DNA of 64,000 nucleotides, taken from positions 62,001 through 126,000 of the forward strand of contig NZ_JAERWK010000019.1 in the NCBI RefSeq assembly GCF_016918035.1, read 5' to 3'. Within the stretch, counting starts at the first letter, position 1. Every line of letters begins with the position of its first letter. The position numbers and the translations under genes were made by a program. This document shows positions 1-64,000 of this stretch, piece after piece. The notes beneath the pieces were generated by a model. The model was given only the letters and a program-made list of their open reading frames with translations, was not told the origin of the DNA and ran no database searches. This DNA is from Nakamurella leprariae. GTDB lineage: Bacteria; Actinomycetota; Actinomycetes; Mycobacteriales; Nakamurellaceae.

Positions 1-728
1 GGCCGGGACCCCAGGGCGACGGCCAGGTCGTCGCCCAGCGAGAGCGCGTTCAGGGCCTTGGGCATGCACAGCGCGATGACCACGCCCACCGCGACGAACG
101 GCAGCACCGCCCAGAGCGTGTCGAACTGCCGCCCCTGCAGCGACCCGGCGCTCCAGAACCGGACCCGGTCGAACACCGCCGGCTCCACCAACGTCACCGC
201 GAAGCTGATCCCGGTGAGCACGGCGTTCACCGCGACACCGGTGAGGACCAGCTTGGTCGGGGTTCCGCCGGCCGGTCCACGGTTGCCGACCCCGTAGACG
301 ACCAGGGCGGCGATGAGCGCGCCGGCCAGCGCGCAGATCACCAGGGTGATGTTGACCGCGGTGCCCAGGATGGCGGCGGCGAAGACCACGGCCGTGTAGG
401 CACCGGCGTTCACCCCGAGGATGCCCGGGTCGGCCAGCGGGTTGCGGGTCAGCGGCTGCATGATCGCGCCGGCCAGCCCCAACGCGATACCGACCACGAC
501 ACACAGCAGCGTCCGCGGCACCCGGTAGTCCCGCACGATCAGGTCGGTCGAGCTGCCGGTGTCGTGCCACAGCGCCGACCACACGTCGGCGACCGGGATG
601 TCGCCCGATCCGACGAACAGGCTCGCGATGACCAGGGCCGCCAGCAGGATCACGCCGACGACCACCGCGGTCGCCCTGCGGCCACCGCCGACCCGGGACC
701 CGGCGTCGGGTCGCTCCAGCACCGTCAC
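1..728 (-). CDS. FecCD-family iron-siderophore ABC transporter permease (partial, C-terminus outside window)
   Basis: Membrane permease of a BtuCD-type importer for ferric siderophores. The minus-strand reading from a GTG at 728 gives about 242 residues that run off the window edge. An arginine-rich N-terminal tail is followed by a hydrophobic helix (about residues 20-40), the family motif YRVPRTLL near residue 67, then QPLTRNPLADPGILGVNAG, which is the conserved FecCD core, and further hydrophobic helices. A typical family member is about 340 residues, so roughly 100 residues are missing. An iron-box palindrome lies 47 bases upstream, which supports an iron-related role. The start is chosen because it directly precedes the expected N-terminus; no strong ribosome site is visible. 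Confidence 0.85.
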   Translation of the reverse strand, partial: MTVLERPDAGSRVGGGRRATAVVVGVILLAALVIASLFVGSGDIPVADVWSALWHDTGSSTDLIVRDYRVPRTLLCVVVGIALGLAGAIMQPLTRNPLADPGILGVNAGAYTAVVFAAAILGTAVNITLVICALAGALIAALVVYGVGNRGPAGGTPTKLVLTGVAVNAVLTGISFAVTLVEPAVFDRVRFWSAGSLQGRQFDTLWAVLPFVAVGVVIALCMPKALNALSLGDDLAVALGSR

Positions 729-774
729 GCAGCACCCACGTGCGCGCGACTGGGCGACGGCCCGGTGCAGGTCA

Positions 775-793
775 TTAGGTGAGCCTAACAACA
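775..793 (-). promoter_or_regulatory. DtxR/IdeR-like iron box
   Basis: The plus strand reads TTAGGTGAGCCTAAC at 775-789, matching 13 of the first 15 positions of the known 19-bp DtxR/IdeR box (TTAGGTTAGGCTAACCTAA). The right end is weaker. It sits between the FecCD permease (leftward) and the GntR gene (rightward), 47 bases from the permease start. Inference: Fe(II)-dependent repression of the siderophore uptake operon. Confidence 0.75.
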
Positions 794-909
794 CCGGGTG
801 TGAGGTGGGTGTCGCGTGCTCCGACGATCAAGAGCCGGTGGCGGGCCGACGACGACGGAGAATGGTCGGGCTGAGCCGGCCGATCGGCCGTGGAGCGAGA
901 GGACGTCCA

Positions 910-1689
910 GTGACCACCCACTTCACGGAGCAGTCGGCGCAGCCGGTGCGACCGGACCGGATCCGCTCCGCCGGCCTGGGACCGGCCGCGGTCGGGGAGA
1001 CGCCGGGCAGCCGGGTCGAGCGGTGGCTCCGGCGGCAGATCGTCGAGGGTCACTGGCCGATCAACTCGCAGATCCCGACCGAGTCCGAGCTCATCGAGCA
1101 GCTGGGGGTCAGTCGGTCCACGCTGCGTGAGTCGCTCCGGGTGCTGGTGCACCTGGGCATGCTGGAGAGCGGCCGGGGCCGCGGGACCTGGGTGCGGGCG
1201 CTCAGCCCGGTCGACCGGGTGCTGAGCGTCTACCTGCAGGAGAACGACGGCACCGACATCGTCGAGGTGCGGCGGGCGTTGGAGATCGAGGCGTCGGGCT
1301 TGGCCGCGTCCCGGCGCACCGAGGCCGACCTGGCCGCGCTGCACGCCAGCCTGGACGCCAGCGAACGGGTCTCGCCGAACGTGGAGCGGGGCCGGGTGCC
1401 GGGCGACTTCCACTTCCTGATGGTCCGCTCGGCCCGCAACCAGCTGCTCTCGGACATGTACGCGGGACTCATCGGGGCGCTCCGCACCCACGTGGACAGC
1501 GGCCGGATCCGGCGCCGGACGGTGTCCGGGGACGAGGTCAACGCCGAGCACCGGGCGATCCTGGCCGCGATCGAGGCCGGGGATCCGGACCGGGCCCGGG
1601 CCGAGTGTGCGGCCCACACGGCGCGGGAGTACGTCCTCGGGGCGACCTCGGGAGCCGTCGCGGCGGATCGGGCGGTGGCCGGCGGCTGA
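910..1689 (+). CDS. GntR-family transcriptional regulator, FadR/FCD subfamily
   Basis: DNA-binding regulator of 259 residues. The N-terminal winged helix contains the GntR pattern (PTESELIEQLGVSRSTLRES, about residues 57-76, followed by LRVLVHLGMLESGRGRGTWV), and the C-terminal half is an all-helical FCD ligand domain with the usual metal-binding pattern (RRALEIEAS, DFHFLMVRSA, EHRAILAAI-AGDPDRA). The GTG at 910 is preferred because GAGAGGA lies 6-7 bases upstream; an in-frame ATG at 862 would add 16 residues. It lies 89 bases before an SDR gene on the same strand, the usual arrangement for a local catabolic regulator, so control of that gene is likely but not shown. Confidence 0.9.
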   Translation: MTTHFTEQSAQPVRPDRIRSAGLGPAAVGETPGSRVERWLRRQIVEGHWPINSQIPTESELIEQLGVSRSTLRESLRVLVHLGMLESGRGRGTWVRALSPVDRVLSVYLQENDGTDIVEVRRALEIEASGLAASRRTEADLAALHASLDASERVSPNVERGRVPGDFHFLMVRSARNQLLSDMYAGLIGALRTHVDSGRIRRRTVSGDEVNAEHRAILAAIEAGDPDRARAECAAHTAREYVLGATSGAVAADRAVAGG

Positions 1690-1778
1690 ACGCGTCGGCA
1701 GGTCCTGCGCTCGTCCCTCGGTGGCCGGTCTCCCGGACCGACCTTGCATCGGAAGTGATCGGCAGCGACGCTCTCGGC

Positions 1779-2534
1779 ATGGCCACCTATGACGTCCATG
1801 ACCGTGTCGCGCTCGTCACCGGCGCCGCCTCGGGGATCGGCCGCGCCGTGGCCACCCTGCTGGCCGCGAACGGTGCCGCCGTGCTCGTGGCCGACCGCGC
1901 CGGGGACGCGGCGGAGTCGGTCGTCCGCGAGATCACCGAGGCCGGTGGGGTGGCCCGCTCGTTCGCCGGGGACGTCACCGATCCCGACTCGGTCGCTGCG
2001 ATGGTCGCCGCGGCCGGAGCGATGGGCCCGCTGCGCATCGCGGTCAACAACGCCGGGATCAGCGGCACCGGTGGGCCGGTCGGCGAGTACCCGCTCGAGT
2101 TGTGGCGGCGGGTCATCGACATCGACCTGGACTCGGTCTTCCTCTGCCTGCGGGCCGAGCTGCCGGCGATGGTCGCGGCCGGAGGCGGTGCCGTGGTCAA
2201 CGTGTCGTCGGTCATGGGCGCCGTGGGCACCCAGGAGATCTCGGCCTACGTGGCGGCCAAGCACGGGGTGGTGGGGCTGACGAAGACGGCGGCGCTGGAG
2301 TACGCCGCGCACGGGGTGCGGGTGAACGCCGTCGGACCGGCCTACATCGACACCCCGCTGCTCACGGGTCGTTTCGAAGGTGAACGGCTCGAGGCGCTGC
2401 GGCTGCGACATCCGCTGGGCCGGCTGGGCACTGCGGAGGAGGTGGCGCAGCTGACCGCGTTCCTGGTGAGCGACGCCGCCTCCTACATCACCGGCTCCTA
2501 CCACGCGGTGGACGGCGGCTACACCGCTCAGTGA
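1779..2534 (+). CDS. SDR-family NAD(P)-dependent oxidoreductase
   Basis: Classical short-chain dehydrogenase/reductase of 251 residues, cytoplasmic. Visible motifs are TGAASGIG (nucleotide-binding glycine motif, residues 15-22), NNAG, the catalytic Ser in NVSSVMGAVGT, the YVAAK catalytic Tyr-Lys pair, and the closing YHAVDGGYTA. Length and motif order match 3-oxoacyl-ACP-reductase or polyol-dehydrogenase-like SDRs; the substrate cannot be read from sequence. The ATG at 1779 directly precedes the Rossmann fold. It probably shares regulation with the GntR gene 89 bases upstream. Confidence 0.88.
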   Translation: MATYDVHDRVALVTGAASGIGRAVATLLAANGAAVLVADRAGDAAESVVREITEAGGVARSFAGDVTDPDSVAAMVAAAGAMGPLRIAVNNAGISGTGGPVGEYPLELWRRVIDIDLDSVFLCLRAELPAMVAAGGGAVVNVSSVMGAVGTQEISAYVAAKHGVVGLTKTAALEYAAHGVRVNAVGPAYIDTPLLTGRFEGERLEALRLRHPLGRLGTAEEVAQLTAFLVSDAASYITGSYHAVDGGYTAQ

Positions 2535-2701
2535 CCCCTGCTCCCGATCGTGCCGTGGCGTGAGCCGGGCACCGGTCGGCGACGCGTCCCCGGGCCGACT
2601 CGGCCGGCGGGCCCGCCGTCTGTCAGAGTGCCCAGTGCAGTCATCGGTGACTGAAGGTGATCAACTCCGGGTCCGGTGGACCCGGCCGCGAAGGGGCTCT
2701 C

Positions 2702-4291
2702 GTGACCAGCAGTGATCAGCCCGCCCGCCCGGATCCGTCCCGCGGTGCAGCTCCGCCGGACGCCCAGAACACCGAGTTGGAGGCCGCGTTCGCCCGCACC
2801 GCTCGGGACGGCACGACCGGCGAGGCGGCAACCGCCACCACCACCGGCGGCGTCGACCGGTCGGCCGTCGGCCGCTGGTTCGGCGTCCGCCGCAGCGGCT
2901 CCACGTTCGGCCGGGAGATCCGCGGCGGCCTCGTCACCTTCGTGACGATGGTGTACATCGTGGTGCTGAACCCGCTGATCATCGGCACGGTGCCGGATGC
3001 CACCGGTGGCTTCCTGGGTGGCGGGGCCGGACCGGACCTGGCCGCCGTCGCCGCGGTGACCGCGCTGGTGGCCGGGGTGATGACGCTGGTCATGGGCATC
3101 GTCGGGCGGTACCCGTTCGCCATGGCCGCCGGACTCGGGCTCAACGCCTTCGTCGCGTACCAGGTGGCCAGCCAGATGTCCTGGGCCGCGGCGATGGGCC
3201 TGATCGTCATCGAGGGCCTGGTCATCTGCCTGCTGGTGGTCACCGGGTTCCGGACCGCGGTGATGAACGCGATCCCGGCGCCGCTGAAGAAGGCGATCGC
3301 CGCGGGCATCGGCCTGTTCCTGGCGCTCATCGGATTCGTCGACGCCGGCTTCGTGCAGGCCGGTGCGGGCACCCCGCTGCAGCTCGGTCCGGACGGGCAG
3401 CTCGGTGGCTGGCCGATCCTGGTCTTCATCGTCGGTCTGCTGCTCACCGCGGTGCTGATGGCCCGCAAGGTCACCGGCGGCATCCTCATCGGCATCGGCG
3501 TGGCCACCGTGCTGGCCATGATCATCGAGGCGATCGCCGACATCGGCGCCGGCGGCCCGGACAACCCGACCGGCTGGCACCTGAACGTGCCGTCGTTCGC
3601 CGGCAAGGAGTGGGGGCTGCCCGACCTGCAGCTGCTCGGCAACTTCTCGCTCGGCGCGGGGATCTCCACCGCCGGCGTGCTGACCGTGGTGGTGCTGGTC
3701 TTCTCGTTGCTGCTCTCGGACTTCTTCGACTCGATGGGCACCACGATCGGGCTGGCCAGCGAGGGTCGCATGCTCGACAAGGACGACAAGCTGCCGCGGG
3801 TCGGCACCGTGCTGCTGGTCGACGGGGCTGGCGCGGTCGCCGGCGGTGCGGCGTCCAGCTCGTCCGCGACGATCTTCGCCGAGTCGGCCGCCGGCATCGG
3901 CGAGGGTGCCCGGACCGGTCTGGCCAGCGTGGTCACCGGGGTGCTGTTCCTGATCACCGTGTTCCTGGCCCCGCTCGCCCAGTTGGTGCCCTCCGAGGCC
4001 GCCGCGCCCGCGCTGGTGGTGGTCGGGGTGCTGATGATGGCGCAGGTCAAGGACATCAAGTGGGACGACTTCACCACGTCGCTGCCCGCCTACCTGACCA
4101 TCGTGCTGATGCCCTTCACGTACTCGATCACCACCGGGGTGGGCGCCGGCTTCATCTCGTACGTGGTGCTGCAGGTGGCCACCGGCCGGATCCGGAAGAT
4201 CCATCCATTGCTCTGGATCGTGACCGTGCTGTTCGTCCTGTACTTCGCCATCACCCCGATCGAGACCTGGCTGGGTGTCGTCCGCGGCTGA
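2702..4291 (+). CDS. NCS2-family purine (guanine/hypoxanthine) permease, AzgA-like
   Basis: Integral membrane nucleobase:proton symporter of 529 residues. After a roughly 65-residue polar N-terminus come the AzgA/PbuG hallmarks: FGREIRGGLVTFVTMVYIVV with LNPLIIG, PFAMAAGLGLNAFVAYQV, the loop DFFDSMGTTIGLASEGRMLD, and the Ser-rich GGAASSSSATIFAESAAG. About a dozen hydrophobic segments are evident. These motifs are known for guanine/hypoxanthine/adenine carriers rather than uracil or xanthine ones. GTG at 2702 is preferred because AAGGGG lies 5 bases upstream; an in-frame GTG at 2657 is the alternative. It stands alone, convergent with the gene at 4299. Confidence 0.9.
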   Translation: MTSSDQPARPDPSRGAAPPDAQNTELEAAFARTARDGTTGEAATATTTGGVDRSAVGRWFGVRRSGSTFGREIRGGLVTFVTMVYIVVLNPLIIGTVPDATGGFLGGGAGPDLAAVAAVTALVAGVMTLVMGIVGRYPFAMAAGLGLNAFVAYQVASQMSWAAAMGLIVIEGLVICLLVVTGFRTAVMNAIPAPLKKAIAAGIGLFLALIGFVDAGFVQAGAGTPLQLGPDGQLGGWPILVFIVGLLLTAVLMARKVTGGILIGIGVATVLAMIIEAIADIGAGGPDNPTGWHLNVPSFAGKEWGLPDLQLLGNFSLGAGISTAGVLTVVVLVFSLLLSDFFDSMGTTIGLASEGRMLDKDDKLPRVGTVLLVDGAGAVAGGAASSSSATIFAESAAGIGEGARTGLASVVTGVLFLITVFLAPLAQLVPSEAAAPALVVVGVLMMAQVKDIKWDDFTTSLPAYLTIVLMPFTYSITTGVGAGFISYVVLQVATGRIRKIHPLLWIVTVLFVLYFAITPIETWLGVVRG

Positions 4292-4298
4292 TCACCGA

Positions 4299-4925
4299 TC
4301 ACGGGCGTTCCAGCCGGCGGCGCAGGACGGGCAGACCGGGACCGGCCAGCTCGGGCAGGGGATCGGGCCGCCCGGCCATGGCCATCAGCAGCGCCTCGGC
4401 CGGGCCGGTCACCTCGGGGCCGCGGCCGTGGCGCCAGTCCAGATCCGTGGCCCGGAGCATCATCCCGCGGACCCGCCACAGGCCGCCGAGCAACGGCGAC
4501 GTGAGCGCGAACGGCAGCACGACGCGGAGACGCTCCGGTGGAACCGCTCGCGGCCGGCCCAGCGCCCGCCGGATGTCCTGCTGATGGATCAGTCCGTCGG
4601 TGAGCGCGATGCGGCCGCCGAACTGCGCCGTCAGTCCCCGCGGCTCCGGGTGGCGCCGGTACTGCTCCAGCACGGCGGCGGGGTCGGCGCGGCGGGCGGC
4701 CCGGACGCCGAGGTCGTTGGCCCGGTGCGGATTGCCGCGGCCGCGGACCATCTGTCGGAGCAGCTCGCGCGCCGACAGGCCGTCGTAGCTGATGACGTGG
4801 GCCGCCACGTCCTGGACCGTCCACCGGTCGCACAGCGACGGTGCCGCCCATTGGCGGGGCGTCAGCTGCTCGAGCAGCTCGACCAGGTCAGCCCGCTCGG
4901 CGCGGGCCAGGTCGTTGACGGACAT
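4299..4925 (-). CDS. DinB-like maleylpyruvate isomerase family (mycothiol-dependent type) protein
   Basis: Protein of 208 residues with an N-terminal MDMPI/DinB helical bundle. The family motif WTVQDVAAHV (about residues 33-42) supplies the first metal-binding His, and LTDGLIHQQDIRRALG (about residue 126) supplies the second acidic-x3-His pair. Members of this family (TIGR03083 type) are mycothiol- or bacillithiol-dependent metalloenzymes, mostly of unknown substrate. GGGGAGG lies just before the ATG at 4925. No operon partner is visible: neighbours are a convergent permease and a divergent TetR gene 89 bases away. Confidence 0.8.
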   Translation of the reverse strand: MSVNDLARAERADLVELLEQLTPRQWAAPSLCDRWTVQDVAAHVISYDGLSARELLRQMVRGRGNPHRANDLGVRAARRADPAAVLEQYRRHPEPRGLTAQFGGRIALTDGLIHQQDIRRALGRPRAVPPERLRVVLPFALTSPLLGGLWRVRGMMLRATDLDWRHGRGPEVTGPAEALLMAMAGRPDPLPELAGPGLPVLRRRLERP

Positions 4926-5014
4926 CGGGCCTCCCCGTCGACGGCATCGGCCGGCCGATCGTCCCACGGTGCCGCGCGTCGACCTCCCGACGGTCCGCAC
5001 GATGGCTTGACGGA

Positions 5015-5632
5015 ATGAAGACGACCGGTCATATTCAAGCGGTGCCTCGCCCCAGTTGCCGTCCGCAGATCGTCGAGGCGGCCGTGTCCGAGTTCCACCG
5101 GCTCGGGTACCACGGCTGCTCCGTGGACACCATCACCAAGGCCGCCGGCGTCCCCAAAGGGTCCTTCTACAACCACTTCTCCGGCAAGGACGAGCTCGCG
5201 GCCGAAGTGGTCGGGCTCTACCAGAGCCGGTCGGCGTTCCGCGAGTACGAGCCGGCCGGGGACGAGTCCCCGCTGACCGAGCTGCGTGGCCGGTTCCGGG
5301 CGGTGGCCGAGCGGCACCGGGACCGCGACTTCGCCCGGGGGTGTCTGCTGGCCAACCTGGGTGCCGAGCTGGGCGGGTCGGTCCCGCGTGTCCGCGACGC
5401 AGTCGACGAGGCCTGGCGCGGGTGGACCGCGCGGGTGGCCGACCTGGTGACCCGGGCGGTGGCGGCCGGCGAGCTGCCCGGCGGCGTGCGACCGGAGGCC
5501 TACGCGCGCTTCCTGCTCGACGCCTTCGAGGGCGCGGTGACCCGGGCCAAGGTGGAACGGTCGATGACGCCGCTCGACGACTTCTTCGACCACGCCTTCG
5601 GTCTCGTGTCGGCCGGCGGGACACGGGCATGA
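5015..5632 (+). CDS. TetR/AcrR-family transcriptional regulator
   Basis: Regulator of 205 residues. The N-terminal helix-turn-helix reads IVEAAVSEFHRLGYHGCSVD, then TITKAAGVPKGSFYNHFSGK, the standard TetR recognition helix pattern. The rest is a helical ligand-binding domain beginning FARGCLLANLGAEL, as in AcuR/TetR_C_6-like members. A second possible start is the GTG at 5042. It overlaps the following MFS transporter gene by 4 bases (ATGA at 5629-5632), a classic repressor-efflux pair. The MFS partner is frameshifted, so the pair may no longer work. Confidence 0.9.
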   Translation: MKTTGHIQAVPRPSCRPQIVEAAVSEFHRLGYHGCSVDTITKAAGVPKGSFYNHFSGKDELAAEVVGLYQSRSAFREYEPAGDESPLTELRGRFRAVAERHRDRDFARGCLLANLGAELGGSVPRVRDAVDEAWRGWTARVADLVTRAVAAGELPGGVRPEAYARFLLDAFEGAVTRAKVERSMTPLDDFFDHAFGLVSAGGTRA

Positions 5633-6893
5633 CCACCGTCGATCCGGCCACCGGGACCGCCGGACCCGCCATGCCGGACGCGACATCCCGCTCTCGGCGG
5701 CGGTTGTCGCCCACCGGCTCGTTCTGGGCGATGACCCTGGCCTACTTCGGCCTCATGGTCGCCGCGGGGGCACCGTCACCGATCTACCCGATCTACCAGC
5801 AGCACTGGCAGTTCGCGACCAGCACGCTCACCGAGATCTTCGCCGTCTACGCCGTGGCGCTGCTGATCGCCCTGCTGACCGTCGGGGGCCTGTCGGACTT
5901 CATCGGCCGCCGCCCGGTGGTGGTGGCAGCCATGGTGCTGTTCGCCGCCGACATGGTCGTGTTCGCCGTCGCCGACGGGGTGGCCTGGCTGTTCGCCGCG
6001 CGCATCCTGCAGGGGGTGGCCGCCGGCCTGTCGATCGGTGCCCTGTCGGCCGGGATGATCGACCTGGCTCCGCCCGGCCGGATCCGGTTCGCCGCGGTGC
6101 TGAGCGCACTGCTGCCCGCGATCGGCCTGGCGACCGGCGCCGTGGTGGCCGGCGCCTTCGTGCGCTGGCTCCCGCATCCCACGCAGCTGCTGTTCTGGAT
6201 CCTGACCGGCGTCTTCGTCCTCCTGGCCGGGGCGGTCCTGGCGATCCGCGAGACCGGAGCGCGGCGGCCGGGAGCACTGCGGTCGTTGGCGCCCCGCGTC
6301 CGGATCCCCGTCCACGCCCGGTCGACGTTCCTCCGGCTGGTCCCGGCCATGGTGTTCCCCTGGGCGCAGCTGGCCTCACGTTGTCGCTGACCTCGTCGGT
6401 GGCGGGCCGGGTCCTCGGTGTCGACGACCCGTTCCTGGTCTGCCTGCTGGTCGCGCTGCCGTGTTCGGCCGGGGCGGCGAGCGGGTTCGTGCTGCGCGAC
6501 ACGCCCGGTCGGCCGGCCACGCTGGCCGCCTCCGCGTTGGTCGTGCTCGGCGCCGCGATCACGATCCCGGCGTTGCACGCGTCGTCCACGCTGTGGTTCG
6601 CGGTGGGCTCCACGGTCGCTGGGCTGGGCGTCGGCGCCGCGCTCAGCGGGACCTTCAAGGTGCTGGCCCCGCTGCCGGCGCCCGCCGAGCGGGCCGAGTT
6701 CTTCGCCGCCTTCTTCGTGGTCGGTTACCTGGCCTTCAGCATCCCCGCGGTGATCGCCGGGTTCGCCGCCGCCTCGGTGGGTCTGGTCATCACCGGCACG
6801 GTGTACGCCGTCGGCCTGATCGTGCTGGCCGTGGGCGCCGCGGCCGCGATGACCGTGACGGGCGGGCCACGCGTCGAGCAGTCGCGCGAGTAG
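5629..6893 (+). pseudogene. MFS transporter, interrupted by a frameshift
   Basis: A 12-helix major facilitator (drug-efflux type) split over two frames. The first frame from ATG 5629 has an N-terminal tail, helices from YFGLMVAAGAPSPIYPIYQQ, the motif-A loop GGLSDFIGRRPVVV, and runs to FPWAQLASRCR before a stop at about 6390. The second frame picks up at about 6370 with AAGLTLSLTSSVAGRVLG and continues through the C-terminal helices to 6893. One missing base near 6366 (GGGCGCAGC where GGGCGGCAGC would read WAAAGL) restores a single protein of about 421 residues. It is either a recent real mutation or a sequencing error. It is translationally coupled to the upstream TetR gene. Confidence 0.85.
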
Positions 6894-6896
6894 GAC

Positions 6897-6910
6897 GGTC
6901 CGGCCGGACC
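6897..6910. terminator. Short palindrome between convergent genes, weak terminator candidate
   Basis: GGTCCGGCCGGACC is a perfect 14-base palindrome placed exactly between the MFS remnant stop and the convergent GntR stop. It has no loop and no U-tract, so termination is only suggested by position. Confidence 0.3.
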
Positions 6911-7588
6911 TCAGCCGCCGTCGGCGGGCGCCGATTCCTGCGCCATGGGCGCGACGAGCTGTCGGATCCGGGTGTCCCGGTCGTGGGCCAGGTGCTCGAG
7001 CATCCGGTGCCGGGCCAGCTCGGCGTCCCCGGCCCGCACGGCCTCCAGCACCGCGTCGTGTTCGCGCAGGCTGTCGGCGAACGCCGGGTCAGCGTCGGAC
7101 GGCGTGGCCGGGGTCCGCCACGGCGCACTCAGCTTCACCTGCGCGTCCAGGGTCCGCAGCAACGCCGAGATGGTGTCGTTGTGCGCGGCCCGCCGGATGC
7201 CGTCGTGCCACTCGTTGAGCAGCCGGCGCACCGTGGCGGCGTCGTCCGCCCGCCGGGCCTGCGTACTCAGCTCGTCCAGCCGGGCCAGGTCGATCGGGCT
7301 GTGCCGGCCGGCGGCGGCGAACGCGGCGGCGGAATCGAGCACCGCCCGCACCTCGAAGATCTCCAGGATCTCCTCGTCGCTGCGCCGCCTGATCACGAAC
7401 CCGCGGGTGGTGGCGACCAGCAGGCCGTCGCGTTCCAGCAGCCCGAGCGCCTCGCGGACCGGCGTGCGGGAGACGGCGAACTCCTCGCTCAGCACGGCGG
7501 GGATGAGCGAGGCGTCCGGGTCGTAGTGGCCGGACGCCAGTCGGGCGCGCAGGGTGTCGTAGACGGTGTCGCGGGCGCTGCGTGCCAT
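6911..7588 (-). CDS. GntR-family transcriptional regulator, FCD subfamily
   Basis: Regulator of 225 residues. The winged helix contains LIPAVLSEEFAVSRTPVREA followed by LGLLERDGLLVATTRGFVI (about residues 28-66), and the FCD domain has EIFEVRAVLDSAAA, EWHDGIRRAA and EHDAVLEAVRAGDAELA. GGAGG is 6 bases before the ATG at 7588. It is the last gene of a minus-strand set that begins with a flavin monooxygenase at 11688. A perfect TGCATAC/GTATGCA palindrome, a GntR-type operator shape, precedes that operon, so this protein is the obvious candidate to bind there and to be autoregulated. Confidence 0.9.
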   Translation of the reverse strand: MARSARDTVYDTLRARLASGHYDPDASLIPAVLSEEFAVSRTPVREALGLLERDGLLVATTRGFVIRRRSDEEILEIFEVRAVLDSAAAFAAAGRHSPIDLARLDELSTQARRADDAATVRRLLNEWHDGIRRAAHNDTISALLRTLDAQVKLSAPWRTPATPSDADPAFADSLREHDAVLEAVRAGDAELARHRMLEHLAHDRDTRIRQLVAPMAQESAPADGG

Positions 7589-7654
7589 CCGGTCCTCCCG
7601 CTCCGTCGCCGCCGGGGTCGATCCCGGTGTCCCGGCCGATCGCCGCGCGGGACG

Positions 7655-8001
7655 CTACCGGAGCGCGGGCACAGGCCGGACCAGCTCGACCAGCTCGGTG
7701 GCGGTGATCGCCGTCAGGTCGCGAAGGCTCCGGACGGGGCCTGCGCCGAACTCGTACGACCCGGTCTGCACGGCCACGAACGGGATGCCCGGGGCCGCCG
7801 CCGTGCGCTGGTGTCCCAGACCCCGTCGCCCAGCACCACCACGTCGAGGTCGGCACCGGTCCGCTGCCGCACCGCGCGGTGGGCCGCACCGGCCCGGCCC
7901 AGCGAGCCGACGATGACCTGGTGGTGGTCGCCGGCGGACGCCACCACGGTGCCGTCGATGTCGAACACCACGAGCACGTCGCGGTCCCGCGCGCCGGTCA
8001 C
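7655..8001 (-). pseudogene. HAD-family hydrolase remnant (internally deleted and frameshifted)
   Basis: From GTG 8001 the frame gives VVFDIDGTVVASAGDHHQVI (HAD motif I with both catalytic Asp residues), then jumps after about 30 residues to VVVLGDGVWDT, which resembles HAD motif IV. The intervening core and cap (about 70-100 residues in normal HADs) are missing. A frameshift at about 7800-7812 follows: a different frame continues GIPFVAVQTGSYEFGAG and ends VRPVPALR at a stop at 7655. GTGA overlap with the amidase stop (7998-8001) shows it was once the next operon gene. Probably non-functional. Confidence 0.7.
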
Positions 8002-9419
8002 GGTCGGACCCCCGGCCAGTCGATGTCGGCGCCGCGCGCCCGTTCCAGCCGCCGCAGCACCGCGAGCACGCCGGCGTCGTCGAACCGGCGCCCGGCGATC
8101 TGCACGCTCACCGGCACCCCGCCGTCATCCGGCAGCCGCACCGGCACGGTGCCGGCCGGGCGGCCCAGTCGGTTGAACCAGCAGGCGAACCCCATGTGCG
8201 CGACGGACCGCTCGAGCTCGGGGGCGTCGATCTCGGGAGCCAGTGCCTCGGCCGGGAACGCGCGCACCGGCAGCACCGGGGACAGCACGAAGTCCAGGCC
8301 GGTGAACTGGCGCCGCAGCCGCTCGGACGCCACGGCGATCCGGTGCCGGTCCATCGCCACGTCCACGGCGGTGCGCGAGAAGGCGCCCTCCAGCAGCCGT
8401 CCCACCGCGGGCAGGATCCGGCCGCGGTCGGCGGCGGTGCGAGCCAGGTAGTCCGGCAGTCCCTGCTCGACGGCGAACCAGGCCACCGCCCGGTGGTCCT
8501 CGGCCGTGACGTCGAGGTCGTCCAGCTCCACCAGCTGCGCACCCGCCGCGGCCAGCGCGGCGGCCGCATCGCCGACGGCGGCCAGGGTCTGCTCGTCGAC
8601 CGACGTACCCCAGGACAGCGACCGCACCACGCCGATGCGCCGTCCGGTCAGATCCGGTGTCGGGGAGACTGTCTCGTACCGACCGGGGAGCGCGTACTGG
8701 TCGACGTCGTCGAACCGGCCGAGCACGGTGAGCGCCAGCTCGACGTCGTCCACCGTGCGGGCCATCGGGCCGGCGCTGCGGTGGTCACCGGCCGGGTCGT
8801 AGGCGATGCGGCCCTGCGTGGGCTTCAGCGACGCCAGCCCGCACACCGCGGCCGGCAACCGAACGGACCCGATCATGTCGGTACCGACCGCCACGGTGAC
8901 CGCGCCGCTGACCACCGACGGCCCGGCGCCGGAGCTCGATCCGGCCGGGTTGCTGCCCGGATCCCACGGGTTGCGGATGACGCCGTGCTGAGAACTCAGC
9001 CCCGACATCAGCATCGCGTAATCGGGCGTCGTCGTCTTGCCGACGAGCACCATGCCGGCCTCCCGGGCCCGCCGCACCGGCGCCGCGTCGGCCTGCGACC
9101 GGGGCCCGGGGCTCACCGCGGTGCCGTGCCACCGGGGCAACCCGGCGACGTGGAAGCTGTCCTTGAACGAGATCGGCACCCCGTCGGCCGGTCCGAGCGG
9201 CCGGCCCGCGCGCCATCGGGCGGTGCTCTCCCGGGCGGCCCGCAGCGCGCCGTCGAGGTCGACGCTGGCCATGGCCGCGTACCGCTCGGCCGCGAGATCG
9301 GCCCGATCGAGCGCGCTCTCGGCCACCTCGGTCGGGGTGAGCGAGCCGTCGGCGTAGGCGGTGGTCAGGGCGGCCGCCGACATCGTGTGCAGCGCCGGGC
9401 TGCTCGGCGGGACGGTCAC
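7998..9419 (-). CDS. Amidase (amidase-signature family)
   Basis: Cytoplasmic hydrolase of 473 residues that cleaves a carboxamide to acid and ammonia. The amidase-signature catalytic parts are visible: Lys in GMVLVGKTTTPDY (about residue 99), the cis-Ser/nucleophile segment NPAGSSSGAGPSVVSGA, and VAVGTDMIGSVRLPAAVCGL, matching the GSSGG...GxDxxGSxRxPA signature. The C-terminus ends SVQIAGRRFDDAGVL, as usual. The GTG at 9419 overlaps the rhodanese stop by 4 bases (GTGA). Its position behind a flavin monooxygenase and a sulfurtransferase suggests a pathway for a nitrogen- and sulfur-containing xenobiotic-like compound; the substrate is unknown. Confidence 0.88.
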   Translation of the reverse strand: MTVPPSSPALHTMSAAALTTAYADGSLTPTEVAESALDRADLAAERYAAMASVDLDGALRAARESTARWRAGRPLGPADGVPISFKDSFHVAGLPRWHGTAVSPGPRSQADAAPVRRAREAGMVLVGKTTTPDYAMLMSGLSSQHGVIRNPWDPGSNPAGSSSGAGPSVVSGAVTVAVGTDMIGSVRLPAAVCGLASLKPTQGRIAYDPAGDHRSAGPMARTVDDVELALTVLGRFDDVDQYALPGRYETVSPTPDLTGRRIGVVRSLSWGTSVDEQTLAAVGDAAAALAAAGAQLVELDDLDVTAEDHRAVAWFAVEQGLPDYLARTAADRGRILPAVGRLLEGAFSRTAVDVAMDRHRIAVASERLRRQFTGLDFVLSPVLPVRAFPAEALAPEIDAPELERSVAHMGFACWFNRLGRPAGTVPVRLPDDGGVPVSVQIAGRRFDDAGVLAVLRRLERARGADIDWPGVRP

Positions 9420-10303
9420 CGCGACTCCGGTCGCAGGCCGAGGGCCAGGGAGCCGTCCGCGGAGCCGGTGGCCAGCGGCCGGGACGGGTCGGCGCGCCAC
9501 TCGCCCAGCGACCCGTCGTAGACGGTCAGACCGTCGTAGCCGGCTTCGGTGAGCGCCAGCGCCAGCCCGGCCGCGTTGATCCCGCCGCCGCAGTACAGGG
9601 TCACGCCCTGCGCCCGGTCCAGGCCGAGGGACTCGGCGGCGGCCCGCACCGCCGGCACCGACAGCGTGCCGTCTGGCCGCAGCACGTCCGGGTACGGCAG
9701 GCTGCGGGACCCGGGGATGTGCCCGGCGGCGCCGCCCTCGCCGAGGTACTCCTCGCGGCGCAGCGCGCACACCACCGGGTGCTCCGGATCGGGCTGCTGT
9801 GCCAGCGGCAGCACCGCGTCGGTGTCGACGAACCACCCGGACCGCGGTGCCGCGACCAGCGTGCCGGGTGCTGGGGTCGGCGACGGTCCTGTCGCAGTCG
9901 GCTGTCCGGCCGCCTCCCAGGCGGCGAGACCGCCGTCCAGCACTTGGATCCCGTCGAACCCGAACGAACGGAAGACCCACCAGAGCCGGGCCGCCCACGC
10001 GCCGGTGAGGCTGTCGTAGGCGATCACCGTCGAGTCGGGGCGGACGCCGACGGCCCGGGCGGCCCGCTCGAACTGCGCCGCGGTCGGGCGGGTGAAGTTG
10101 AACGGCGCGGCCGGGTCGGAGAAGTCCTCGACCAGGTCGGCGAACCGCGCCCCGGGAATGTGCCGTGCCTCGAAGCCGGCCAGGCCGTCGGCGAACACCG
10201 GCCGGCCGTCGGGATCGACGGTCCGGGTGATCGACGCGTCCAGGACGATCACCTCGCCGGCGTGCTCGGCCAGCCACGCGACGTCGACCAAGTGGGAACC
10301 CAT
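9416..10303 (-). CDS. Sulfurtransferase with two rhodanese domains
   Basis: Protein of 295 residues in the thiosulfate/3-mercaptopyruvate sulfurtransferase family. The N-terminal rhodanese domain contains HIPGARFADLVEDFSD and ends VLDGGLAAWEAAGQP; the C-terminal domain contains GHIPGSRSLPY and the active-site loop LYCGGGINAAG with the persulfide Cys (about residue 236). CGGGINA replaces the more common CGSGVTA, so specificity between thiosulfate and mercaptopyruvate cannot be assigned. Two ATGs compete: the one at 10309 sits 1 base after AGGAGG and overlaps the upstream stop, while 10303 has AGGAGG at an ideal 7 bases and follows the stop by 2 bases, so 10303 is chosen. Confidence 0.9.
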   Translation of the reverse strand: MGSHLVDVAWLAEHAGEVIVLDASITRTVDPDGRPVFADGLAGFEARHIPGARFADLVEDFSDPAAPFNFTRPTAAQFERAARAVGVRPDSTVIAYDSLTGAWAARLWWVFRSFGFDGIQVLDGGLAAWEAAGQPTATGPSPTPAPGTLVAAPRSGWFVDTDAVLPLAQQPDPEHPVVCALRREEYLGEGGAAGHIPGSRSLPYPDVLRPDGTLSVPAVRAAAESLGLDRAQGVTLYCGGGINAAGLALALTEAGYDGLTVYDGSLGEWRADPSRPLATGSADGSLALGLRPESR

Positions 10304-10305
10304 GC

Positions 10306-11688
10306 TCATGCCTCCTGATCGGTCGCGGCGCGGGTCGGCAGCGCCGACGCAGCCCGGTGCCGCCACTCGCCGCGCTCCGGCCGGGCCAGGCCCAGGTTCT
10401 CCCGGAGCGTCGCCCCCTCGTACTGCGTGCGCAGCCGGCCGCGCCGCTGCAGTTCCGGCACCACCGCCGCGGCGAAGTCCTGGAACGCCGCCGGGACGTG
10501 GGTGGCCTGGATCATGAAGCCGTCGCAGGCCCCGGCGTCCATCCACTGCTCCATCGTGTCGGCGATCTCGGACGCGGAGCCGATCATGTCGCCCTCGGTG
10601 CGGGCGCCGTACCAGCGGCCGATCTCCCGGATGCTGAGTTGCTCGCGTTCGGCGAACTCGACGACCTCGCGGTAGTGGCCCTCGACGCCGACCTCCTCCA
10701 GCGGCGGGAGCGGCCCGTCCAGGTCGTACTGCGTCAGGTCGACGTTGACGTGGTACGCGAGCCGGGAGAGGCCCGCCTCCGGTTCGACCAGCTGGACGAA
10801 GGCCTCGTGCCTGGCCAGGGCGTCGGCGCGGTCGGTGCCGACCACAGTGGTGGCCGCGGTGAGGATCTTGACCTGCTCGGGGTCCCGGCCGGCGGACGCG
10901 GCCCGCTGCCTGATGTCGGTGGCGAACGCGACCGCCGACTCCAGCGACTCCTGACTGGAGAAGATGACATCGGCCCAGCGGGAGGCGAAGTCGCGACCGG
11001 CCGGGGACGCGCCGGCCTGGATGATGACCGGGTAACCCTGAGGGGTGCGCGGCACGCCCAGCGGGCCTTGCACCTTGAAGTACCGGCCGACGTGGTCGAG
11101 CGCCTGCACGTCCTCCGGGCGGCCGAAGACGCCGCTGGCCTTGTCCCGGACGAGGGCGTCGTCCGACCAGCTGTCCCAGAGCCGGGTGGTCACCTCCAGG
11201 AACTCCTCCGCCCGCTCGTACCGGGCCTCGCGCGGTGGCAGCGCGTCCTGGTTGAAGTTCTGCGCCTCGGCGTCCTGGAAGCTGGTCACGACGTTCCAGC
11301 CGGCCCGGCCGCCCACCAGGTGGTCGAGCGTGGCCATGCTGCGGGCCACGTTGAACGGCTCCTGGTACCCGGTGGAGATGGTCGCCGCCACGCCCAGGTG
11401 CCGGGTGGCCGCGGCCATGATGCTGATCACCGGCATCGGGTCGAGCCGCGGTGTGCCGGTGCCCCACCGCACGGCCGGGTCGAAGGTGCCGCCCAGGCTG
11501 CGCGGCACCGAGAGCGCGTCCGGGATGAACGCCAGGTCGAAGCAGGCGTCCTCGAGCAACCGGGCCAGGTCCGCGTAGTGCGCAGCGGTGAGGAAGCCGT
11601 CGCCGGCGTCGGGATGACGCCACCCGACCGTCCCCTGCGGGCCGGCGTTCATGAACGCGGCGAGGTGCATGCGGCGTGGGCTGGGCAT
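10306..11688 (-). CDS. LLM-class flavin-dependent monooxygenase, NtaA/SnaA/DszA group
   Basis: FMNH2-dependent oxygenase of 460 residues from the bacterial-luciferase-like superfamily. Family signatures: MHLAAFMN at the start, LDPMPVISIMAAATRHLGVA, STGYQEPFNVARSMATLDHL with SGGRAGWNVVTS-type sequence (GGRAGWNVVTSFQDAEAQNF), PVIIQAGASPAGRDFASRWA, and the C-terminal QYEGATLRENLGL. NtaA-group enzymes oxidise nitrilotriacetate, sulfonates or dibenzothiophene sulfone and need a separate flavin reductase, which is not in the window. GGAAGG lies 6 bases before the ATG. It is the first gene of the operon 11688-6911, preceded by a GntR-like palindrome at 11743-11760. Confidence 0.9.
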   Translation of the reverse strand: MPSPRRMHLAAFMNAGPQGTVGWRHPDAGDGFLTAAHYADLARLLEDACFDLAFIPDALSVPRSLGGTFDPAVRWGTGTPRLDPMPVISIMAAATRHLGVAATISTGYQEPFNVARSMATLDHLVGGRAGWNVVTSFQDAEAQNFNQDALPPREARYERAEEFLEVTTRLWDSWSDDALVRDKASGVFGRPEDVQALDHVGRYFKVQGPLGVPRTPQGYPVIIQAGASPAGRDFASRWADVIFSSQESLESAVAFATDIRQRAASAGRDPEQVKILTAATTVVGTDRADALARHEAFVQLVEPEAGLSRLAYHVNVDLTQYDLDGPLPPLEEVGVEGHYREVVEFAEREQLSIREIGRWYGARTEGDMIGSASEIADTMEQWMDAGACDGFMIQATHVPAAFQDFAAAVVPELQRRGRLRTQYEGATLRENLGLARPERGEWRHRAASALPTRAATDQEA

Positions 11689-11742
11689 GGGCCGTCCTTC
11701 CGGGGATCCCGGATCGGGCGGGAGCCGGACGTCCCGCCGATC

Positions 11743-11760
11743 TGCATACCACTGTATGCA
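11743..11760. promoter_or_regulatory. GntR-like operator upstream of monooxygenase operon
   Basis: Perfect inverted repeat TGCATAC-CACT-GTATGCA, 54 bases before the monooxygenase start. The arms resemble FadR/FCD-type GntR operators (…GTATAC… palindromes). The FCD-type GntR gene at 6911-7588 ends the same operon, so autoregulation is the simplest reading. Confidence 0.7.
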
Positions 11761-11781
11761 GTTGGCGGACGGTGTCCGGGA

Positions 11782-12413
11782 TCATTCCAGCTCGGGCAGT
11801 GCTCCGGTCTCGACCACGCGGGTCGCCACGTCGACGAGCTTGCGGTCGCTGTGCTGCGACGCGCGCACCAGGACCTGGACGGCATCGTCCTCGGTCAGCG
11901 TGCAGCGCGCGCCATCAGGATTCCGTTGGCTGGCCGATGACGTTGCGGCTCCGCGGCGCGGCGTGCAGGTTCTGGGTCTGTCGCACGCCGATGAGGGCGA
12001 CCGTCGCGTGCGTGCCCAGCCACCGGCACGCCTGCTCGGCGGAGCTGTCGAAGGCCCCGGCCGACGGGGAGAGACGGTGAGCGCCGCGTGCTCCCGGCGG
12101 TGTGCGAGCAGCCGGACGGACAGGATCGAGCGGACGCCCAGGGGCGCGGTCAGGGCGGCGAAGTCGGACCACCGGGGACCGCTGGGCAGGTCGTCGATCC
12201 GCACCATCTGCTCGTTCCGCACCCCGTCGGTGCACGGGCCGGTGCCGGCGTCGTCGTGCAGCTGGTCGATCCGGGCCACGGCGTCATGACTGCTGGCCGC
12301 GGTCCATGCCTCCGACGCTGCCGGACACCCTCGTTCCGAGGTGTCCCGGGTCGGGGCGAAGGCTGACCGGCGGATGTCGAGCGGATCCGTCGCTTCGTAC
12401 CGACTGTCATCAC
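11782..12413 (-). pseudogene. GAF-ANTAR regulator, multiply frameshifted
   Basis: Remains of an RNA-binding antiterminator of the GAF-ANTAR type spread over three frames. One frame carries the GAF core (HDAVARIDQLHDDAGTGPC, then RIDDLPSGPRWSDFAALTAP and LGVRSILSVRLL). A second frame continues FDSSAEQACRWLGTHATVAL then IGVRQTQNLHAA. A short NGILMAR, the ANTAR core, is in the third frame. LTEDDAVQVLVRASQHSDRK and VVETGALPELE return to the first. An intact relative would be about 240 residues. At least three indels are needed, so this is genuine decay rather than one error. The N-terminal boundary is uncertain. An intact PAS/GAF/ANTAR gene lies at 17661-19022. Confidence 0.8.
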
Positions 12414-12539
12414 ACCGTGACGGGACGGCGCACACGACCGCGGGAGGACGCACTGGCTTCCGCGTGTGACTGGCCCGAATGTCGTGGATCTCTGGTCCCG
12501 TTCGGACGGTCATCGCGGACCGCGACCGTCCGACCGGTG

Positions 12540-12932
12540 TCAGGGCCGGGCGCCCACGATCAGTCGGGCGATCCGGCCGACGAGCTCGACCGGCAACGGG
12601 TCCGCCAGCGGGAACCGGACGGTGTCGGCGCCGTGCCGGTAGCGGCCGATCCGGCGCTCGAGCAGCTCATCGGCGGGCGGGACCGGGTACATGCTCAGGT
12701 GCCGTCGCCAGCCGGCGAACCACACCACCGGCGTCCCGTCGAGGGTGATGGCCGGCATCTGGTGGCTGATCGTCTCGCCCGCGCCCGGGACCGCCTGGTG
12801 GATGGCCCGTCGCATGTCCTGCAGCCGCTCCCGCACCTCGACGTCGAAGTCCGCGAGGTACCGCTCGACGTCGGGCGACGGGGGCGGGGAGGCGGACACC
12901 GGGGACGTCGACACCAACACGCTCCTGACCAT
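12540..12932 (-). CDS. DUF1801 (YdhG-like) protein
   Basis: Small cytoplasmic protein of about 130 residues. The DUF1801 pattern is clear: VERYLADFDVEVRERLQDMR, then AIHQAVPGAGETISHQMPAI, VVWFAGWRRHLSMYP, and a closing VRFPLADPLPVELVGRIARL. The family includes B. subtilis YdhG (an iron-chaperone proposal) and many proteins of unknown role; no function is assigned here. The start is uncertain (ATG at 12932 chosen; a longer frame reaches 12968). It stands alone between a pseudogene and an SDR gene. Confidence 0.75.
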   Translation of the reverse strand: MVRSVLVSTSPVSASPPPSPDVERYLADFDVEVRERLQDMRRAIHQAVPGAGETISHQMPAITLDGTPVVWFAGWRRHLSMYPVPPADELLERRIGRYRHGADTVRFPLADPLPVELVGRIARLIVGARP

Positions 12933-13013
12933 CGGGTTCCGGACAGGATGCGCGTCGCCGGGCGTCACGCCCAGTGCCCGGACGCGTGAGCCGGGTCACC
13001 GGGCGACGACGCG

Positions 13014-13805
13014 TCAGATGGTGGCGACCGAGCCGGAGTCGACGCGGTAGTTGCTGCCGTTGACGAACCCGGCCCGCTCCGAGCACAGGAAGGCGATCAC
13101 CGCCGCCACCTCGTCGGCCCGACCGCGCCGCTTCGCGGTGAGGAACGGCCGCTCCTCGTCCAGGAAACTGCTGATCGCCTCGTCGACGGACGTGCCCTCC
13201 TGCTGCGCCCGCTGTTCCATCATCGCGTCGGTCATCGGGGTGGCGACGAAGGCGGGCGACACCGCGTTGACCAGCACGCCTTCCTCGCCGTACGTCTTGG
13301 ACAGGCCCTTGACCAGGTTCAGCACCGCGGCCTTGGCCGCGCAGTACGGCAGCTCGTCGGGGTAGGGCTGCACCGCGTCCTCGGACGCGATGAGCACGAT
13401 GCGACCGCGCCCCGCCGCCCGCATGCCGGGTAGGACTGCCCGTACCACCCGGACCGCGCCCATCAGGTCGGTCTCCAGCGTCCGCTGCCAGCCCTCGTCG
13501 TCGATCTCGTGGAACAGTCCCTGCGCGCCGGTGATGCCGGCCGCGTGCACGAGCAGCTCGGGGGCGCCGAGCTGGGCGATCACCGTGTCCACCATGGCCG
13601 TGACCGACGCGGTGTCGGTGACGTCGGCCGGCACGGCGAGCACCTCACCGCCGAGCCGTTCGGCCGCCGTGCCGAGCCGGTCTGGGTCGTGGTCGGTGAT
13701 CGCCACCCGGGCACCCTCGGTGAGCAGCTCCCGGGCGGTGGCCCAGCCGATGCCCGAGTCGCCGCCAGTCACCAGCGCCACCCTGCCGTGCAGTCTCAAG
13801 TCCAT
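13014..13805 (-). CDS. SDR-family oxidoreductase
   Basis: Short-chain dehydrogenase/reductase of 263 residues. TGGDSGIG (residues 13-20) binds the nucleotide, HAAGITG replaces the usual NNAG, the catalytic Ser is in IVLIASEDAVQPYPDELP, and the Tyr/Lys pair is YCAAK. The ending SNYRVDSGSVATI is typical. The segment between beta-6 and helix 7 (ATPMTDAMMEQRAQQEGTSV plus DEAISSFLDE) is longer than in minimal SDRs and probably forms a substrate lid. AGGGAG precedes the ATG. No partner genes are evident. Confidence 0.87.
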   Translation of the reverse strand: MDLRLHGRVALVTGGDSGIGWATARELLTEGARVAITDHDPDRLGTAAERLGGEVLAVPADVTDTASVTAMVDTVIAQLGAPELLVHAAGITGAQGLFHEIDDEGWQRTLETDLMGAVRVVRAVLPGMRAAGRGRIVLIASEDAVQPYPDELPYCAAKAAVLNLVKGLSKTYGEEGVLVNAVSPAFVATPMTDAMMEQRAQQEGTSVDEAISSFLDEERPFLTAKRRGRADEVAAVIAFLCSERAGFVNGSNYRVDSGSVATI

Positions 13806-13888
13806 CGCACGCTCCCTGTTGTTGCGGTGATCGCCTGCGCCGGTACCCGCTGGGAGGCGGTCCGACGCGCACTGGCCGGGGCGTCAGG

Positions 13889-14827
13889 TCAGCGGGTGGG
13901 CGTGGCGGTGTCGGTTGCGGCGGGGGGTCCGGGACTCTCGGCCGGCACGGTGTCGGCGGGAGCCGGTCGTGTCCGGCGACCGAGCAGGGCGGTGGCGGCC
14001 ACCCCGGCCAGCAGCAGCACGCCGCCGATCACCTCGACGGTGGTGGGCAGCTCGTCGAGGACGACCCAGGCGGCGAGGAAGCCGATCACCGGGACGAGCA
14101 TCGCGAACGGTCCGACCATCGACGCCGGGTACCGGGCCAGCAGGGTGTTCCACATGCCGTAGCCCAGGAGGGAGGCGGCGTAGGCGGTGAACGCGACGCC
14201 GGCCACTCCCCACCAGGTCAGGTCGTGGGCGACGCGGGCGATCACGTCGTGGCCCTCGAAGATCAACGACATCGCCAGCATCGGCACCGGCACGACGAGG
14301 CCGGACCAGACCACCAGGGACAGACCGGACGCCGCCTTGACCCGCCGGGTCAGCACGTTGCCGATCGCCCAGGCCAGCGCGGCCGCAATCACGATGAGTA
14401 GCGGCAGCACCGGCGCGACCTGGCCACGGCCGATGGCCACGACCAGCAGGCCGACGGCGCCGACACCGATGCCGAGCAACTGCCAGCGGGTGGGGATCTC
14501 CTTGAGGGTCAGTGCCGCCAGCAGCACGGTGAACAGCACCTGGGCCTGCAGGACCAGCGGCGCCAGGCCGGCCGGGACCCCGAGGTGCATCCCCAGGAAG
14601 AGCAGACCGAACTGGGCGGCCGAGATGCTCATCCCGATCCACACCACCGGCCAGAACCCGACCCCGGGTCGCTTGACGAAGAAGATCGCCGGGATGCAGA
14701 CGAGCACGAAGCGCAGCGCGACGAAGGCGAACGGCGGCATGTCGTCCAGGCCGCGGTCGACGAAGACGAAGTTGACGCCCCAGATCAGCGGAACGAGCAC
14801 GGCGAGCAGCAGGTCGCGGGGGCGCAT
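13889..14827 (-). CDS. EamA-family (DMT) transporter, probable metabolite exporter
   Basis: Integral membrane protein of 312 residues with ten hydrophobic segments in two EamA repeats (first from PLIWGVNFVFVDRGLDDMPP, second from LPLLIVIAAALAWAIGNVLT). The N-terminal motif and FAFVALRFVLV resemble E. coli EamA, an exporter of O-acetylserine/cysteine. The C-terminal 30 residues are a polar Pro/Thr-rich tail. Two ATGs compete: 14836 directly abuts GAGG, while 14827 has GAGG at 9 bases and is preferred. Substrate unknown. Confidence 0.85.
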   Translation of the reverse strand: MRPRDLLLAVLVPLIWGVNFVFVDRGLDDMPPFAFVALRFVLVCIPAIFFVKRPGVGFWPVVWIGMSISAAQFGLLFLGMHLGVPAGLAPLVLQAQVLFTVLLAALTLKEIPTRWQLLGIGVGAVGLLVVAIGRGQVAPVLPLLIVIAAALAWAIGNVLTRRVKAASGLSLVVWSGLVVPVPMLAMSLIFEGHDVIARVAHDLTWWGVAGVAFTAYAASLLGYGMWNTLLARYPASMVGPFAMLVPVIGFLAAWVVLDELPTTVEVIGGVLLLAGVAATALLGRRTRPAPADTVPAESPGPPAATDTATPTR

Positions 14828-14899
14828 GGGGGACATCCTCGCCCGACCGACGGGCTGGTCCGGTCGGGTTCCCGCGGTGCTGTGGCGCGGATCTCGGCC

Positions 14900-16312
14900 T
14901 CATCGGCCGACCTCACCGGCGCCGATCGCCGCGGAAGCGCTGCCTGGCGCGGGCGTGCTCCACGAGGACGATCGGGGCGGTGGGGGTGGGGCACTGGCGT
15001 AGGTGTGGCCGGTGGGCGTGATGACCACCGCTGCTGTGCCCGAGCCCAGGCTGCGCCAGCCGTCGTGGTCTTTGGTGAGGTTGCAGCGCGCGCAGAGGCC
15101 TTGGCCGTTGTCGGTGGTGGTGGGGCCGTCGGCGGCGTGGGGCTGGATGTGGTCGGCGTGCCGGATGGGGGCGTCGCACCGGGGTGTTCGGCAGGTCTGG
15201 TCGCGGGCGATGAGGAACTGTCGGTCCAAGAACGCGAACCGACGGCGTCTGGGGTCGGCGTGGGTGAGTCCGCCGGTCACTGGGTCGGTGAACAGGCGCC
15301 GGACGAAGACGCGCGATGATTCGGGGGCTTGGCGGATGAGGTGTCGGGCGAGGCTGGCCGGGATGGGGCCGTGGCCGATGACGACGGCGGGTTCGGTGTC
15401 GCCGTCGAGCAGGGTGCGGTCGGTCATGACCAGGTTGATGGTCAGGTCGACCCCGGCCGGGACGGTGGGCAGCTCGCTGACGTCGTCCTCAGCATCGGGA
15501 TCGCCTGACTCGGTCACGGTTCCGGCGGTGACGCGAGCAACCAACTCATCGGCCATGACCTGGCCGCGGCCACGCTCGTCGCCGGTGGCGAAGATGGTGT
15601 CGGCGTGCCGCTGCAGTGCCGCGAAGACGGAGACGCCTTGGACGACGGGCAGCAGCGCGGTCAGGTAGGTCATGCAGTCCGGTGCCGGGCGCAGGCTGAC
15701 CCGGCGGTCGTGGTGGGCTTTGGCGTTCCGCGCCACCGCCTGTCTTGGGTCGAGTCGGTAGGCGATCCGGGTCGCTTCGGCGGCCAACGCCCGGTCGCCG
15801 AGCGAGACGTAGGAGTCGGCCAATTGTGCGTCCGCCTCTCGCTGGTCGGTGCGGGTCAGGCAGGCGGTCTCCCGGGCGACGAGGGTGGCCTTCCATTCAC
15901 TGACCTCGCCGCGGCGCAGCGCGGACGCAAGGTGGGGCAGTTCGTCGCGCAGGGACAGGGCCAACCCGAGGTGCCGACCGCCCTGGGCGGGTGAGACCCG
16001 CCGGGCGAGCGCGACCTGCGCTCCGACGGATCGTCGCACCGCCACCCGGCGGCGTTTGGCCGCGTCCCCCGGCTCGTTGGCCGAAGCAGACCGGTCGGAG
16101 CCGGTGAGTTGCTGGTCCAGCAGGCAGGTGGTGGCGCGGGCCTGCAGTGACGCGGCCGCGGCCTTGAGCGTCTCCGCGGCGGAGATGAGTTCGACCAGTG
16201 CGTGCGCGTCGAGTCCGTCCGGTCCTGTGCTGGCGAGCGCGTCGACCCACGCGGCAACCGCGGCCGGCGTCACCGGCAACGGGCTTCTCGTGGTCGACAT
16301 GTGTTCGATCAT
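14900..16312 (-). CDS. DUF222/13E12-repeat protein with C-terminal HNH endonuclease domain
   Basis: Protein of about 470 residues typical of actinobacterial 13E12/REP13E12-type families. A long helical DUF222 region (about residues 20-330) is followed by a compact HNH nuclease: CRTPRCDAPIRHADHI, then GGPTTTDNGQGLCARCN-type residues (PTTTDNGQGLCARCNLTKDH). Four Cys and the HADHI His fit a zinc-stabilised beta-beta-alpha metal fold. Such genes are repeated in many actinobacterial chromosomes and are suspected mobile or selfish elements; the biological role is unknown. The last about 35 residues are Pro/Ser-rich low complexity. Start ATG 16312 or 16300. Confidence 0.9.
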   Translation of the reverse strand: MIEHMSTTRSPLPVTPAAVAAWVDALASTGPDGLDAHALVELISAAETLKAAAASLQARATTCLLDQQLTGSDRSASANEPGDAAKRRRVAVRRSVGAQVALARRVSPAQGGRHLGLALSLRDELPHLASALRRGEVSEWKATLVARETACLTRTDQREADAQLADSYVSLGDRALAAEATRIAYRLDPRQAVARNAKAHHDRRVSLRPAPDCMTYLTALLPVVQGVSVFAALQRHADTIFATGDERGRGQVMADELVARVTAGTVTESGDPDAEDDVSELPTVPAGVDLTINLVMTDRTLLDGDTEPAVVIGHGPIPASLARHLIRQAPESSRVFVRRLFTDPVTGGLTHADPRRRRFAFLDRQFLIARDQTCRTPRCDAPIRHADHIQPHAADGPTTTDNGQGLCARCNLTKDHDGWRSLGSGTAAVVITPTGHTYASAPPPPPRSSSWSTPAPGSASAAIGAGEVGR

Positions 16313-16648
16313 ACGGCGACGAACAGGGGTGATCGAGGTTGTCCACACCCCTGGACGGGTGGTCGTTGGGCGTCAGACCGACGAGCAGCTCGATCACCAG
16401 CGACCAGACGATGTGCGGCTGCGCATCTGCCACACCGCTGTCTGCGAATCGTCGACAGTGCCTGGCAATCAATCGATCTCGCTGGAAGGGCAGCACCGAG
16501 CAGCGCCCCCCGGCTCGTCGAACACCTGTCGCCGTTCCGGCGCGCCGTCTCCGTGACCCTTCACGCGCTACCCGCCGTCAGGCCGACACGACGCCGATCC
16601 GGGCCGGGTGCGGCGGACCACCACCACGCGGAATGGCACTCTGGACCG
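16313..16648. other. Intergenic region, no gene seen
   Basis: Divergent promoters for the HNH gene (leftward) and the DNA glycosylase gene (rightward) should lie here. I see no convincing -10/-35 pair, repeat or conserved small frame. Confidence 0.5.
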
Positions 16649-17632
16649 GTGCTCCGTCCGGCCTCGCCTCCCGCCCCCGCCGTCGCGGATCGGCCGGAGC
16701 GGACGGATCGGACGTGCTCGCCGCTGACCTCCACCTGGACACCGGCCGAGCCCGTCGACCTGATCAGCACGCTGGCGCCGCTGCGGCGCGGCACCGGGGA
16801 CCCGACCCTGCGGTTCGAGGGCGACCGGGTCTGGCGGGTCAGCCGGACGCCGCTCGGCTCGGCCACCCTGCACCTGGTTCCCACCGTAGGCGGCGGCGTC
16901 CGGGCCACGGCGTGGGGCGACGGCGCGGAGTGGATGATCAGCCAGGTGCCCGAGCTGCTCGGGCACGGTGACGACTGGACCGGGTTCGACTGCTCCGGGC
17001 ACCGGCTGCTGCACGACTCCCGACGCCGCAACCCCGGGCTGCGGCTGCCCCGCACCGGCCTGGTCTTCGAGACCATGGTGCCGACCGTGATCGAGCAGAA
17101 GGTGACCGGCAAGGAGGCTCGGTTCGCATACCGGCATCTGGTCCGCCAGTTCGGCGAGCCACCACCCGGGCCCGCGCCCGACCGGATGGTCGTGCCGCCC
17201 AGCCCCGAGCAGTGGCGCCGCATCCCATCCTGGGAGTGGCACCGCGTCAACGTGGACCCGTCCCGCAGCCGCACCGTGCTGGCCACCGCCCGGGTGGCCG
17301 ACTCGCTCGACCGGACCGTCCGCTGGGGCCGGGGCGGCCCCAGGGTCGTCGCCGCATTGCAGTCCGTGCCCGGCGTCGGACCGTGGACGGCGGCGGAGGT
17401 CGTGCAGCGTGCCCACGGCGACCCGGACCACGTCAGCGTGGGCGACTACCACCTGGCTGCGTACGTCGGCTGGGCGTTGATCGGCCGCCCGGTGGACGAC
17501 GACGGCATGCTGGAACTGCTCGAGCCGTGGGCCGGTCACCGGCACCGGATCGTCCGGCTGATCGAGGTCAGCGGCTTCCGCAAACCGCGCTTCGGCCCGC
17601 GGATGACCATCCAGGACCACCGCGCCCACTGA
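16649..17632 (+). CDS. HhH-GPD DNA glycosylase (AlkA-like 3-methyladenine glycosylase)
   Basis: Base-excision repair enzyme of about 327 residues. The C-terminal half has the helix-hairpin-helix LQSVPGVGPWTAAEVVQRA followed by the catalytic Asp in VSVGDYHLAAYVGWAL, exactly as in AlkA. Upstream are FETMVPTVIEQKVTGKEARF (the AlkA-type helix beginning the domain) and an N-terminal beta region. No Cys cluster is present, so this is not an iron-sulfur Nth/MutY protein. The GTG at 16649 is a guess; the frame is open further upstream but without family-like sequence. Role inferred: removal of alkylated purines. Confidence 0.82.
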   Translation: MLRPASPPAPAVADRPERTDRTCSPLTSTWTPAEPVDLISTLAPLRRGTGDPTLRFEGDRVWRVSRTPLGSATLHLVPTVGGGVRATAWGDGAEWMISQVPELLGHGDDWTGFDCSGHRLLHDSRRRNPGLRLPRTGLVFETMVPTVIEQKVTGKEARFAYRHLVRQFGEPPPGPAPDRMVVPPSPEQWRRIPSWEWHRVNVDPSRSRTVLATARVADSLDRTVRWGRGGPRVVAALQSVPGVGPWTAAEVVQRAHGDPDHVSVGDYHLAAYVGWALIGRPVDDDGMLELLEPWAGHRHRIVRLIEVSGFRKPRFGPRMTIQDHRAH

Positions 17633-17660
17633 CGGCGCGCCGGTGCCGATCAGGGACGCG

Positions 17661-19022
17661 TCAGGGATGCGCGGACCGGCGCGTCCCGGACGGCGCGATG
17701 GTGAGGTCGTCCGGGTCCGAGCCGGTGTGCATCACCTCGGCGGCGATCGTGCGCAGCTTGACGTTCAGCCGTTGGGACGCCGCCACCATCAGCGTGAAGG
17801 CGGCATCGGCGGTGATCCGGTGCCGCTCGACCAGGATGCCGACGGCGGTGCCGATCTCCTGCCGGCTGGCGAGCGCCGTCCGCAGGTTCTGTCGCTGCCG
17901 GACCAGGCCCAGCACCGGCATGACCAGTCCGGTCAGGCAGTTCAGCTGAGCCACGGTGCGCTCGTCGAACCCCTGCGCGGCGTGAGTGGCGACCGTGAGC
18001 GACCCGGCCTGCCGGCCGGCGAACGCCACCGGGATGACCACCAGGCTGCTGATCGGCAGATCGGTCGCGTCCCGGGCCAGGGCCGGCCACCGCAGGTCAT
18101 GGGCCAGTGAGCTGACCAGCACCGCGTGCCGCGTCCGTTCGGCGTCCTGCACCGGCCCCTGCTTGTGGCGGGCCTCCAGCTCGTGCAGCGCGCGCAATGG
18201 AGGCTCCTGATGCGCCAGCTGGCTCGTCCCGGCGCCTCGTTCGGGCAGCACCAGGCCGACGTGCTCGCAGCCGTCGATCAGCGTGCGCACCTCGTCGACC
18301 ACCCGGGCGAGGGCATCGGCCGGTTCCTCGAGCGCGCTGAGATCCCGCACCAGCTCGACCATCCGGGCATCGGCCGGTTGCGGCCGGGCCGCCTCCGCAG
18401 GAGCCTCCGCGTGTCGCCAGCGGTCCTGTGTCGGCAGGGCGGGGGTGGCCGGCGCGAACGCCGGCCGGGACGCGACGGTGATCTCCCAGTCGAGCAGCAA
18501 CTCGCCGGTGGTGGGATCGTGGAAGCCGGTGACGGCCACCGCGACCGGGCGCGCCGGTCGGTCGATCAGGACCACCTTGTCCAGGCGGTGGGTCAGCTCG
18601 GGTTCTCGGGCGGCGCGGTTGATCAGCGACCGCACCGCCGCGCGATCCAGTTCGCTGAATCGGGTGGCGATCGGCCGGGGCGAGCGGACGAAGTCCGGCA
18701 GGGACAGCAGTGCCCGCCCGGCGGGGTTCACGTCCCGCAGGACACCCATGTCGGTGGTGACGATGTAGGCGCGGTCGGACGCGTTGACGATGCGGTCGTG
18801 CCGGGCGGCCAGCCGGGCCAGCTCGCCTCGGGACACCTCGAGTTGCTCCTGCTGGGCTCGCAGCTCCGCGTCGGCGAGCACCAGCTCCTGGCTCATGTCC
18901 AACGCTTCGGCGAACAGCTCGCGCATCGACGGGCTCGCGTCCGATTCGCCCAGCTCGGCCAGTCGGGACCGGCGCTGGGTCAGCGTGCGAAGGAAGCCGT
19001 CGAGTTCGGCGGTGCTGACCAT
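17661..19022 (-). CDS. PAS-GAF-ANTAR sensor/antiterminator regulator
   Basis: Cytoplasmic regulator of 453 residues. A coiled-coil-like N-terminus (ELVLADAELRAQQEQLEVSR) leads into a PAS domain (about residues 75-190; DRAYIVTTDMGVLRDVNPAG), a GAF domain (about 225-385; LVVIPVAFAGRQAGSLTVAT) and an ANTAR domain (SRQEIGTAVGILVERHRITA, TLMVAASQRLNVKLR). ANTAR domains bind tandem hairpins in mRNA to cause antitermination; here GAF or PAS ligand sensing would control it. GGGGGG precedes the ATG by about 5 bases. It is divergent from the molybdenum hydroxylase genes 200 bases away, but no link is shown. Confidence 0.88.
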   Translation of the reverse strand: MVSTAELDGFLRTLTQRRSRLAELGESDASPSMRELFAEALDMSQELVLADAELRAQQEQLEVSRGELARLAARHDRIVNASDRAYIVTTDMGVLRDVNPAGRALLSLPDFVRSPRPIATRFSELDRAAVRSLINRAAREPELTHRLDKVVLIDRPARPVAVAVTGFHDPTTGELLLDWEITVASRPAFAPATPALPTQDRWRHAEAPAEAARPQPADARMVELVRDLSALEEPADALARVVDEVRTLIDGCEHVGLVLPERGAGTSQLAHQEPPLRALHELEARHKQGPVQDAERTRHAVLVSSLAHDLRWPALARDATDLPISSLVVIPVAFAGRQAGSLTVATHAAQGFDERTVAQLNCLTGLVMPVLGLVRQRQNLRTALASRQEIGTAVGILVERHRITADAAFTLMVAASQRLNVKLRTIAAEVMHTGSDPDDLTIAPSGTRRSAHP

Positions 19023-19220
19023 GGGGACCCCCCGGGGTCGGGTCGTCGCGGCCGGTCGGGTGCTCGCCGGTGGTGCGACGGTGCGGCTCGGCCATCCAAT
19101 CGCACTCGGCGACGGAGCGCCACGGCCGTTCGACATCCAGCGACGAGGCGACAATCCCGTGGTTGACGAACAGTCTCCGGGGAAGCGTCGGCCGACCACC
19201 GTGATGATCGCCGCTGGGGC

Positions 19221-19916
19221 ATGGCCGCCGGTCGGTCGCAGGCATACGTTCGTGGAGTGACGCCGACACACAGCCCGGCCACCGCCGCGGATCCGGGGCG
19301 CTCCCCGACCGCTCCGAGCGGAGCCTCTTCCGACACTTCCGGCCGCTCCGACGCCGCCACCGCGGCGGTCACCAGGTCGGCCTACCGCCTCCGGATCAAC
19401 GGCACCGAGCACGAGCTGGACCTGGACAACCGGGCCTCCCTGCTCGACGTGTTGCGGGACCGGCTCGACCTGACCGGCAGCAAGAAGGGCTGCGACCACG
19501 GTCAGTGCGGCGCCTGCACGGTGCTGCTGGACGGCCGCCGGGCCAACAGCTGCCTGGTGCTGGCCGTCGCCGCGCAGGGTCGCGAGATCACGACCGTGGA
19601 GGGGCTGGCCGGCGCGGACGGCGAGCTGCACCCGGTGCAGCAGGCGTTCCTGGACCACGACGCCTACCAGTGCGGGTACTGCACGCCCGGCCAGATCTGC
19701 TCGGCCGTCGCGGTGCTCGACGAGGTCGCCAACGGCTGGCCCAGCGCGGTCACCCGCGATCCCGACGCGGTCGAGCTGGACCGGGCCGAAGTGCGGGAGC
19801 GGATGGCCGGCAACATCTGTCGGTGCGGCGCCTACGCCAACATCGTGCCCGCCGTGCTGGAGGCACAGCGGTTGACGGCCGGTGCGGCTGGTGGCGACGG
19901 GGCGGTGACCCGATGA
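19221..19916 (+). CDS. Molybdenum hydroxylase 2Fe-2S subunit (PaoA/YagT-like)
   Basis: Iron-sulfur subunit of 231 residues (or 219 from GTG 19257) that carries electrons from the Mo centre to FAD. The plant-type 2Fe-2S motif [16 protein letters not shown] with NSC completes the first cluster, and the second is built from [14 protein letters not shown] and [10 protein letters not shown] roughly 50-residue Ser/Thr/Ala/Pro-rich N-terminal extension is unusual, lacks a twin-arginine motif, and may be partly untranslated. The stop overlaps the FAD-subunit ATG by 4 bases. Confidence 0.9.
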
Positions 19917-20944
19917 GGGAGTTCGCGTACGGCAGCGCCGAGTCGGTCGAGCAGGCCGTGGCCATGCTCGACGGCGACCCGGACGCGATGTTCCTCGGCG
20001 GCGGCACCAACCTGGTCGACCTGATGCGGCTCGGCGTCGCCACTCCCGGTCGGCTGGTCGACATCTCGCGGTTGCCGGCCACGGTGGAGCAGAACGAGGA
20101 CGGCGCGCTGCGGATCGGGGCGGCGGTGCGCAACAGCGACCTGGCCGCCGACCCGAGGGTCCGGCGCGGCTACCCGGTGCTGTCCGAGGCGTTGCTGGCC
20201 GGCGCCTCCGGCCAGCTGCGCAACCTGGCGACCAGTGGCGGCAATCTGCTGCAGCGAACCCGATGCCTGTACTTCCAGGACGTGACCAAGCCGTGCAACA
20301 AGCGCGAGCCCGGATCGGGCTGCCCGGCCCGCGAGGGCCTGCACCGGGACCTGGCCGTCCTCGGGCACAGCGAGGCCTGCATCGCCACGCACCCGTCGGA
20401 CATGGCGGTGGCGCTGACCGCGCTGGACGCCCACGTCGTGGTGACCGGTCCGGCCGGTCCCGGCCGCATTCCGATGGACGAGTTCCACCGGCTGCCCGGC
20501 GACGACCCGACGCGGGACACCGTACTGCGGCACGGCGATCTCATCACGGCGATCGAGCTGCCGGCCCCATCCGAGCTCTCTCGCAACTCCGGGTACCGCA
20601 AGGCGCGGGACCGGGCCTCCTTCGCCTTCGCCATCGGATCGGTGGCCACCGCGATCACCGTGGTCGACGGCACCGTGACCGACGTCCGGGTGGTGCTGGG
20701 CGCCGTCGCGCACAAGCCGTGGCGCGCCCGGGTCGCCGAGCAGGCCATCATCGGCGGGCCGGCCTCCGCGCACGCGTTCGAGGCGGCGCTCGACCTGGAG
20801 CTGTCGGCGGCGCAGCCGTTCCCGGACAACGCGTTCAAGGTGCCCTTGGTGAGGAACCTGGCTGTCGGTCAGCTGTGTCGGCTGGCCGGAGTCGAGATGT
20901 CAGTGGGTTCCGTGGGTGCCGGTACGGATGGAGCGGGACGATGA
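19913..20944 (+). CDS. Molybdenum hydroxylase FAD subunit with extra 4Fe-4S cluster (PaoB/YagS-like)
   Basis: FAD-binding subunit of 343 residues. FAD-contacting loops are FLGGGTNLVDLM (residues 27-38) and ATSGGNLLQRTRC (106-118). An inserted Cys set, Cys118, Cys128, Cys137 and Cys156 (RCLYFQD, PCNKREPGSGCPA, EACIATH), matches the additional 4Fe-4S site of E. coli PaoB and of 4-hydroxybenzoyl-CoA-reductase-like FAD subunits; ordinary xanthine dehydrogenases lack it. This puts the enzyme in the aldehyde-oxidoreductase PaoABC group rather than with true xanthine dehydrogenase. ATGA overlaps exist on both sides. Confidence 0.9.
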   Translation: MREFAYGSAESVEQAVAMLDGDPDAMFLGGGTNLVDLMRLGVATPGRLVDISRLPATVEQNEDGALRIGAAVRNSDLAADPRVRRGYPVLSEALLAGASGQLRNLATSGGNLLQRTRCLYFQDVTKPCNKREPGSGCPAREGLHRDLAVLGHSEACIATHPSDMAVALTALDAHVVVTGPAGPGRIPMDEFHRLPGDDPTRDTVLRHGDLITAIELPAPSELSRNSGYRKARDRASFAFAIGSVATAITVVDGTVTDVRVVLGAVAHKPWRARVAEQAIIGGPASAHAFEAALDLELSAAQPFPDNAFKVPLVRNLAVGQLCRLAGVEMSVGSVGAGTDGAGR

Positions 20945-23049
20945 CCACTCTGCAGGACGCGCCCCAGCAGGTGGCCGGGGTGCCGAGGCACCGGCTCGAG
21001 GGCGGCGCCAAGGTCTCCGGAGCGGCCCGGTACGCGGCCGAGTACCCGCTGGACGGGCTGGTCCACGCCTGGCCGGTGCTGGCCGACATCGCCTCCGGCC
21101 GGATCACCGCGGTCGACGAGGCCGCAGTCACCGGCATGGCCGGGGTGCTCGGCGTGCTGTGGCACGGCAACGCGCCGCGACTGCAGGAACCGGACACCCA
21201 GATGCTCAACCAGTTGCAGGACGACGTCGTGCACTTCCGCGGCGAGGTGGTCGCGCTGGTGGTGGCGACCACCCCGGAGCAGGCCCGCGAGGCGGCGGCC
21301 CGGTTGCCGGTGACGTTCGTGGCCCGCGACCACGCGGTCGAGCTGCGGGAGGACGACCCGGACGCGTACGTGCCGGAGGAGGTGAACGCCGGCTTCCCGT
21401 CGGTCTCCGAGATCGGCGACCCGGACGGGGCGTTCGCGGCCAGCCCGGTGCGGTTCGAGGCCACCTACGCCACGCCCGGTCTGCACAACAACCCGATGGA
21501 GATGCACGCGACCACGGCCGCGTACGTCGACGGCCTGCTGACCGTGTACGACTCGAACCAGGGCGGTTCGGGGGTCCAGCGGTCGCTGGCCGCGGCCCTG
21601 GGGCTGCCGCCCGAACACGTCCGGGTCGTCACCGAGCACATCGGCGGTGGGTTCGGGTCCAAGGGCACCGCGCGGCCGAACGTGGTGCTGGCCGCCATGG
21701 CCACCATGACCCACGGTGTGCCGGTGCGCCTGGTGCTCACCCGCCAGCACGAGTTCGCCCTGGTCGGCTACCGCACCCCGACGATCAGCACGTTCCGGCT
21801 CGGGGCGGACCGCGACGGTCGGCTGCGCTCGATCACCCACGAGGTGACCGTGCAGACGTCCCGGCACGAGGAGTTCGTCGAGCAGGCGGCCGTGCCCACC
21901 CGGCACATGTACGCGGCCCCCGACCGGCGCACCCGGCACCACGCAGTGCCGCTGGACGTGCCGATCCCGTCGTGGATGCGGGCGCCGGGGGAGTGCCCCG
22001 GCATGTACGCCCTCGAGTCGGCCATGGACGAGCTGGCCGCCGAGCTGTCGCTCGACCCGATCGAGCTGCGGATCCGCAACGAGCCGGAGGTCGATCCGGA
22101 GGAGGGCACCCCGTTCAGCAGCCGGCACCTGGTCGACTGCCTGCGCCGCGGCGCCGAACTGTTCGGCTGGGACGAGCGCGCGCCGCGGCCGCGGGCGATG
22201 CTGGACGGCCGGGAGCTCGTCGGCCTCGGGGTGGCGTCGTCCATCTACCCGGCCATGGTCATGCCCGCCTCCGCGTCCGCCACGGCGACCCCGGACGGGC
22301 GGTTCCGGATCGCGATCAATGCGACGGACATCGGCACCGGCGGCCGGACTGCGCTGGCCGTGCTGGCCGCCGAGGTGCTGGGCGTGGGCGTCGACGCGGT
22401 GGATCTGCACATCGGGCACTCGGACCTGCCCGAGGCCGGGGTGGCGGGCGGATCATCCGGTACCAGCTCGTGGGGCTGGGCGGTGCACAAGGCATGCCGG
22501 TCGCTGCTCGACGAGATCGCCGGTCGCGGCGGCCGGGTCGATGCACCGATCACCGTCGACGCGTCGACGGCCGACGACATCCAGGCCCGGCCGGAACTGG
22601 CCCGGTTCGCCTTCGGCGCCCAGTTCGTCGAGGCCCGGGTCGACGTGGACACCGGCGAGATCCGGGTGCCGCGGATCCTCGGGGTGTTCGCGGCCGGCCG
22701 CATCGTCAACCCGATCACCGCCCGATCGCAGTTCCTCGGCGGGATGACCATGGGCCTGGGCATGGCGCTGATGGAGCACGGCGAGATGGATCCGGCGTTC
22801 GGTGACTACGCCAATCACGACCTGGCCAGCTACCACGTGCCGGTGTGCGCCGACGTCCGGGACATGCAGGCGCACTGGCTGGACGAGCGCGACGACGACC
22901 TGAACCCGATGGGCACGAAGGGGATCGGCGAGATCGGCATCGTGGGCACCGCCGCGGCGGTGACCAACGCGGTGTTCCACGCCACCGGCATCCGGGTGCG
23001 GTCGCTGCCGGTGCTGCCGGAGGACATGCTGCTGGGCACCGCTCGCTGA
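20941..23049 (+). CDS. Molybdenum hydroxylase Mo-cofactor subunit (PaoC/YagR-like)
   Basis: Catalytic subunit of 702 residues binding molybdopterin (cytosine dinucleotide expected for this group). Visible family sites: GLHNNPMEMHATTA, EHIGGGFGSKG, SWMRAPGECPGMYALESAMD, and the catalytic Glu in GTKGIGEIGIVGTAAAV near the C-terminus. Length matches PaoC. Known PaoABC oxidises aromatic aldehydes; here the substrate is an inference. No XdhC/MocA-type cofactor-insertion gene is next to it. A degenerate second copy of this gene is found at 24185-24521. Confidence 0.9.
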   Translation: MTTLQDAPQQVAGVPRHRLEGGAKVSGAARYAAEYPLDGLVHAWPVLADIASGRITAVDEAAVTGMAGVLGVLWHGNAPRLQEPDTQMLNQLQDDVVHFRGEVVALVVATTPEQAREAAARLPVTFVARDHAVELREDDPDAYVPEEVNAGFPSVSEIGDPDGAFAASPVRFEATYATPGLHNNPMEMHATTAAYVDGLLTVYDSNQGGSGVQRSLAAALGLPPEHVRVVTEHIGGGFGSKGTARPNVVLAAMATMTHGVPVRLVLTRQHEFALVGYRTPTISTFRLGADRDGRLRSITHEVTVQTSRHEEFVEQAAVPTRHMYAAPDRRTRHHAVPLDVPIPSWMRAPGECPGMYALESAMDELAAELSLDPIELRIRNEPEVDPEEGTPFSSRHLVDCLRRGAELFGWDERAPRPRAMLDGRELVGLGVASSIYPAMVMPASASATATPDGRFRIAINATDIGTGGRTALAVLAAEVLGVGVDAVDLHIGHSDLPEAGVAGGSSGTSSWGWAVHKACRSLLDEIAGRGGRVDAPITVDASTADDIQARPELARFAFGAQFVEARVDVDTGEIRVPRILGVFAAGRIVNPITARSQFLGGMTMGLGMALMEHGEMDPAFGDYANHDLASYHVPVCADVRDMQAHWLDERDDDLNPMGTKGIGEIGIVGTAAAVTNAVFHATGIRVRSLPVLPEDMLLGTAR

Positions 23050-23064
23050 GCCGCCGTCGGCGGC
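23050..23064. terminator. Short hairpin between convergent paoC-like and mntP genes
   Basis: GCCGCC-GTC-GGCGGC forms a 6-bp stem with a 3-base loop immediately after the Mo-subunit stop and before the convergent mntP stop. No U-tract. Possible bidirectional terminator. Confidence 0.45.
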
Positions 23065-23068
23065 GTGG

Positions 23069-23638
23069 TCAGATCCAGTGCAGGTGCTCGGCCAGGGTCT
23101 GCACGCCGAGCACGATGAGCACGACACCGCCGACGATCTCGGCGGGCTGCTGGAACCGGGTGCCGATCCTGGCCCCGAGGAAGACGGCGGCGAAGGACAG
23201 CAGGAACGTCGTGATCCCGATGACGACAACGGCGACCCAGACCGAGACGTCCAGGAAGGCCAGCGAGATGCCCACGGCCAGGGCGTCGATGCTGGTCGCG
23301 ACGGCCAGCACGAGCACGCTGCCGATCGACAGTCGGCGGTCATGGTCGTCCTCGCTCTCGCCGCCGTCGGTGACCGCCTCCCAGATCATCCGGCCGCCGA
23401 CGACGGCGAGCAGGCCGAAGACGATCCAGTGGTCGAACGGGGCGATGAGCTCGGCGAAGGTGCTGCCGAGCAGCCAGCCGAGCAGCGGCATGGCGGCCTG
23501 GGCGACCCCGAACGCGGTGGCCAGCAGCAGGGCGTCGCGCAGCATCCGGCTGCGTGACTGCAGGCCCTTGGCCAGAGCGACCGCGAAGGCGTCGGCGGAG
23601 ACGCCCAGCGCGAGCAGCAGCAGGGTCAGAGGTGACAT
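23069..23638 (-). CDS. mntP: MntP-family manganese efflux pump
   Basis: Six-helix membrane protein of 189 residues. MntP signatures are ALGVSADAFAVALAKGLQ (helix 1 with its acidic residue) and the repeat-like LAVATSIDALAVGISLAFLD in helix 4, separated by a His/Asp-rich loop (ESEDDHDRRL). MntP proteins export Mn(II). The ATG at 23638 precedes helix 1 directly; the frame is open upstream to 23728 but that stretch is not family-like. It diverges from an ArsR gene whose alpha-5 metal site is nearly intact, with a palindrome between them, so metal-dependent repression is likely. Confidence 0.88.
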   Translation of the reverse strand: MSPLTLLLLALGVSADAFAVALAKGLQSRSRMLRDALLLATAFGVAQAAMPLLGWLLGSTFAELIAPFDHWIVFGLLAVVGGRMIWEAVTDGGESEDDHDRRLSIGSVLVLAVATSIDALAVGISLAFLDVSVWVAVVVIGITTFLLSFAAVFLGARIGTRFQQPAEIVGGVVLIVLGVQTLAEHLHWI

Positions 23639-23730
23639 GAGCGGTGATCGCAATCCGGGGGTCGGGCCGGGGGCCGGCGGGAGCTGGTCGCCGGCGACCG
23701 GCATCCATCCTGCCCGTCGGTTCGACACTT

Positions 23731-23752
23731 TCGCAAGTCATTGAATGTGCGA
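23731..23752. promoter_or_regulatory. Candidate ArsR operator between mntP and arsR-type gene
   Basis: Interrupted inverted repeat with arms TCGCA (23731-23735) and TGCGA (23748-23752) enclosing CATT-G-AATG (23739-23747), in the divergent region 14 bases before the ArsR ATG. AT-rich CATTgAATG inside GC-rich DNA is typical of ArsR/SmtB boxes. Confidence 0.6.
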
Positions 23753-23765
23753 CACTGCCCGCATC

Positions 23766-24122
23766 ATGACCGATCACCAGTCGCTCGGCCGTCGCGAGCC
23801 GACGGACGCCCAGGTGCGGGCGGCCGCCCGCACCTTCGACCTGCTGTCCTCCCCGGTGCGGCTGCGGCTGGCCTGGCTGGCCGCGCACGGTGAGTACGAC
23901 GTCGGCGCCCTGGCCGAGCGGTCCGGGGTGAGCATCGCCACCGCCAGCCAGCACCTGACCAAGCTTCGGCTGGCCGGTCTGGTCAGTGCTGACCGGCGCG
24001 GTCGGCACCAGATCTACACGGTCGACGACCCGCACGTGCTCACCATGATCGAGCAGATCTTCGACCACATCGCCCCGGACGGGACGCTGGCGCCGGACCC
24101 ACCGGCCCGTGGGTCGCGCTGA
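23766..24122 (+). CDS. ArsR/SmtB-family metal-sensing repressor
   Basis: Winged-helix repressor of 118 residues. The recognition region is GVSIATASQHLTKLRLAGLV (about residues 54-73). The alpha-3 Cys box of ArsR/CadC is absent, but the last helix has Asp88-x-His90 and His101, spaced D-x-H-x10-H exactly as the alpha-5 site of SmtB/CzrA/NmtR; the fourth ligand (normally E/H three residues later) is Pro. This suggests sensing of Zn, Ni, Co or Mn. It diverges from mntP with a palindrome in between. Start ATG at 23766; an upstream ATG-like codon at 23745 overlaps the operator. Confidence 0.88.
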   Translation: MTDHQSLGRREPTDAQVRAAARTFDLLSSPVRLRLAWLAAHGEYDVGALAERSGVSIATASQHLTKLRLAGLVSADRRGRHQIYTVDDPHVLTMIEQIFDHIAPDGTLAPDPPARGSR

Positions 24123-24184
24123 CCGATCGGGAGCGTGACCACGCCGCAGCGGTGCGGTGAGCGCCGGCAGGACGGAGCAGTGCG

Positions 24185-24521
24185 ATGACGACGTGCCGGG
24201 CGCGCCCCAGGTCGTCGACGGGGTGCCGCGGTACCGGCGGGGACCGGGAGGAGGTCACCGACAGCGCCCGGTCCAGCGCTGAGGTTCTGATCGACCGACT
24301 CGTGCACGGCTGGCCGGTGGTGTCCACCATCGCCGCCGGTCACATCACGGACATCGACGAGGCTGCGCCGGACCGGCCAGGACCGAGGTGGCCGGTCCGG
24401 GTCGAGCGCGGCGACCCGGACCGGGCGCTGCGGGACGACGCCGTCACCGTCGGGGCCGCCCACTCGACCCCGATCACCGTCGGTGCTGCCGGATGCGCTG
24501 CTGCTGGGTCGGGTCGGCTGA
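24185..24521 (+). pseudogene. Collapsed copy of a molybdenum-hydroxylase Mo subunit
   Basis: Three blocks in three frames match the intact Mo subunit at 20941. The start region ATGAC...GCGCCCCAGGT encodes GAPQVVDGVPRYR (intact gene: DAPQQVAGVPRHR). The next block reads IDRLVHGWPVVSTIAAGHIT then DIDEAA (intact: LDGLVHAWPVLADIASGRIT, AVDEAA). The end reads VLPDALLLGRVG and stop (intact: VLPEDMLLGTAR). About 590 of 702 codons are gone. A duplication or second paralogue followed by large internal deletion explains it best. Confidence 0.75.
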
Positions 24522-24555
24522 TCCTCCGGACGGTGGTGCGCGTCTGGACGTGGCG

Positions 24556-24744
24556 TCAGGCCCGCCTCGTCGGACGGCGGCGAACGGCGAAGTAGCCGAA
24601 CGGATTGAACTCGTCGATGCCGTTCGAGATGGTGGCCAGGTGACCGCACCTGGGGCAGTGGCCGCCGGTGGTGTCGTCGACGACGGTGGGCCAGTCACCA
24701 CCCAGGGACACCTGCGACGGGAACGCCAAGCCGCACACGAACAC
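24556..24744 (-). CDS. Hypothetical small protein with two CxxC-like pairs
   Basis: A possible 62-residue product from GTG 24744: it starts VFVCGLAFPSQVSLGGDW and contains GGHCPRCGHLATISNGIDEF followed by NPFGYFAV. The CPRCGH knuckle and a preceding Cys pair (CPVFVC, partly upstream of the start) suggest a zinc ribbon. The frame is open to 24981 but the upstream part looks non-coding. Not assigned to a family; it could be a remnant. It reads against the preceding pseudogene and with the aldehyde dehydrogenase operon strand. Confidence 0.35.
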   Translation of the reverse strand: MFVCGLAFPSQVSLGGDWPTVVDDTTGGHCPRCGHLATISNGIDEFNPFGYFAVRRRPTRRA

Positions 24745-25144
24745 CGGGCAGCGATGGGTCGCCCCTTCGGATCCAACCGTCGTTCGTCCATGCCCGGGGG
24801 CCTTCGACCGAGCGAGCCGGTGGCTGCGGATCCAGCCCGTCCCGACGTGAACACCCTCGGCGGCGAGGGAGACTGTCGCGCAGCTGTGTACGCGCTCGGT
24901 CGGCTTCCTCTGGTCTTGGGCAGGCCGAACCGTTCGAGACACCGCCGTTCGCGGCCAGTCCGGACAGGTCGGCCGGCGCAACTGCCGACGTCGGCGCGAT
25001 GATGTGCCGGGACGACCGATGACTTCTCGGCTACCCGCCGCAGTCGAGCATTGCCGATGATCGTCACGCTCGTCGACACCTCCGGTCGCAGCACTCGGAC
25101 CGGCACGACCGATCGTCGAGGCGTCCAGCGTCTCCCGGCAACGC
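24745..25144. other. Gene-poor stretch
   Basis: About 400 bases with only mutually overlapping short frames of atypical composition. Together with the neighbouring pseudogene it looks like a zone of gene decay. No repeat or IS end seen. Confidence 0.5.
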
Positions 25145-26665
25145 TCAGCCCTTCGATGTTGGCTCGGGGGTCATCGTGTACTTGGTGGTCAGGTACTCGG
25201 CGATGCCTTCGGGTCCGCCCTCCCGACCGAGGCCGGATCGCTTGATGCCCCCGAAGGGGGCGGCGGCGTTCGAGAGGACACCGACGTTGACGCCCAGCAT
25301 GCCGGTCTCCAGTCGGTCGATCATGCGTTGCACCCGGGCCAGGTCCTTGGTCCAGACGTAGGCGGCCAACCCGGACTCGGTGGCGTTCGCCAGTCGGACG
25401 GCCTCGTCCTCGTCGTCGAAGACGGTGACCGCAACGACGGGACCGAAGATCTCCTGTGCCAGGACGTCGCTGTCGTCCGGAACCTGGGTGAGAACGGTTG
25501 GTTCGTAGAAGCTTCCCGGCCCGGGACGTGGTCGCCCGCCGACGAGGACGGTGGCGTGGCGGGCGATGGCGTTGCGGACCAACGAGTCGACCTTGGTGAC
25601 GGCCCGGGCGTCGATGAGCGGTCCGATCGACACGCCGGGGAGAGTTCCGCGACCCACCTGCAGGGCTGCGACCCGTTCGGCGATCCGTTCGGTGAAGTCA
25701 CGAGCGACGCTGCGGTGAACGAGAAATCGGTTGGCCGCGGTGCACGCCTCGCCTGAGTTCCGAAACTTGGCGGCCATCGCGCCGGTGACGGCTTGGTCGA
25801 TGTCGGCGTCCTCGAAGACGAGGAACGGCGCGTTGCCGCCGAGCTCCATCGACGTCCGCAGCACCGTGTCGGCAGCTTGGCGAAGCAGTGCCTGTCCCAC
25901 CGGTGTGGATCCGGTGAACGACAGTTTTCTCAGCCGCGGGTCGGCCAGGATCGGCGCGCTGACGACCGCCGCCGCTGCGGTGGGGATGATGTTGACAACG
26001 CCCGCGGGGACGCCGGCTTGCTGGAGGAGTGTGGCGAGCAGCAGTGTGGTCAATGGGGTGAGCTCGGCGGGCTTGACGACGACGGTGCATCCCGCGGCCA
26101 GCGCAGGCGCGATCTTGCGGGTCGCCATGGCCAGCGGGAAGTTCCACGGGGTGATGAGGTAACAGGGACCCACTGGGTGATGCGTGACCAGCATCCGGCC
26201 GCGTCCTTCGGGGGTCGATCCGTATCGGCCAGCGATCCGGACCGCTTCCTCGGCGAACCACCGCAGGAACTCTCCGCCGTAGTCGACCTCCGCCCGGGCC
26301 TCGGCCAAGGGCTTGCCCATCTCGAGCGTGATCAGCAGGGCGAAGTCCTCCCGCCGTCGCCGCAGCAGGTCGAAGGCCGACCGCAGGATCTCACTGCGCA
26401 CGCGGGGCGCGGTCGCCGCCCAGTCGGCGGCCGCGCCCACCGCCGCGTCCAGCGCCGCGACACCGTCCTGCGGTGTGGCCGAGGCGACCGTGCGCAGCAG
26501 GTGCCCGGTGGCTGGGTCGTGGACATCGAAGGTCGCACCCGAGGATGCTCCCCGCCACTGACCAGCGATGAACAGACCGTCGGGGACCTGCTGCAGCAGT
26601 GCGTGTTCAGCGCTGCCGTCGACCGGTACGGGGGTGTCGGCGCCATGGTCGGTCGTTGCGCTCAC
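25145..26665 (-). CDS. NAD(P)-dependent aldehyde dehydrogenase, succinate-semialdehyde-dehydrogenase type
   Basis: Cytoplasmic ALDH of 506 residues. Catalytic Glu is in MELGGNAPFLVFEDADIDQA, the nucleophilic Cys in NSGEACTAANRFLVH, the cofactor motif is FTGSTPVGQALL, and EIFGPVVAV and PFGGIKRSGLGREGG are the standard C-terminal motifs. TPWNFPLAMATRKIAPALAA and the spacing match GabD-type enzymes. GTG 26665 overlaps the upstream SDR stop by 4 bases. Last gene of a sugar/polyol-type operon (32058 to 25145), where it would oxidise an aldehyde intermediate; a semialdehyde or glycolaldehyde-type substrate is inference. Confidence 0.9.
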   Translation of the reverse strand: MSATTDHGADTPVPVDGSAEHALLQQVPDGLFIAGQWRGASSGATFDVHDPATGHLLRTVASATPQDGVAALDAAVGAAADWAATAPRVRSEILRSAFDLLRRRREDFALLITLEMGKPLAEARAEVDYGGEFLRWFAEEAVRIAGRYGSTPEGRGRMLVTHHPVGPCYLITPWNFPLAMATRKIAPALAAGCTVVVKPAELTPLTTLLLATLLQQAGVPAGVVNIIPTAAAAVVSAPILADPRLRKLSFTGSTPVGQALLRQAADTVLRTSMELGGNAPFLVFEDADIDQAVTGAMAAKFRNSGEACTAANRFLVHRSVARDFTERIAERVAALQVGRGTLPGVSIGPLIDARAVTKVDSLVRNAIARHATVLVGGRPRPGPGSFYEPTVLTQVPDDSDVLAQEIFGPVVAVTVFDDEDEAVRLANATESGLAAYVWTKDLARVQRMIDRLETGMLGVNVGVLSNAAAPFGGIKRSGLGREGGPEGIAEYLTTKYTMTPEPTSKG

Positions 26666-27456
26666 TGGACGAACGCTCCGTTCGGCTGACCGTTCCACGC
26701 GGTGACGCCACCGTCGATCGGCACCACGGCGCCGGTGACGAACGACGCCATCGTTGACGCGAGGAACAGGACCACCGAGGCCACCTCGTCGGGCTCGGCG
26801 ATCCGGCCCAACGGCACGAAGCGGGCGAACGCCTGCTCAAGTCCCGGCAGCTGCTCGAAGTTCCGTTCCAGCAGCGGCGTCCGCACCGGGCCGGGAGCGA
26901 TGGCGTTCACCCGCACGCCGGCCTTGCCGAAGTCGACGGCCAGGCTGCGGGTGAGGTTGATCAGTGCGCCCTTGGCGGCGTTGTAGGCCGCGTAGTCGTA
27001 GTCGGCACCGATCCCGGACACCGACGCGGTGTTGACGATGCACCCGGCTGAAGCGATGAGCGCCGGGAGCGCATGCCGGGCCAGCCGGAAGGCGCCGTCC
27101 AGGTCGACCGCCATGACGTGCCGCCACGCGGCGTCGTCGGTGTGCAACGCCGAACCGACCGGGGCGATGCCGGCGTTGTTGAACAGGATGTCCAGGCGCC
27201 CACGCATGGCCACGGCCTGCTCCACCACAGCCACCACCGATGCGGGTTCGGTGACGTCCAAGGCCACCGGATGAAAGCGGTCGGGCGCCACCGCGTCGGC
27301 GTGCTCGGCGAAGCGAGCCAGCCCGGCGGCATCGACATCACCGCCGACGACCTCCGCGCCCGCCCCGAGGAACCTGATGGCTGTGGCGGCACCGATACCG
27401 GACGCGACACCACTGACCAACGCGACCTTGTCGAAGAATGTGGAGGGGTCGATCAC
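26662..27456 (-). CDS. SDR-family oxidoreductase (operon member)
   Basis: Short-chain dehydrogenase of 264 residues with a complete motif set: SGVASGIG, NNAGIAPVGSA, the Ser in TASVSGIGADYDYAAYNAAK with the catalytic Tyr/Lys, NAIAPGPVRTPL and VPIDGGVTAWNGQ. GTG start at 27456 with AAGG upstream. It follows the ABC permease and overlaps the aldehyde dehydrogenase by GTGA, so an alcohol-to-carbonyl step feeding the dehydrogenase is plausible. Confidence 0.88.
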   Translation of the reverse strand: MIDPSTFFDKVALVSGVASGIGAATAIRFLGAGAEVVGGDVDAAGLARFAEHADAVAPDRFHPVALDVTEPASVVAVVEQAVAMRGRLDILFNNAGIAPVGSALHTDDAAWRHVMAVDLDGAFRLARHALPALIASAGCIVNTASVSGIGADYDYAAYNAAKGALINLTRSLAVDFGKAGVRVNAIAPGPVRTPLLERNFEQLPGLEQAFARFVPLGRIAEPDEVASVVLFLASTMASFVTGAVVPIDGGVTAWNGQPNGAFVQ

Positions 27457-27519
27457 AGCAACCAGCCTTCTGAGGGAACGACAGGGGGGACGAACCGGGG
27501 ATCCGGGCCGGTGGGACAG

Positions 27520-28608
27520 TCAGGCTGCTGGCGCAGTCCGGCCCCTCCGGTGCCGCAGGGTCCGCAACAGCCGGCCGTCGCCAAGGACCGCGAGGATGAT
27601 GACGGCACCGATGACGACGGGCTGCAGGTTGGGCGACACGTTGAGCAGGGTGAGGCCGTTGTTGACGACGCCGATGATGAGCAGACCCAGGAAGGTGCCC
27701 CACATGGTGCCGACCCCGCCGGCGAGGCTGGCGCCACCGATGACGACCGCGGCGATGACGTTGAGCAGGTCGGTGGAGTTGCCGGCCGTCGGCTGCGCGG
27801 CGTCCAGGCGGGCCCCGACGACCAGGCCGGCGACGGCCGCGAGGAATCCGGCCACGGCGTAGACCCGCAGTTGCAGCGACCGGACGCGGATGCCGGACAG
27901 CCGGGCCACTTCCTCGTTGCCGCCGATGGCGTACAGCGACCGTCCGGCCGGACGGAACCGCAGCCAGATGGCGGCCGCGGCGAAGACGAACAACATCAGG
28001 TAGACCTGCAACGAGATCCCGATGAACCGGGTTCGCGACAGCGCCTGGAACCAGTCGGGGAAGCCGAGGATCGGGGTGCCGTTGGTGACGTACAGCGCCA
28101 GCCCGGTGGACGCGAACATGGTGGCCAGCGTCGCGATGAACGGCTGGATCCCGCCGTAGGCGATCATCACCCCGTTCATCACGCCGATCAGGGTGCCCAG
28201 CAGCAGTCCGGCCAACACGGCCAGCGGGAACGGCCAGCCTGCCTGGGCGTAGAGCACCGCCACGATCATGAAGCTCAGGCCCAGGGTGGACGAGACCGAC
28301 AGGTCGATGCCGCCCAAGATGATCACGAGTGTGGCGCCCGCAGCCATGATGCCGACGTACGACACCTGGACCAGGATGTTGACCAGGTTGTGCGTGGTCA
28401 GGAACACCGGGGACAGGATGGACATGACCACGACCAGCACGATCAGTCCGGCCAGCGGGCCGGACGTGCGCCCCAGCCGCCGGAGCAGCCTTCGGGCCCT
28501 CGGGCCCTCGTCCGGCTTCCGTGCGGTGACTGTGGTCGCCGGATGCTCGGTGGGGGCGGCCGGTCCGGCGGGATCCGTCCGGCGCGCGTTCCCGGTGATG
28601 TTCGACAT
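27520..28608 (-). CDS. Sugar ABC transporter permease, RbsC-like
   Basis: Membrane permease of 362 residues of the ribose/xylose/galactose (CUT2) class. After a roughly 45-residue polar N-terminus there are 8-10 helices with the RbsC landmarks LVIILGGIDLSVSSTLGLSF, YGGIQPFIATLATMFASTGL, YAIGGNEEVARLSGIRV and NVIAAVVIGGASLAGGVGT. The GGNEEVARLSG loop is the EAA-like ATPase contact. GAGGAGC precedes the ATG. It is 9 bases from the ATPase gene upstream. Confidence 0.93.
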   Translation of the reverse strand: MSNITGNARRTDPAGPAAPTEHPATTVTARKPDEGPRARRLLRRLGRTSGPLAGLIVLVVVMSILSPVFLTTHNLVNILVQVSYVGIMAAGATLVIILGGIDLSVSSTLGLSFMIVAVLYAQAGWPFPLAVLAGLLLGTLIGVMNGVMIAYGGIQPFIATLATMFASTGLALYVTNGTPILGFPDWFQALSRTRFIGISLQVYLMLFVFAAAAIWLRFRPAGRSLYAIGGNEEVARLSGIRVRSLQLRVYAVAGFLAAVAGLVVGARLDAAQPTAGNSTDLLNVIAAVVIGGASLAGGVGTMWGTFLGLLIIGVVNNGLTLLNVSPNLQPVVIGAVIILAVLGDGRLLRTLRHRRGRTAPAA

Positions 28609-28617
28609 CGTTGCTCC

Positions 28618-30138
28618 TCAGCGCTGCGCGACGGGCACCCGGCCCGCGGGGACGGACAACTCCATGACGCGCTCGGGCGTGGCCTCGGCGCGGTCCAGCA
28701 GGCCGGTCTGCCGCCCACCGGCGACGATCAGGACCCGGTGTGCCAGCAGCAGCACCTCTTCCAGCTCGGAGGACACCACGACGACCCCGACCCCGGACGC
28801 GGCCAGGGACCGGATGATCGTGTAGATGGCGTCCTTGGCACCGACATCGACGCCGCGGGTGGGCTCGTCGAGGATGAGTACCTTCGGCGTCCGGACCAGC
28901 CACTTGGCCAGGAGCACCTTCTGCTGGTTGCCACCGGACAGCAGACCGACCGGCGCGTCCAGGTCGCCGCGGATGTCCAGCTCCTGCGCCATCCGGCACT
29001 GCGTGTCCCGGACCACCCTGTCGGTGATCAGGCCGGACCGGGTGAGCCGCGATTCCCATGGCAGCGTCATGTTCTCGCCGCCCCGCCGGTCCAGGTTCAG
29101 GCCCTGCGTCTTGCGGTCCTCCGGCACCATGACGATGCCGGCGGTGATGGCGTCCTGCACCGACCGGATCCGCACCGGGACATCCCCGATGAGGACCTGT
29201 CCGGTGTCGAAGCGGTCGGCCCCGGCCAGGGCACGGACGATCTCGCTGCGGCCGGCGCCGACCAGTCCGGAGACACCGAGGATCTCGCCTTCCCGCAGGT
29301 CGAAGTCGATGCCGGTGAAGCGGGTCGAGCCCAGCGAGCGGACCTGCATCACGGTGCGGTCGCGGTGGGGTGGCGGCCCGACGTTGCGCTCGGCCAGCTC
29401 GCGGCCGACCATGGCGCGGATCATCGCATCGCGATCGACGTCCGCCGCCTCCCAGCCCGCCACCGACCGGCCGTCGCGCAGACACACGACGTCGTCGGCG
29501 ATCCGGCTGATCTCCTCGAGCCGGTGGCTGATGTAGACGACCCCGGAGCCCTGCGCCCGGAGCAACTCGATCTGCTCCAGCACCCGCTCCGTCTCCTGGT
29601 TGCCCAGCGACGCCGATGGCTCGTCGAAGATGACGAAGGCCGGCCGCCGGATGATGGCCCGGGCGATCTCGATCTCCTGCTGAGCGGCCGTCGACAGGCC
29701 GGCCACCGGTCGGCGCGGGTCGACGCGGACCCCGAGCTGGTCCAGGGCCGCTCGCGCCTGGTCGTGCATCGATCGGCGAGCGACCGCCCCGCGCCGGGTG
29801 GGCATCCGGCCCAGGAACATGTTCTCCGCGACCGACAGCTCAGGGATCATCTTGATCTCCTGGTGGATGATCGCCACGCCCTGATCGAGTGCGTCCGAGG
29901 GCCCCGAAGGCTGGTAGGGGACGCTATCGATCGTCATGGCGCCGCCGTCGGGTCGACGGATACCGGCGATGATCGAGCTGAGCGTCGACTTGCCAGCCCC
30001 GTTCTCACCGATGAGGCCGGTGACCCGACCCCGGGTGATGGTGAAATCGACTCCCTTGAGGACGAAGACACCGCCGTACTGCTTGCGCAGACCGGTGGCG
30101 ACGAGTCGCCCGCCGGCCGCCTGCTTCCCTTGCTGCAT
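28618..30138 (-). CDS. Sugar ABC transporter ATP-binding protein, RbsA/MglA-like (two ATPase domains)
   Basis: Tandem ATPase of 506 residues energising a CUT2 importer. Domain 1 has Walker A GENGAGKST (about residues 44-52), signature LSTAAQQEIEIARAI and Walker B FVIFDEPSASL. Domain 2 has the degenerate Walker A GLVGAGRSE, LSGGNQQKVLLAKWL and VLILDEPTRGVDVGAK, exactly as in RbsA, where only one site is fully catalytic. The GRMPTRRGAVARRSMH insert is an ordinary variable loop. Operon position between binding protein and permease. Confidence 0.95.
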   Translation of the reverse strand: MQQGKQAAGGRLVATGLRKQYGGVFVLKGVDFTITRGRVTGLIGENGAGKSTLSSIIAGIRRPDGGAMTIDSVPYQPSGPSDALDQGVAIIHQEIKMIPELSVAENMFLGRMPTRRGAVARRSMHDQARAALDQLGVRVDPRRPVAGLSTAAQQEIEIARAIIRRPAFVIFDEPSASLGNQETERVLEQIELLRAQGSGVVYISHRLEEISRIADDVVCLRDGRSVAGWEAADVDRDAMIRAMVGRELAERNVGPPPHRDRTVMQVRSLGSTRFTGIDFDLREGEILGVSGLVGAGRSEIVRALAGADRFDTGQVLIGDVPVRIRSVQDAITAGIVMVPEDRKTQGLNLDRRGGENMTLPWESRLTRSGLITDRVVRDTQCRMAQELDIRGDLDAPVGLLSGGNQQKVLLAKWLVRTPKVLILDEPTRGVDVGAKDAIYTIIRSLAASGVGVVVVSSELEEVLLLAHRVLIVAGGRQTGLLDRAEATPERVMELSVPAGRVPVAQR

Positions 30139-30171
30139 GTCGCGTCTCCCTCGACCCGCGGCGAGCCGGCC

Positions 30172-31200
30172 TCAGCCGGCGCTGCCGTAGTACTTGGCCG
30201 CCCGGGCCTGCTCGACGTTCTCCTTGGTCACCAGTACCGCCTCCTGGATCTGGTCCTTGGGGATGTCGGCGGCGCCGCCGTCGATCGCGGTGATGGCGTT
30301 GCGGACGGCGAGCTGGCCCATCAGATAGGGCTGCTGGCTGATCGTTGCGGTCACCGTGCCGGCGTCGATCGCCTCGTAGGCGGCCGGGAACCCGTCGATG
30401 GTCACCATCGGGATGGCCGGATGGTCGGCCGACTCGATCGCCGTGGCGGCCCCGAGTGCCATGTCGTCGTTCTGGGCGAAGATGCCGTCCAGGTCGGGAT
30501 TGGCAGTCAGCACATTGGCGAAGACGTTGGCCGCGGTGTTCTGGTCCCAGTTGGCGCTGGTCGTCGACACCACTGAGACCGAGCTGGTGGCCGTGAGCAC
30601 CCGATCGCAGCCTTCGGTCCGCTGCAGCTGGGTGGACGAGCCCGGAACGCCCTGCACGATGGCGATGTCGCCGCTACCGCCGATGGTCTCGACCAGGAAG
30701 TCGCAGGCCTGCTCGCCCATCCGGACGCTGTCGCTGCCGATGTAGGTGACGTAGTCCCCCGCGGCGGGCACCTGATCGATCGCGATGACCGGGACGCCGG
30801 CGTCGTTGGCCGCGGTCAGGCTGGCACCACCGGACGCCGCATCCAGCTGCGCGAAGATCACGGCGCCGACGTCTTGGCTGACCAGGTTCTGCACCTGGTT
30901 GACCTGCTGGGAGCTGTTGGAGTTGGCGTTGAGCACGACCAACTTCCAGCCCTGCGCCGCGGCCTCGTCCTCCATGCCCTCGACAGCCGCCGCGTAGAAC
31001 TGGTTCAGGAACGACATCGAGACGCCGATGGTCCGGGTGTCCGAGCCACCGTCGGTGTTCGGGGATCCGGCCGCCGGCTCGGTGCTGCAGGCCGCCAACA
31101 GCAGGACGGTGGCGGCTCCGGCCGCCGCAGCACCGCGGTGCCAGCGCACCTGGTGACGCAGCGGCCGCCGTGATCGGGCACGGTCCATGGGCTCGGTCAT
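30172..31200 (-). CDS. Sugar ABC transporter substrate-binding lipoprotein, RbsB-like
   Basis: Extracytoplasmic binding protein of 342 residues. A basic N-terminus, hydrophobic segment and lipobox LLLAAC (Cys about residue 38) give a lipid anchor; a Gly/Ser/Asp-rich linker follows. The periplasmic-binding-protein-4 fold is recognised by IGVSMSFLNQFYAAAVEGME, VIFAQLDAASGG, VPVIAIDQVPAAGDYVTYIG, DGIFAQNDDMALGAATAIES and MVTIDGFPAAYEAIDAG. Ligand class: monosaccharide, polyol or related; not more precise. GAAAGAAGG precedes ATG 31200; a longer frame from 31257 lacks this. Confidence 0.93.
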   Translation of the reverse strand: MTEPMDRARSRRPLRHQVRWHRGAAAAGAATVLLLAACSTEPAAGSPNTDGGSDTRTIGVSMSFLNQFYAAAVEGMEDEAAAQGWKLVVLNANSNSSQQVNQVQNLVSQDVGAVIFAQLDAASGGASLTAANDAGVPVIAIDQVPAAGDYVTYIGSDSVRMGEQACDFLVETIGGSGDIAIVQGVPGSSTQLQRTEGCDRVLTATSSVSVVSTTSANWDQNTAANVFANVLTANPDLDGIFAQNDDMALGAATAIESADHPAIPMVTIDGFPAAYEAIDAGTVTATISQQPYLMGQLAVRNAITAIDGGAADIPKDQIQEAVLVTKENVEQARAAKYYGSAG

Positions 31201-31263
31201 CGTCGACCTTCTTTCCGGGAGAACAGGTTCGGGGACGTGAGCCGGGTGCGGGCGCACCCGGAG

Positions 31264-32058
31264 TCAGAGCGCGGTGTATCCGCCGTCGACCAGCAGGTCG
31301 GTGCCGGTGCAGTACCCGGCGGCGGGCGAGAGCAGGAACAGGATCGGCGCGGCGATCTCTTCCGGAATGGCGAACCGGCCCAGCGGGATGCGGCGCGAGA
31401 TCGCCTCACGGACGTCCGCGACCTCCGGCCGCAGGTTCATCGGGGTGAGGGTGAAGCCGGGGGACACGCTGTTGACCCGGATCCCGCGGTCGGCCCACTC
31501 CGTGGCCAGCGACCGGGTCAGATGAGCGACTGCGGCCTTGCTCGCGTTGTAGTGCGCTTGGAGCATCTCGCGGTGCGCGACGATCCCGGAGATCGACGCC
31601 AGGTTGACGATGGAGCCGCCGCCGGACGGGAACATCGCCAGGGCCCGAGCCCGGCAGGACAGGAACACCCCGGTGACGTTGATCTCCAGGAGCCGGGAGA
31701 AGGACTGCTGATCCATCGATTCCGCCGGCACCGCCTGCGCGACACCGGCGGCGTTCACCGCCAAGGTCAGCGGCCCCAGGCGGGTCTGCACCGTCCGGAC
31801 CGCATCCTCGACCGCGCCACCGTCCGTGACGTCGACCGGGAGGGCGACCACCGGACCCAGCTCGGTGAGCGCTCGACTCGTCGTCTCGATGGCCGGCCCC
31901 GGCAGGTCGACGACGGCCACGGCGGCGCCCGCGGCCAGCAATGCGATGGCCACGGCCCGCCCGATGCCGGACGCCGCGCGGGTGACCATGGCGACCGCGC
32001 CGTCGAACCCGGACACCGCCCCAGTGATCAGCGATGGCGTCTCCGGACCAGATTGCAT
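31264..32058 (-). CDS. SDR-family oxidoreductase with altered glycine motif (first gene of the transporter operon)
   Basis: Short-chain dehydrogenase of 264 residues. The cofactor motif reads VTRAASGIG where nearly all relatives have VTGAASGIG, an Arg for the first Gly, and NNAG is NAAG. The rest is normal: Ser in NLASISGIVAHREM, YNASK, NSVSPGFTLTPM, LLVDGGYTAL. The substitution may favour NADP or impair cofactor binding. GAGGAGG is 8 bases before ATG 32058, which decides it over the TTG at 32064. It opens the operon and is driven from the regulatory region shared with the divergent IclR genes. Confidence 0.87.
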   Translation of the reverse strand: MQSGPETPSLITGAVSGFDGAVAMVTRAASGIGRAVAIALLAAGAAVAVVDLPGPAIETTSRALTELGPVVALPVDVTDGGAVEDAVRTVQTRLGPLTLAVNAAGVAQAVPAESMDQQSFSRLLEINVTGVFLSCRARALAMFPSGGGSIVNLASISGIVAHREMLQAHYNASKAAVAHLTRSLATEWADRGIRVNSVSPGFTLTPMNLRPEVADVREAISRRIPLGRFAIPEEIAAPILFLLSPAAGYCTGTDLLVDGGYTAL

Positions 32059-32123
32059 GATCAACGCCTCCTCGCGTGCGCGGACGCCCAGCTCTCGCCG
32101 CGTCGCGAGGCCTGCTTCCGCTC

Positions 32124-32203
32124 GGACAGTTTCCGGTCCGTCGCCGAGGACAGTACGGTCTTCACCCGAGGCTGTCTAGCATTTTCTGGACATTGTGTTC
32201 ACG
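32124..32203. promoter_or_regulatory. IclR-type operator region with repeated GGACA sites
   Basis: In the divergent region between the SDR/ABC operon and the IclR genes, GGACAGT occurs at 32124-32130 and 32148-32154, and the inverted repeat GGACA-TTG-TGTTC at 32188-32200. The last lies in TAGCATTTTCTGGACA, which matches the promoter of the transketolase operon at 38103-38127 (read on the minus strand) at 20 or more of 27 positions. Probable binding sites for one or both IclR proteins. Confidence 0.65.
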
Positions 32204-32284
32204 AAACGCGTCATCGGTGACGCGCCCCTCGTTCCGGGCGCTTCGGTCGAGGGTTAGCATTGTGTCCGGATTCCGGGAGGATGG

Positions 32285-33118
32285 ATGACGGGGACAGGCA
32301 GGGCGGTCCGAGGTGCGGCGGCGCCGGAGTCGGAAGCTGGCATCGGTGGCGATGACAACGCCGGGATGAGCGTCGTGTCGAAGATGACCCGCATGCTGTC
32401 CGCGTTGCAGCGCAGTCCTGATGCCAGCGCGGCCCGTCTGGCCGCCGACCTCGGCGAGCCAGTGACCTCGGTGTACCGGATCCTGGGTCATCTCGAGGGC
32501 ATCGGGTGGGTGGAGAAGGGCCCAGCCCGTGGCCAGTACCGGCTGGGCATCGACCTGGCCGACGTCGCACAGTCGGTCGAGACATCGTTGGACATCCGCC
32601 AGCTGGCGTCGCCGGTCCTGCTCCGGCTCAACGGCCGGACGCGGGAGGTCACCTACCTGTGCGTGCGACACGACCGGCGGGCGGTCTGCATCGAGCGGTT
32701 CGACGGCGCGGACATCCAGAGCGCCGAGTTCCCGCTGGGCGGCTCGCTGCCGCTGCACCGCGGTGCCGGCCCGTTGGCCATCCTGGCCTTCGAATCCGAG
32801 GAGTTCCGCCGGCGATACATCGCCGCCCTGGCCGCCGCGGACACCAACCCCCTCACCGAGGCCGACGTCGTGGAACTCGAGCGGGCGTTGCGGTCGGTGC
32901 GCTCCCGCGGCGTGGCGGTGTCCGACGGTGACGTGACGCCCGGCATCCTCACGGCGGCTGCACCCGTGTTCGACCATCGCGGATCCGTGGTCGGCTCGGT
33001 GTCCCTGAGCGGGTTGCGCGATCGGGCCGCGGCCCCGGGGGTCGACTTCCCGGCGCTGATCGTGGAAGCAGGGCAACAGATCTCGGCCGGACTCGGGGCC
33101 ACGGTGGGTACCGCGTGA
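32285..33118 (+). CDS. IclR-family transcriptional regulator (1)
   Basis: Regulator of 277 residues. After a roughly 28-residue polar leader, the winged helix reads MTRMLSALQRSPDASAARLA then DLGEPVTSVYRILGHLEGIG; the IclR effector domain follows (about residues 100-270) with CIERFDGADIQSAEFPLGGS, LPLHRGAGPLAILAF and SRGVAVSDGDVTPGILTAAA. GGGAGG is 4-5 bases before ATG 32285. It is divergent from the sugar transporter operon and overlaps a second IclR gene by GTGA, so the two are co-translated. Confidence 0.92.
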   Translation: MTGTGRAVRGAAAPESEAGIGGDDNAGMSVVSKMTRMLSALQRSPDASAARLAADLGEPVTSVYRILGHLEGIGWVEKGPARGQYRLGIDLADVAQSVETSLDIRQLASPVLLRLNGRTREVTYLCVRHDRRAVCIERFDGADIQSAEFPLGGSLPLHRGAGPLAILAFESEEFRRRYIAALAAADTNPLTEADVVELERALRSVRSRGVAVSDGDVTPGILTAAAPVFDHRGSVVGSVSLSGLRDRAAAPGVDFPALIVEAGQQISAGLGATVGTA

Positions 33119-33852
33119 TGGCCGAGAAGTCCAATCGGGTGCTGAGGCACACACGCGCGGCGGTCGAGGCGCTCGCCCATGCGGGCGCGCTCCCTCCGGC
33201 GGACCTGGCGCGTCGCCTCGGCGTCCCGCGGCCGAGCGTCTACCGCCTGCTGACCGCTCTGGCGCACGAGGGACTTGTCGTTCCGTCGGCCGATGGGTCG
33301 TTCGCGCTCGGCACCCGGTGGCTCGGTTTCGGCGAGGCGGCGTTGCGATCCGCCTCGTCCTGGTTCGATCGGGACGACCTGCTCGAGGAGCTGCGCGACC
33401 GGACCGGGCTGACCGTCTTCCTGTCGGTGCCCCGCCCGGACCGGACCGTGTGCATCCGCCGACTGCACGGACGCAGTTACAAGATCCTGGTGCTGCGTCC
33501 CGGTGGCAGTCTGCCGCTGCACCTGGGCGGCGTCGGACGCATCAGTCTTGCCTTCGGGCCGCAGGACGCCGATGAGTACCTCGACCGAGCGCCGTTCGAT
33601 CCGGTCACCGAACACAGCCTGGTGACACGACCGGAGCTCGAGGCAGACATCGAGACCAGCCAGGCCACCGGCGCCACCGTGTCAGACCAGGACGTGACCA
33701 TCGGGGTCGCCGCCATCGCCGTCCCGGTCCTGGACGGAGGTGCACTGCTCGCCGCGCTGTCGGTGGCTGGCCGCCGGGAGGACATCCTCGGTCGGGTCGA
33801 CGTCCTGCGGAGGTCGCTGACCGAGGCCGCCGGCCAGATGGGATCGCCATGA
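33115..33852 (+). CDS. IclR-family transcriptional regulator (2)
   Basis: Regulator of 245 residues with winged helix ALPPADLARRLGVPRPSVYR and LLTALAHEGLV, and an effector domain containing CIRRLHGRSYKILVLRPGGS, LPLHLGGVGRISLAFGP and GATVSDQDVTIGVAAIAVPV. It lacks the N-terminal leader of its neighbour and is clearly diverged from it. GTG at 33115 (or ATG 33118) overlaps the upstream stop. Tandem co-translated IclR genes are uncommon and allow a heteromeric repressor/activator. The 3' half is overlapped in antisense by the open frame of the NifU-domain gene. Confidence 0.92.
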   Translation: MMAEKSNRVLRHTRAAVEALAHAGALPPADLARRLGVPRPSVYRLLTALAHEGLVVPSADGSFALGTRWLGFGEAALRSASSWFDRDDLLEELRDRTGLTVFLSVPRPDRTVCIRRLHGRSYKILVLRPGGSLPLHLGGVGRISLAFGPQDADEYLDRAPFDPVTEHSLVTRPELEADIETSQATGATVSDQDVTIGVAAIAVPVLDGGALLAALSVAGRREDILGRVDVLRRSLTEAAGQMGSP

Positions 33853-34241
33853 AGCAACCGGTCGAGGCCGGTGGACGCCGCGTGGCGGCACCCGGCTCCG
33901 GGGGGCGCCCCGGTCCGGCGGCGATCGGGGGCCCGGGTTGAAACCTCCACCACGATCCGGCCCCCCAGCGCCCGGGCGATCCGATCCAGACTGCGCGGCG
34001 ATGCATGCACCTGATCGGCTTCGACCCGGCGGACGCCCGGCACCCCGAGCAACACCGTCCGCACCAGGCCGGCGAAGGTCACAGCCATCGCCGGGCACGT
34101 CTCACAGGCACCTTCGAACCAGACGCGAACCGTTCCGCCGTCGTCGAGCTCGGCTCGCATGTCCCCGGCGTGACCGCGCAGCCGCGGACGGATCTCGCGC
34201 AGCGCGTCGTCCAGATCGGCGCAGACCACGGATTCACGCAC
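33477..34241 (-). CDS. NifU C-terminal-domain protein, 3' end unclear
   Basis: The first about 100 residues form a NifU_C domain: LDDALREIRPRLRGHAGDMR, WFEGACETCPAMAVTFAGLV, then RTVLLGVPGVRRVEADQ. The CxxC (ACETCPA) would bind or pass an Fe-S cluster. Stand-alone relatives are about 80-110 residues, but here the frame has no stop for another 150 codons and runs antisense through the end of iclR(2). A lost stop or a late frameshift is likely, with the true end near 33930. GTG 34241 overlaps the amidohydrolase stop by 8 bases, so it is coupled to that gene. Confidence 0.65.
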   Translation of the reverse strand: MRESVVCADLDDALREIRPRLRGHAGDMRAELDDGGTVRVWFEGACETCPAMAVTFAGLVRTVLLGVPGVRRVEADQVHASPRSLDRIARALGGRIVVEVSTRAPDRRRTGAPPGAGCRHAASTGLDRLLHGDPIWPAASVSDLRRTSTRPRMSSRRPATDSAASSAPPSRTGTAMAATPMVTSWSDTVAPVAWLVSMSASSSGRVTRLCSVTGSNGARSRYSSASCGPKARLMRPTPPRCSGRLPPGRSTRIL

Positions 34242-35244
34242 GGCTGAGCCCCGAGACCTTGGCGTCGAGATCGATGCCGAGCGCGTTCGCGAAGTTCCGT
34301 CCGAAGATCTTCTCCTTGATCGACCGGGTGAGCTCGGGGTACCCGTAGCGGTCCTGCAGCTCCTCAGGCATCTCCAGATCGGCCCACAGGTCGATGTACG
34401 CCTGGATGTCCGGCCAGATGAAACCCTCCGAGCCGTAGGCCAATCGGTCCGGCCCGATGCGCAACAGCGCTTGTCCGAGACGGTGCAGCATCGGGTACGG
34501 CTCGAGGAACGACTGGTTGAACCAGAGCGGGAGCATCAGGTGGATGTTGGGGAACCGCCCGGCGATGCTGATGGTCTCGTCGACGTACGGATCGCCCATG
34601 TGGTGCAGGCCGAAGTTCAGGTCCGGAAAATCGTACGCGGCCATCTGGATGTCGTTGGGGCGGAACGCCTCCACCGGATGCAGTCCCAGCGGGTAGCCCT
34701 TGTGGAACTGGACCAGTCTGACCCCCAGGTCCAGCGCCTTCTCGTACAGCGGGTAGGCGATCTCCGGGTCGTCGGCCCGCCACGAGTGGTGCCGATCCTG
34801 GTAGGTGTAGAACTTGAAGCTCACGGCCCCCCACTCGAGCACCTGACGCTCCATCTCCTGGACCGCCGCCTGCACGCCCTGCCAACTGGGGTCCACCCCG
34901 CCGCAGAACAACAGCCGATCCGGGTTGACCTGCGTCAGCTCCCAGCACAGTCGGGCCGGCCCCAATGAGTCCTGCCAGGGACCGAACAGCGGTACCGTCT
35001 GCACCATGGCCAGGTCGGTGTCCGACCGCTCGAACAGCTGCGCCTCCGCCCACTGCGGATCGACCGGGTCGAAGAAATCCGGCTTGGACGCGGGACCGCC
35101 CCGACTGGCCATCAGATCGTTGAACGCCGCCTGATTCACCCGGTGGGCGACCACGTTGCGGCCGTCGGTCCCCGGCGCGATCTGCCGGTCGGTGAAGTCC
35201 TGTGTGTGCACCACGCAGTCGAACACGATCATGCCGTCCTTCAT
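34234..35244 (-). CDS. Amidohydrolase-2 (ACMSD/lactonase-like) family protein
   Basis: TIM-barrel metallohydrolase of 336 residues. The first barrel strand reads MIVFDCVVHTQDF, giving D-x-V-x-H instead of the usual D-x-H-x-H. Further candidate ligands and barrel motifs are VQFHKGYPLG, FGLHHMGDPYVDE and LAYGSEGFIWPDI, where GSE replaces the common GSD. Members are decarboxylases, lactonases or ring-opening hydrolases; the unusual first motif argues against simple transfer of function. GAGGAGG precedes ATG 35244. Operon position: after the epimerase, before the coupled NifU-domain gene. Confidence 0.85.
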   Translation of the reverse strand: MKDGMIVFDCVVHTQDFTDRQIAPGTDGRNVVAHRVNQAAFNDLMASRGGPASKPDFFDPVDPQWAEAQLFERSDTDLAMVQTVPLFGPWQDSLGPARLCWELTQVNPDRLLFCGGVDPSWQGVQAAVQEMERQVLEWGAVSFKFYTYQDRHHSWRADDPEIAYPLYEKALDLGVRLVQFHKGYPLGLHPVEAFRPNDIQMAAYDFPDLNFGLHHMGDPYVDETISIAGRFPNIHLMLPLWFNQSFLEPYPMLHRLGQALLRIGPDRLAYGSEGFIWPDIQAYIDLWADLEMPEELQDRYGYPELTRSIKEKIFGRNFANALGIDLDAKVSGLSRA

Positions 35245-35290
35245 CGCTGCGGCCTCCTCGCCGGATCCAGGTGGTCATGCTCCACCGCGG

Positions 35291-36229
35291 TCATGCTGAC
35301 ACCGCTGCGACATGGTCGTGCGGATCGGCCTTGAACGCCCAGAGCCGCCGGTAGGACCCCCGCACCAGGTCATCCAGCAGCGCCGGGCCTGTCGGCTGCC
35401 ACCCCAACTCCTCCCGAGCCGGCGCCGAGTCGACCCGGCTGTTGCTGGCCAGCGCCACGTCGACCCAGCGCTCCCCGAGCGCGGCGTGAGCCTCGGCCAG
35501 CGTCGCCGACCGCGCTGGGACGCCGGTCAGCTCGCCGACGCCCTCGGCGATCCGGCGCATGGGCAGCTCGCCGGCTGCGATGTCGTAGATGCTGCCCGGT
35601 GGTGCGGCGTCCAGCGCGCGCGCGTACACGTCGGCCAGGTCCGCCAGGAAGACGTTGGCCCAACGGTTCTCGCCCTCGGCCACGTAGATGCTCTCGCCCG
35701 CCTGCAGCGCGGTGCGGATCAACAGCGGGAGCTGTTCGGACGCGCCGTCACCGTGGATCATCGACGGCCGGATGACGATGGTGCGCACCCCAGCCGATGC
35801 TGCCGCCGCGACCCGCAGATCGGAACGGTAGCGCTCCGCAACGACCTCGGCCGGATCGAAGCACTCGCCGGCCCGATGCACCACCTCGGATGCCCGGCCC
35901 GCGGCCATGTCCGTGTAGACGCCGGTCCCGCTGGTGCGGATGTACGTCTTGCCGGTCCCGGCCAGCAGTTCGAGGAACTGCGTCGTGGACTGGGCATGGT
36001 CTGCCGTCGCCGTGTCGATCACCGCGTCGTAGGCGGTCAACGGGCCCAGGTCGGCCACGTTGTCGAGGTCCCCGCGGACCGGGATCACCCCCTGGGCGCG
36101 CACCGTGGCGGCGGCGACGTCCGAGCGGACCAGCCCGGTCACCACGTGGCCGGCTCGCAGCAGCCGCTGCGCCACCGCCTGGCCGATGTAGCCGGCCGCG
36201 CCGGTGAGGAGGACGCGTTGCACGCTCAT
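35291..36229 (-). CDS. NAD-dependent epimerase/dehydratase (extended SDR)
   Basis: Protein of 312 residues. The extended-SDR cofactor motif LLTGAAGYIGQAVAQRLL is at residues 7-24, and a long substrate domain follows (RPSMIHGDGASEQLPLLIRT, GENRWANVFLADLADVYARA). The catalytic Tyr-x3-Lys is not obvious: the expected position has TSGTGVYTDMAAGR, so it may be an atypical NAD(P)-binding oxidoreductase. GGAGT precedes the ATG, which starts 2 bases after the transketolase stop. Presumed to act on the same sugar-like intermediate as the transketolase. Confidence 0.83.
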   Translation of the reverse strand: MSVQRVLLTGAAGYIGQAVAQRLLRAGHVVTGLVRSDVAAATVRAQGVIPVRGDLDNVADLGPLTAYDAVIDTATADHAQSTTQFLELLAGTGKTYIRTSGTGVYTDMAAGRASEVVHRAGECFDPAEVVAERYRSDLRVAAAASAGVRTIVIRPSMIHGDGASEQLPLLIRTALQAGESIYVAEGENRWANVFLADLADVYARALDAAPPGSIYDIAAGELPMRRIAEGVGELTGVPARSATLAEAHAALGERWVDVALASNSRVDSAPAREELGWQPTGPALLDDLVRGSYRRLWAFKADPHDHVAAVSA

Positions 36230-36231
36230 GG

Positions 36232-37176
36232 TCAGACTCCTGGGGTGCCGACGGGACGGGAATGGACGCCGACGATCCGGTCGGCGATGCGGGACGCGGA
36301 CAGGCCGTACTTGTCCAGCAGGAATGCGTCGGGACCGGACTCCGACCAGCCGTCGGCCAGTCCCAGTCGGGTCACCGTCTGGGTGGACCGTCGGGCCGCG
36401 ACGATCTCGGCGACCAATCCGCCGAGGCCGCCGATCATGGTGTGTTCCTCGACCGTGACGACACGCTCGCCCAGCAGACCGGCCAACCGGTCCTCGTCGA
36501 GCGGCTTGAGCATGGGCACGTGGATGTGCCGGGCATCGATCCCGCGGTCGGCCAGCAGGCGCACCGCGTCGACGCACCGGGAGGTCTGCACCCCGGTGGA
36601 GACCACGGTGATGTCGCCACCGTCCCGCAGCATGCGCGGTGCCCAGTCCTCCCACGTGGTGTCGATGTCGAACACCGGGGCCACGGCGTCCCGCGCAATG
36701 CGTAGGTACAGCGGCCCGTCATGGTCGGCGGCCCAGCGCACCGCGGCGCGCATCTCGTGTTCGTCCGCGGGCGCGAGCACCGTCATCCCGGGCATGGTCC
36801 GCATGATGGCCAGGTCGGCGACATCCTGGTGGGTCTTGCCCGACCGGCCGTTCAGCAGCCCGCTGTACGCCCCGGCGATCCGGACCGCGGCACCGGTCTG
36901 CGACACCAGCATCCGGATCGGGTCGAGCGCCCGGTGGGTGAGGAAGACCCCGAAGGTGGACAGCCACGGGCGGTACCCGAGCGTGGACAGCCCGAAGGCG
37001 ATGCCGACCATGTTCTGCTCGGCGATGCCCACCTCCACGAAGCGCTCCGGGTGAGCGGCGGCGAACAGGTCTGCCTTGGTCGAATTGGCCAGATCGCCGT
37101 CCACCACCACGATCCGGTCGTCAGAGGCACCGAGCTCGACCAACGTCTCGCCCCACACCTGTCGTTGCGCGATCAC
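36232..37176 (-). CDS. Transketolase C-terminal subunit (split transketolase)
   Basis: Pyrimidine-binding and C-terminal domains of transketolase in a separate 314-residue protein. Visible: VVDGDLANSTKADLFAAAHP, RFVEVGIAEQNMVGIAFGLS (with the Glu that activates thiamine diphosphate), TFGVFLTHRALDPIRM, GRSGKTHQDVADLAIMRTMP and VVTVEEHTMIGGLGGLVAE. It pairs with the N-terminal subunit encoded directly upstream (GTGA overlap at 37173-37176). Split transketolases of this form are known in secondary catabolic loci of actinobacteria, including apulose-phosphate transketolases. Confidence 0.92.
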   Translation of the reverse strand: MIAQRQVWGETLVELGASDDRIVVVDGDLANSTKADLFAAAHPERFVEVGIAEQNMVGIAFGLSTLGYRPWLSTFGVFLTHRALDPIRMLVSQTGAAVRIAGAYSGLLNGRSGKTHQDVADLAIMRTMPGMTVLAPADEHEMRAAVRWAADHDGPLYLRIARDAVAPVFDIDTTWEDWAPRMLRDGGDITVVSTGVQTSRCVDAVRLLADRGIDARHIHVPMLKPLDEDRLAGLLGERVVTVEEHTMIGGLGGLVAEIVAARRSTQTVTRLGLADGWSESGPDAFLLDKYGLSASRIADRIVGVHSRPVGTPGV

Positions 37177-38060
37177 CGAGCCACTCCCACCGTCTCGGGC
37201 TGGCCCAGCTCGGCACGCGCCGCCGCCAACTGGTCCGCGGTGGCGATTCCGTTGTGCCACCGGTAGGTGCCCTCGGTGAAGCTCACGCCCTTGCCCTTGA
37301 CGGTCTCCGCGAGGATGACCGTGGGACGGCCCGCGGATCCCCGCGCCCCGCAGGCTGTCTCCAGTGCCCGGTCGATCTCGGCGTGGTCGTGGCCGTCGAT
37401 GTCGATGACGTCCCAGCCGAAGCCGCGGAAGATCGCACCGACGTCCTTGCCCGCCCACGGGTCTCGTCGGTCGAAGCGGTCGCTGGCCCCGGCCGGCCAC
37501 CCGTACTGCTGCAGACCGTTGCGGTCCACGATGGCAGTCACGTTGTCCAGACCGTACCGCGACGCTGCGTACGCGGCCTCCCAGACCATGCCCTCCTCGA
37601 TCTCGCCGTCGCCGAGCAGCACCCAGGTGTGGAAGTCCCGCTGCTGCAGTCGCGCACCCAGGGCCATCCCGACGGCGACCGACAGGCCCTGTCCCAATGA
37701 ACCGGTCGAGGCGTCGATGCCCGGCAGCATGCGCATGTCGGGGTGTCCTTGCAGTCGCGAGTCGCCGTGGTCGAAGGTGGCCAGCTCGGCGGGATCGAAA
37801 TATCCGCGCAGCGCCAGCACGGTGTAGAGCCCGATCGCGGTGTGTCCCTTGGAGAGCACGAACCGGTCGCGGTCGTCCCTGTGGGGGTCGGAGGGATCGA
37901 TCCGCAGGTGGTTGAAGTACAGCGCCAGGAGTAGGTCCATCTGGGACAGCGGGCCCCCGATGTGGCCGGCGCCGGCGTCGGCCACGGTGCTGAGTACCAG
38001 CCAGCGGGCGTGCCGGGCAAGGGCCTCGAGTTCCTCGGCGGATGCGGTGTGATGAGTCAC
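37173..38060 (-). CDS. Transketolase N-terminal subunit (split transketolase)
   Basis: Thiamine-diphosphate-binding domain in a 295-residue protein. Motifs: GAGHIGGPLSQMDLLLALYF, RFVLSKGHTAIGLYTVLAL, GSLGQGLSVAVGMALGARL, and the ThDP/Mg motif LLGDGEIEEGMVWEAAYAAS with IVDRNGLQQYG. AETVKGKGVSF closes the domain. AGAGGAG is 6 bases before the GTG at 38060. First gene of the operon tktN-tktC-epimerase-amidohydrolase-NifU, with a recognisable promoter at 38088-38116. The sugar donor and acceptor are unknown. Confidence 0.93.
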   Translation of the reverse strand: MTHHTASAEELEALARHARWLVLSTVADAGAGHIGGPLSQMDLLLALYFNHLRIDPSDPHRDDRDRFVLSKGHTAIGLYTVLALRGYFDPAELATFDHGDSRLQGHPDMRMLPGIDASTGSLGQGLSVAVGMALGARLQQRDFHTWVLLGDGEIEEGMVWEAAYAASRYGLDNVTAIVDRNGLQQYGWPAGASDRFDRRDPWAGKDVGAIFRGFGWDVIDIDGHDHAEIDRALETACGARGSAGRPTVILAETVKGKGVSFTEGTYRWHNGIATADQLAAARAELGQPETVGVAR

Positions 38061-38087
38061 GCTGAACTCCTCTCTGAGTACCGACCG

Positions 38088-38116
38088 AACCTACCGCCTA
38101 GCGAACATACTGTCCA
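38088..38116 (-). promoter_or_regulatory. Promoter of the split-transketolase operon
   Basis: On the minus strand, TGGACA (38116-38111) and TAGGTT (38093-38088) are separated by 17 bases, a good sigma-70-type pair, and the start would fall near 38081, giving a 5' leader of about 21 bases with AGAGGAG. The -35 lies inside the operator. Confidence 0.6.
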
Positions 38117-38127
38117 TAAAACGCTAT
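38101..38127. promoter_or_regulatory. IclR-type operator overlapping the transketolase -35
   Basis: GAACA-TAC-TGTCC at 38103-38115, extended on the plus strand by ATAAAACGCTA. Aligned with the reverse complement of the 32176-32202 region, the shared core is GAACA, A, TGTCCA, AAAA and GCTA with identical spacing. Confidence 0.65.
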
Positions 38128-38368
38128 GCATTCGCGATCTGCGACCGTACTCACGGCCAAGACCGGGTCGATGAGAACTTTCGCGACCGAATTCAGCGAC
38201 CAAGTTCAGCGAGGCGCGGGCTGGAGGCCCGCGCTGCTCGGCCGGGCCACGCCGCCGTCCGGGGACAGGAGCGGGAAGGGGGGAACCAGGTGCTGGGTCG
38301 GCGACCACCGCTGTGGCGCTGCCGGCGTGGCCCGGTGAACACGACCACGGGGCCATGAGGAAGCCGCC
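38128..38368. other. Intergenic region upstream of a pseudogene, no gene seen
   Basis: Short overlapping frames only. GGGGCC-type GC-rich sequence with no convincing structure; the remaining promoter sequence of the VOC gene (now a pseudogene) is not recognisable. Confidence 0.4.
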
Positions 38369-38776
38369 ATGGCCCAGAGGATCTTCGTCAACCTGCCGGC
38401 GACCGACGGGGACCACAACTCGGGCGGTCGTCGAGAAGCTGGACTGCTCGATCCACGACCAGTTCTCGGCGACACCACCGTTTCCGCCGTCACCGGTGAC
38501 GTGATCGTGGTGCTGCTCCTGGAGCGCGAGGGACTCCGCCCCTCCCGTCCGGAGCGGCCGGTGTCCGAGCCTGGCGGCCAGGTGGTGATGCTGCTCGCGC
38601 TGAGCGCGGAGGCCGGCGAGGGCGTCGACCGCATCCTCGAGACCGTGCTGGCCAACGGAGCCACCCCGACCGGGGGGACGAGGACATGAGCTTCATGGAC
38701 GGCCGGACCCTCGCCGACCCGGCCGAACGCTTCCGGGAGTTCACCTGGATGGATCCTGCGGCCATCGCCGGCTGGG
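38369..38776 (+). pseudogene. VOC-family (glyoxalase-like) protein, multiply frameshifted
   Basis: The first frame from ATG 38369 gives MAQRIFVNLPATD, the standard VOC opening. A shifted frame gives VVEKLDCSIHDQFS. The first frame resumes with DTTVSAVTGDVIVVLLLERE and VVMLLALSAEAGEGVDRILE, and a third gives DMSFMDGRTLADPAERFREF then TWMDPAAI, the familiar VOC C-terminus (…GRSF-DPDGH-WE-WMDPAAI). At least three indels; an intact relative is about 135 residues. A separate intact VOC gene lies at 39331. Confidence 0.82.
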
Positions 38777-38819
38777 CGACGCTCGGATCGTTGCCGGATC
38801 GCCTGCACAGGCCTCGTGG

Positions 38820-39272
38820 TCAGTCTGCGTCGTCGGGCGGCAGGTAGAGGTCCAATGCCCGCATCATCTGGCGCAGGAGGGCGCGGAGCTGGTCCTCCTG
38901 GTGGCGATCCAGGCCAGCCGCCTCGTCATCGACGGCGCTCTCCGCCTGAACCTGGTGGAGCAGATCAGAACCGGCGGCGGTGAGGTGTATCTGCAGGATG
39001 CGGCCGTGGCTGGGGTGCGGGGTGCGGACGACCAGGCCGCGGTCGAGCAGGCCGGCGACAGCGGCGGACATCGACTGCGGCGTCACGCCTGAGCGATCAC
39101 TCAACTCGGCTCCGGACAGAGTGCCGGACGGCTCTGCATCGAGCAGGGCCAGCGCTGACAGCTGTGCCTGGGTCAACGAGAAGCCCTTCAGGATGCGGTC
39201 GAGCCGTTGTGACAACGCGCCGTTCACCCGGCGGAAGAGGTACGTCAACCGCCGCCCGAAGTCATCCGTCAC
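38820..39272 (-). CDS. MarR-family transcriptional regulator
   Basis: Winged-helix regulator of 150 residues: LSQRLDRILKGFSLTQAQLS, GAELSDRSGVTPQSMSAAVA, GLLDRGLVVRTPHPSHGRIL and a C-terminal dimerisation helix ending LRQMMRALDLYLPPDDAD. It diverges from a VOC gene 58 bases away; the gap holds a perfect ATATCAG/CTGATAT palindrome close to both starts. The ligand is unknown. Confidence 0.92.
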   Translation of the reverse strand: MTDDFGRRLTYLFRRVNGALSQRLDRILKGFSLTQAQLSALALLDAEPSGTLSGAELSDRSGVTPQSMSAAVAGLLDRGLVVRTPHPSHGRILQIHLTAAGSDLLHQVQAESAVDDEAAGLDRHQEDQLRALLRQMMRALDLYLPPDDAD

Positions 39273-39281
39273 CTGGCAAAG

Positions 39282-39299
39282 ATATCAGGGAGCTGATAT
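39282..39299. promoter_or_regulatory. MarR operator between marR-type and VOC genes
   Basis: Perfect inverted repeat ATATCAG-GGAG-CTGATAT, 10 bases from the MarR start and 32 from the VOC start. AT-rich arms in GC-rich DNA and the divergent layout are typical of MarR autoregulatory sites. Confidence 0.8.
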
Positions 39300-39330
39300 A
39301 AGTTGGCTGACAACCATCGAGGAGGTACCG

Positions 39331-39732
39331 ATGAAGTTCGCATCCATCCGTATGCCGACGTCAGATGTCCTGCGACTGGTCGGCTTCTGGGAGAAGCTCA
39401 CCGGAGTTGCAGCGCAGTGGACCAACGAGGAGTTCGCCGAGATCGTCCTGCCTGGCGCCACCGTGGCCATCAGCAGCTCGAGGCTGACCGACGCGTTCGC
39501 GGCCGGGTCCGTCGAACCGTCGTCGAACCGCACGGTGATGCTCGAGCTGATGGTCGACGACGTTGATGCGGAGCGGGACCGCGTCACTGGATCGGGCGTG
39601 GCTGTGCTGATGGAACCGACGACGCTCCCGTGGGGCAACCGTTCGATGTTGATCAGCGACCCCGACGGCAATGTGGTCAACCTCTTCAGCCCGGTCACGC
39701 CCGACGCGATCGCGCGGTTCGGCTCTCGCTGA
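39331..39732 (+). CDS. VOC-family (glyoxalase/bleomycin-resistance-like) protein
   Basis: Small metallo-fold protein of 133 residues. MKFASIRMPTSDVLRLVGFW begins the first beta-alpha-beta-beta-beta unit; MLELMVDDVDAERDRVTGSG and LISDPDGNVVNLFSPVTPDA complete the second. Metal ligands common in VOC enzymes (His/Glu) are only partly present, with the final E replaced by N in DGNVVNLF, so binding or sequestration rather than catalysis is possible. GGAGG is 5 bases before the ATG. Likely controlled by the divergent MarR protein. Confidence 0.85.
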   Translation: MKFASIRMPTSDVLRLVGFWEKLTGVAAQWTNEEFAEIVLPGATVAISSSRLTDAFAAGSVEPSSNRTVMLELMVDDVDAERDRVTGSGVAVLMEPTTLPWGNRSMLISDPDGNVVNLFSPVTPDAIARFGSR

Positions 39733-39849
39733 CGCCGTCCGATCGAACCGTCGCGCGCCGACGGCGCCGCTCGGGTGCACTCGGTCCACCTGCGAGCAGG
39801 CGAACGACCGTGACGCGACGGACGCTTCGGTGCTCGGCTCTGACTCACC

Positions 39850-39871
39850 CGAACGACCGAACGTTCGTTCG
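39850..39871. promoter_or_regulatory. TetR-like palindrome upstream of the SnoaL-like/NIPSNAP/SDR operon
   Basis: Perfect outer arms CGAACGA (39850-39856) and TCGTTCG (39865-39871) around an 8-base spacer, with an inner GAACGTTC. This resembles GAACG/CGTTC TetR operators. It lies 82 bases before the ATG at 39954. No TetR gene is adjacent. Confidence 0.55.
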
Positions 39872-39953
39872 TGCCGGTAGCCTGCTCCCCGGCGGTGCCC
39901 GGTGGAGACGGCCGGCCTGCCGCTCGATCGACGGACTCGACGCGGAGGACGAC

Positions 39954-40523
39954 ATGAGCACGCACCCGGGCATCGATCCGCTGGACTCGATCCGGAAGTT
40001 ACAGGCCCGCCTGGACCAGGTGGACGGCGCGACCCGACGGACCCTGCAGACCTCGATCGACCGGCTGGCCGCGGAGCTGGTCGGGGACGTCGAGGGCATC
40101 ATGCGGACGCTGGCCGACGACTTCCACCTGGTCAACGTCGCGCCGGACGGCACCCGGACCGAGGGTCCCCGTGGCGCGGCGGTCCGGGCGGCGTTCGAGG
40201 GGCTGTGTGCCGGCGGGCAGAGCACCGTCTGGGTCGAGTGGGAGCAGTTCGCCGTGGACGCCCACACCTTCGCCGGCATCGGTGCGGTCCGGATGGTGGT
40301 GCCGGCCGGGCTGGCCGCGGCGATGGGCATCCCGGCCGATCCGGCTGCGGGCCCGGACGCCCGGTACTCGACCACCAGCCACTCGGCCGTCTTCATCGAC
40401 TTCGACGACCAGGGCCTGATGACGTCCGAGACGGTGTTCGCCGATCCGACCAGGACCGTGCGCCGGCTGGCCGGTCCCGACGAGCAGTTCGACAACCGGC
40501 AGCTGGCCGCCCGGCTCGGCTGA
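39954..40523 (+). CDS. SnoaL/NTF2-like-fold hypothetical protein
   Basis: Cytoplasmic protein of 189 residues. The central part (VGDVEGIMRTLADDFHLVNV, VWVEWEQFAVDAHTFAGIGA, YSTTSHSAVFIDFDDQGLMT, SETVFADPTRTVR) has the cone-shaped SnoaL/NTF2-like pattern. An N-terminal helix of about 35 residues precedes it. SnoaL-like proteins include cyclases, dehydratases and isomerases; no activity is assigned. GGAGG precedes the ATG. First gene of a set with NIPSNAP, SDR and nitroreductase genes on the same strand. Confidence 0.7.
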   Translation: MSTHPGIDPLDSIRKLQARLDQVDGATRRTLQTSIDRLAAELVGDVEGIMRTLADDFHLVNVAPDGTRTEGPRGAAVRAAFEGLCAGGQSTVWVEWEQFAVDAHTFAGIGAVRMVVPAGLAAAMGIPADPAAGPDARYSTTSHSAVFIDFDDQGLMTSETVFADPTRTVRRLAGPDEQFDNRQLAARLG

Positions 40524-40635
40524 CCGTCACTGGCTGTCCCTGACCGTCCCCGCCGACAGTGCATCCCGTCCGGGCACCGTGGCCCGGGCGGACCGGTCGC
40601 CACCGTGGTCGACCGTCCACCTCCAGGAGGAACCG

Positions 40636-40959
40636 ATGGCGTTCTACGAGATCCGCCACTACACCCTGCAGCCCGGCACCCGGGACGAGTGGGTCAAGTA
40701 CATGGAGGAGGTCATCATCCCGTTCCAGACGTCGAAGGGGATGGTGATCAACGGGTCCTTCCTCGACGAGGAGGACGAGGACAAGTACGTGTGGTCGCGC
40801 CGCTTCGAGTCCGAGGAGCAGCGCGAGGAGCTGTACGCGGCGGTCTACCAGGACGACACCTGGGTCAACGAGATCTCGCCGAAGGTCGGCACCATGCTCA
40901 TCCGCGACCTGATCAAGGTCACCCGGGTGGTCCCCACGGCCGCCTCCGAGATCCAGTGA
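40636..40959 (+). CDS. NIPSNAP-family protein
   Basis: Protein of 107 residues with the NIPSNAP/dimeric alpha-beta-barrel pattern: MAFYEIRHYTLQPGTRDEWV at the N-terminus, then FLDEEDEDKYVWSRRFESEE and REELYAAVYQDDTW. The family is often found beside oxidoreductases as a small accessory or enzyme; the role is not known. AGGAGG is 5 bases before the ATG. The stop overlaps the following SDR start (GTGA). Confidence 0.88.
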   Translation: MAFYEIRHYTLQPGTRDEWVKYMEEVIIPFQTSKGMVINGSFLDEEDEDKYVWSRRFESEEQREELYAAVYQDDTWVNEISPKVGTMLIRDLIKVTRVVPTAASEIQ

Positions 40960-41693
40960 GCGGGCCGCTGGAGGGCGCCGTCGCGCTGGTCACCGGCGCC
41001 TCCAGCGGCATCGGCGCCGCGATCAGCCGCCGCCTGGCCCGACTGGGCGCGACCGTGGTGCTGGTCGGCCGCCGGGCCGACGCGCTGGACGGGGTCCGTC
41101 AGGAGATCGAGGCGGCCGGTGGCGCCGCCGAGACCGCGATCGCCGACGTGGCCGACCTGTCCGCCATCACCGCGGCCATCGACGGGACGGTGCAGCGACA
41201 CGGTCGGCTCGACGTGGTGGTCAGCAGCGCGGGGGTGGCCAGCCTCGCCCCGTTCGTACCGGCCGAGCCCGGCAGCTGGCAGTCGATGATCGACGCCAAC
41301 GTCTCCGGCTTCGTGAACACCGCCCACACCGCGATGCCGCACCTGTTGGCCGCGGCCGCCGACGGGCCGCGTGGGGTGGCCGACTTCGTGTCCATCTCCT
41401 CGACCTCGGGCCGACGTCCGCTCGCCGGCAACAACATCTACTCGGCCACCAAGCACGCGGTGACCGCACTGAGCGAGGCCATGCGCCAGGAGGTCACCGA
41501 GCGGATGGTGCGGGTCGGCATCGTCTCGCCCGGCATGGTCGACACCCCGATGACCGAGGCCTACCGGTCGGTGGCGTCGTCGGTGTTCCTGACCGTGGAC
41601 GACGTCGCCGACGCCGTCGAGTTCATGATCACCCGCCCGGCCGGCACCGCCATCAACGAGATGATCATGCGGTCGACCCACCAGGCCGTCTGA
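40956..41693 (+). CDS. SDR-family oxidoreductase (NIPSNAP operon)
   Basis: Short-chain dehydrogenase of 245 residues starting GTG: VALVTGASSGIGAAISRRLA, SSAGVASLAPFV in place of NNAG, Ser in VSISSTSGRRPLAGNNIYSA with YSATK, and VSPGMVDTPM. VVLVGRRADALDGV has a basic Arg-Arg after beta-2, which favours NADP(H). Co-translated with the NIPSNAP gene. Closest overall pattern is YdfG/serine-dehydrogenase-like SDRs. Confidence 0.88.
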   Translation: MSGPLEGAVALVTGASSGIGAAISRRLARLGATVVLVGRRADALDGVRQEIEAAGGAAETAIADVADLSAITAAIDGTVQRHGRLDVVVSSAGVASLAPFVPAEPGSWQSMIDANVSGFVNTAHTAMPHLLAAAADGPRGVADFVSISSTSGRRPLAGNNIYSATKHAVTALSEAMRQEVTERMVRVGIVSPGMVDTPMTEAYRSVASSVFLTVDDVADAVEFMITRPAGTAINEMIMRSTHQAV

Positions 41694-41741
41694 ACCAGCC
41701 CGAGATCCCGACATCCCCACCACCGACCCGGAAGGTCTGCT

Positions 41742-42389
41742 GTGAGCCTGCTGCCCCTGGATCCCGACCAGTTGCTGTCCACCACCCGCGCGGTGCGCAA
41801 GCGGTTGGACTTCTCCCGTGAGGTGCCCAAGGACCTGGTCCGCGAGTGCGTGGCCATGGCCCTGCAGGCGCCCACCGGGTCCAACGTGCTGACCACCCAG
41901 TTCGTGGTGGTCACCGACGAGGACAAGCGGCGCGAGGTCGGCCGGATCTACGGCGAGGTGTACGCGGGGTACCGCGCCTCCGCCGGATACCCCGGCAAGC
42001 TGACCGAGGGCGCGGCCGAGACGGCCGACACTCGGACCCGGATGCGGGTGGCCAGCTCGGCCGACTTCCTGGGCGAGCACATGGGTGAGGCGCCGGTGCT
42101 GGTGCTCAGCTGCAGCGTCGGGCCGAACCGCGACGCGGCCAAGGCGGCGACCGGCAACGTGCTGCCCGCCACCTGGAGCTTCATGCTGGCCGCCCGCGCG
42201 CGCGGCTTGGGCACCGCCTGGACCTCCATGCACCTGTCCCGGGAGAAGGACGTCGCCGACGTGCTCGGCATCCCGTTCGACACCGTGGCCCAGGCCGTGC
42301 TCACCCCGCTGGCGTTCACCAAGGGCACCGACTTCAAGCCGGCCGACCGGCCGGAGCCGGATGCGGTGATCCACTGGGACCAGTGGTGA
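41742..42389 (+). CDS. Nitroreductase-family flavoprotein
   Basis: FMN-dependent NAD(P)H oxidoreductase of 215 residues. Family features: TTRAVRKRLDFSREVPKDLV (FMN-phosphate Arg residues), CVAMALQAPTGSNVLTTQFV, ATWSFMLAARARGLGTAWTS and VLTPLAFTKGTDFKPADRPE. Members reduce nitro groups, quinones or enones. GTG start with GGAAGG upstream. It ends the NIPSNAP/SDR set and is followed by a strong terminator hairpin. Confidence 0.88.
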   Translation: MSLLPLDPDQLLSTTRAVRKRLDFSREVPKDLVRECVAMALQAPTGSNVLTTQFVVVTDEDKRREVGRIYGEVYAGYRASAGYPGKLTEGAAETADTRTRMRVASSADFLGEHMGEAPVLVLSCSVGPNRDAAKAATGNVLPATWSFMLAARARGLGTAWTSMHLSREKDVADVLGIPFDTVAQAVLTPLAFTKGTDFKPADRPEPDAVIHWDQW

Positions 42390-42399
42390 TCTGAGTCCT

Positions 42400-42433
42400 G
42401 GAGCCGGGCCGCTCAGCTGAGCGGCCCGGCTCC
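42400..42433. terminator. Bidirectional terminator hairpin
   Basis: A 34-base perfect palindrome: GGAGCCGGGCCGCTCAG (42400-42416) followed directly by its complement (42417-42433). It separates the nitroreductase gene from the convergent response-regulator gene, whose stop codon lies inside the structure. Confidence 0.8.
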
Positions 42434-43090
42434 GGCCCGCACCGGCGAGAACCGGTGCTCCGGCCGTCCGGTGGTGCCGTAGCGGAGCTGCACGTCCAGC
42501 CGGCCCTGGTCGGCCAGCAGGGCCAGGTACCGCTGGGCGGTGGCCCGCGAGATGCCCACCTGTTCGGCCACCTCGGCGGCCGACACCGGTTCGCCGGCCG
42601 CCGCCACCGCCTGCGCCACCGCCTGCTCGGTCAACGCGGAGTGTCCCTTCGGGCGGGTCCCGGCGCCCTGCCCGTGCAACACCCGGATCGCGGCGTCGAC
42701 GGCATCCTGCTGCACCACGTCGGCGCCGTCCAGCAGCGCCCGGTAGCGGCGATAGGCGCCGAGACGGTCCGAGAGTGCCTCGGCGCCGAACGGTTTCACC
42801 AGGTAGGCCAGCGCGCCACGGGACAGGGCGGTCCGCACGGTGCCCGCCTCGGCCGCTGCCGACAGCACGAACACGTCGCAGTCCAGCGACCGGACGAGTT
42901 CGAGGCCGCTGCCGTCCGGCAGGTACAGGTCGACCAGGGCCAGGTCGACCCCGCGGGCGGCCAGCCGCATCGCCTCCGCGACGGAGGCGCAGCTGTCCGG
43001 CTCGGCGAATCCCGGCGTGGCCCGGACGATGTCGGCGTGCAACCGGGCCACCCGGAAGTCGTCGTCGACGACCAGGACGGTCAGCGCCAC
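42413..43090 (-). CDS. CitB/DcuR-type response regulator
   Basis: Regulator of 225 residues. The receiver has DDDF at the N-terminus, the phospho-acceptor Asp in LALVDLYLPDGSGLELVRSL (about residue 54), and Lys in YLVKPFGAEAL. The C-terminal part has a helix-turn-helix, VSAAEVAEQVGISRATAQRY, as in CitB/DcuR proteins. It overlaps the sensor kinase gene by 10 bases. Expected to activate the divergent tricarboxylate transporter cluster in response to the kinase. Confidence 0.92.
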   Translation of the reverse strand: MALTVLVVDDDFRVARLHADIVRATPGFAEPDSCASVAEAMRLAARGVDLALVDLYLPDGSGLELVRSLDCDVFVLSAAAEAGTVRTALSRGALAYLVKPFGAEALSDRLGAYRRYRALLDGADVVQQDAVDAAIRVLHGQGAGTRPKGHSALTEQAVAQAVAAAGEPVSAAEVAEQVGISRATAQRYLALLADQGRLDVQLRYGTTGRPEHRFSPVRAGAGPLS

Positions 43091-44835
43091 GACGCCTCCG
43101 TCTGCGGGGAGCCGGCCGGCCGGCCGACCGGACCGGCCGTGGCGCCTCCGCGGCTCGCCAGGACCCCCGGGAGTCTGGCCACGAACACCGCGCCCGCCGA
43201 CCCGTCGCCGCCGGGCTCGGCCAGCCAGACGTCGCCCCCGGTGGCCCGGGCCACCTGACGGACCAGGCTCAGCCCGAGCCCCCGCCCGGAGCCGATCGGG
43301 TGGCCGGTCACCTCCGGCTCGAACAGGCGCTCTCGCAACGCTTCCGGGACGCCGGGGCCGCTGTCGGCCACCGTCACGTACAGCGTCCCGGCGTCACTGA
43401 GCAGCTCGACGTCGACCCAGCGGTCCGGTACCGGACCGCGCTCGGTGGTGGCTGCATCGACGGCTGCATCGATGGCATTGTCCAGCAGGTTGCCCAGCAC
43501 CGTGGTCACCGCCACCGGGTCGGTGACGAGCTCCGGCAGCCAGGTCTGCGCTCCGATGCGCAGGTCCACGGCGCGTTCGCGGAAGTGCGCCGCCTTGGCC
43601 GACAGGAACGCCTGCACCGACGGGTCGCGCACCGCCTCCAGCCCGTCGAGCAGCGTGCCCAGCGGTCCGGACCCCAGCAGCGTGCGGACGTACTCGTCGG
43701 CCTCGACGCTGCGCCCGGCGGCAATGAGTCCGTGCACGACGTGCAGCCGGTTGGCGAACTCGTGCCGCTGCGCCCGCAGGGCGCTGCTCATCGTCTGCAC
43801 GGCGTCCAACTGGCGGGTGAGCGACTCGATCTCGGTGCGGTCGCGGGCCGACAGCACCACGCCCAGGTCCCGGGCGCCGCGACTGACCGGTCGGACCGAG
43901 CAGACCAGCACGCGGCCGCCGGTGACGACCAGGAGCGGCTGATCGATCGGCGCCGTGGTCGGGGCCGCCGTCCGCAGCCGGTCGGAGATGGCGTGCCGCA
44001 ACGGTGCGGGCACGTCGGCGTCGTCGAGGGTGCGGCCCGGACCGATGCGCGCGCCCAGCAGTCGCCGGGCCTCGTCGTTGGCCACGGTGATCCGACCCGT
44101 GGCGTCCACCGCGACCACCGCGCCGGCGATGCCGCCGAGCACAGCCTCGTGCTCGGAGACCAGTCCGGCCATCTCCTCCGGCTCCAGGCCGAGCGTCAAC
44201 CGTCGCAGCCGGCGGCCCAGCAGCACCGACGCCACCGTGCCCAGGCCGAGGGCGGCCGCCGCGTAGCCCGCCGCGATGAGGAGGTCGGCCCGTAGCGCGG
44301 AGGCCAGCACGTCGGCGTCGATCCCGACGCTGACCGCACCCACCACGACTCCCGACCCGTCCGGGGCGAACACCGGCACCTTGGCCCGGGCGGACTCGCC
44401 CAGGGTGCCGCGCTGCTCGACGACCTCCTCGCCGCCCGCCAGCGGCACCGACGGATCGGTCGACACCGGGCGGCCCAGCTGGGTCGGGTCCGGGTGGGCG
44501 AGCCGGATGCCGCGGTCGTCCGTCACCACCACGAACAGCGCCCCGGTCCGCCCCCGGACGGCTTCCGCCTGCTGCTGCACCGCCCCGGTTGCGAGCTCGG
44601 TGCCGGTCTCCGGGGCGGCGCGGTCGTCGGCCGCCCAGCGCGCCACGGCATCCCGCACCACCGGGTTCTCCGCCGTGCTGCGGGCGACCGCCAGGGCGCG
44701 CTGCCCGTACTCGGTCGACAGCTGACGGTCCAGCAGGGTGCCGAACAGGCTGAAGCCCAGTCCGACGACGGCCGTGACCACGGCCAGCTGCAGCAGGAGC
44801 AGCTGGCCGGTGAACCGCAGCCGGGGACGGCGCAT
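43081..44835 (-). CDS. CitA/DcuS-type sensor histidine kinase
   Basis: Membrane kinase of 584 residues. Helix 1 is LLLLQLAVVTAVVGLGFSLF, followed by an extracytoplasmic PDC sensor (VTDDRGIRLAHPDPTQLGRP, the CitA-type citrate-binding element), helix 2 (LIAAGYAAAALGLGTVASVL), a PAS domain, the phospho-acceptor His in LRAQRHEFANRLHVVHGLIA, and the ATPase boxes NLLDNAIDAA, VADSGPGVP and GSGRGLGLSLVRQV. All of these mark the CitA/DcuS class that senses C4- or C6-carboxylates. ATG 44835 begins the basic tail before helix 1. Confidence 0.92.
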   Translation of the reverse strand: MRRPRLRFTGQLLLLQLAVVTAVVGLGFSLFGTLLDRQLSTEYGQRALAVARSTAENPVVRDAVARWAADDRAAPETGTELATGAVQQQAEAVRGRTGALFVVVTDDRGIRLAHPDPTQLGRPVSTDPSVPLAGGEEVVEQRGTLGESARAKVPVFAPDGSGVVVGAVSVGIDADVLASALRADLLIAAGYAAAALGLGTVASVLLGRRLRRLTLGLEPEEMAGLVSEHEAVLGGIAGAVVAVDATGRITVANDEARRLLGARIGPGRTLDDADVPAPLRHAISDRLRTAAPTTAPIDQPLLVVTGGRVLVCSVRPVSRGARDLGVVLSARDRTEIESLTRQLDAVQTMSSALRAQRHEFANRLHVVHGLIAAGRSVEADEYVRTLLGSGPLGTLLDGLEAVRDPSVQAFLSAKAAHFRERAVDLRIGAQTWLPELVTDPVAVTTVLGNLLDNAIDAAVDAATTERGPVPDRWVDVELLSDAGTLYVTVADSGPGVPEALRERLFEPEVTGHPIGSGRGLGLSLVRQVARATGGDVWLAEPGGDGSAGAVFVARLPGVLASRGGATAGPVGRPAGSPQTEASWR

Positions 44836-45103
44836 GCGGCGACAGTAACGGCCCGGCCGCCGGCGCTGATGCCGTGCGCACAATGCGCAGAAGTCGGGTC
44901 AACGCGGGAAAGCGGCGGGAACGACCAGAACCGCGCGCCGGGCCGTCGCCGGAGTTAGCGTGCTGCACGTCACATCGAGTCGCCGTGCGGCGACGGTGAC
45001 GGGAACGCGGTGCCGGGTTCCCGCGGGGCGCTCGGTCGCCGCGGTGGCTCCGGACCGGCGTCCCCGGCGCCGCCGCCGCGGCCATCGCCGTCCGGGAGCG
45101 CGC

Positions 45104-45493
45104 ATGACGATCCTCGCCGCCTACCAGCAGACGCCGGAGGGGCAGGCCGCCCTGGACCGGGCGGTGGCCGAGGCCCGGCTGCGGAACACCGATCTGGTCG
45201 TCCTCACCGCGCCGGCGCACCCCGGGGACGACCCGCTCGTCCGGCTCAATGAGCTGGACCGGCTGCTGGCCGAGGACGCCGGGGGACCGGTGCCGGTCGC
45301 GGTCCGGCCGGCGCACCGGCCGGAGCACCTGGCCGACGAGATCGTCGACCTGGGCAGCGAACTGGACGCCGAGATGATCGTCATCGGGCTGCGCAAGCGC
45401 TCCCCGGTCGGCAAGTTGTTCCTCGGCTCCGCCGCGCAGGACGTGCTGCTCAACGCGACCGTGCCGGTCCTCGCCGTCCGCGCCGTCGGTTGA
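45104..45493 (+). CDS. Universal stress protein (UspA-like)
   Basis: Single-domain Usp of 129 residues: MTILAAYQQTPEGQAALDRA at the start, then IVDLGSELDAEMIVIGLRKR, SPVGKLFLGSAAQDVLLNAT and VPVLAVRAV. The ATP-binding pattern G-x2-K-x8-G-x-S is represented by GLRKRSPVGKLFLGSAAQ. GGGAG precedes the ATG. It lies between the kinase and the transporter genes, 268 bases from the divergent kinase start, and probably heads the tct transcript. Confidence 0.88.
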   Translation: MTILAAYQQTPEGQAALDRAVAEARLRNTDLVVLTAPAHPGDDPLVRLNELDRLLAEDAGGPVPVAVRPAHRPEHLADEIVDLGSELDAEMIVIGLRKRSPVGKLFLGSAAQDVLLNATVPVLAVRAVG

Positions 45494-45574
45494 GACCACC
45501 GCGCCGACCGCCCGGTCGGATGTCCACCAGCTGTTCCGTTCTCGCATCGCATCCGCATCCCTGGAAGGCCGACG

Positions 45575-46636
45575 ATGGCATCCACCCGCACTCCTGTTCC
45601 CCCCGGTGTCGACGGCGGGGACGTCGTCCGCGCGGCCTCCCGGCCCCGTCCGCGCCGTCGCTGGCCGATGGTCGTCTGGACGGTGGTCGCGGTGCTGGTC
45701 ATCGGCGCCGGGCTGATCGCCACGGCCCGGTCCGGCGGCGGCGACTCGGCTCGGGCCCGCCTCGCCGTCATCGCCCCGGCTGCCCCCGGTGGCGGCTGGG
45801 ACCTGGTCGCCCGCGAGTCGCAACAGGCGCTGAAGTCCGAGGGTGTGGTCAACAACGTGCAGGTGGTGAACATCCCTGGGGCCGCCGGCACCATCGGACT
45901 GGGCCAGTTGGCCGACATGACCGGCCAGGGCGGCACACTCATGGTCACCGGGACCGTGATGGTGGGCGGGATCATCGCCAACGACAGTGACGCCACCCTG
46001 GCCGACGTCACGCCCATCGCCCGGCTGGCCGAGGACTTCGAGGTCATCGTGGTGCCGGGGGACTCGCCGTACCAGACCCTGGACGAGTTGCTGGAGGCGT
46101 GGCGGGCGGACCCACCGGGCACCGCCATCGGCGGCGGCTCCAAGGGCGGGACCGACCACCTGCTGGCCGGTCTCGTGGCCGAGAGCGCCGGGATCGACCC
46201 GACGCAGCTCAACTACCTCGCGTTCTCCGGCGGTGGCGAGGCGCTCAACGCGCTGCTGGCGAACACGGTGACGGCCAGCATCTCCGGTTACAACGAGTTC
46301 GCCGACCAGATCGAGGCCGGCAACGTCCGGGCACTGGCCATGGGCACCAGGGAGCGCGTCGAAGGCATCGACGTGCCGAGCCTGGGCGAGCAGGGCGTCG
46401 ACGTGGAGCTCACCAACTGGCGTGGGCTGGTCGCCCCGCCCGGCCTGAGCGACGACCAGCGGGAGCAGCTCACCGACATCGTCACCGAGATGGTGCAGGG
46501 CGCGGCCTGGCAGGACACCGTCGCCCGGAACCGTTGGAAGGACACCTTCCTCACCGGTGCGGACTTCGAGCAGTTCATCCAGGCCGAGACCGCCCGGATC
46601 CAGGACATCGCCACCGAACTCGGGATCGGAGCATGA
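45575..46636 (+). CDS. tctC: Tripartite tricarboxylate transporter substrate-binding protein (TctC)
   Basis: Extracytoplasmic binding protein of 353 residues. A basic N-terminus (RPRPRRRWPM) leads into one hydrophobic helix (VVWTVVAVLVIGAGLIATA) without a lipobox, so it is membrane-anchored or cleaved. TctC/Bug motifs: APAAPGGGWDLVARESQQAL, VVNIPGAAGTIGLGQLADM, IGGGSKGGTDHLLAGLVA, SGGGEALNALLANTVTA and NWRGLVAPPGLSDDQREQL. First of the tctCBA genes; ATGA overlaps tctB. Confidence 0.93.
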   Translation: MASTRTPVPPGVDGGDVVRAASRPRPRRRWPMVVWTVVAVLVIGAGLIATARSGGGDSARARLAVIAPAAPGGGWDLVARESQQALKSEGVVNNVQVVNIPGAAGTIGLGQLADMTGQGGTLMVTGTVMVGGIIANDSDATLADVTPIARLAEDFEVIVVPGDSPYQTLDELLEAWRADPPGTAIGGGSKGGTDHLLAGLVAESAGIDPTQLNYLAFSGGGEALNALLANTVTASISGYNEFADQIEAGNVRALAMGTRERVEGIDVPSLGEQGVDVELTNWRGLVAPPGLSDDQREQLTDIVTEMVQGAAWQDTVARNRWKDTFLTGADFEQFIQAETARIQDIATELGIGA

Positions 46637-47361
46637 GGATGAGCATGGACGATCGGAGCGCGGGTCGGGAACCCGCGTCGGGTGCGGTCGCCGCGGTGCC
46701 GGCACGGACCGGCGGGGCGACCACCCCGCCGGACGACGCCGGGGCGGCGGGACCGCTGGGAACGGCCCGCTGGGGCGGCCTCTCGGAGCTGGTGGTGCCG
46801 CTGGTGCTGCTCGCGCTGGCCGGCTTCCTCATCGTGGGCACGCTGGGCATGGAGGTCCCGCCGAGCGTGCAGGTGCCGGGGCCGACGTTCTTCCCCTGGC
46901 TGGTCATCGGGCTGCTCGTGGTCATGGCCGTGCTGTCGGCCGTGTCGACGCTGCGCGCCCGGGCCCGCCAGCAGGCGTCGTCGTCACCGGCTGCCGGCGA
47001 CCGTATCGACCGTGTCGACCGTGTGGCTGAGGAGACGCGCGACGCCGACGGCGATCCCATCGACGAGACGCCCCCGGACGTGCCGCCCGGACGGGCGCCG
47101 TGGCCGGCCGGGGCGGTGAGCGACTGGCGGGCGCTGGGCATCGTGCTCGGCTCGCTGGTGGCCTTCATCGTGCTGCTCCGGCCGGTCGGCTGGATCCTGG
47201 CCGCCGGGCTGCTGTTCTGGGGCGTCGCGTACGCCATGGGGTCCCGGCGTCCGGTGCTCGACATCTCGGTCGCCCTGGTCATGTCGTCCGCCATCCAGCT
47301 GATCTTCGGCAACCTGCTCGGGCTGAACCTGCCGGCCGGCTTCCTGGAAGGGGTGCTCTGA
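46633..47361 (+). CDS. tctB: Tripartite tricarboxylate transporter small membrane subunit (TctB)
   Basis: Four-helix membrane protein of 242 residues, longer than the usual 150-170 because of a 45-residue N-terminal tail and a charged 60-residue loop between helices 2 and 3 (AAGDRIDRVDRVAEETRDAD). Helices: LVVPLVLLALAGFLIVGTLG, WLVIGLLVVMAVLSAV, ALGIVLGSLVAFIVLLRP and a C-terminal hairpin. Starts at 46633, 46639 and 46645 are possible; GGAG favours 46639, the ATGA overlap 46633. Confidence 0.88.
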   Translation: MRMSMDDRSAGREPASGAVAAVPARTGGATTPPDDAGAAGPLGTARWGGLSELVVPLVLLALAGFLIVGTLGMEVPPSVQVPGPTFFPWLVIGLLVVMAVLSAVSTLRARARQQASSSPAAGDRIDRVDRVAEETRDADGDPIDETPPDVPPGRAPWPAGAVSDWRALGIVLGSLVAFIVLLRPVGWILAAGLLFWGVAYAMGSRRPVLDISVALVMSSAIQLIFGNLLGLNLPAGFLEGVL

Positions 47362-47362
47362 C

Positions 47363-48871
47363 GTGGGTGACCAACTCGGGAACCTGATCGGCGGCTTCGG
47401 GGACGCGCTCACCCCGATGAACCTGATGTGGGTGTTCGTCGGCTGCCTGCTCGGCACCGCGGTCGGCGTGCTGCCCGGGCTGGGATCGTCGATGGCGGTG
47501 GCGCTGCTGCTGCCGATCACCTTCACTCTCGACCCGATCGCGGCCTTCATCATGTTCGCCGGCATCTACTACGGGGGGCTGTTCGGCGACTCGACCACGG
47601 CCATCCTGATGAACACACCGGGCAACTCCACCGCCATCGCGTCCACGTTCGAGGGCCACCGGATGGCCAAACGCGGCCGCGCGCCCCAGGCCCTGGCCAC
47701 CGCGGCGATCGGGGCGTTCGTGGGCGGCATCCTGGCCACCATCCTGGTGGTGTTCTTCGCCCCGGTGCTGGCCGACCTGGCCACCGTGTTCGGCCCGGCC
47801 GAGTACTTCGCGCTGGCCATCGTGGCGTTCGTGGCCACCGCCGCGGTGGTGGCCGACTCCGCGGTGAAGGGGCTGGCCGCCCTGGCCATCGGCCTTTCCC
47901 TGGCCATGGTCGGCGTCGACTCGATCAGCGGGGCGTCGCGCTACACGTTCGGCGTGCCGTCGCTGCTGGACGGCATCGACATCGTGGTCATCACCGTGGG
48001 GCTGCTGGCGGTGGGGGAGGTGCTGCACGTGGCGTCCCGGATCCACAAGGACGCCACCGTCACGGCCATGACGATCAGCGGACGGCCCTACCTCGACCGG
48101 CGGGAGTTCCGCGAGGCGCTGCCCGCCTGGTTGCGCGGATCGGCCTTCGGCCTCCCGTTCGGCGCCATCCCGGCCGGCGGGGCCGAGATCCCGACCTTCC
48201 TGGCCTTCGGGCTGGAACGCCGGCTGGACCGCCGGCGCAAGCACCCGCAGTTCGGTCGTGGCGCGATCCGCGGGCTGGCCGCGCCGGAGTCGGCTGCCAA
48301 CGCCACGGCCGGCTCGGCGATGGGATCGCTGCTGGCACTTGGGCTTCCGACGTCGGCCACGGCGGCCATCATGCTGGCCGCATTCCAGCAGTACGGCATG
48401 CAGCCGGGGCCGCTGCTGTTCACCCGCAACGCGGACCTGGTCTGGGCCCTGCTGGCCAGCCTGTTCGTCGGCATGGTGGTGCTGCTGATCATCAACCTGC
48501 CGTTCGCGCCGATCTGGGCCAAGCTGCTGCTCATCCCCAAGCCGTACCTGTACGCCGGCATCACCGTGTTCGCGGTGCTCGGCGTGTACGCGGCCAGCTC
48601 GTCGCTGGTCGACCTGATCCTGCTGGTGCTCATCGGGCTGATCGGCTTCATGCTGCGGCGCTACGGCCTGCCGCTGGCCCCGGTGCTCATCGCGGTCATC
48701 CTGGGTCCGCTGGCCGAGACCAGCCTGCGCCGCACCCTGGCCGTCAGCGAGGGCGACCCGGGGGCGTTGCTGGACTCGGCCCTGGCGCTGAGCCTGTACG
48801 GCCTGCTGGCCCTGGGCATCCTGGTCGTCGCGGTGAACAAGGTGCGCAACCGGGCCAAGGTCGACATCTGA
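47363..48871 (+). CDS. tctA: Tripartite tricarboxylate transporter large permease (TctA)
   Basis: Membrane permease of 502 residues with the TctA signatures GVLPGLGSSMAVALLLPITF, YYGGLFGDSTTAILMNTPGN, GLPFGAIPAGGAEIPTFLAF and APESAANATAGSAMGSLLAL (GLPTSATAAIML follows). About 11-12 helices. With TctB it imports citrate, tricarballylate or a related carboxylate using an ion gradient. GTG start 1 base after the tctB stop, with GGAAGGGG upstream. A hairpin at 48903-48925 ends the operon. Confidence 0.94.
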   Translation: MGDQLGNLIGGFGDALTPMNLMWVFVGCLLGTAVGVLPGLGSSMAVALLLPITFTLDPIAAFIMFAGIYYGGLFGDSTTAILMNTPGNSTAIASTFEGHRMAKRGRAPQALATAAIGAFVGGILATILVVFFAPVLADLATVFGPAEYFALAIVAFVATAAVVADSAVKGLAALAIGLSLAMVGVDSISGASRYTFGVPSLLDGIDIVVITVGLLAVGEVLHVASRIHKDATVTAMTISGRPYLDRREFREALPAWLRGSAFGLPFGAIPAGGAEIPTFLAFGLERRLDRRRKHPQFGRGAIRGLAAPESAANATAGSAMGSLLALGLPTSATAAIMLAAFQQYGMQPGPLLFTRNADLVWALLASLFVGMVVLLIINLPFAPIWAKLLLIPKPYLYAGITVFAVLGVYAASSSLVDLILLVLIGLIGFMLRRYGLPLAPVLIAVILGPLAETSLRRTLAVSEGDPGALLDSALALSLYGLLALGILVVAVNKVRNRAKVDI

Positions 48872-48902
48872 GCGCCGCGGACTCCCGTCGCCACTCGACC
48901 AG

Positions 48903-48925
48903 CAGGTGCTGCGATGCAGCACCTG
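48903..48925. terminator. Terminator hairpin between tctA and TPR genes
   Basis: CAGGTGCTGC-GAT-GCAGCACCTG, a perfect 10-bp stem with a 3-base loop, between the convergent tctA and TPR genes. No U-tract, as usual in high-GC actinobacteria. Confidence 0.75.
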
Positions 48926-48951
48926 ACCGTCCGCTCGACGGTGCTGATCGG

Positions 48952-49800
48952 TCAGCCCGGCGCGGGATGCGTCCGGGATCCACGTCCCCAGTCGTCCTCG
49001 GCGTCCATCCGGGCCAGTCGTAGTCCCCATCCCTTGGCAGCGGTGTCCGCCAGGATGCGGTCGAGGAAGGCCCTGGCCTGATGGTCGTCGCCTTCGACGT
49101 AATGGAAGTACTTGGCCAGCGCGTACAGGCCGTTGACGGCGCCGCCCTCGTTGTCCGGTCCGACCGTGTCGAGGAACTGCTCGGGCGACATGGTGCCGTT
49201 GAGCAGCAGGCAGATGTCCCGGTAGCCCTCGTCGTCACCGATCACCGGGACGACGAGGGTGTCGGCAGTGATGCCGGCGACGGCCGCCCGGGCGCGCTCC
49301 ATGTCGCCGAGGTGGGCCGCAGCCGTCCAGATCCAGTCGGCCTCACAACTGATCAGGTCCCGGTCGTGCCGAGCGGAGACCTCGTCGGCCTTCTCGAACA
49401 GTTCGATGGCGGTGCGGTAGTCGCGTCGCAGGTAGTGACCGACGCCGAGGTAGTGCCACTTCCAGTTGTCCTCGGCGTCCAACCGCACGGACAGCGTGAG
49501 GTCGGCGATGCCTTCGGCGGTGCGACCGGTGTTGAGGTACTTGCGGCCTCGGTTGTAGTACTGATGCGCGTCGAAGGGATCCAGCACCAGCGCCCGGGAG
49601 AAGTACTCGATGGCGACCTCGGCGTCGTGGTTGAAGTTGAGGATGGCCTTGGCGGTCAGCAGCGACCGGTTGCCCGGATCCGAGCTCAGGGCGGCATCGA
49701 CCTTGGTCTCCTCCTCGGGCTCCATCCAGATGTAGCCCTTGGCCGGTCCACCGCCGTAGGCGATTTCGAGCATCTGCCGACGGCTCGCATCCCTGTCCAT
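48952..49800 (-). CDS. TPR-repeat protein, paralogue 3 of 3
   Basis: Soluble helical protein of 282 residues without signal peptide. It shares GPAKGYIWMEPEEETKVDAA at the N-terminus with its neighbour (GPAKGYVWMDQEEEARIDAR). TPR units include AEVAIEYFSRALVLDPFDAH, YYNRGRKYLNTGRTAEGIAD and LDAEDNWKWHYLGVGHYLRR. Then come DLISCEADWIW and the shared block VVPVIGDDEGYRDICLLLNG. TPRs are protein-binding scaffolds; a partner cannot be named. AGGGAG precedes the ATG. Last gene of the transporter/amidohydrolase operon, 11 bases after paralogue 2. Confidence 0.85.
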   Translation of the reverse strand: MDRDASRRQMLEIAYGGGPAKGYIWMEPEEETKVDAALSSDPGNRSLLTAKAILNFNHDAEVAIEYFSRALVLDPFDAHQYYNRGRKYLNTGRTAEGIADLTLSVRLDAEDNWKWHYLGVGHYLRRDYRTAIELFEKADEVSARHDRDLISCEADWIWTAAAHLGDMERARAAVAGITADTLVVPVIGDDEGYRDICLLLNGTMSPEQFLDTVGPDNEGGAVNGLYALAKYFHYVEGDDHQARAFLDRILADTAAKGWGLRLARMDAEDDWGRGSRTHPAPG

Positions 49801-49811
49801 GCTGCGTCTCC

Positions 49812-50732
49812 CTAGTTCCCGCTCGCTGCGGGTGGTGTCGTGCTGGTGGTCGGAGCCGGACCGCCGAGCGCGGCCGCGGCCCGCTCCCACTCGTCCCGGT
49901 CGTGCAGCGCCAGCTGGTAGCCCCAGCCCTTCTGCCGGGACAGGATCCCGTTGCCGCGGTCGTCGGGCGGATCCGGCAGGCTGAGGACCCTGTGCAAGTA
50001 CTCCAGGGCCGTGGGGATGTCGCGCTCGAGGTGGTAGTGGTACCGGGCGACCGCGAACAGTGCCCCGTAGCTGCCACCCTCCCCGCCGGGATCGATGCGC
50101 GCGACGTACTCGTCGACCGGGATCGTGCCGTTCAGCAGCAGGCAGATGTCCCGGTACCCCTCGTCGTCACCGATCACCGGCACCACCTTGGTCTCCGGTG
50201 TCACCGTGGCCACCACCCGGGCCGCTTCGTCCGGACGACCGAGGTGGACCAGACACAGCCACATCCAGTCGATCTCGCAACTGATCAGGTCGTCGTCGTG
50301 CCGGGCGGCGACCGTCATCGCCGTGCGGAAGTGTCCGAGTGCCACCTCGTAGTCGCGCAGCAGGTACCGCGCCACCCCGAGGAAGTGCCACTTCCAGTTG
50401 TCCTCGGCGTCCAGGCGCACCGCCAGCTCCAAGGCGGCCAGGGCCTCGGAGCGCCGGAACGTGTTCAGGTAGACACGTCCTCGGTTGTAGTGCTGGTGGG
50501 CGTCGAACGGCTGGACGGCCAGCGCGCGGCTGAAGCACTCGGCGGCGACGTCCGGGTCCCAGTTCAGATTCAGGATGCCCTTGGCCGTCAGCAGGGAGCG
50601 GTCGGCGGGATGCTCGGCGAGCCGGGCGTCGATCCGCGCCTCTTCCTCCTGGTCCATCCAGACGTACCCCTTGGCGGGACCGCTGCCGTAGCCGATCCGC
50701 TTGATCTGCTCCCAGGTCTTCTCGCGGTCCAT
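49812..50732 (-). CDS. TPR-repeat protein, paralogue 2 of 3
   Basis: Protein of 306 residues, closely similar in layout to the genes on both sides. GPAKGYVWMDQEEEARIDAR, AAECFSRALAVQPFDAHQHY, YNRGRVYLNTFRRSEALAAL, LDAEDNWKWHFLGVARYLLR, DLISCEIDWMWLCLVHLGRP and VVPVIGDDEGYRDICLLLNG recur. The last about 20 residues are a Thr/Pro/Ala tail. Its ATG shares one base with the stop of paralogue 1 (TGATG), so translation is coupled. Function unknown; tandem duplication of one ancestral gene is evident. Confidence 0.85.
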   Translation of the reverse strand: MDREKTWEQIKRIGYGSGPAKGYVWMDQEEEARIDARLAEHPADRSLLTAKGILNLNWDPDVAAECFSRALAVQPFDAHQHYNRGRVYLNTFRRSEALAALELAVRLDAEDNWKWHFLGVARYLLRDYEVALGHFRTAMTVAARHDDDLISCEIDWMWLCLVHLGRPDEAARVVATVTPETKVVPVIGDDEGYRDICLLLNGTIPVDEYVARIDPGGEGGSYGALFAVARYHYHLERDIPTALEYLHRVLSLPDPPDDRGNGILSRQKGWGYQLALHDRDEWERAAAALGGPAPTTSTTPPAASGN

Positions 50733-51544
50733 CAGCTCGCACCGCCGCGCAGCGCGACCCGCAGCGGAAGGTCCCGGGCGGCCATCTTGCGGCCCCAACC
50801 TGACTTCGCCGGGTCGAGGTCGAGCACCTGTCGCAGCAGTTGCACCGAACCCTCGACGTCGCCGAGCTGGCGGAAGCGGTGATTGGCCAGCCCGTACAGC
50901 TGGTTGCCGGCCTCGGCGACGTCGGCACGGTCGATGCCGCCGAGGTAGTCCTGCTCATCGAGCAGCCCTCGGTACAACAGGATGCGGCGCTTGTAGGTCG
51001 CCTCGGTGTCGACCACGGGGGTGTCCGGCCCGACCAGGGTGAGGCACCGGTCGGCGGCCTCGCGATCACCCGCCTGGTGATGGCAGTTCCACAGCCAGTC
51101 CACCTCGAACGGCAGCAGCGGCTCCTCGTTGCGCTGGTTGACCTCGATGGCCGTCTCGAACGATGCGATCGCCTCGTCGTACCGCTCCAGGAAGTACAGG
51201 GCCACGCCCTGGAAGTGCCACTTCCAGCCGTCGTCCGGATCGAGTGCGGTGGCGGTCCGCAGGTCGGCCAGGCCCTCCTCGAACCGGTCCTGACCCATGT
51301 ACTTCCGGCCGCGGTTGTACCGGCTGTGGGACGCGAGCGGCTGGATCCCCAGGGCGATCGAGTAGCACCGGATCGCCTCGTCGGTGCTGCCGCACACCAC
51401 GGCGCGGGCCGTCCAGAGGTAGTAGTCCAGCGGGTCCTCGGCCAGCCTCGCGTCGATGCTGGCCAGCTCCTCGGCGTCGACCGCCAGCCGGCCTTTGGTG
51501 GCCAGGCCGCGGTACATGATCCGCCGCTGTTCCTGCGAGATCAT
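50732..51544 (-). CDS. TPR-repeat protein, paralogue 1 of 3
   Basis: Protein of 270 residues, the most diverged of the trio. It lacks the GPAKGY and GDDEGYRDIC blocks but keeps DARLAEDPLDYYLWTARAVV, YNRGRKYMGQDRFEEGLADL, LDPDDGWKWHFQGVALYFLE and FEVDWLWNCHHQAGDREAA. ATGA overlap with the amidohydrolase stop (51541-51544) ties it to that enzyme. It could be a dedicated partner or assembly factor of the amidohydrolase or the transporter; this is inference. Confidence 0.85.
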   Translation of the reverse strand: MISQEQRRIMYRGLATKGRLAVDAEELASIDARLAEDPLDYYLWTARAVVCGSTDEAIRCYSIALGIQPLASHSRYNRGRKYMGQDRFEEGLADLRTATALDPDDGWKWHFQGVALYFLERYDEAIASFETAIEVNQRNEEPLLPFEVDWLWNCHHQAGDREAADRCLTLVGPDTPVVDTEATYKRRILLYRGLLDEQDYLGGIDRADVAEAGNQLYGLANHRFRQLGDVEGSVQLLRQVLDLDPAKSGWGRKMAARDLPLRVALRGGAS

Positions 51545-52743
51545 CGGTTCCTCTCCGCCGGTCGGGGCCGGTCGTCCGGTCGGTTGGCATGAACCACGCC
51601 GTCGATCACCGTGTGCTCGCACACGGACAGGCTGCTGAAGGGGTGGCCGCTGAACAGGGCGAGGTCGGCGTCCTTGCCCACCTCGATCGAGCCGGTCCGG
51701 TCGTCGATGCCGAGGACCTGCGCGGCGGTCGAGGTGACCGCCCGCAGGGCCGCGTCCAGCGGAAGTCCGCGGGCGATGGCCGCCCCCACGAAGAACGGCA
51801 GGAACCGGGTACCGCTGCGGGAGTCCTGGGTGAGGCAGAACCGGACCCCGGCCCGCTCGAGCAGGACGGCGGTGTCGAGCCGCGCGTTCCAGGTCTCCTG
51901 CTTCTCCGGCGCCATGTCCAGGGGCCCGACGATGCAGGTGACGCCACGCTCGGCGAGGAAGTCGGCGATCTTCCACGACTCGGTGGCGTGGTCGATCACG
52001 AAGCGCAGCCCGAACTCCTCGGCGATGCGCGTGGCGGTGACGATGTCGTCGGCACGGTGTGAGTGGATGCGGCAGGTCCGCTCGCCGCGCACCACCGGCA
52101 CCAGCGGCTCGAGCTGGAAATCGGGATCGGGTGCGGCGGAACCGCGCTCGGCCGCCAGCAGTCGGTCCGAGTAGGTCCGGGCCCGGGTCAGTGTCTCCCG
52201 GAGCATGGCGGCGGTGCCCATCCGGGTCAGCGGCGTCTTGTTCTGCTGGATACCGTGGATCCGCTTGGGGTTCTCGCCCAACGCGAACTTGATCTGCACC
52301 GGCGCGTCGAGGACCAGGTCGTGCACGGTGGTGGCCTCGCGGGTCTTGAACACGACGTTCTGCCCACCGATGACGTTGCCGGAGCCGGGCAGCGCGCACA
52401 CCGTCGTGAACCCGGCCGCCCGGACGACCGGGATCGCGGCGTCGGCCGGGTTGAGCGCATCGAGCGCCCGCACCGCCGGGGTGATGGGACTGGTGATCTC
52501 GGTGACGTCACTGACGCTGGGCGTCCAGGCCGGCTCGGCCTTGACCGAGATGTGGGTGTGCACGTCGATCAGTCCGGGCGTGACCCAGCGGCCGGTGCCG
52601 TCGATCACGGTGGCGCCGTCCGGAACGGCCAGTCCGGCACCGACCGCGGCGATCCGGGTGCCGTCGACCAGCACGTCGCCGCCCTCGATGATCTGTCCGG
52701 TGCCGGTCAGCACGGTCGCGTTGGTGATGGCGAGCATGCTCAT
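51541..52743 (-). CDS. Amidohydrolase, imidazolonepropionase-like
   Basis: Metal-dependent TIM-barrel hydrolase of 400 residues. MLAITNATVLTGTGQIIEGG and VIDGTGRWVTPGLIDVHTHI are the usual N-terminal strands with the HxH metal site; CRIHSHRADDIVTA and FVIDHATESWKIAD carry further His ligands, and the late Asp is in FCLTQDSRSG. GSIEVGKDADLALFSGHPFS closes the protein. Relatives hydrolyse cyclic amides (imidazolonepropionate, cyclic imides) or dipeptides (prolidase-like). It has ATGA overlaps with the cupin gene upstream and TPR-1 downstream, and it shares an operon with a peptide-type ABC importer. Confidence 0.88.
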   Translation of the reverse strand: MSMLAITNATVLTGTGQIIEGGDVLVDGTRIAAVGAGLAVPDGATVIDGTGRWVTPGLIDVHTHISVKAEPAWTPSVSDVTEITSPITPAVRALDALNPADAAIPVVRAAGFTTVCALPGSGNVIGGQNVVFKTREATTVHDLVLDAPVQIKFALGENPKRIHGIQQNKTPLTRMGTAAMLRETLTRARTYSDRLLAAERGSAAPDPDFQLEPLVPVVRGERTCRIHSHRADDIVTATRIAEEFGLRFVIDHATESWKIADFLAERGVTCIVGPLDMAPEKQETWNARLDTAVLLERAGVRFCLTQDSRSGTRFLPFFVGAAIARGLPLDAALRAVTSTAAQVLGIDDRTGSIEVGKDADLALFSGHPFSSLSVCEHTVIDGVVHANRPDDRPRPAERNR

Positions 52744-53111
52744 CCGGCCATGCCCGGTCGGCGATCGACCGTGTAGCACTTCCGGGCCGTCTCGGTCACC
52801 CGCCAGATGCCCGACCATCCGTCGAGCACGTGCAGGACGGCGCCCGGCGCGATCCGGGTGACCGTCCCGTCGGCGTGCTCGATCACACCGGCGCCCGACA
52901 CGAAGTGCATGAACTCGGTGAGACCGGTCTTGGTGGAGTGGAACTCGCCCGGGGTCACCTCCCAGATGCCGATCTCGACGCCGTCGGCACGGTGCAGCGT
53001 CCGGGACGCCGCGGTGGGCTCGCCGCTGATCACGCGAGCCGGTCCCGCGCTGGGGGTGAGGGTGGCGTCCAGGATCGAGTCCACGTCGTAGTGGGGGGCC
53101 GGGCCCGTCAT
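52740..53111 (-). CDS. Cupin-domain protein (DUF861/Cupin_3)
   Basis: Small beta-barrel protein of 123 residues. The cupin motif appears as GIWEVTPGEFHSTKTGLTEF, then MHFVSGAGVIEHADGTVTRI and APGAVLHVLDGWSGIWRVTE. Cupin_3 proteins are related to ureidoglycine aminohydrolase and to sugar- or polyamine-related enzymes; several of the usual metal His residues are replaced, so activity is uncertain. It overlaps the amidohydrolase gene by 4 bases and probably acts on the same compound. Confidence 0.85.
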   Translation of the reverse strand: MTGPAPHYDVDSILDATLTPSAGPARVISGEPTAASRTLHRADGVEIGIWEVTPGEFHSTKTGLTEFMHFVSGAGVIEHADGTVTRIAPGAVLHVLDGWSGIWRVTETARKCYTVDRRPGMAG

Positions 53112-53186
53112 GCTGCATGCTCCGATCGGATGGGAGTGGACGCACCGGTCGGCGCGCCATGGGCAGGAGTGCGGGAAGTGGGACGC

Positions 53187-54932
53187 TCAGATCACTTCGG
53201 GGACGGCGACCCGGCCGCGGGCACCCGGTACCGCGGCCAGCAGCATGCGGGTGTAGTCGTGCGACGGCTCGGTCAGCACCTGTTCGACCGGTCCGGCGTC
53301 GACGACCTTGCCCTGGTACATGACGACCACGGTCGTGCACAGGTACGAGATGACGCCGAGGTCGTGGGAGATGATGGCGTACGCCACGTTCCGCCGACGG
53401 CGCAGCCGGTTGAGCAGGTTCAGCACGGTGGCCTGCACCGAGACGTCCAGCGCCGAGACGGGTTCGTCGGCCACGATCAGCCGCGGATCCAGGGCGAGGG
53501 CCCGGGCGATCCCGACCCGCTGCCGCTGTCCACCGGAGAGCTGCCGCGGTCGCCGCTCGCCGAAGTGCTCGGCCAGGCCGACCTCGCCGAGCAGTTCGAC
53601 GACCCGCCGGTGCCGTTCGGTCGCTGGCACACCGGCGGCCAGCATCGGCTCGCCGATGCTGTCGGCCACGGTCCGGCGGGGATCGAGCGCGGAGGTGCTG
53701 TCCTGGAACACGAACTGCACGTCGCGGCGCCAGGTGGTCCGTGCCTCGCGGTCCAGAGCGGTGACCGGCCGGCCGTCGAAACGGATCTCACCCGAGTCGG
53801 GTTCGGCCAGGCCTACGAGCATCCGGGCGAGCGTCGTCTTGCCGGATCCCGATTCGCCGACGATGCCGAGCGACTCCCCGGGACGGATGGACACCGAGAC
53901 GCCCTCCACCGCGGTGCGCCGGTGGGCCGGGCGCCACGGCAGTCGCCCGCCGGGCAACGCGAACGCCTTGTGCACGTCGATCGCCTCGGCGATCGGGACC
54001 AGGTCCTGGTCGACCGGGGTGTCGACCGGACGGCCGTCGTCCAGGTCGGCGACCGGTGCGTCCCCGGTGCCGCCCGCGCCGGCGCCGTCCGCCGCGGCCG
54101 CGCCGCTCGGCCGGTGCAGTCCGACCAGGGCGAGATCGCGGCGGCGGGCCAGGCTCGGCATGGCGGCGACCAGGCTCTGCGTGTACTCGTGCTGCGGTCG
54201 GTCGATCACGTCCAGGGTCGGTCCGCGCTCCACGATGCGGCCGAGGTTGATGACGTTGACCCGGTCGGCCCGATCGCGGATCACGTCCAGGTCGTGGCTG
54301 ACCAGCAGCACGGCGAGATCGAGAGTGCTGCGCAGGTGGTCCAGCAGATCGAGGATCTGGGCCTGCACGCTGACGTCGAGTGCGGTGGTCGGTTCGTCGG
54401 CGATCAGCAGGCGGGGATGACGGGCCAGCGCCAGGGCGATCACGACTCGCTGCGCGAGGCCGCCGGAGAGCTCATGCGGGTACTGCCGCAGACGTTCCAT
54501 CGGTCGATTGATCCCGACCGCGTCCAGCAGTTCCAGCGACCGGACCATGGCGGCGCGCAGGTTCGGCCGCTCCGCGCGCAGCAGCGCCTCGCGGAGCTGG
54601 GTGCCGACCATCATCCGCGGGTTCAGCGCCTTCATGGGCGCCTGGAACACCACGCCCACGTCGTGCCGGCGGACCTGCTGCAGATCCTGGTGGCGGGCGT
54701 CGATGATGCTCCGGCCGCCGAGTGAGATGGTGCCCGCGGTGATCCGCGCGGCCGGTGGCAGCAGGCCGACCACGGCCATCGCCGTCATCGACTTGCCGGA
54801 ACCGGATTCGCCGACCAGTCCGACGATCTCACCGCGGGCGATGTCGAGGTCGAGACCCCGGACCGCGTGCACGGTGCCGCGACGGGTCGGGATGTCGATC
54901 TCCAGGCCGGAGATCTGCAGCAACGGCTCCAC
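53187..54932 (-). CDS. Peptide-type ABC transporter ATPase, DppD-DppF fusion
   Basis: Fused double ATPase of 581 residues. Domain 1: Walker A GESGSGKS, signature [20 protein letters not shown], Walker [21 protein letters not shown]. Domain 2: [56 protein letters not shown]. Each domain ends in the oligopeptide-type C-terminal extension. A roughly 50-residue Gly/Ala/Asp linker (about 275-325) joins them. GTG 54932 is chosen for the strong GGAAGGGAAG upstream; an open frame reaches 55016. It powers the permeases encoded just upstream. Confidence 0.94.
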
Positions 54933-55008
54933 GGACGCTTCCCTTCCTGCGGTGGTGCTCCCGGTGTCGGGATCAGTGCCGAGGGTGGCGGGCGGGGACG
55001 GTCGGCGC

Positions 55009-55896
55009 TCAATCACTGGCGACCGAGAACCGATCGGCCAGGTAGTCGCCGATCACCTGGGTGGACAGCAGCAGCGCGAGCAGAGCCGACCCTGGGAACA
55101 CCGAGATCCACCAGGCCGCACCCAGCTGTGTCTGCCCGTCCGAGATCATCACGCCCCAGTCGGCGGTGGGTGGTTGCACGCCCATACCGAGGTAGCTCAA
55201 TGACGCCTCGGTGAGCACCGCTCCGGCGAAGTTGACGGTGCCGGTGACGGCGAGCAGGGGTAGGGCGCTGGGCGCGATGTGCCGGATCATCGTTCGGCGC
55301 CAGCCCATGCCGGCCAGCCGTGATGCCTCCACGTACGTGTGCTGGGACACGGATTGCACATGACTGCGGACCACCCGGAAGTGCAGCGGCCAGGACTCGA
55401 TCGCGATCACGATGATCACGTTCTGCAGGTTGGTGCCGAACAGCACGAGCACCAGCAGGGCCAGGATGAGACCGGGGATGGACATCTGGATGTCGGCGAT
55501 GCGGCCCAGCAGGTTGTCCAGCCACCCGCCGCGGCTCCCCGCGGCGATCCCGGCGATCACTCCGATGATCATCGCCACCAGCACCGCGGAGACGCCCACC
55601 AGCAACGGCGGGCCGCCGCCGTGCAGGACCCGGGTGAAGATGTCGTAACCGAGCACGTCGGTGCCGAACCAATGGGTGCCACTGGGTGGCTCGAGCATGT
55701 CCCGCAGGTTCTGCTGGTTCGGCTCGTACGGGGCGATGAGCGGCGCCAGCACGGTGCCCAGCACGATGATCAGGAACACCGCGCCGGCGATCATCGCGCC
55801 CCACGGCCGCCGGGCCCGGGTGCGCCCGGGCCGTGCTGCCTCCGGCGAACCGCCCTCGGCGGCGAGCGCGAGCTTCAGGGACGATCCGGCGCTCAT
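55009..55896 (-). CDS. Peptide-type ABC transporter permease, DppC-like
   Basis: Membrane permease of 295 residues with five to six helices. Landmarks: PSGTHWFGTDVLGYDIFTRV (the DppC N-terminal motif), GVSAVLVAMIIGVIAGIAAG, and the ATPase-contact loop EASRLAGMGWRRTMIRHIAP. SYLGMGVQPPTADWGVMISD is the usual C-terminal motif. ATG 55896 overlaps the DppB-like stop (ATGA). Confidence 0.94.
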   Translation of the reverse strand: MSAGSSLKLALAAEGGSPEAARPGRTRARRPWGAMIAGAVFLIIVLGTVLAPLIAPYEPNQQNLRDMLEPPSGTHWFGTDVLGYDIFTRVLHGGGPPLLVGVSAVLVAMIIGVIAGIAAGSRGGWLDNLLGRIADIQMSIPGLILALLVLVLFGTNLQNVIIVIAIESWPLHFRVVRSHVQSVSQHTYVEASRLAGMGWRRTMIRHIAPSALPLLAVTGTVNFAGAVLTEASLSYLGMGVQPPTADWGVMISDGQTQLGAAWWISVFPGSALLALLLSTQVIGDYLADRFSVASD

Positions 55897-56909
55897 GCGC
55901 GGCTCCTCGGGTTGATGATCGCCACGACGAGGTCGACGACCAGGCTGGCCACCACGAACCCGACGCAGATGAGGATGACGCCGGCCAGAGCGACCGGGAA
56001 GTCTCGCGTGTTCACCGCATTGACCAGCAGCTGGCCGACACCGGGCCAGGCGAAGACCTGCTCGGTGATCACCGCACCACCCAGGATGCCGCCGACCTGC
56101 ATCCCGATCAGGGCGATCACCGGTCCGAGCGCGTTCACCGCGATGTGGCGCCGTCGGACCGTCCGCGGTCGCAGGCCCTTCGCGGTGGCGGTGGCGACGT
56201 GCTCCTCGACCTCCATCTCCCTGATGGTCGATCGGAACAGCCGCGCGACGGCCGGCGCCACGTAGGCGGCCAGCGTGACCGCGGGCATGACCAGGTTCTT
56301 CCACGAACCCATGCCGCTGGTGGGCAGCAGCTTCCAGGTCACGGCGAAGAACAGGATGAGCAGCAGGCCGAGCAGGAAGCTGGGCGTGGACTGCAGCACC
56401 ATCAGCAGTTTCATCGGCACCACGCGAGCCAGTCGGAAGCGGCTGGTGGCGCACCAGTATCCGACCAGCAGTCCGACGACGGAGCCGAGGGCGACGCCGG
56501 TCACCGACAGCAGCAGGGTGGCGGGCACGCGGGCCAGCACCACCGAGAACGCCGGTTCGTCGGTGTACAGCGAGTTGGGGAACTCACCGGTCACCAGATT
56601 GCGCAGGAAGAGCAGGTACTGCACGAAGATCGGCCGGTCGAACCCGTAGAGCCGGGCGATGCGGTCGATCTCCTCCTGGGTCGCCTCTTCGGAGGCCATC
56701 ACCTGGGCCGGGTTGCCGGTCGCCATGATCATCAGGAACACGATGGACACCGCACCCCAGACGGCGACGATGCCGGCGAGGACCCGGGTGACCACGAAGC
56801 GGAGCGTGACCGGTGAGCGGAGCGTGGTGCGCAGGACGTCCCGGCGCGTCAGCGGCGACGGCGTGGGGGGCGCCGCGGTGGCCGGCGGAGCCGGGTGCTG
56901 AAGGACCAC
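55893..56909 (-). CDS. Peptide-type ABC transporter permease, DppB-like
   Basis: Membrane permease of about 338 residues. After a polar N-terminus come RVLAGIVAVWGAVSIVFLMI, the substrate-channel region YGFDRPIFVQYLLFLRNLVT and GEFPNSLYTDEPAFSVVLAR. The EAA loop is TATAKGLRPRTVRRRHIAVN, and VITEQVFAWPGVGQLLVNAV closes it. GTG 56909 with GGAG 8 bases upstream is preferred over a frame open to 57086. First gene of an eight-gene minus-strand unit; a 23-base palindrome lies 231 bases upstream. Confidence 0.92.
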   Translation of the reverse strand: MVLQHPAPPATAAPPTPSPLTRRDVLRTTLRSPVTLRFVVTRVLAGIVAVWGAVSIVFLMIMATGNPAQVMASEEATQEEIDRIARLYGFDRPIFVQYLLFLRNLVTGEFPNSLYTDEPAFSVVLARVPATLLLSVTGVALGSVVGLLVGYWCATSRFRLARVVPMKLLMVLQSTPSFLLGLLLILFFAVTWKLLPTSGMGSWKNLVMPAVTLAAYVAPAVARLFRSTIREMEVEEHVATATAKGLRPRTVRRRHIAVNALGPVIALIGMQVGGILGGAVITEQVFAWPGVGQLLVNAVNTRDFPVALAGVILICVGFVVASLVVDLVVAIINPRSRA

Positions 56910-57428
56910 GTTGCGGACTCCGTTCGGCGAGAGGTGATGATGCGCGGCATCGGTCACCCACGCCGACGGCGTGGATGCGGGGACAACACGGGGTGGGAAC
57001 GCGGCAGGCGGCGTCTCCGTCGCAGGGCCCGGGGCGTCGCGGACGCCGGACCGGTGGGCTGCGTGCGCAGGGCGCGACGCGACCACGACGGTGATCGTCC
57101 TGCACGGTGATCGGGCGGCCCGTGGTGGGTGTCACGGACGTCACGACGTCTCACGTCGTGACCCGGTCGCGAACGACCGGATGCCGTCAGCTTGACCGAC
57201 AGGTGTTACAGCCCAGTTACGGGCGACCGGCGGTCACTGCGCCGACGATCACCGCGACTGGTCCGGCGATTCTGCCCGACGCCCGGGTCCGAGGCAATGC
57301 TCCGCTCGGCCGTGGCGGCAGACCGGACTGCGCCGACGCCCGGCAGGTCGGACCCACGACCGCGAGGACCCGCCGAGCGACGTGTGTCCGGGTGGTCGGT
57401 TCGCGGGCGATCAGTACTGTGCACCGCC
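56910..57428. other. Divergent regulatory region, about 520 bases
   Basis: Holds promoters for the permease operon (leftward) and the dehydrogenase gene (rightward), and the palindrome at 57140-57162. TACTGT at 57414-57419 is a good -10 for a leaderless dehydrogenase mRNA. No coding sequence is convincing. Confidence 0.6.
57140..57162. promoter_or_regulatory. Palindromic operator of the peptide-transporter operon
   Basis: Perfect inverted repeat with 10-base arms, GTCACGACGT and ACGTCGTGAC, around CTC. The core CGACGT-N3-ACGTCG recurs at 58584-58600 before the binding-protein gene. Confidence 0.75.
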
Positions 57429-58457
57429 ATGTCTCCCAATCCACCTTCCGCCAGTACTCCGCTGCCCGCGTCGAGCGACACCCGTACCCGGTCCGGTCGA
57501 GGACCGGTGATCGTCACCGTGCCGCGTCAGGACGTGCTCGATGGAGTCGGTGACGCACCGGACGGTCACGAGTACCGGGTCTGGGATCTGCAGTCACCGG
57601 CGGCCGACGTCCTCGGCGCCGACGACGCGGCCCGGATCGGCATGGTGCTGTGGCCGTATCCGGCACCGAACATCGAGAAGTCTTTGTTGACAACCCTTCC
57701 CGAGCTCCGGCTGGTCCAGGTGATGACCGCCGGGTACGAGGGTGTGGCCGACCTGCTCCCGGACGGGGTGGGGCTGGCCAACGCCCGCGGCGCCCACGCG
57801 ACCAGCACCGCCGAGTTCGCCGTCACGCTGGTGCTGGCCAAGCTCCGCGGCATCGACCGGTGGATCCGCAACGCCGCCGAGGGACGGTGGCGCAGCGAGC
57901 GGCGGCCGTCCCTGGCCGACCGCTCCGTGCTCGTCGTCGGCGCCGGCAGCATCGGCAGCGCCATCCACGATCGCCTGGTGCCCTTCGAGGTGACCGTGAC
58001 CAGGGTCGGCACCACGGCCCGGGACGACGAGCGCGGCCACGTCCACGCCGCGAGCGAGCTGTTCGACCTGTTGCCGGACCACCAGGTCGTGATCCTGATC
58101 GCTCCGCAGACGCCCGAGACCACCGGTCTGGTCGATGCCCGGTTCCTGGCCGCGATGCCGGACGGCGCGCTGCTGGTCAACGTGGCTCGGGGGCCGCTGG
58201 TGGTCACCGACGACCTGCTCGCCGCGGTGCGCAGCGGACGCGTCGAGGCGGCCCTGGACGTCACCGATCCGGAGCCCCTGCCGGCCGACCATCCCCTCTG
58301 GCACGAGCCGGGCGTCATCATCGCGCCGCACGTCGGTGGGTTCTCGACCGCCGGGCCGCCGCGGATGCACCGGGTGCTGCGCGAGCAGATCGAGGCGTTC
58401 GCCGCCGGTGCCCCGTCGCCGAACCTGGTGGTTCCGCCGCGGGAGCGCCGCGGCTGA
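57429..58457 (+). CDS. D-isomer-specific 2-hydroxyacid dehydrogenase family protein
   Basis: Rossmann-type oxidoreductase of 342 residues. The cofactor motif is VLVVGAGSIGSAIHDRLV (GxGxxG) and the catalytic Arg lies in LLVNVARGPLVVTDDLL. The Glu-His pair is probably in DPEPLPADHPLWHEP and IIAPHVGGFS. Members reduce 2-oxoacids to D-2-hydroxyacids or act on phosphoglycerate-like compounds. An upstream TACTGT ends 9 bases before the ATG and no ribosome site is seen, so a leaderless transcript is likely. It sits between the two halves of the peptide-transport regulon but on its own promoter. Confidence 0.88.
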   Translation: MSPNPPSASTPLPASSDTRTRSGRGPVIVTVPRQDVLDGVGDAPDGHEYRVWDLQSPAADVLGADDAARIGMVLWPYPAPNIEKSLLTTLPELRLVQVMTAGYEGVADLLPDGVGLANARGAHATSTAEFAVTLVLAKLRGIDRWIRNAAEGRWRSERRPSLADRSVLVVGAGSIGSAIHDRLVPFEVTVTRVGTTARDDERGHVHAASELFDLLPDHQVVILIAPQTPETTGLVDARFLAAMPDGALLVNVARGPLVVTDDLLAAVRSGRVEAALDVTDPEPLPADHPLWHEPGVIIAPHVGGFSTAGPPRMHRVLREQIEAFAAGAPSPNLVVPPRERRG

Positions 58458-58824
58458 ACCGGATGGCCATGCCCCGGTGCGGCCGGACCTGATCGGGGGG
58501 CAGTCGGCCCGGACGGACCTGTTTCGCACTCGTAACACACAGCGGTGGCCGCCACCCGGTCGCGTTGGTACTGTCCCCGACCAGCGACGTAAGACGTCGC
58601 CACGGAGGGCCCGGACACCGTCCGCCGCTCCGACTTCCCCGAGGTGCCCCCGCGCGCGGAGCCAGGCGTTCGACGCCGGCACCGCTCGATCGGTCGTGCG
58701 TCCTCGCCCCATCGCCGCCGCGAACGCCGGTCGGATGCACCGGCGGGGCGATCGTCCCGATCCTCCGGGTCACTCGCTGCGCTCGTCCGCTCGTCGTTGA
58801 TCCGCTCGTCAATGAAAGGGTGTC
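58458..58824. other. Promoter and leader of the binding-protein gene
   Basis: 367 bases with no convincing gene. TACTGT at 58569-58574 is a probable -10, followed by the palindrome at 58584-58600. The leader to ATG 58825 would be about 240 bases long. Confidence 0.5.
58584..58600. promoter_or_regulatory. Palindromic operator upstream of the binding-protein gene
   Basis: GCGACGT-AAG-ACGTCGC, a perfect 7-base inverted repeat just downstream of TACTGT. Same core as 57140-57162, so repression by one regulator is likely. Confidence 0.7.
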
Positions 58825-60402
58825 ATGAAACTACCCGCTCGCCTGCTCCGGGCCCTCGCCGCTGTCACGGCGGCCGGGTTGCTGCTGTCCGCCTGTGGTG
58901 GCGGCGATTCCGGATCCACGGGCACCTCCGGGTCCAGTGCGTCCAGCTCGTCGGGCTCCACCGGGACCGCGGACCGCGACACCGTCAACATCGCGATCGA
59001 CCCGCTGCTGACCCTCGATCCCGGGGTGGCTCGAGGCGCCAGCACCGACCTGACGATCATGAGCCAGATCTACTCCAGCCTCACCCGTTTCAACGCCGAC
59101 AGCGAACTGGTCGGCGACCTGGCCACGGACTGGGAGCAGACGTCGCCCACCGAGTGGACCTTCACCCTGGTGGAGGGCGCCACGTTCGTCGACGGCGCCC
59201 CGCTCGACGCGAACACCGTGGTCTGGAACATGGAGCGGATGCTCGACGAGTCCAATGCGCTGCCGGGCGCCACGGGCATCGACAAGATCGAGAGCGTCAC
59301 CGCGCCGGACGCGACCACGGTCGTGATCACGACTTCGTCCCCGTTCGTCGACCTGCCGCGCCGGCTCAGCTGGATCTACTTCCTCGATCCGACCTGGGCC
59401 GAGGCCAACAACCCGGCCACCGCGGCCAACCCGTCCGGCGTCTACGATCTGGTCAGCTGGTCCACCGACGGGGTCGTCGAACTCGTCCGGAACGAGAACT
59501 ACTACGGCGAACCGGCTCCCATCCAGTACGCCAACTACCGGGTGTACGCCAACGCCGCCACCAAGCTGGCCGCGCTGCAGGCCGGTGAGCTGGACGCGGT
59601 CGCCACGGTCGCGCCGATCGACGTCCCGCAACTGGAGAGCTCGGGGAACATCACGGTGATCCCGGTGGTCTCCTCCGGCCACCACATCATCCGGTTCAAC
59701 CTGGACCACGAGGCCACCGCCGACGTCCGGGTGCGCCAGGCGATCAACTACGCCATCGACAAGCAGGCCATCACCGAATCCCTGTACCAGGGGCTCGTCG
59801 AGCCACTGAGCACCCAGCTGATGGGTCCCGGGTTCTCGGGCTACGACGAGGACCGGGAGAGCTGGCCGTACGACCCGGAGCGGGCTCGCGAACTGCTGGC
59901 CGACGCCGGCTACGGCAACGGCCTCGCCCTGGAGATGGCGGTGCCGGAGGTCAGCAACTTCGTGTCGGCCTCCGAGGCGTCACAGATCATCGCCGCGCAG
60001 CTGTCCGAGGTGGGCATCACCCTGAAGACCCAGACGATCCCCGGCAACATCTGGGCCGAGTACCAGCGCACCAAGGACACTGCGCCGGACATGATCTACC
60101 AGGGCTTCGGGTCCTCCTCGATCAGCAGCACCGAGCTGCTCAACTTCGTCCAGAGTGCCGGTATCTACACCTGGGGGCAGGTGCCGGCGGCGCTCGACCA
60201 AGCGGTCATCGCCCTGCAGGACGCACCCGACGAGGCGACGCAGCTCGAGCTCATCGCCGAGGTCACCGAGATCCTGTACGACAAGGCGCTCGCCGTGTAC
60301 CTGTGGCCGCGGCCGCAGGTGAATGCCGTCGCCAACGGGCTCAACTGGCCGGGCCGCGCCGACACCTACATCCGTGCGTACGAGATGTCCTGGACCGCCT
60401 GA
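58825..60402 (+). CDS. Peptide-type ABC transporter substrate-binding lipoprotein (SBP_bac_5)
   Basis: Extracytoplasmic binding protein of 525 residues. Basic start, hydrophobic segment and lipobox LLLSACGGG (Cys about residue 24), then a Ser/Gly/Thr linker. SBP_bac_5 features: INIAI-type start (VNIAIDPLLTLDPGVARGAS), LVGDLATDWEQTSPTEWTFT, FVDGAPLDANTVVWNMERML, VRQAINYAIDKQAITESLYQ and ERARELLADAGYGNGLALEM. It is the missing receptor for the permeases and ATPase at 53-57 kb, with which it shares an operator. AAAGGG precedes the ATG. Confidence 0.94.
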   Translation: MKLPARLLRALAAVTAAGLLLSACGGGDSGSTGTSGSSASSSSGSTGTADRDTVNIAIDPLLTLDPGVARGASTDLTIMSQIYSSLTRFNADSELVGDLATDWEQTSPTEWTFTLVEGATFVDGAPLDANTVVWNMERMLDESNALPGATGIDKIESVTAPDATTVVITTSSPFVDLPRRLSWIYFLDPTWAEANNPATAANPSGVYDLVSWSTDGVVELVRNENYYGEPAPIQYANYRVYANAATKLAALQAGELDAVATVAPIDVPQLESSGNITVIPVVSSGHHIIRFNLDHEATADVRVRQAINYAIDKQAITESLYQGLVEPLSTQLMGPGFSGYDEDRESWPYDPERARELLADAGYGNGLALEMAVPEVSNFVSASEASQIIAAQLSEVGITLKTQTIPGNIWAEYQRTKDTAPDMIYQGFGSSSISSTELLNFVQSAGIYTWGQVPAALDQAVIALQDAPDEATQLELIAEVTEILYDKALAVYLWPRPQVNAVANGLNWPGRADTYIRAYEMSWTA

Positions 60403-60459
60403 GCATCAACGACCGTCGGCGCTCGCCCGGACTGGGCGGAGTCGTCCGGCACCGAGACG

Positions 60460-60493
60460 GCGGCCGGCTCCCGGAACTCAGGGAGCCGGCCGC
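60460..60493. terminator. Hairpin between binding-protein and asparaginase genes
   Basis: GCGGCCGGCTCCC (60460-60472) pairs perfectly with GGGAGCCGGCCGC (60481-60493) around an 8-base loop. No U-tract. It may terminate or attenuate, lowering asparaginase-like expression relative to the binding protein. Confidence 0.7.
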
Positions 60494-60536
60494 ACCGCCC
60501 CGTGCCTGTGCACGGACCTGACCCGGGAGTTTCCGA

Positions 60537-61532
60537 GTGAGCACCTTTCCCCGCATCACCCTGATCGCCGCCGGGGGCAGCATCGACTCGCTGGGAGCCG
60601 ACCGGCTGGACATGGTCGAGTACGGCCAGCGACGCCAGTTCCTGCCCACCGACGAGATGCTGGCTCGCGTCCCGGAACTGTTCGACATCGCCACGGTCGA
60701 GGGTGTGACCTTCGATCGCATCGGCGTCGACACGATGTCGGTGGACGACTGGTGTCGGCTGCACGACCGCATCACCGAGGCGGTGGCGGACGGAGCCGAC
60801 GGCATCGTGGTCACGCACGGCACCAACACGCTGGAGGAACTGGCCTGGTTCCTGCACCTGACACTCAAGGTCACCTGTCCGGTGGTGCTCGTCGGCGCGA
60901 TGCGGCCCGCGTCGGGCCTGAGCAGCGACGGGTCGCTGAACCTGCTGAACGCCGTGCGGGTGGCCGCGGCGCCCGAGTCACGCAGCCGCGGTGTGCTGGT
61001 GGTGATGAACAACCAGATCCACGAGGCCCGGACCGTCAGCAAGACCTCCACGACCGAGGTGCAGTCGTTCAGCAGCGCCGTCGTCGGCCCGCTGGGACTG
61101 GTCGACATGGACGGCCAGGTGGTGTTCCACCACCGGTCGCAGTACCGGCACACGATGGACAGCGTGTTCCGCGTCGCCGCGGGAACTCCGTTGCCCCGGG
61201 TCGACATCGTGGTCAGTTACTACGGGGCCCAGCCGACGCAGATCGACGCCCTGGTCGCCGCCGGGGCGCGGGGGATCATCGCCGCCGGTGCCGGCACGAC
61301 CGGTTCGCCGGTCGAGAACGCAGCGCTGGACCGCGCGGTCGCAGCCGGCATCGTGGTGGTGCAGGCCTCTCGGGTCCCGACCGGCCGGGTCACCGCCTGG
61401 CACCGTCTGGCGGTCCGCGGGATCGTCGCGTCCGGGGACCACTCGCCGTGGAAGGCCCGGGTGCTGCTGATGCTGGCCCTGACGGTCGCGGTCGATGCGA
61501 CGGAGATCCAGAAGATGTTCCTGGAGTACTGA
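60537..61532 (+). CDS. Asparaginase-family protein with substituted catalytic residues
   Basis: Cytoplasmic type-II-like asparaginase fold of 331 residues, no signal peptide. The first active-site motif reads LIAAGGSIDS (residues 9-18), Ser15 where the family nucleophile is Thr (GGTI). The second reads VVTHGTNTLEELAWFL, Asn97 where the family has Asp (GTDT). The catalytic-site Lys is kept (Lys169 in SKTSTTEV), and MRPASGLSSDGSLNL is normal. So the fold is clear but L-asparagine hydrolysis is doubtful; another amide or peptide substrate is possible. CGGGAG is 7 bases before GTG 60537. It follows the binding-protein gene after a hairpin. Confidence 0.88.
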   Translation: MSTFPRITLIAAGGSIDSLGADRLDMVEYGQRRQFLPTDEMLARVPELFDIATVEGVTFDRIGVDTMSVDDWCRLHDRITEAVADGADGIVVTHGTNTLEELAWFLHLTLKVTCPVVLVGAMRPASGLSSDGSLNLLNAVRVAAAPESRSRGVLVVMNNQIHEARTVSKTSTTEVQSFSSAVVGPLGLVDMDGQVVFHHRSQYRHTMDSVFRVAAGTPLPRVDIVVSYYGAQPTQIDALVAAGARGIIAAGAGTTGSPVENAALDRAVAAGIVVVQASRVPTGRVTAWHRLAVRGIVASGDHSPWKARVLLMLALTVAVDATEIQKMFLEY

Positions 61533-63020
61533 TCGCGCGGTTCGTGACCGTGTCGGCCCGCCGCCATCGCCGCAGGAACACCGACGGGCCTGCCGGATCC
61601 AAGATCCGGCAGGCCCCGCGGGGGTGCAGCGGGGCGGTTGGGCACAGCGCGGGCGCGGCCCCAGCTTCGCGCGGCTGGCTTCCCGTTGGGCGGCGGTGAT
61701 CTCCGGTAGGCCCATGTTCTCCCGCAGCGTCGTGCCCTGGTACTCGGTCCGGAACAGGCCGCGCTCCTGCAGTTCCGGGACCAGCAGCCGGCAGATCCGT
61801 TGCGTGCCCTCGGGTGCGTAGGCACCCATGAACAGGTACCCGTCGCAGCCGCGCTGCCGGAACCGCTCCTCGAGCATGTCGGCCACCTTGGCGGCCGAGC
61901 CGACCGGCGTGAAGTGCCCACCGCCGAACGCGTCGTGCTCGATCATGCGTCGGATCGACCAGCCGCGCTCGAGCGACATCGTCCGGTACACCTCGTACCG
62001 CGACTGCATCGTCTGCACCGAGGCGATGGGCGGGAACTTCTCGGCCGGGATGACGTCGTCCAGCTCGAAGTCGTCCACCGGGACACCGACCAGGATCCCC
62101 TTGAGCTCGCGCAGGCCCGACTCGAAGTTGATCAGGCTGTTGAGTTCGGCGAGGATCTCCTGGGCCTCCCGCTCGGTCTCCCCGACGATCGGGATGCACC
62201 CGGAGAGCATCTTGATGCTCTCCGGGTCACGGCCGCGAGCGGCGGTCCGGGACTTGAGATCGGCGTAGTACGCCTGTGCCTCGGCGAGCGTGGGCACCAC
62301 CGTGTACACCGCGTCGGCGTGCGCGGCGGCCAGGTTCTTGCCGGAGTCCGAGGTCCCGGCCTGGAACAGCACCGGCCGGCCCTGCGGCGGCGACGGCATG
62401 TTCAGCGGACCGCTGACGTCGAAGAACTCACCGGTGAACCGCCGCGGGTGGATCTGGGTGGGATCGGCCCAGCGGCCGGACACCCGATCCCGCTTGAGCG
62501 CGTCCGGGTCCCAGCTGTCCCACAGGTAGGTGACGATGTCCATGAACTCGAGCGCCTTGGCGTGCCGCACGGAGTGCGGCGGGAGCCCGTCGCCGTGGTA
62601 GTGCTCGGCGCCGGCGAAGGACGTGACGATGTTCCACCCCGCCCGTCCGCCCGAGAGGTGGTCCAGGGAGGCCAGCTGGCGGGCGATCGTGTAGGGCGCC
62701 GAGAAGGTGGTGGATGCGGTGAAGGCCAGCCCGAGCCGTTCGGTGCTGCCCATCACGCCAGCGGCCAGGGTGATCGCCTCGAGGAACCGCAGCGCGCGGA
62801 CCTCGACGAGCTTCTCGTCGTAGTGGACGCTGTCGGCGAAGAAGATGAAGTGCACCTTGGCGCGCTCCAGCTCCTGGGCCACGTCCTGGTAGAACTTCAG
62901 GCCGTACGCGTTCTCGACGTTGCTCTGGGGTCGCCGCCAGGCCGCGCGGTGGCTCCCGCCGCCGCCGGCCATGATGCCCAGGATCATCTGTCGTTCGTCG
63001 GTCCGCTCCCCGGCTGTCAT
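60978..63020 (-). CDS. LLM-class flavin-dependent monooxygenase (NtaA-like), stop codon apparently lost
   Basis: The first about 455 residues are a complete NtaA/DmoA-type monooxygenase: MILGIMAGGGGSHRAAWRRP, LDHLSGGRAGWNIVTSFAGA, PVLFQAGTSDSGKNLAAAHA, IEHDAFGGGHFTPVG, then TEYQGTTLRENMGLPEI. After LGPRPRCAQPP, near 61650, homology should end, but no stop occurs in this frame until 60978, and the other two minus frames also lack nearby stops. The extension of more than 200 codons reads through the terminator and antisense to the asparaginase gene, so it is unlikely to be real protein. GAGGAC precedes the ATG. It needs an external flavin reductase. Confidence 0.8.
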   Translation of the reverse strand: MTAGERTDERQMILGIMAGGGGSHRAAWRRPQSNVENAYGLKFYQDVAQELERAKVHFIFFADSVHYDEKLVEVRALRFLEAITLAAGVMGSTERLGLAFTASTTFSAPYTIARQLASLDHLSGGRAGWNIVTSFAGAEHYHGDGLPPHSVRHAKALEFMDIVTYLWDSWDPDALKRDRVSGRWADPTQIHPRRFTGEFFDVSGPLNMPSPPQGRPVLFQAGTSDSGKNLAAAHADAVYTVVPTLAEAQAYYADLKSRTAARGRDPESIKMLSGCIPIVGETEREAQEILAELNSLINFESGLRELKGILVGVPVDDFELDDVIPAEKFPPIASVQTMQSRYEVYRTMSLERGWSIRRMIEHDAFGGGHFTPVGSAAKVADMLEERFRQRGCDGYLFMGAYAPEGTQRICRLLVPELQERGLFRTEYQGTTLRENMGLPEITAAQREASRAKLGPRPRCAQPPRCTPAGPAGSWIRQARRCSCGDGGGPTRSRTARSVLQEHLLDLRRIDRDRQGQHQQHPGLPRRVVPGRDDPADRQTVPGGDPAGRDPRGLHHHDAGCDRAVQRCVLDRRTGRAGTGGDDPPRPGGDQGVDLRRLGPVVTDHDVDPGQRSSRGDAEHAVHRVPVLRPVVEHHLAVHVDQSQRADDGAAERLHLGRGGLADGPGLVDLVVHHHQHTAAA
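61586..61616. terminator. Strong hairpin between asparaginase and monooxygenase genes
   Basis: GGGCCTGCCGGATC and GATCCGGCAGGCCC pair over 14 bases with a 3-base loop (61600-61602). Placed between convergent genes; serves both directions. Confidence 0.8.
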
Positions 63021-63087
63021 GTCCGTCCTCGGGTCGAAGGGCTGCGGTCACCCGGCAGGGACCGGGACCGGTGGGCGCGAGAGGCAG

Positions 63088-63936
63088 TCACCGCAGGTCG
63101 GCCACCGCGATCTGGTCCATGTCGGTGAACTCCTGGTTCTCGCCCGCCATGGCCCAGACGAAGGCGTAGTTGGTGCTGCCCGAACCGAAGTGCACCGACC
63201 AGCTCGGGGAGATCACCGCCTCGCGGTCGGCCACCACCAGTGAGCGGGTCGCCTGCGGCTCGCCCATCACATGGATCACCCGCTCCGTTGCCGGAAGGTC
63301 GAAGTAGAGGTAGATCTCGGTGCGCCGGTCGTGCAGGTGGCAGGGCATGCTGTTCCAGACGTTGCCGTCCTGAGGGGCGGTGATGCCGACCACCAGCTGA
63401 CAGCTGCGCACCCCGTCCAGGTGGATGTGCTTGTGCACGGTGCGCAGGTTGCCGTGCGCCTGGTCGCCGGCCTCGGTGGTGAGCGACTCGCCGACCGGCA
63501 CCAGCGCCGTCGGGTACTCGGCGTGCGCCGGCGCGGACACCAGGTACAGCACCGGAGCTGCGCCGTCCGTGGCGCTGCCGGCCGGACCGGCGGCGAACGT
63601 GATGTCGCGAGCGCCGCGCCCGACGTACAGGATGTCCCGCGGGCCGACCGGGTAGGTGGTGCCGTCCACGGTCACCTCGGCGCTGCCGGAGATGCCGACC
63701 ACGGCGAGTTCACGCCGCTGGCAGAAGTACTCGGCCCGCAACGGGTCCGGAGCGTCCAGGGTCAGGGGAGCGCCGGGGGTGGGCACGGCGCCACCGATGA
63801 CCATCCGGTCATGGTGGGTGTACACGGTGGTGATCTCGCCGTCGCGGAACAGCGACTGGACCAGGAACTGCTCGCGGACCCGGTCCGGCCCGTAGGCCGC
63901 GAAGTCGCGGGGGTGCGTGGCGTGTCGGATCTCCAT
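63088..63936 (-). CDS. kduI: 5-dehydro-4-deoxy-D-glucuronate isomerase (KduI)
   Basis: Zinc cupin isomerase of 282 residues that converts 5-keto-4-deoxyuronate to 2,5-diketo-3-deoxygluconate in pectin/uronate breakdown. KduI features: MEIRHATHPRDFAAYGPDRV, FCQRRELAVVGISGSAEVTV, HKHIHLDGVRSCQLVVGITA (two zinc His), MPCHLHDRRTEIYLYFDLP (further His and the Glu), and a C-terminus ending FTDMDQIAVADLR. Length equals the E. coli enzyme. The partner KduD is not visible; a gene ending just upstream may be outside the window. Confidence 0.93.
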   Translation of the reverse strand: MEIRHATHPRDFAAYGPDRVREQFLVQSLFRDGEITTVYTHHDRMVIGGAVPTPGAPLTLDAPDPLRAEYFCQRRELAVVGISGSAEVTVDGTTYPVGPRDILYVGRGARDITFAAGPAGSATDGAAPVLYLVSAPAHAEYPTALVPVGESLTTEAGDQAHGNLRTVHKHIHLDGVRSCQLVVGITAPQDGNVWNSMPCHLHDRRTEIYLYFDLPATERVIHVMGEPQATRSLVVADREAVISPSWSVHFGSGSTNYAFVWAMAGENQEFTDMDQIAVADLR

Positions 63937-64000
63937 GGTGGTCGTCCCTCTCGCGGTTCGTTCGGCTCCGTCGTCCGGGTGGGTGGGGTCAGCGGCGCTC
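63937..64000. other. Upstream of kduI, window edge
   Basis: The kduI ribosome site GAGAGGGAC (minus strand) lies here. A TGA on the minus strand at 63989-63991 could be the end of an upstream operon gene, but only three codons are visible. Confidence 0.3.

Follow-up and report, generated by a model that had tools for sequence, protein, structure and literature searches.

Three tandem TPR proteins encoded with an amidohydrolase and a dipeptide-type importer in Nakamurella leprariae, candidate hydrolase docking partners

Three TPR genes in a dipeptide-type importer operon

The window analyzed here, a 64,000-nt stretch of Nakamurella leprariae DNA with a GC content of 71.5%, carries three consecutive minus-strand ORFs, TPR1, TPR2 and TPR3, located 3′ of an amidohydrolase gene and sharing an operon with a dipeptide-type ABC importer. 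They correspond to the three tandem TPR paralogues announced in a preliminary description of the sequence, and all are TPR proteins (Pfam TPR clan), the TPR_1 and TPR_2 models exceeding their gathering scores in each. The features considered are the following:

48952-49800 (-), TPR3, 282 aa, sister of TPR2
49812-50732 (-), TPR2, 306 aa, start ATG at 50732
50127-50177 (-), TPR2 block around GDDEGYRDICLLLNG, approximately residues 186-202, predicted loop and first helix of hairpin V; all 16 relatives have Y193 and G202
50238-50285 (-), TPR2 block ISCEIDWMWLCLVHLG, residues 150-165, predicted first helix of TPR-like hairpin IV; all 16 relatives have W156
50732-51544 (-), TPR1, 270 aa, orthologue of L008:2591-3397 and L009:9980-10798
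51541-52743 (-), amidohydrolase, 400 aa, ATGA overlap with TPR1
52740-53111 (-), cupin_3 protein, ATGA overlap with the amidohydrolase
53187-55016 (-), fused DppD-DppF, dipeptide/oligopeptide-type ABC ATPase
55009-55900 (-), DppC-type permease (ORF open from 56454, start near 55900 estimated)
55893-57086 (-), DppB-type permease
57192-58457 (+), D-2-hydroxyacid dehydrogenase, divergent arm
58825-60402 (+), SBP_bac_5 substrate-binding protein, divergent arm
60537-61532 (+), asparaginase, divergent arm

Translational coupling had been proposed for all three TPR genes, along with an overlap between the first of them and the amidohydrolase gene. That overlap is present (4 nt, ATGA), and TPR1 and TPR2 share 1 nt (TGATG), so the proposal stands at these two junctions. 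TPR2 and TPR3 do not overlap but are separated by an 11-nt gap containing a GGGAGA box, so coupling of the third gene is no more than a possibility. GC3 reaches 0.88-0.90 in the TPR2 and TPR3 ORFs. A promoter and terminator scan found nothing, which at 71% GC says little. The amidohydrolase retains its metal-site motifs, HTH at residues 62-64, HSH at 227-229, H252 and D307 (within DVHTH, HSH, DHATE and QDS), and its nearest solved structure is 3OOQ, a full-length relative (E = 8e-81) that we take to be TM0814; our literature search returned no paper on the function of the 3OOQ amidohydrolase.

On its other side the TPR operon faces a converging TctC/TctB/TctA set (tripartite tricarboxylate transporter), TctA and TPR3 being just 80 bp apart, and behind it a sensor kinase/response regulator pair (window 45575-48871 (+) and 42413-44883 (-)); Pfam confirmed TctC only in this region and the rest was judged from sequence. 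With 25 SBP_bac_5 genes, the 4.47-Mb host genome is strongly committed to dipeptide/oligopeptide-type uptake.

TPR2 and TPR3 are 55% identical and TPR1 is 36-37% identical to either. All the shared motifs named earlier are present: the DxxWKWH block reads DDGWKWHFQGV in TPR1, DNWKWHFLGV in TPR2 and DNWKWHYLGV in TPR3, YNRGR occurs in all three proteins, and the (C/F)E-x-DW block reads FEVDWLW, CEIDWMW and CEADWIW, respectively. Among the three paralogues GPAKGY and VVPVIGDDEGYRDICLLLNG are restricted to TPR2 and TPR3, again as described. The YNRGRxY motif lies close to the ordinary TPR helix-A consensus. None of the three proteins has a hydrophobic N-terminus or a Cys within the first 35 residues; lacking a recognizable signal peptide or lipobox, they are read as probably cytosolic.

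Recurrence of the amidohydrolase-TPR unit and its relatives

Scanning 84,980 species genomes with a degenerate pattern, a non-exhaustive search since it needs exact conserved heptamers, returned two loci, L008 and L009, both in Clostridia metagenome-assembled genomes. At L008 an amidohydrolase, a TPR1 and a TPR2-like gene follow each other with the same order and ATGA overlap as in the window, and are succeeded by genes for a MATE protein, a substrate-binding protein, an S9 peptidase and DppBCDF. Identities between the window and L008 are 66% for the amidohydrolase, 56% for TPR1 and 45% for TPR2, versus 37% for DppB, 38% for DppC and 25% for the substrate-binding protein, so that the hydrolase and the TPR proteins, rather than the importer, stand out as the conserved unit. 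This module of amidohydrolase, TPR1 and TPR2, kept across two phyla, is newly described here, and the link to the amidohydrolase drawn in the preliminary description gains from the conserved gene order in another phylum. Since the layout recurs there and profile searches match relatives in other genomes at E-values down to 1e-121, the three-TPR observation lies far beyond chance. Two amidohydrolases of about 42% identity (L047 and L048) have no member of the TPR family nearby, which indicates that the amidohydrolase fold does not generally need a TPR partner.

At L009, TPR1 is found alone beside sugar-acid genes (neighbors judged from sequence). This solitary gene adjoins an integrase-like ORF (L009:9980-11660), possibly an insertion boundary.

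Profile searches of genome samples added G341, which the pattern scan had missed like the other finds of these searches, and G714, G1043, G1071, G1273, G1290, G1178 and G1095. Outside the module, Bacillota genomes carry further members of the family, some next to S9 or M19 peptidase genes and some within dpp operons. G341 has two separate tandem TPR pairs (L017 and L018), the second arranged as TPR-TPR-S9 peptidase. In G714, G1043 and G1071 (L028, L029 and L033) an M19 dipeptidase gene is followed by a TPR gene and then, where the contig is long enough, by DppABCDF. The order is TPR-DppABCD at L041 (G1273) and DppABC-TPR-GntR-M19-DppD at L042 (G1290). The members at L009, in the L017 pair and at L040 have no adjacent hydrolase, and the L043 member sits on a short contig. 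An SBP_bac_5 gene lies within 8 kb at three of six loci (chance P = 0.002), a rough estimate from SBP_bac_5 counts that ignores contig ends and takes the loci as independent; the arrangement of the operons themselves carries more weight. Weak matches in G869 and G984, as well as those in G064, G066 and G078, were set aside as partial.

Some of these neighborhoods hold further genes. The L017 pair lies near genes for a threonine ammonia-lyase, a DUF1177 protein (itself of unknown function) and a carbon-nitrogen hydrolase (L017:3488-10159). G341, with two tandem TPR pairs and a single SBP_bac_5 gene, shows that Dpp importers are not an obligatory companion of the family. The long operon at L028:73-15446 and L033:698-15270 encodes an N-acyl-D-amino-acid deacylase-like protein, a ferredoxin and an aldehyde ferredoxin oxidoreductase, continuing with the M19 dipeptidase, TPR, DppABCDF, an M24 peptidase and a phosphate butyryltransferase; its gene content resembles that of a complete cassette for peptide fermentation.

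Within Actinomycetota no other member was found in 16 congeners, a 399-genome sample of the order and a 232-genome sample of the phylum. L008 and L009 belong to the same Clostridial order, which was hence sampled twice. This rare and patchy distribution makes horizontal acquisition the most likely origin of the TPR gene set.

Family signature and predicted fold

Sixteen proteins were aligned with these relatives included. R84, W156, Y193 and G202 are invariant in all of them, and D155 and W158 are each kept in 13. The window proteins carry the family signature (R84 of hairpin II, DW-x-[WFY] of hairpin IV, and Y193 plus G202 of hairpin V), as may be expected of a pattern derived from the same 16 sequences. 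Matches of the set in Pfam, NCBIfam, PADLOC and the PDB are to generic TPR only, with no named family; the PADLOC anti-phage defense models gave only weak partial TPR matches (E ≥ 3e-4), plasmid searches with the TPR proteins only generic TPR matches at up to 59% query coverage, and a literature search with the terms used no paper naming such an operon. The preliminary description had assigned no function to the proteins, and profile searches agree in matching no characterized family. The 16 proteins are, on sequence grounds, an unnamed TPR family.

In a tree of these proteins, window TPR1, L008 TPR1 and L009 form a TPR1 clade (support 92/97), TPR1 being 54-56% identical to its orthologues versus 36-37% to its own paralogues. 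TPR2 pairs with TPR3 as its sister (99/98), and L008 TPR2 joins this pair at the next node (100/98). This grouping, together with presence in both phyla, argues that the split between TPR1 and TPR2/3 is old, and TPR2 and TPR3 appear to be the product of a later, lineage-specific duplication. The polarity of the conserved block differs from what had been proposed, namely its loss in paralogue 1. Before G202, TPR1 reads EATYKRRILLYRG (YKRRILLYRG), identically in L008 TPR1, and the outgroup counterparts are SYKRRVLMYKG, SYKKRVLLYNG and AYYRRILLYKG. The GDDEGYRDICLLLNG-type block is confined to the TPR2/3 clade, where the L008 version is GDDDGYKNVCLLLGG. TPR1 holds the older form, common to its orthologues and resembled in outgroups, so the GDDEGYRDICLLLNG form of TPR2/3 is derived; GLA.KG rather than GPAKG is likely the ancestral state.

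AlphaFold2 models of TPR1 and TPR2, built from six-row alignments (pLDDT 89.9 and pTM 0.88 for TPR1; 82.7 and 0.81 for TPR2), are all-helical solenoids that begin around residue 25 and end with the C-terminal helix. In the TPR2 model the conserved motifs all fall on first helices of hairpins: YNRGR in 78-90, NWKWHFLGV in 112-124, CEIDWMW in 150-163 and GYRDICLLLNG in 190-200. The suggestion that the conserved block lies outside the TPR scaffold is not upheld, CExDWxW and GDDEGYRDICLLLNG being placed in the first helices of hairpins IV and V; its likely functional importance is. First helices of TPR hairpins usually line the concave groove.

In Foldseek comparisons with the PDB, NlpI in its Prc and MepS complexes ranks first for the TPR2 model (E 3e-6) and is the best natural protein for the TPR1 model (E 2e-6), for which designed consensus TPR proteins score slightly better E-values. 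The alignments cover 261-289 columns with TMq of 0.54-0.67 and TMt of 0.62-0.70, the same fold over the full length; for TPR solenoids of comparable length, TM values of 0.6-0.7 say little about shared function.

Docking on hydrolases and competing readings

NlpI is an outer-membrane lipoprotein of E. coli and a documented adaptor that holds and directs peptidases and peptidoglycan hydrolases, Prc and MepS among them (PMC5686067, PMC7049810). TPR1 and TPR2 resemble it (PDB 1XNF, 5WQL, 8XUD) in the TPR solenoid, in length and in the company of hydrolases, whereas fold alignment gives only about 16-20% identity and the window proteins have no lipoprotein signal. The curated NCBIfam NlpI model (NF008391) scores 18.9 bits for TPR1 and 17.8 for TPR3 against a cut-off of 250, TPR2 being unlisted, and since both this score and the signal fail, TPR1-3 are not NlpI; by analogy they may nonetheless work like it. 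LbcA of P. aeruginosa is likewise a TPR partner that activates a hydrolase, the protease CtpA, but differs from the window proteins in its 11 TPRs, its separate N-terminal adaptor domain and its lipoprotein nature (PMC11021448).

The TPR proteins are inherited with an amide-cleaving enzyme and sited in peptide-import operons of unrelated bacteria. From this we put forward, at roughly even odds in our own judgment, that small cytosolic TPR proteins of this kind are non-catalytic, NlpI-like docking partners of amide/peptide hydrolases in peptide-uptake operons. At the locus studied, the Dpp-type importer encoded alongside the TPR proteins would bring in a peptide or an acylated amino acid for the likewise co-encoded amidohydrolase with its metal-ligand motifs. 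TPR1 and TPR2/3, seemingly two old subfamilies kept together, would bind this enzyme as a mixed complex through the conserved first helices of their hairpins, as conserved coupling and fold suggest, and once bound may stabilize or activate it, or hold it near the importer. A point against docking is the diversity of the partner hydrolases. They fall into at least two unrelated folds, the TIM barrel of the amidohydrolase and M19 enzymes versus the alpha/beta-hydrolase of S9, and this makes a single fixed docking surface less plausible.

The repeated siting of TPR genes within Dpp operons could also point to the imported peptide itself. The TPR proteins would then be intracellular receptors or chaperones comparable to RRNPPA proteins without the HTH, the groove holding the peptide, which would be handed on to the hydrolase or have its presence signaled, and the conserved aromatic and charged residues do fall on first helices, the usual groove side. 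RRNPPA receptors (Rap, NprR, PlcR, AimR) are intracellular TPR proteins that bind internalized peptides, and Rap has lost its HTH; they differ, however, in having five or nine TPRs and often an HTH (PMC12700828). Neither for TPR1 nor for TPR2 do the top 50 fold matches of the model include an RRNPPA structure, the proteins gave no HTH domain match, and one family member alone gave a marginal AimR match (E = 0.006). Moreover, it is the amidohydrolase-TPR unit that is conserved and not the importer. We consider a receptor role unlikely.

Residence by chance of generic TPR proteins, engaged in some unrelated housekeeping interaction, would fit the abundance of TPR proteins, the exclusively generic model matches, the rare and patchy occurrence of the family and the members at L009, L017 and L040 that lack such context. 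It is hard to reconcile with the same order and 4-nt overlap in two phyla at 45-66% identity, or with hydrolase or dpp neighbors that recur in lineages sharing only 19-26% identity, and is in our view distinctly improbable. Docking on the importer ATPase or permease, coupling import to hydrolysis or regulating transport, is suggested by L041 and L042, where the TPR gene is inside a dpp run with no directly adjacent hydrolase gene, but we think it very improbable, as no dpp genes occur in the stretches read at L017, L018 and L040 and the importer components of the window and L008 share 25-38% identity against 66% for the amidohydrolase.

Docking on hydrolases can be extended to a general statement: unnamed cytosolic NlpI-like adaptors would join amidohydrolase, M19 or S9 enzymes and Dpp/Opp importers into peptide-processing complexes, with TPR1 and TPR2/3 specialized in the amidohydrolase version. 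We offer this extension tentatively and consider it rather unlikely. Envelope TPR adaptors such as NlpI and LbcA are known to bind, and sometimes to activate, their hydrolases; if this reading is right, cytosolic breakdown of nutrient peptides would follow a comparable principle, and a family annotated merely as "TPR repeat protein" would gain a testable role and a signature. The locus provides a compact test system, with one enzyme and two TPR subfamilies in a unit conserved across phyla.
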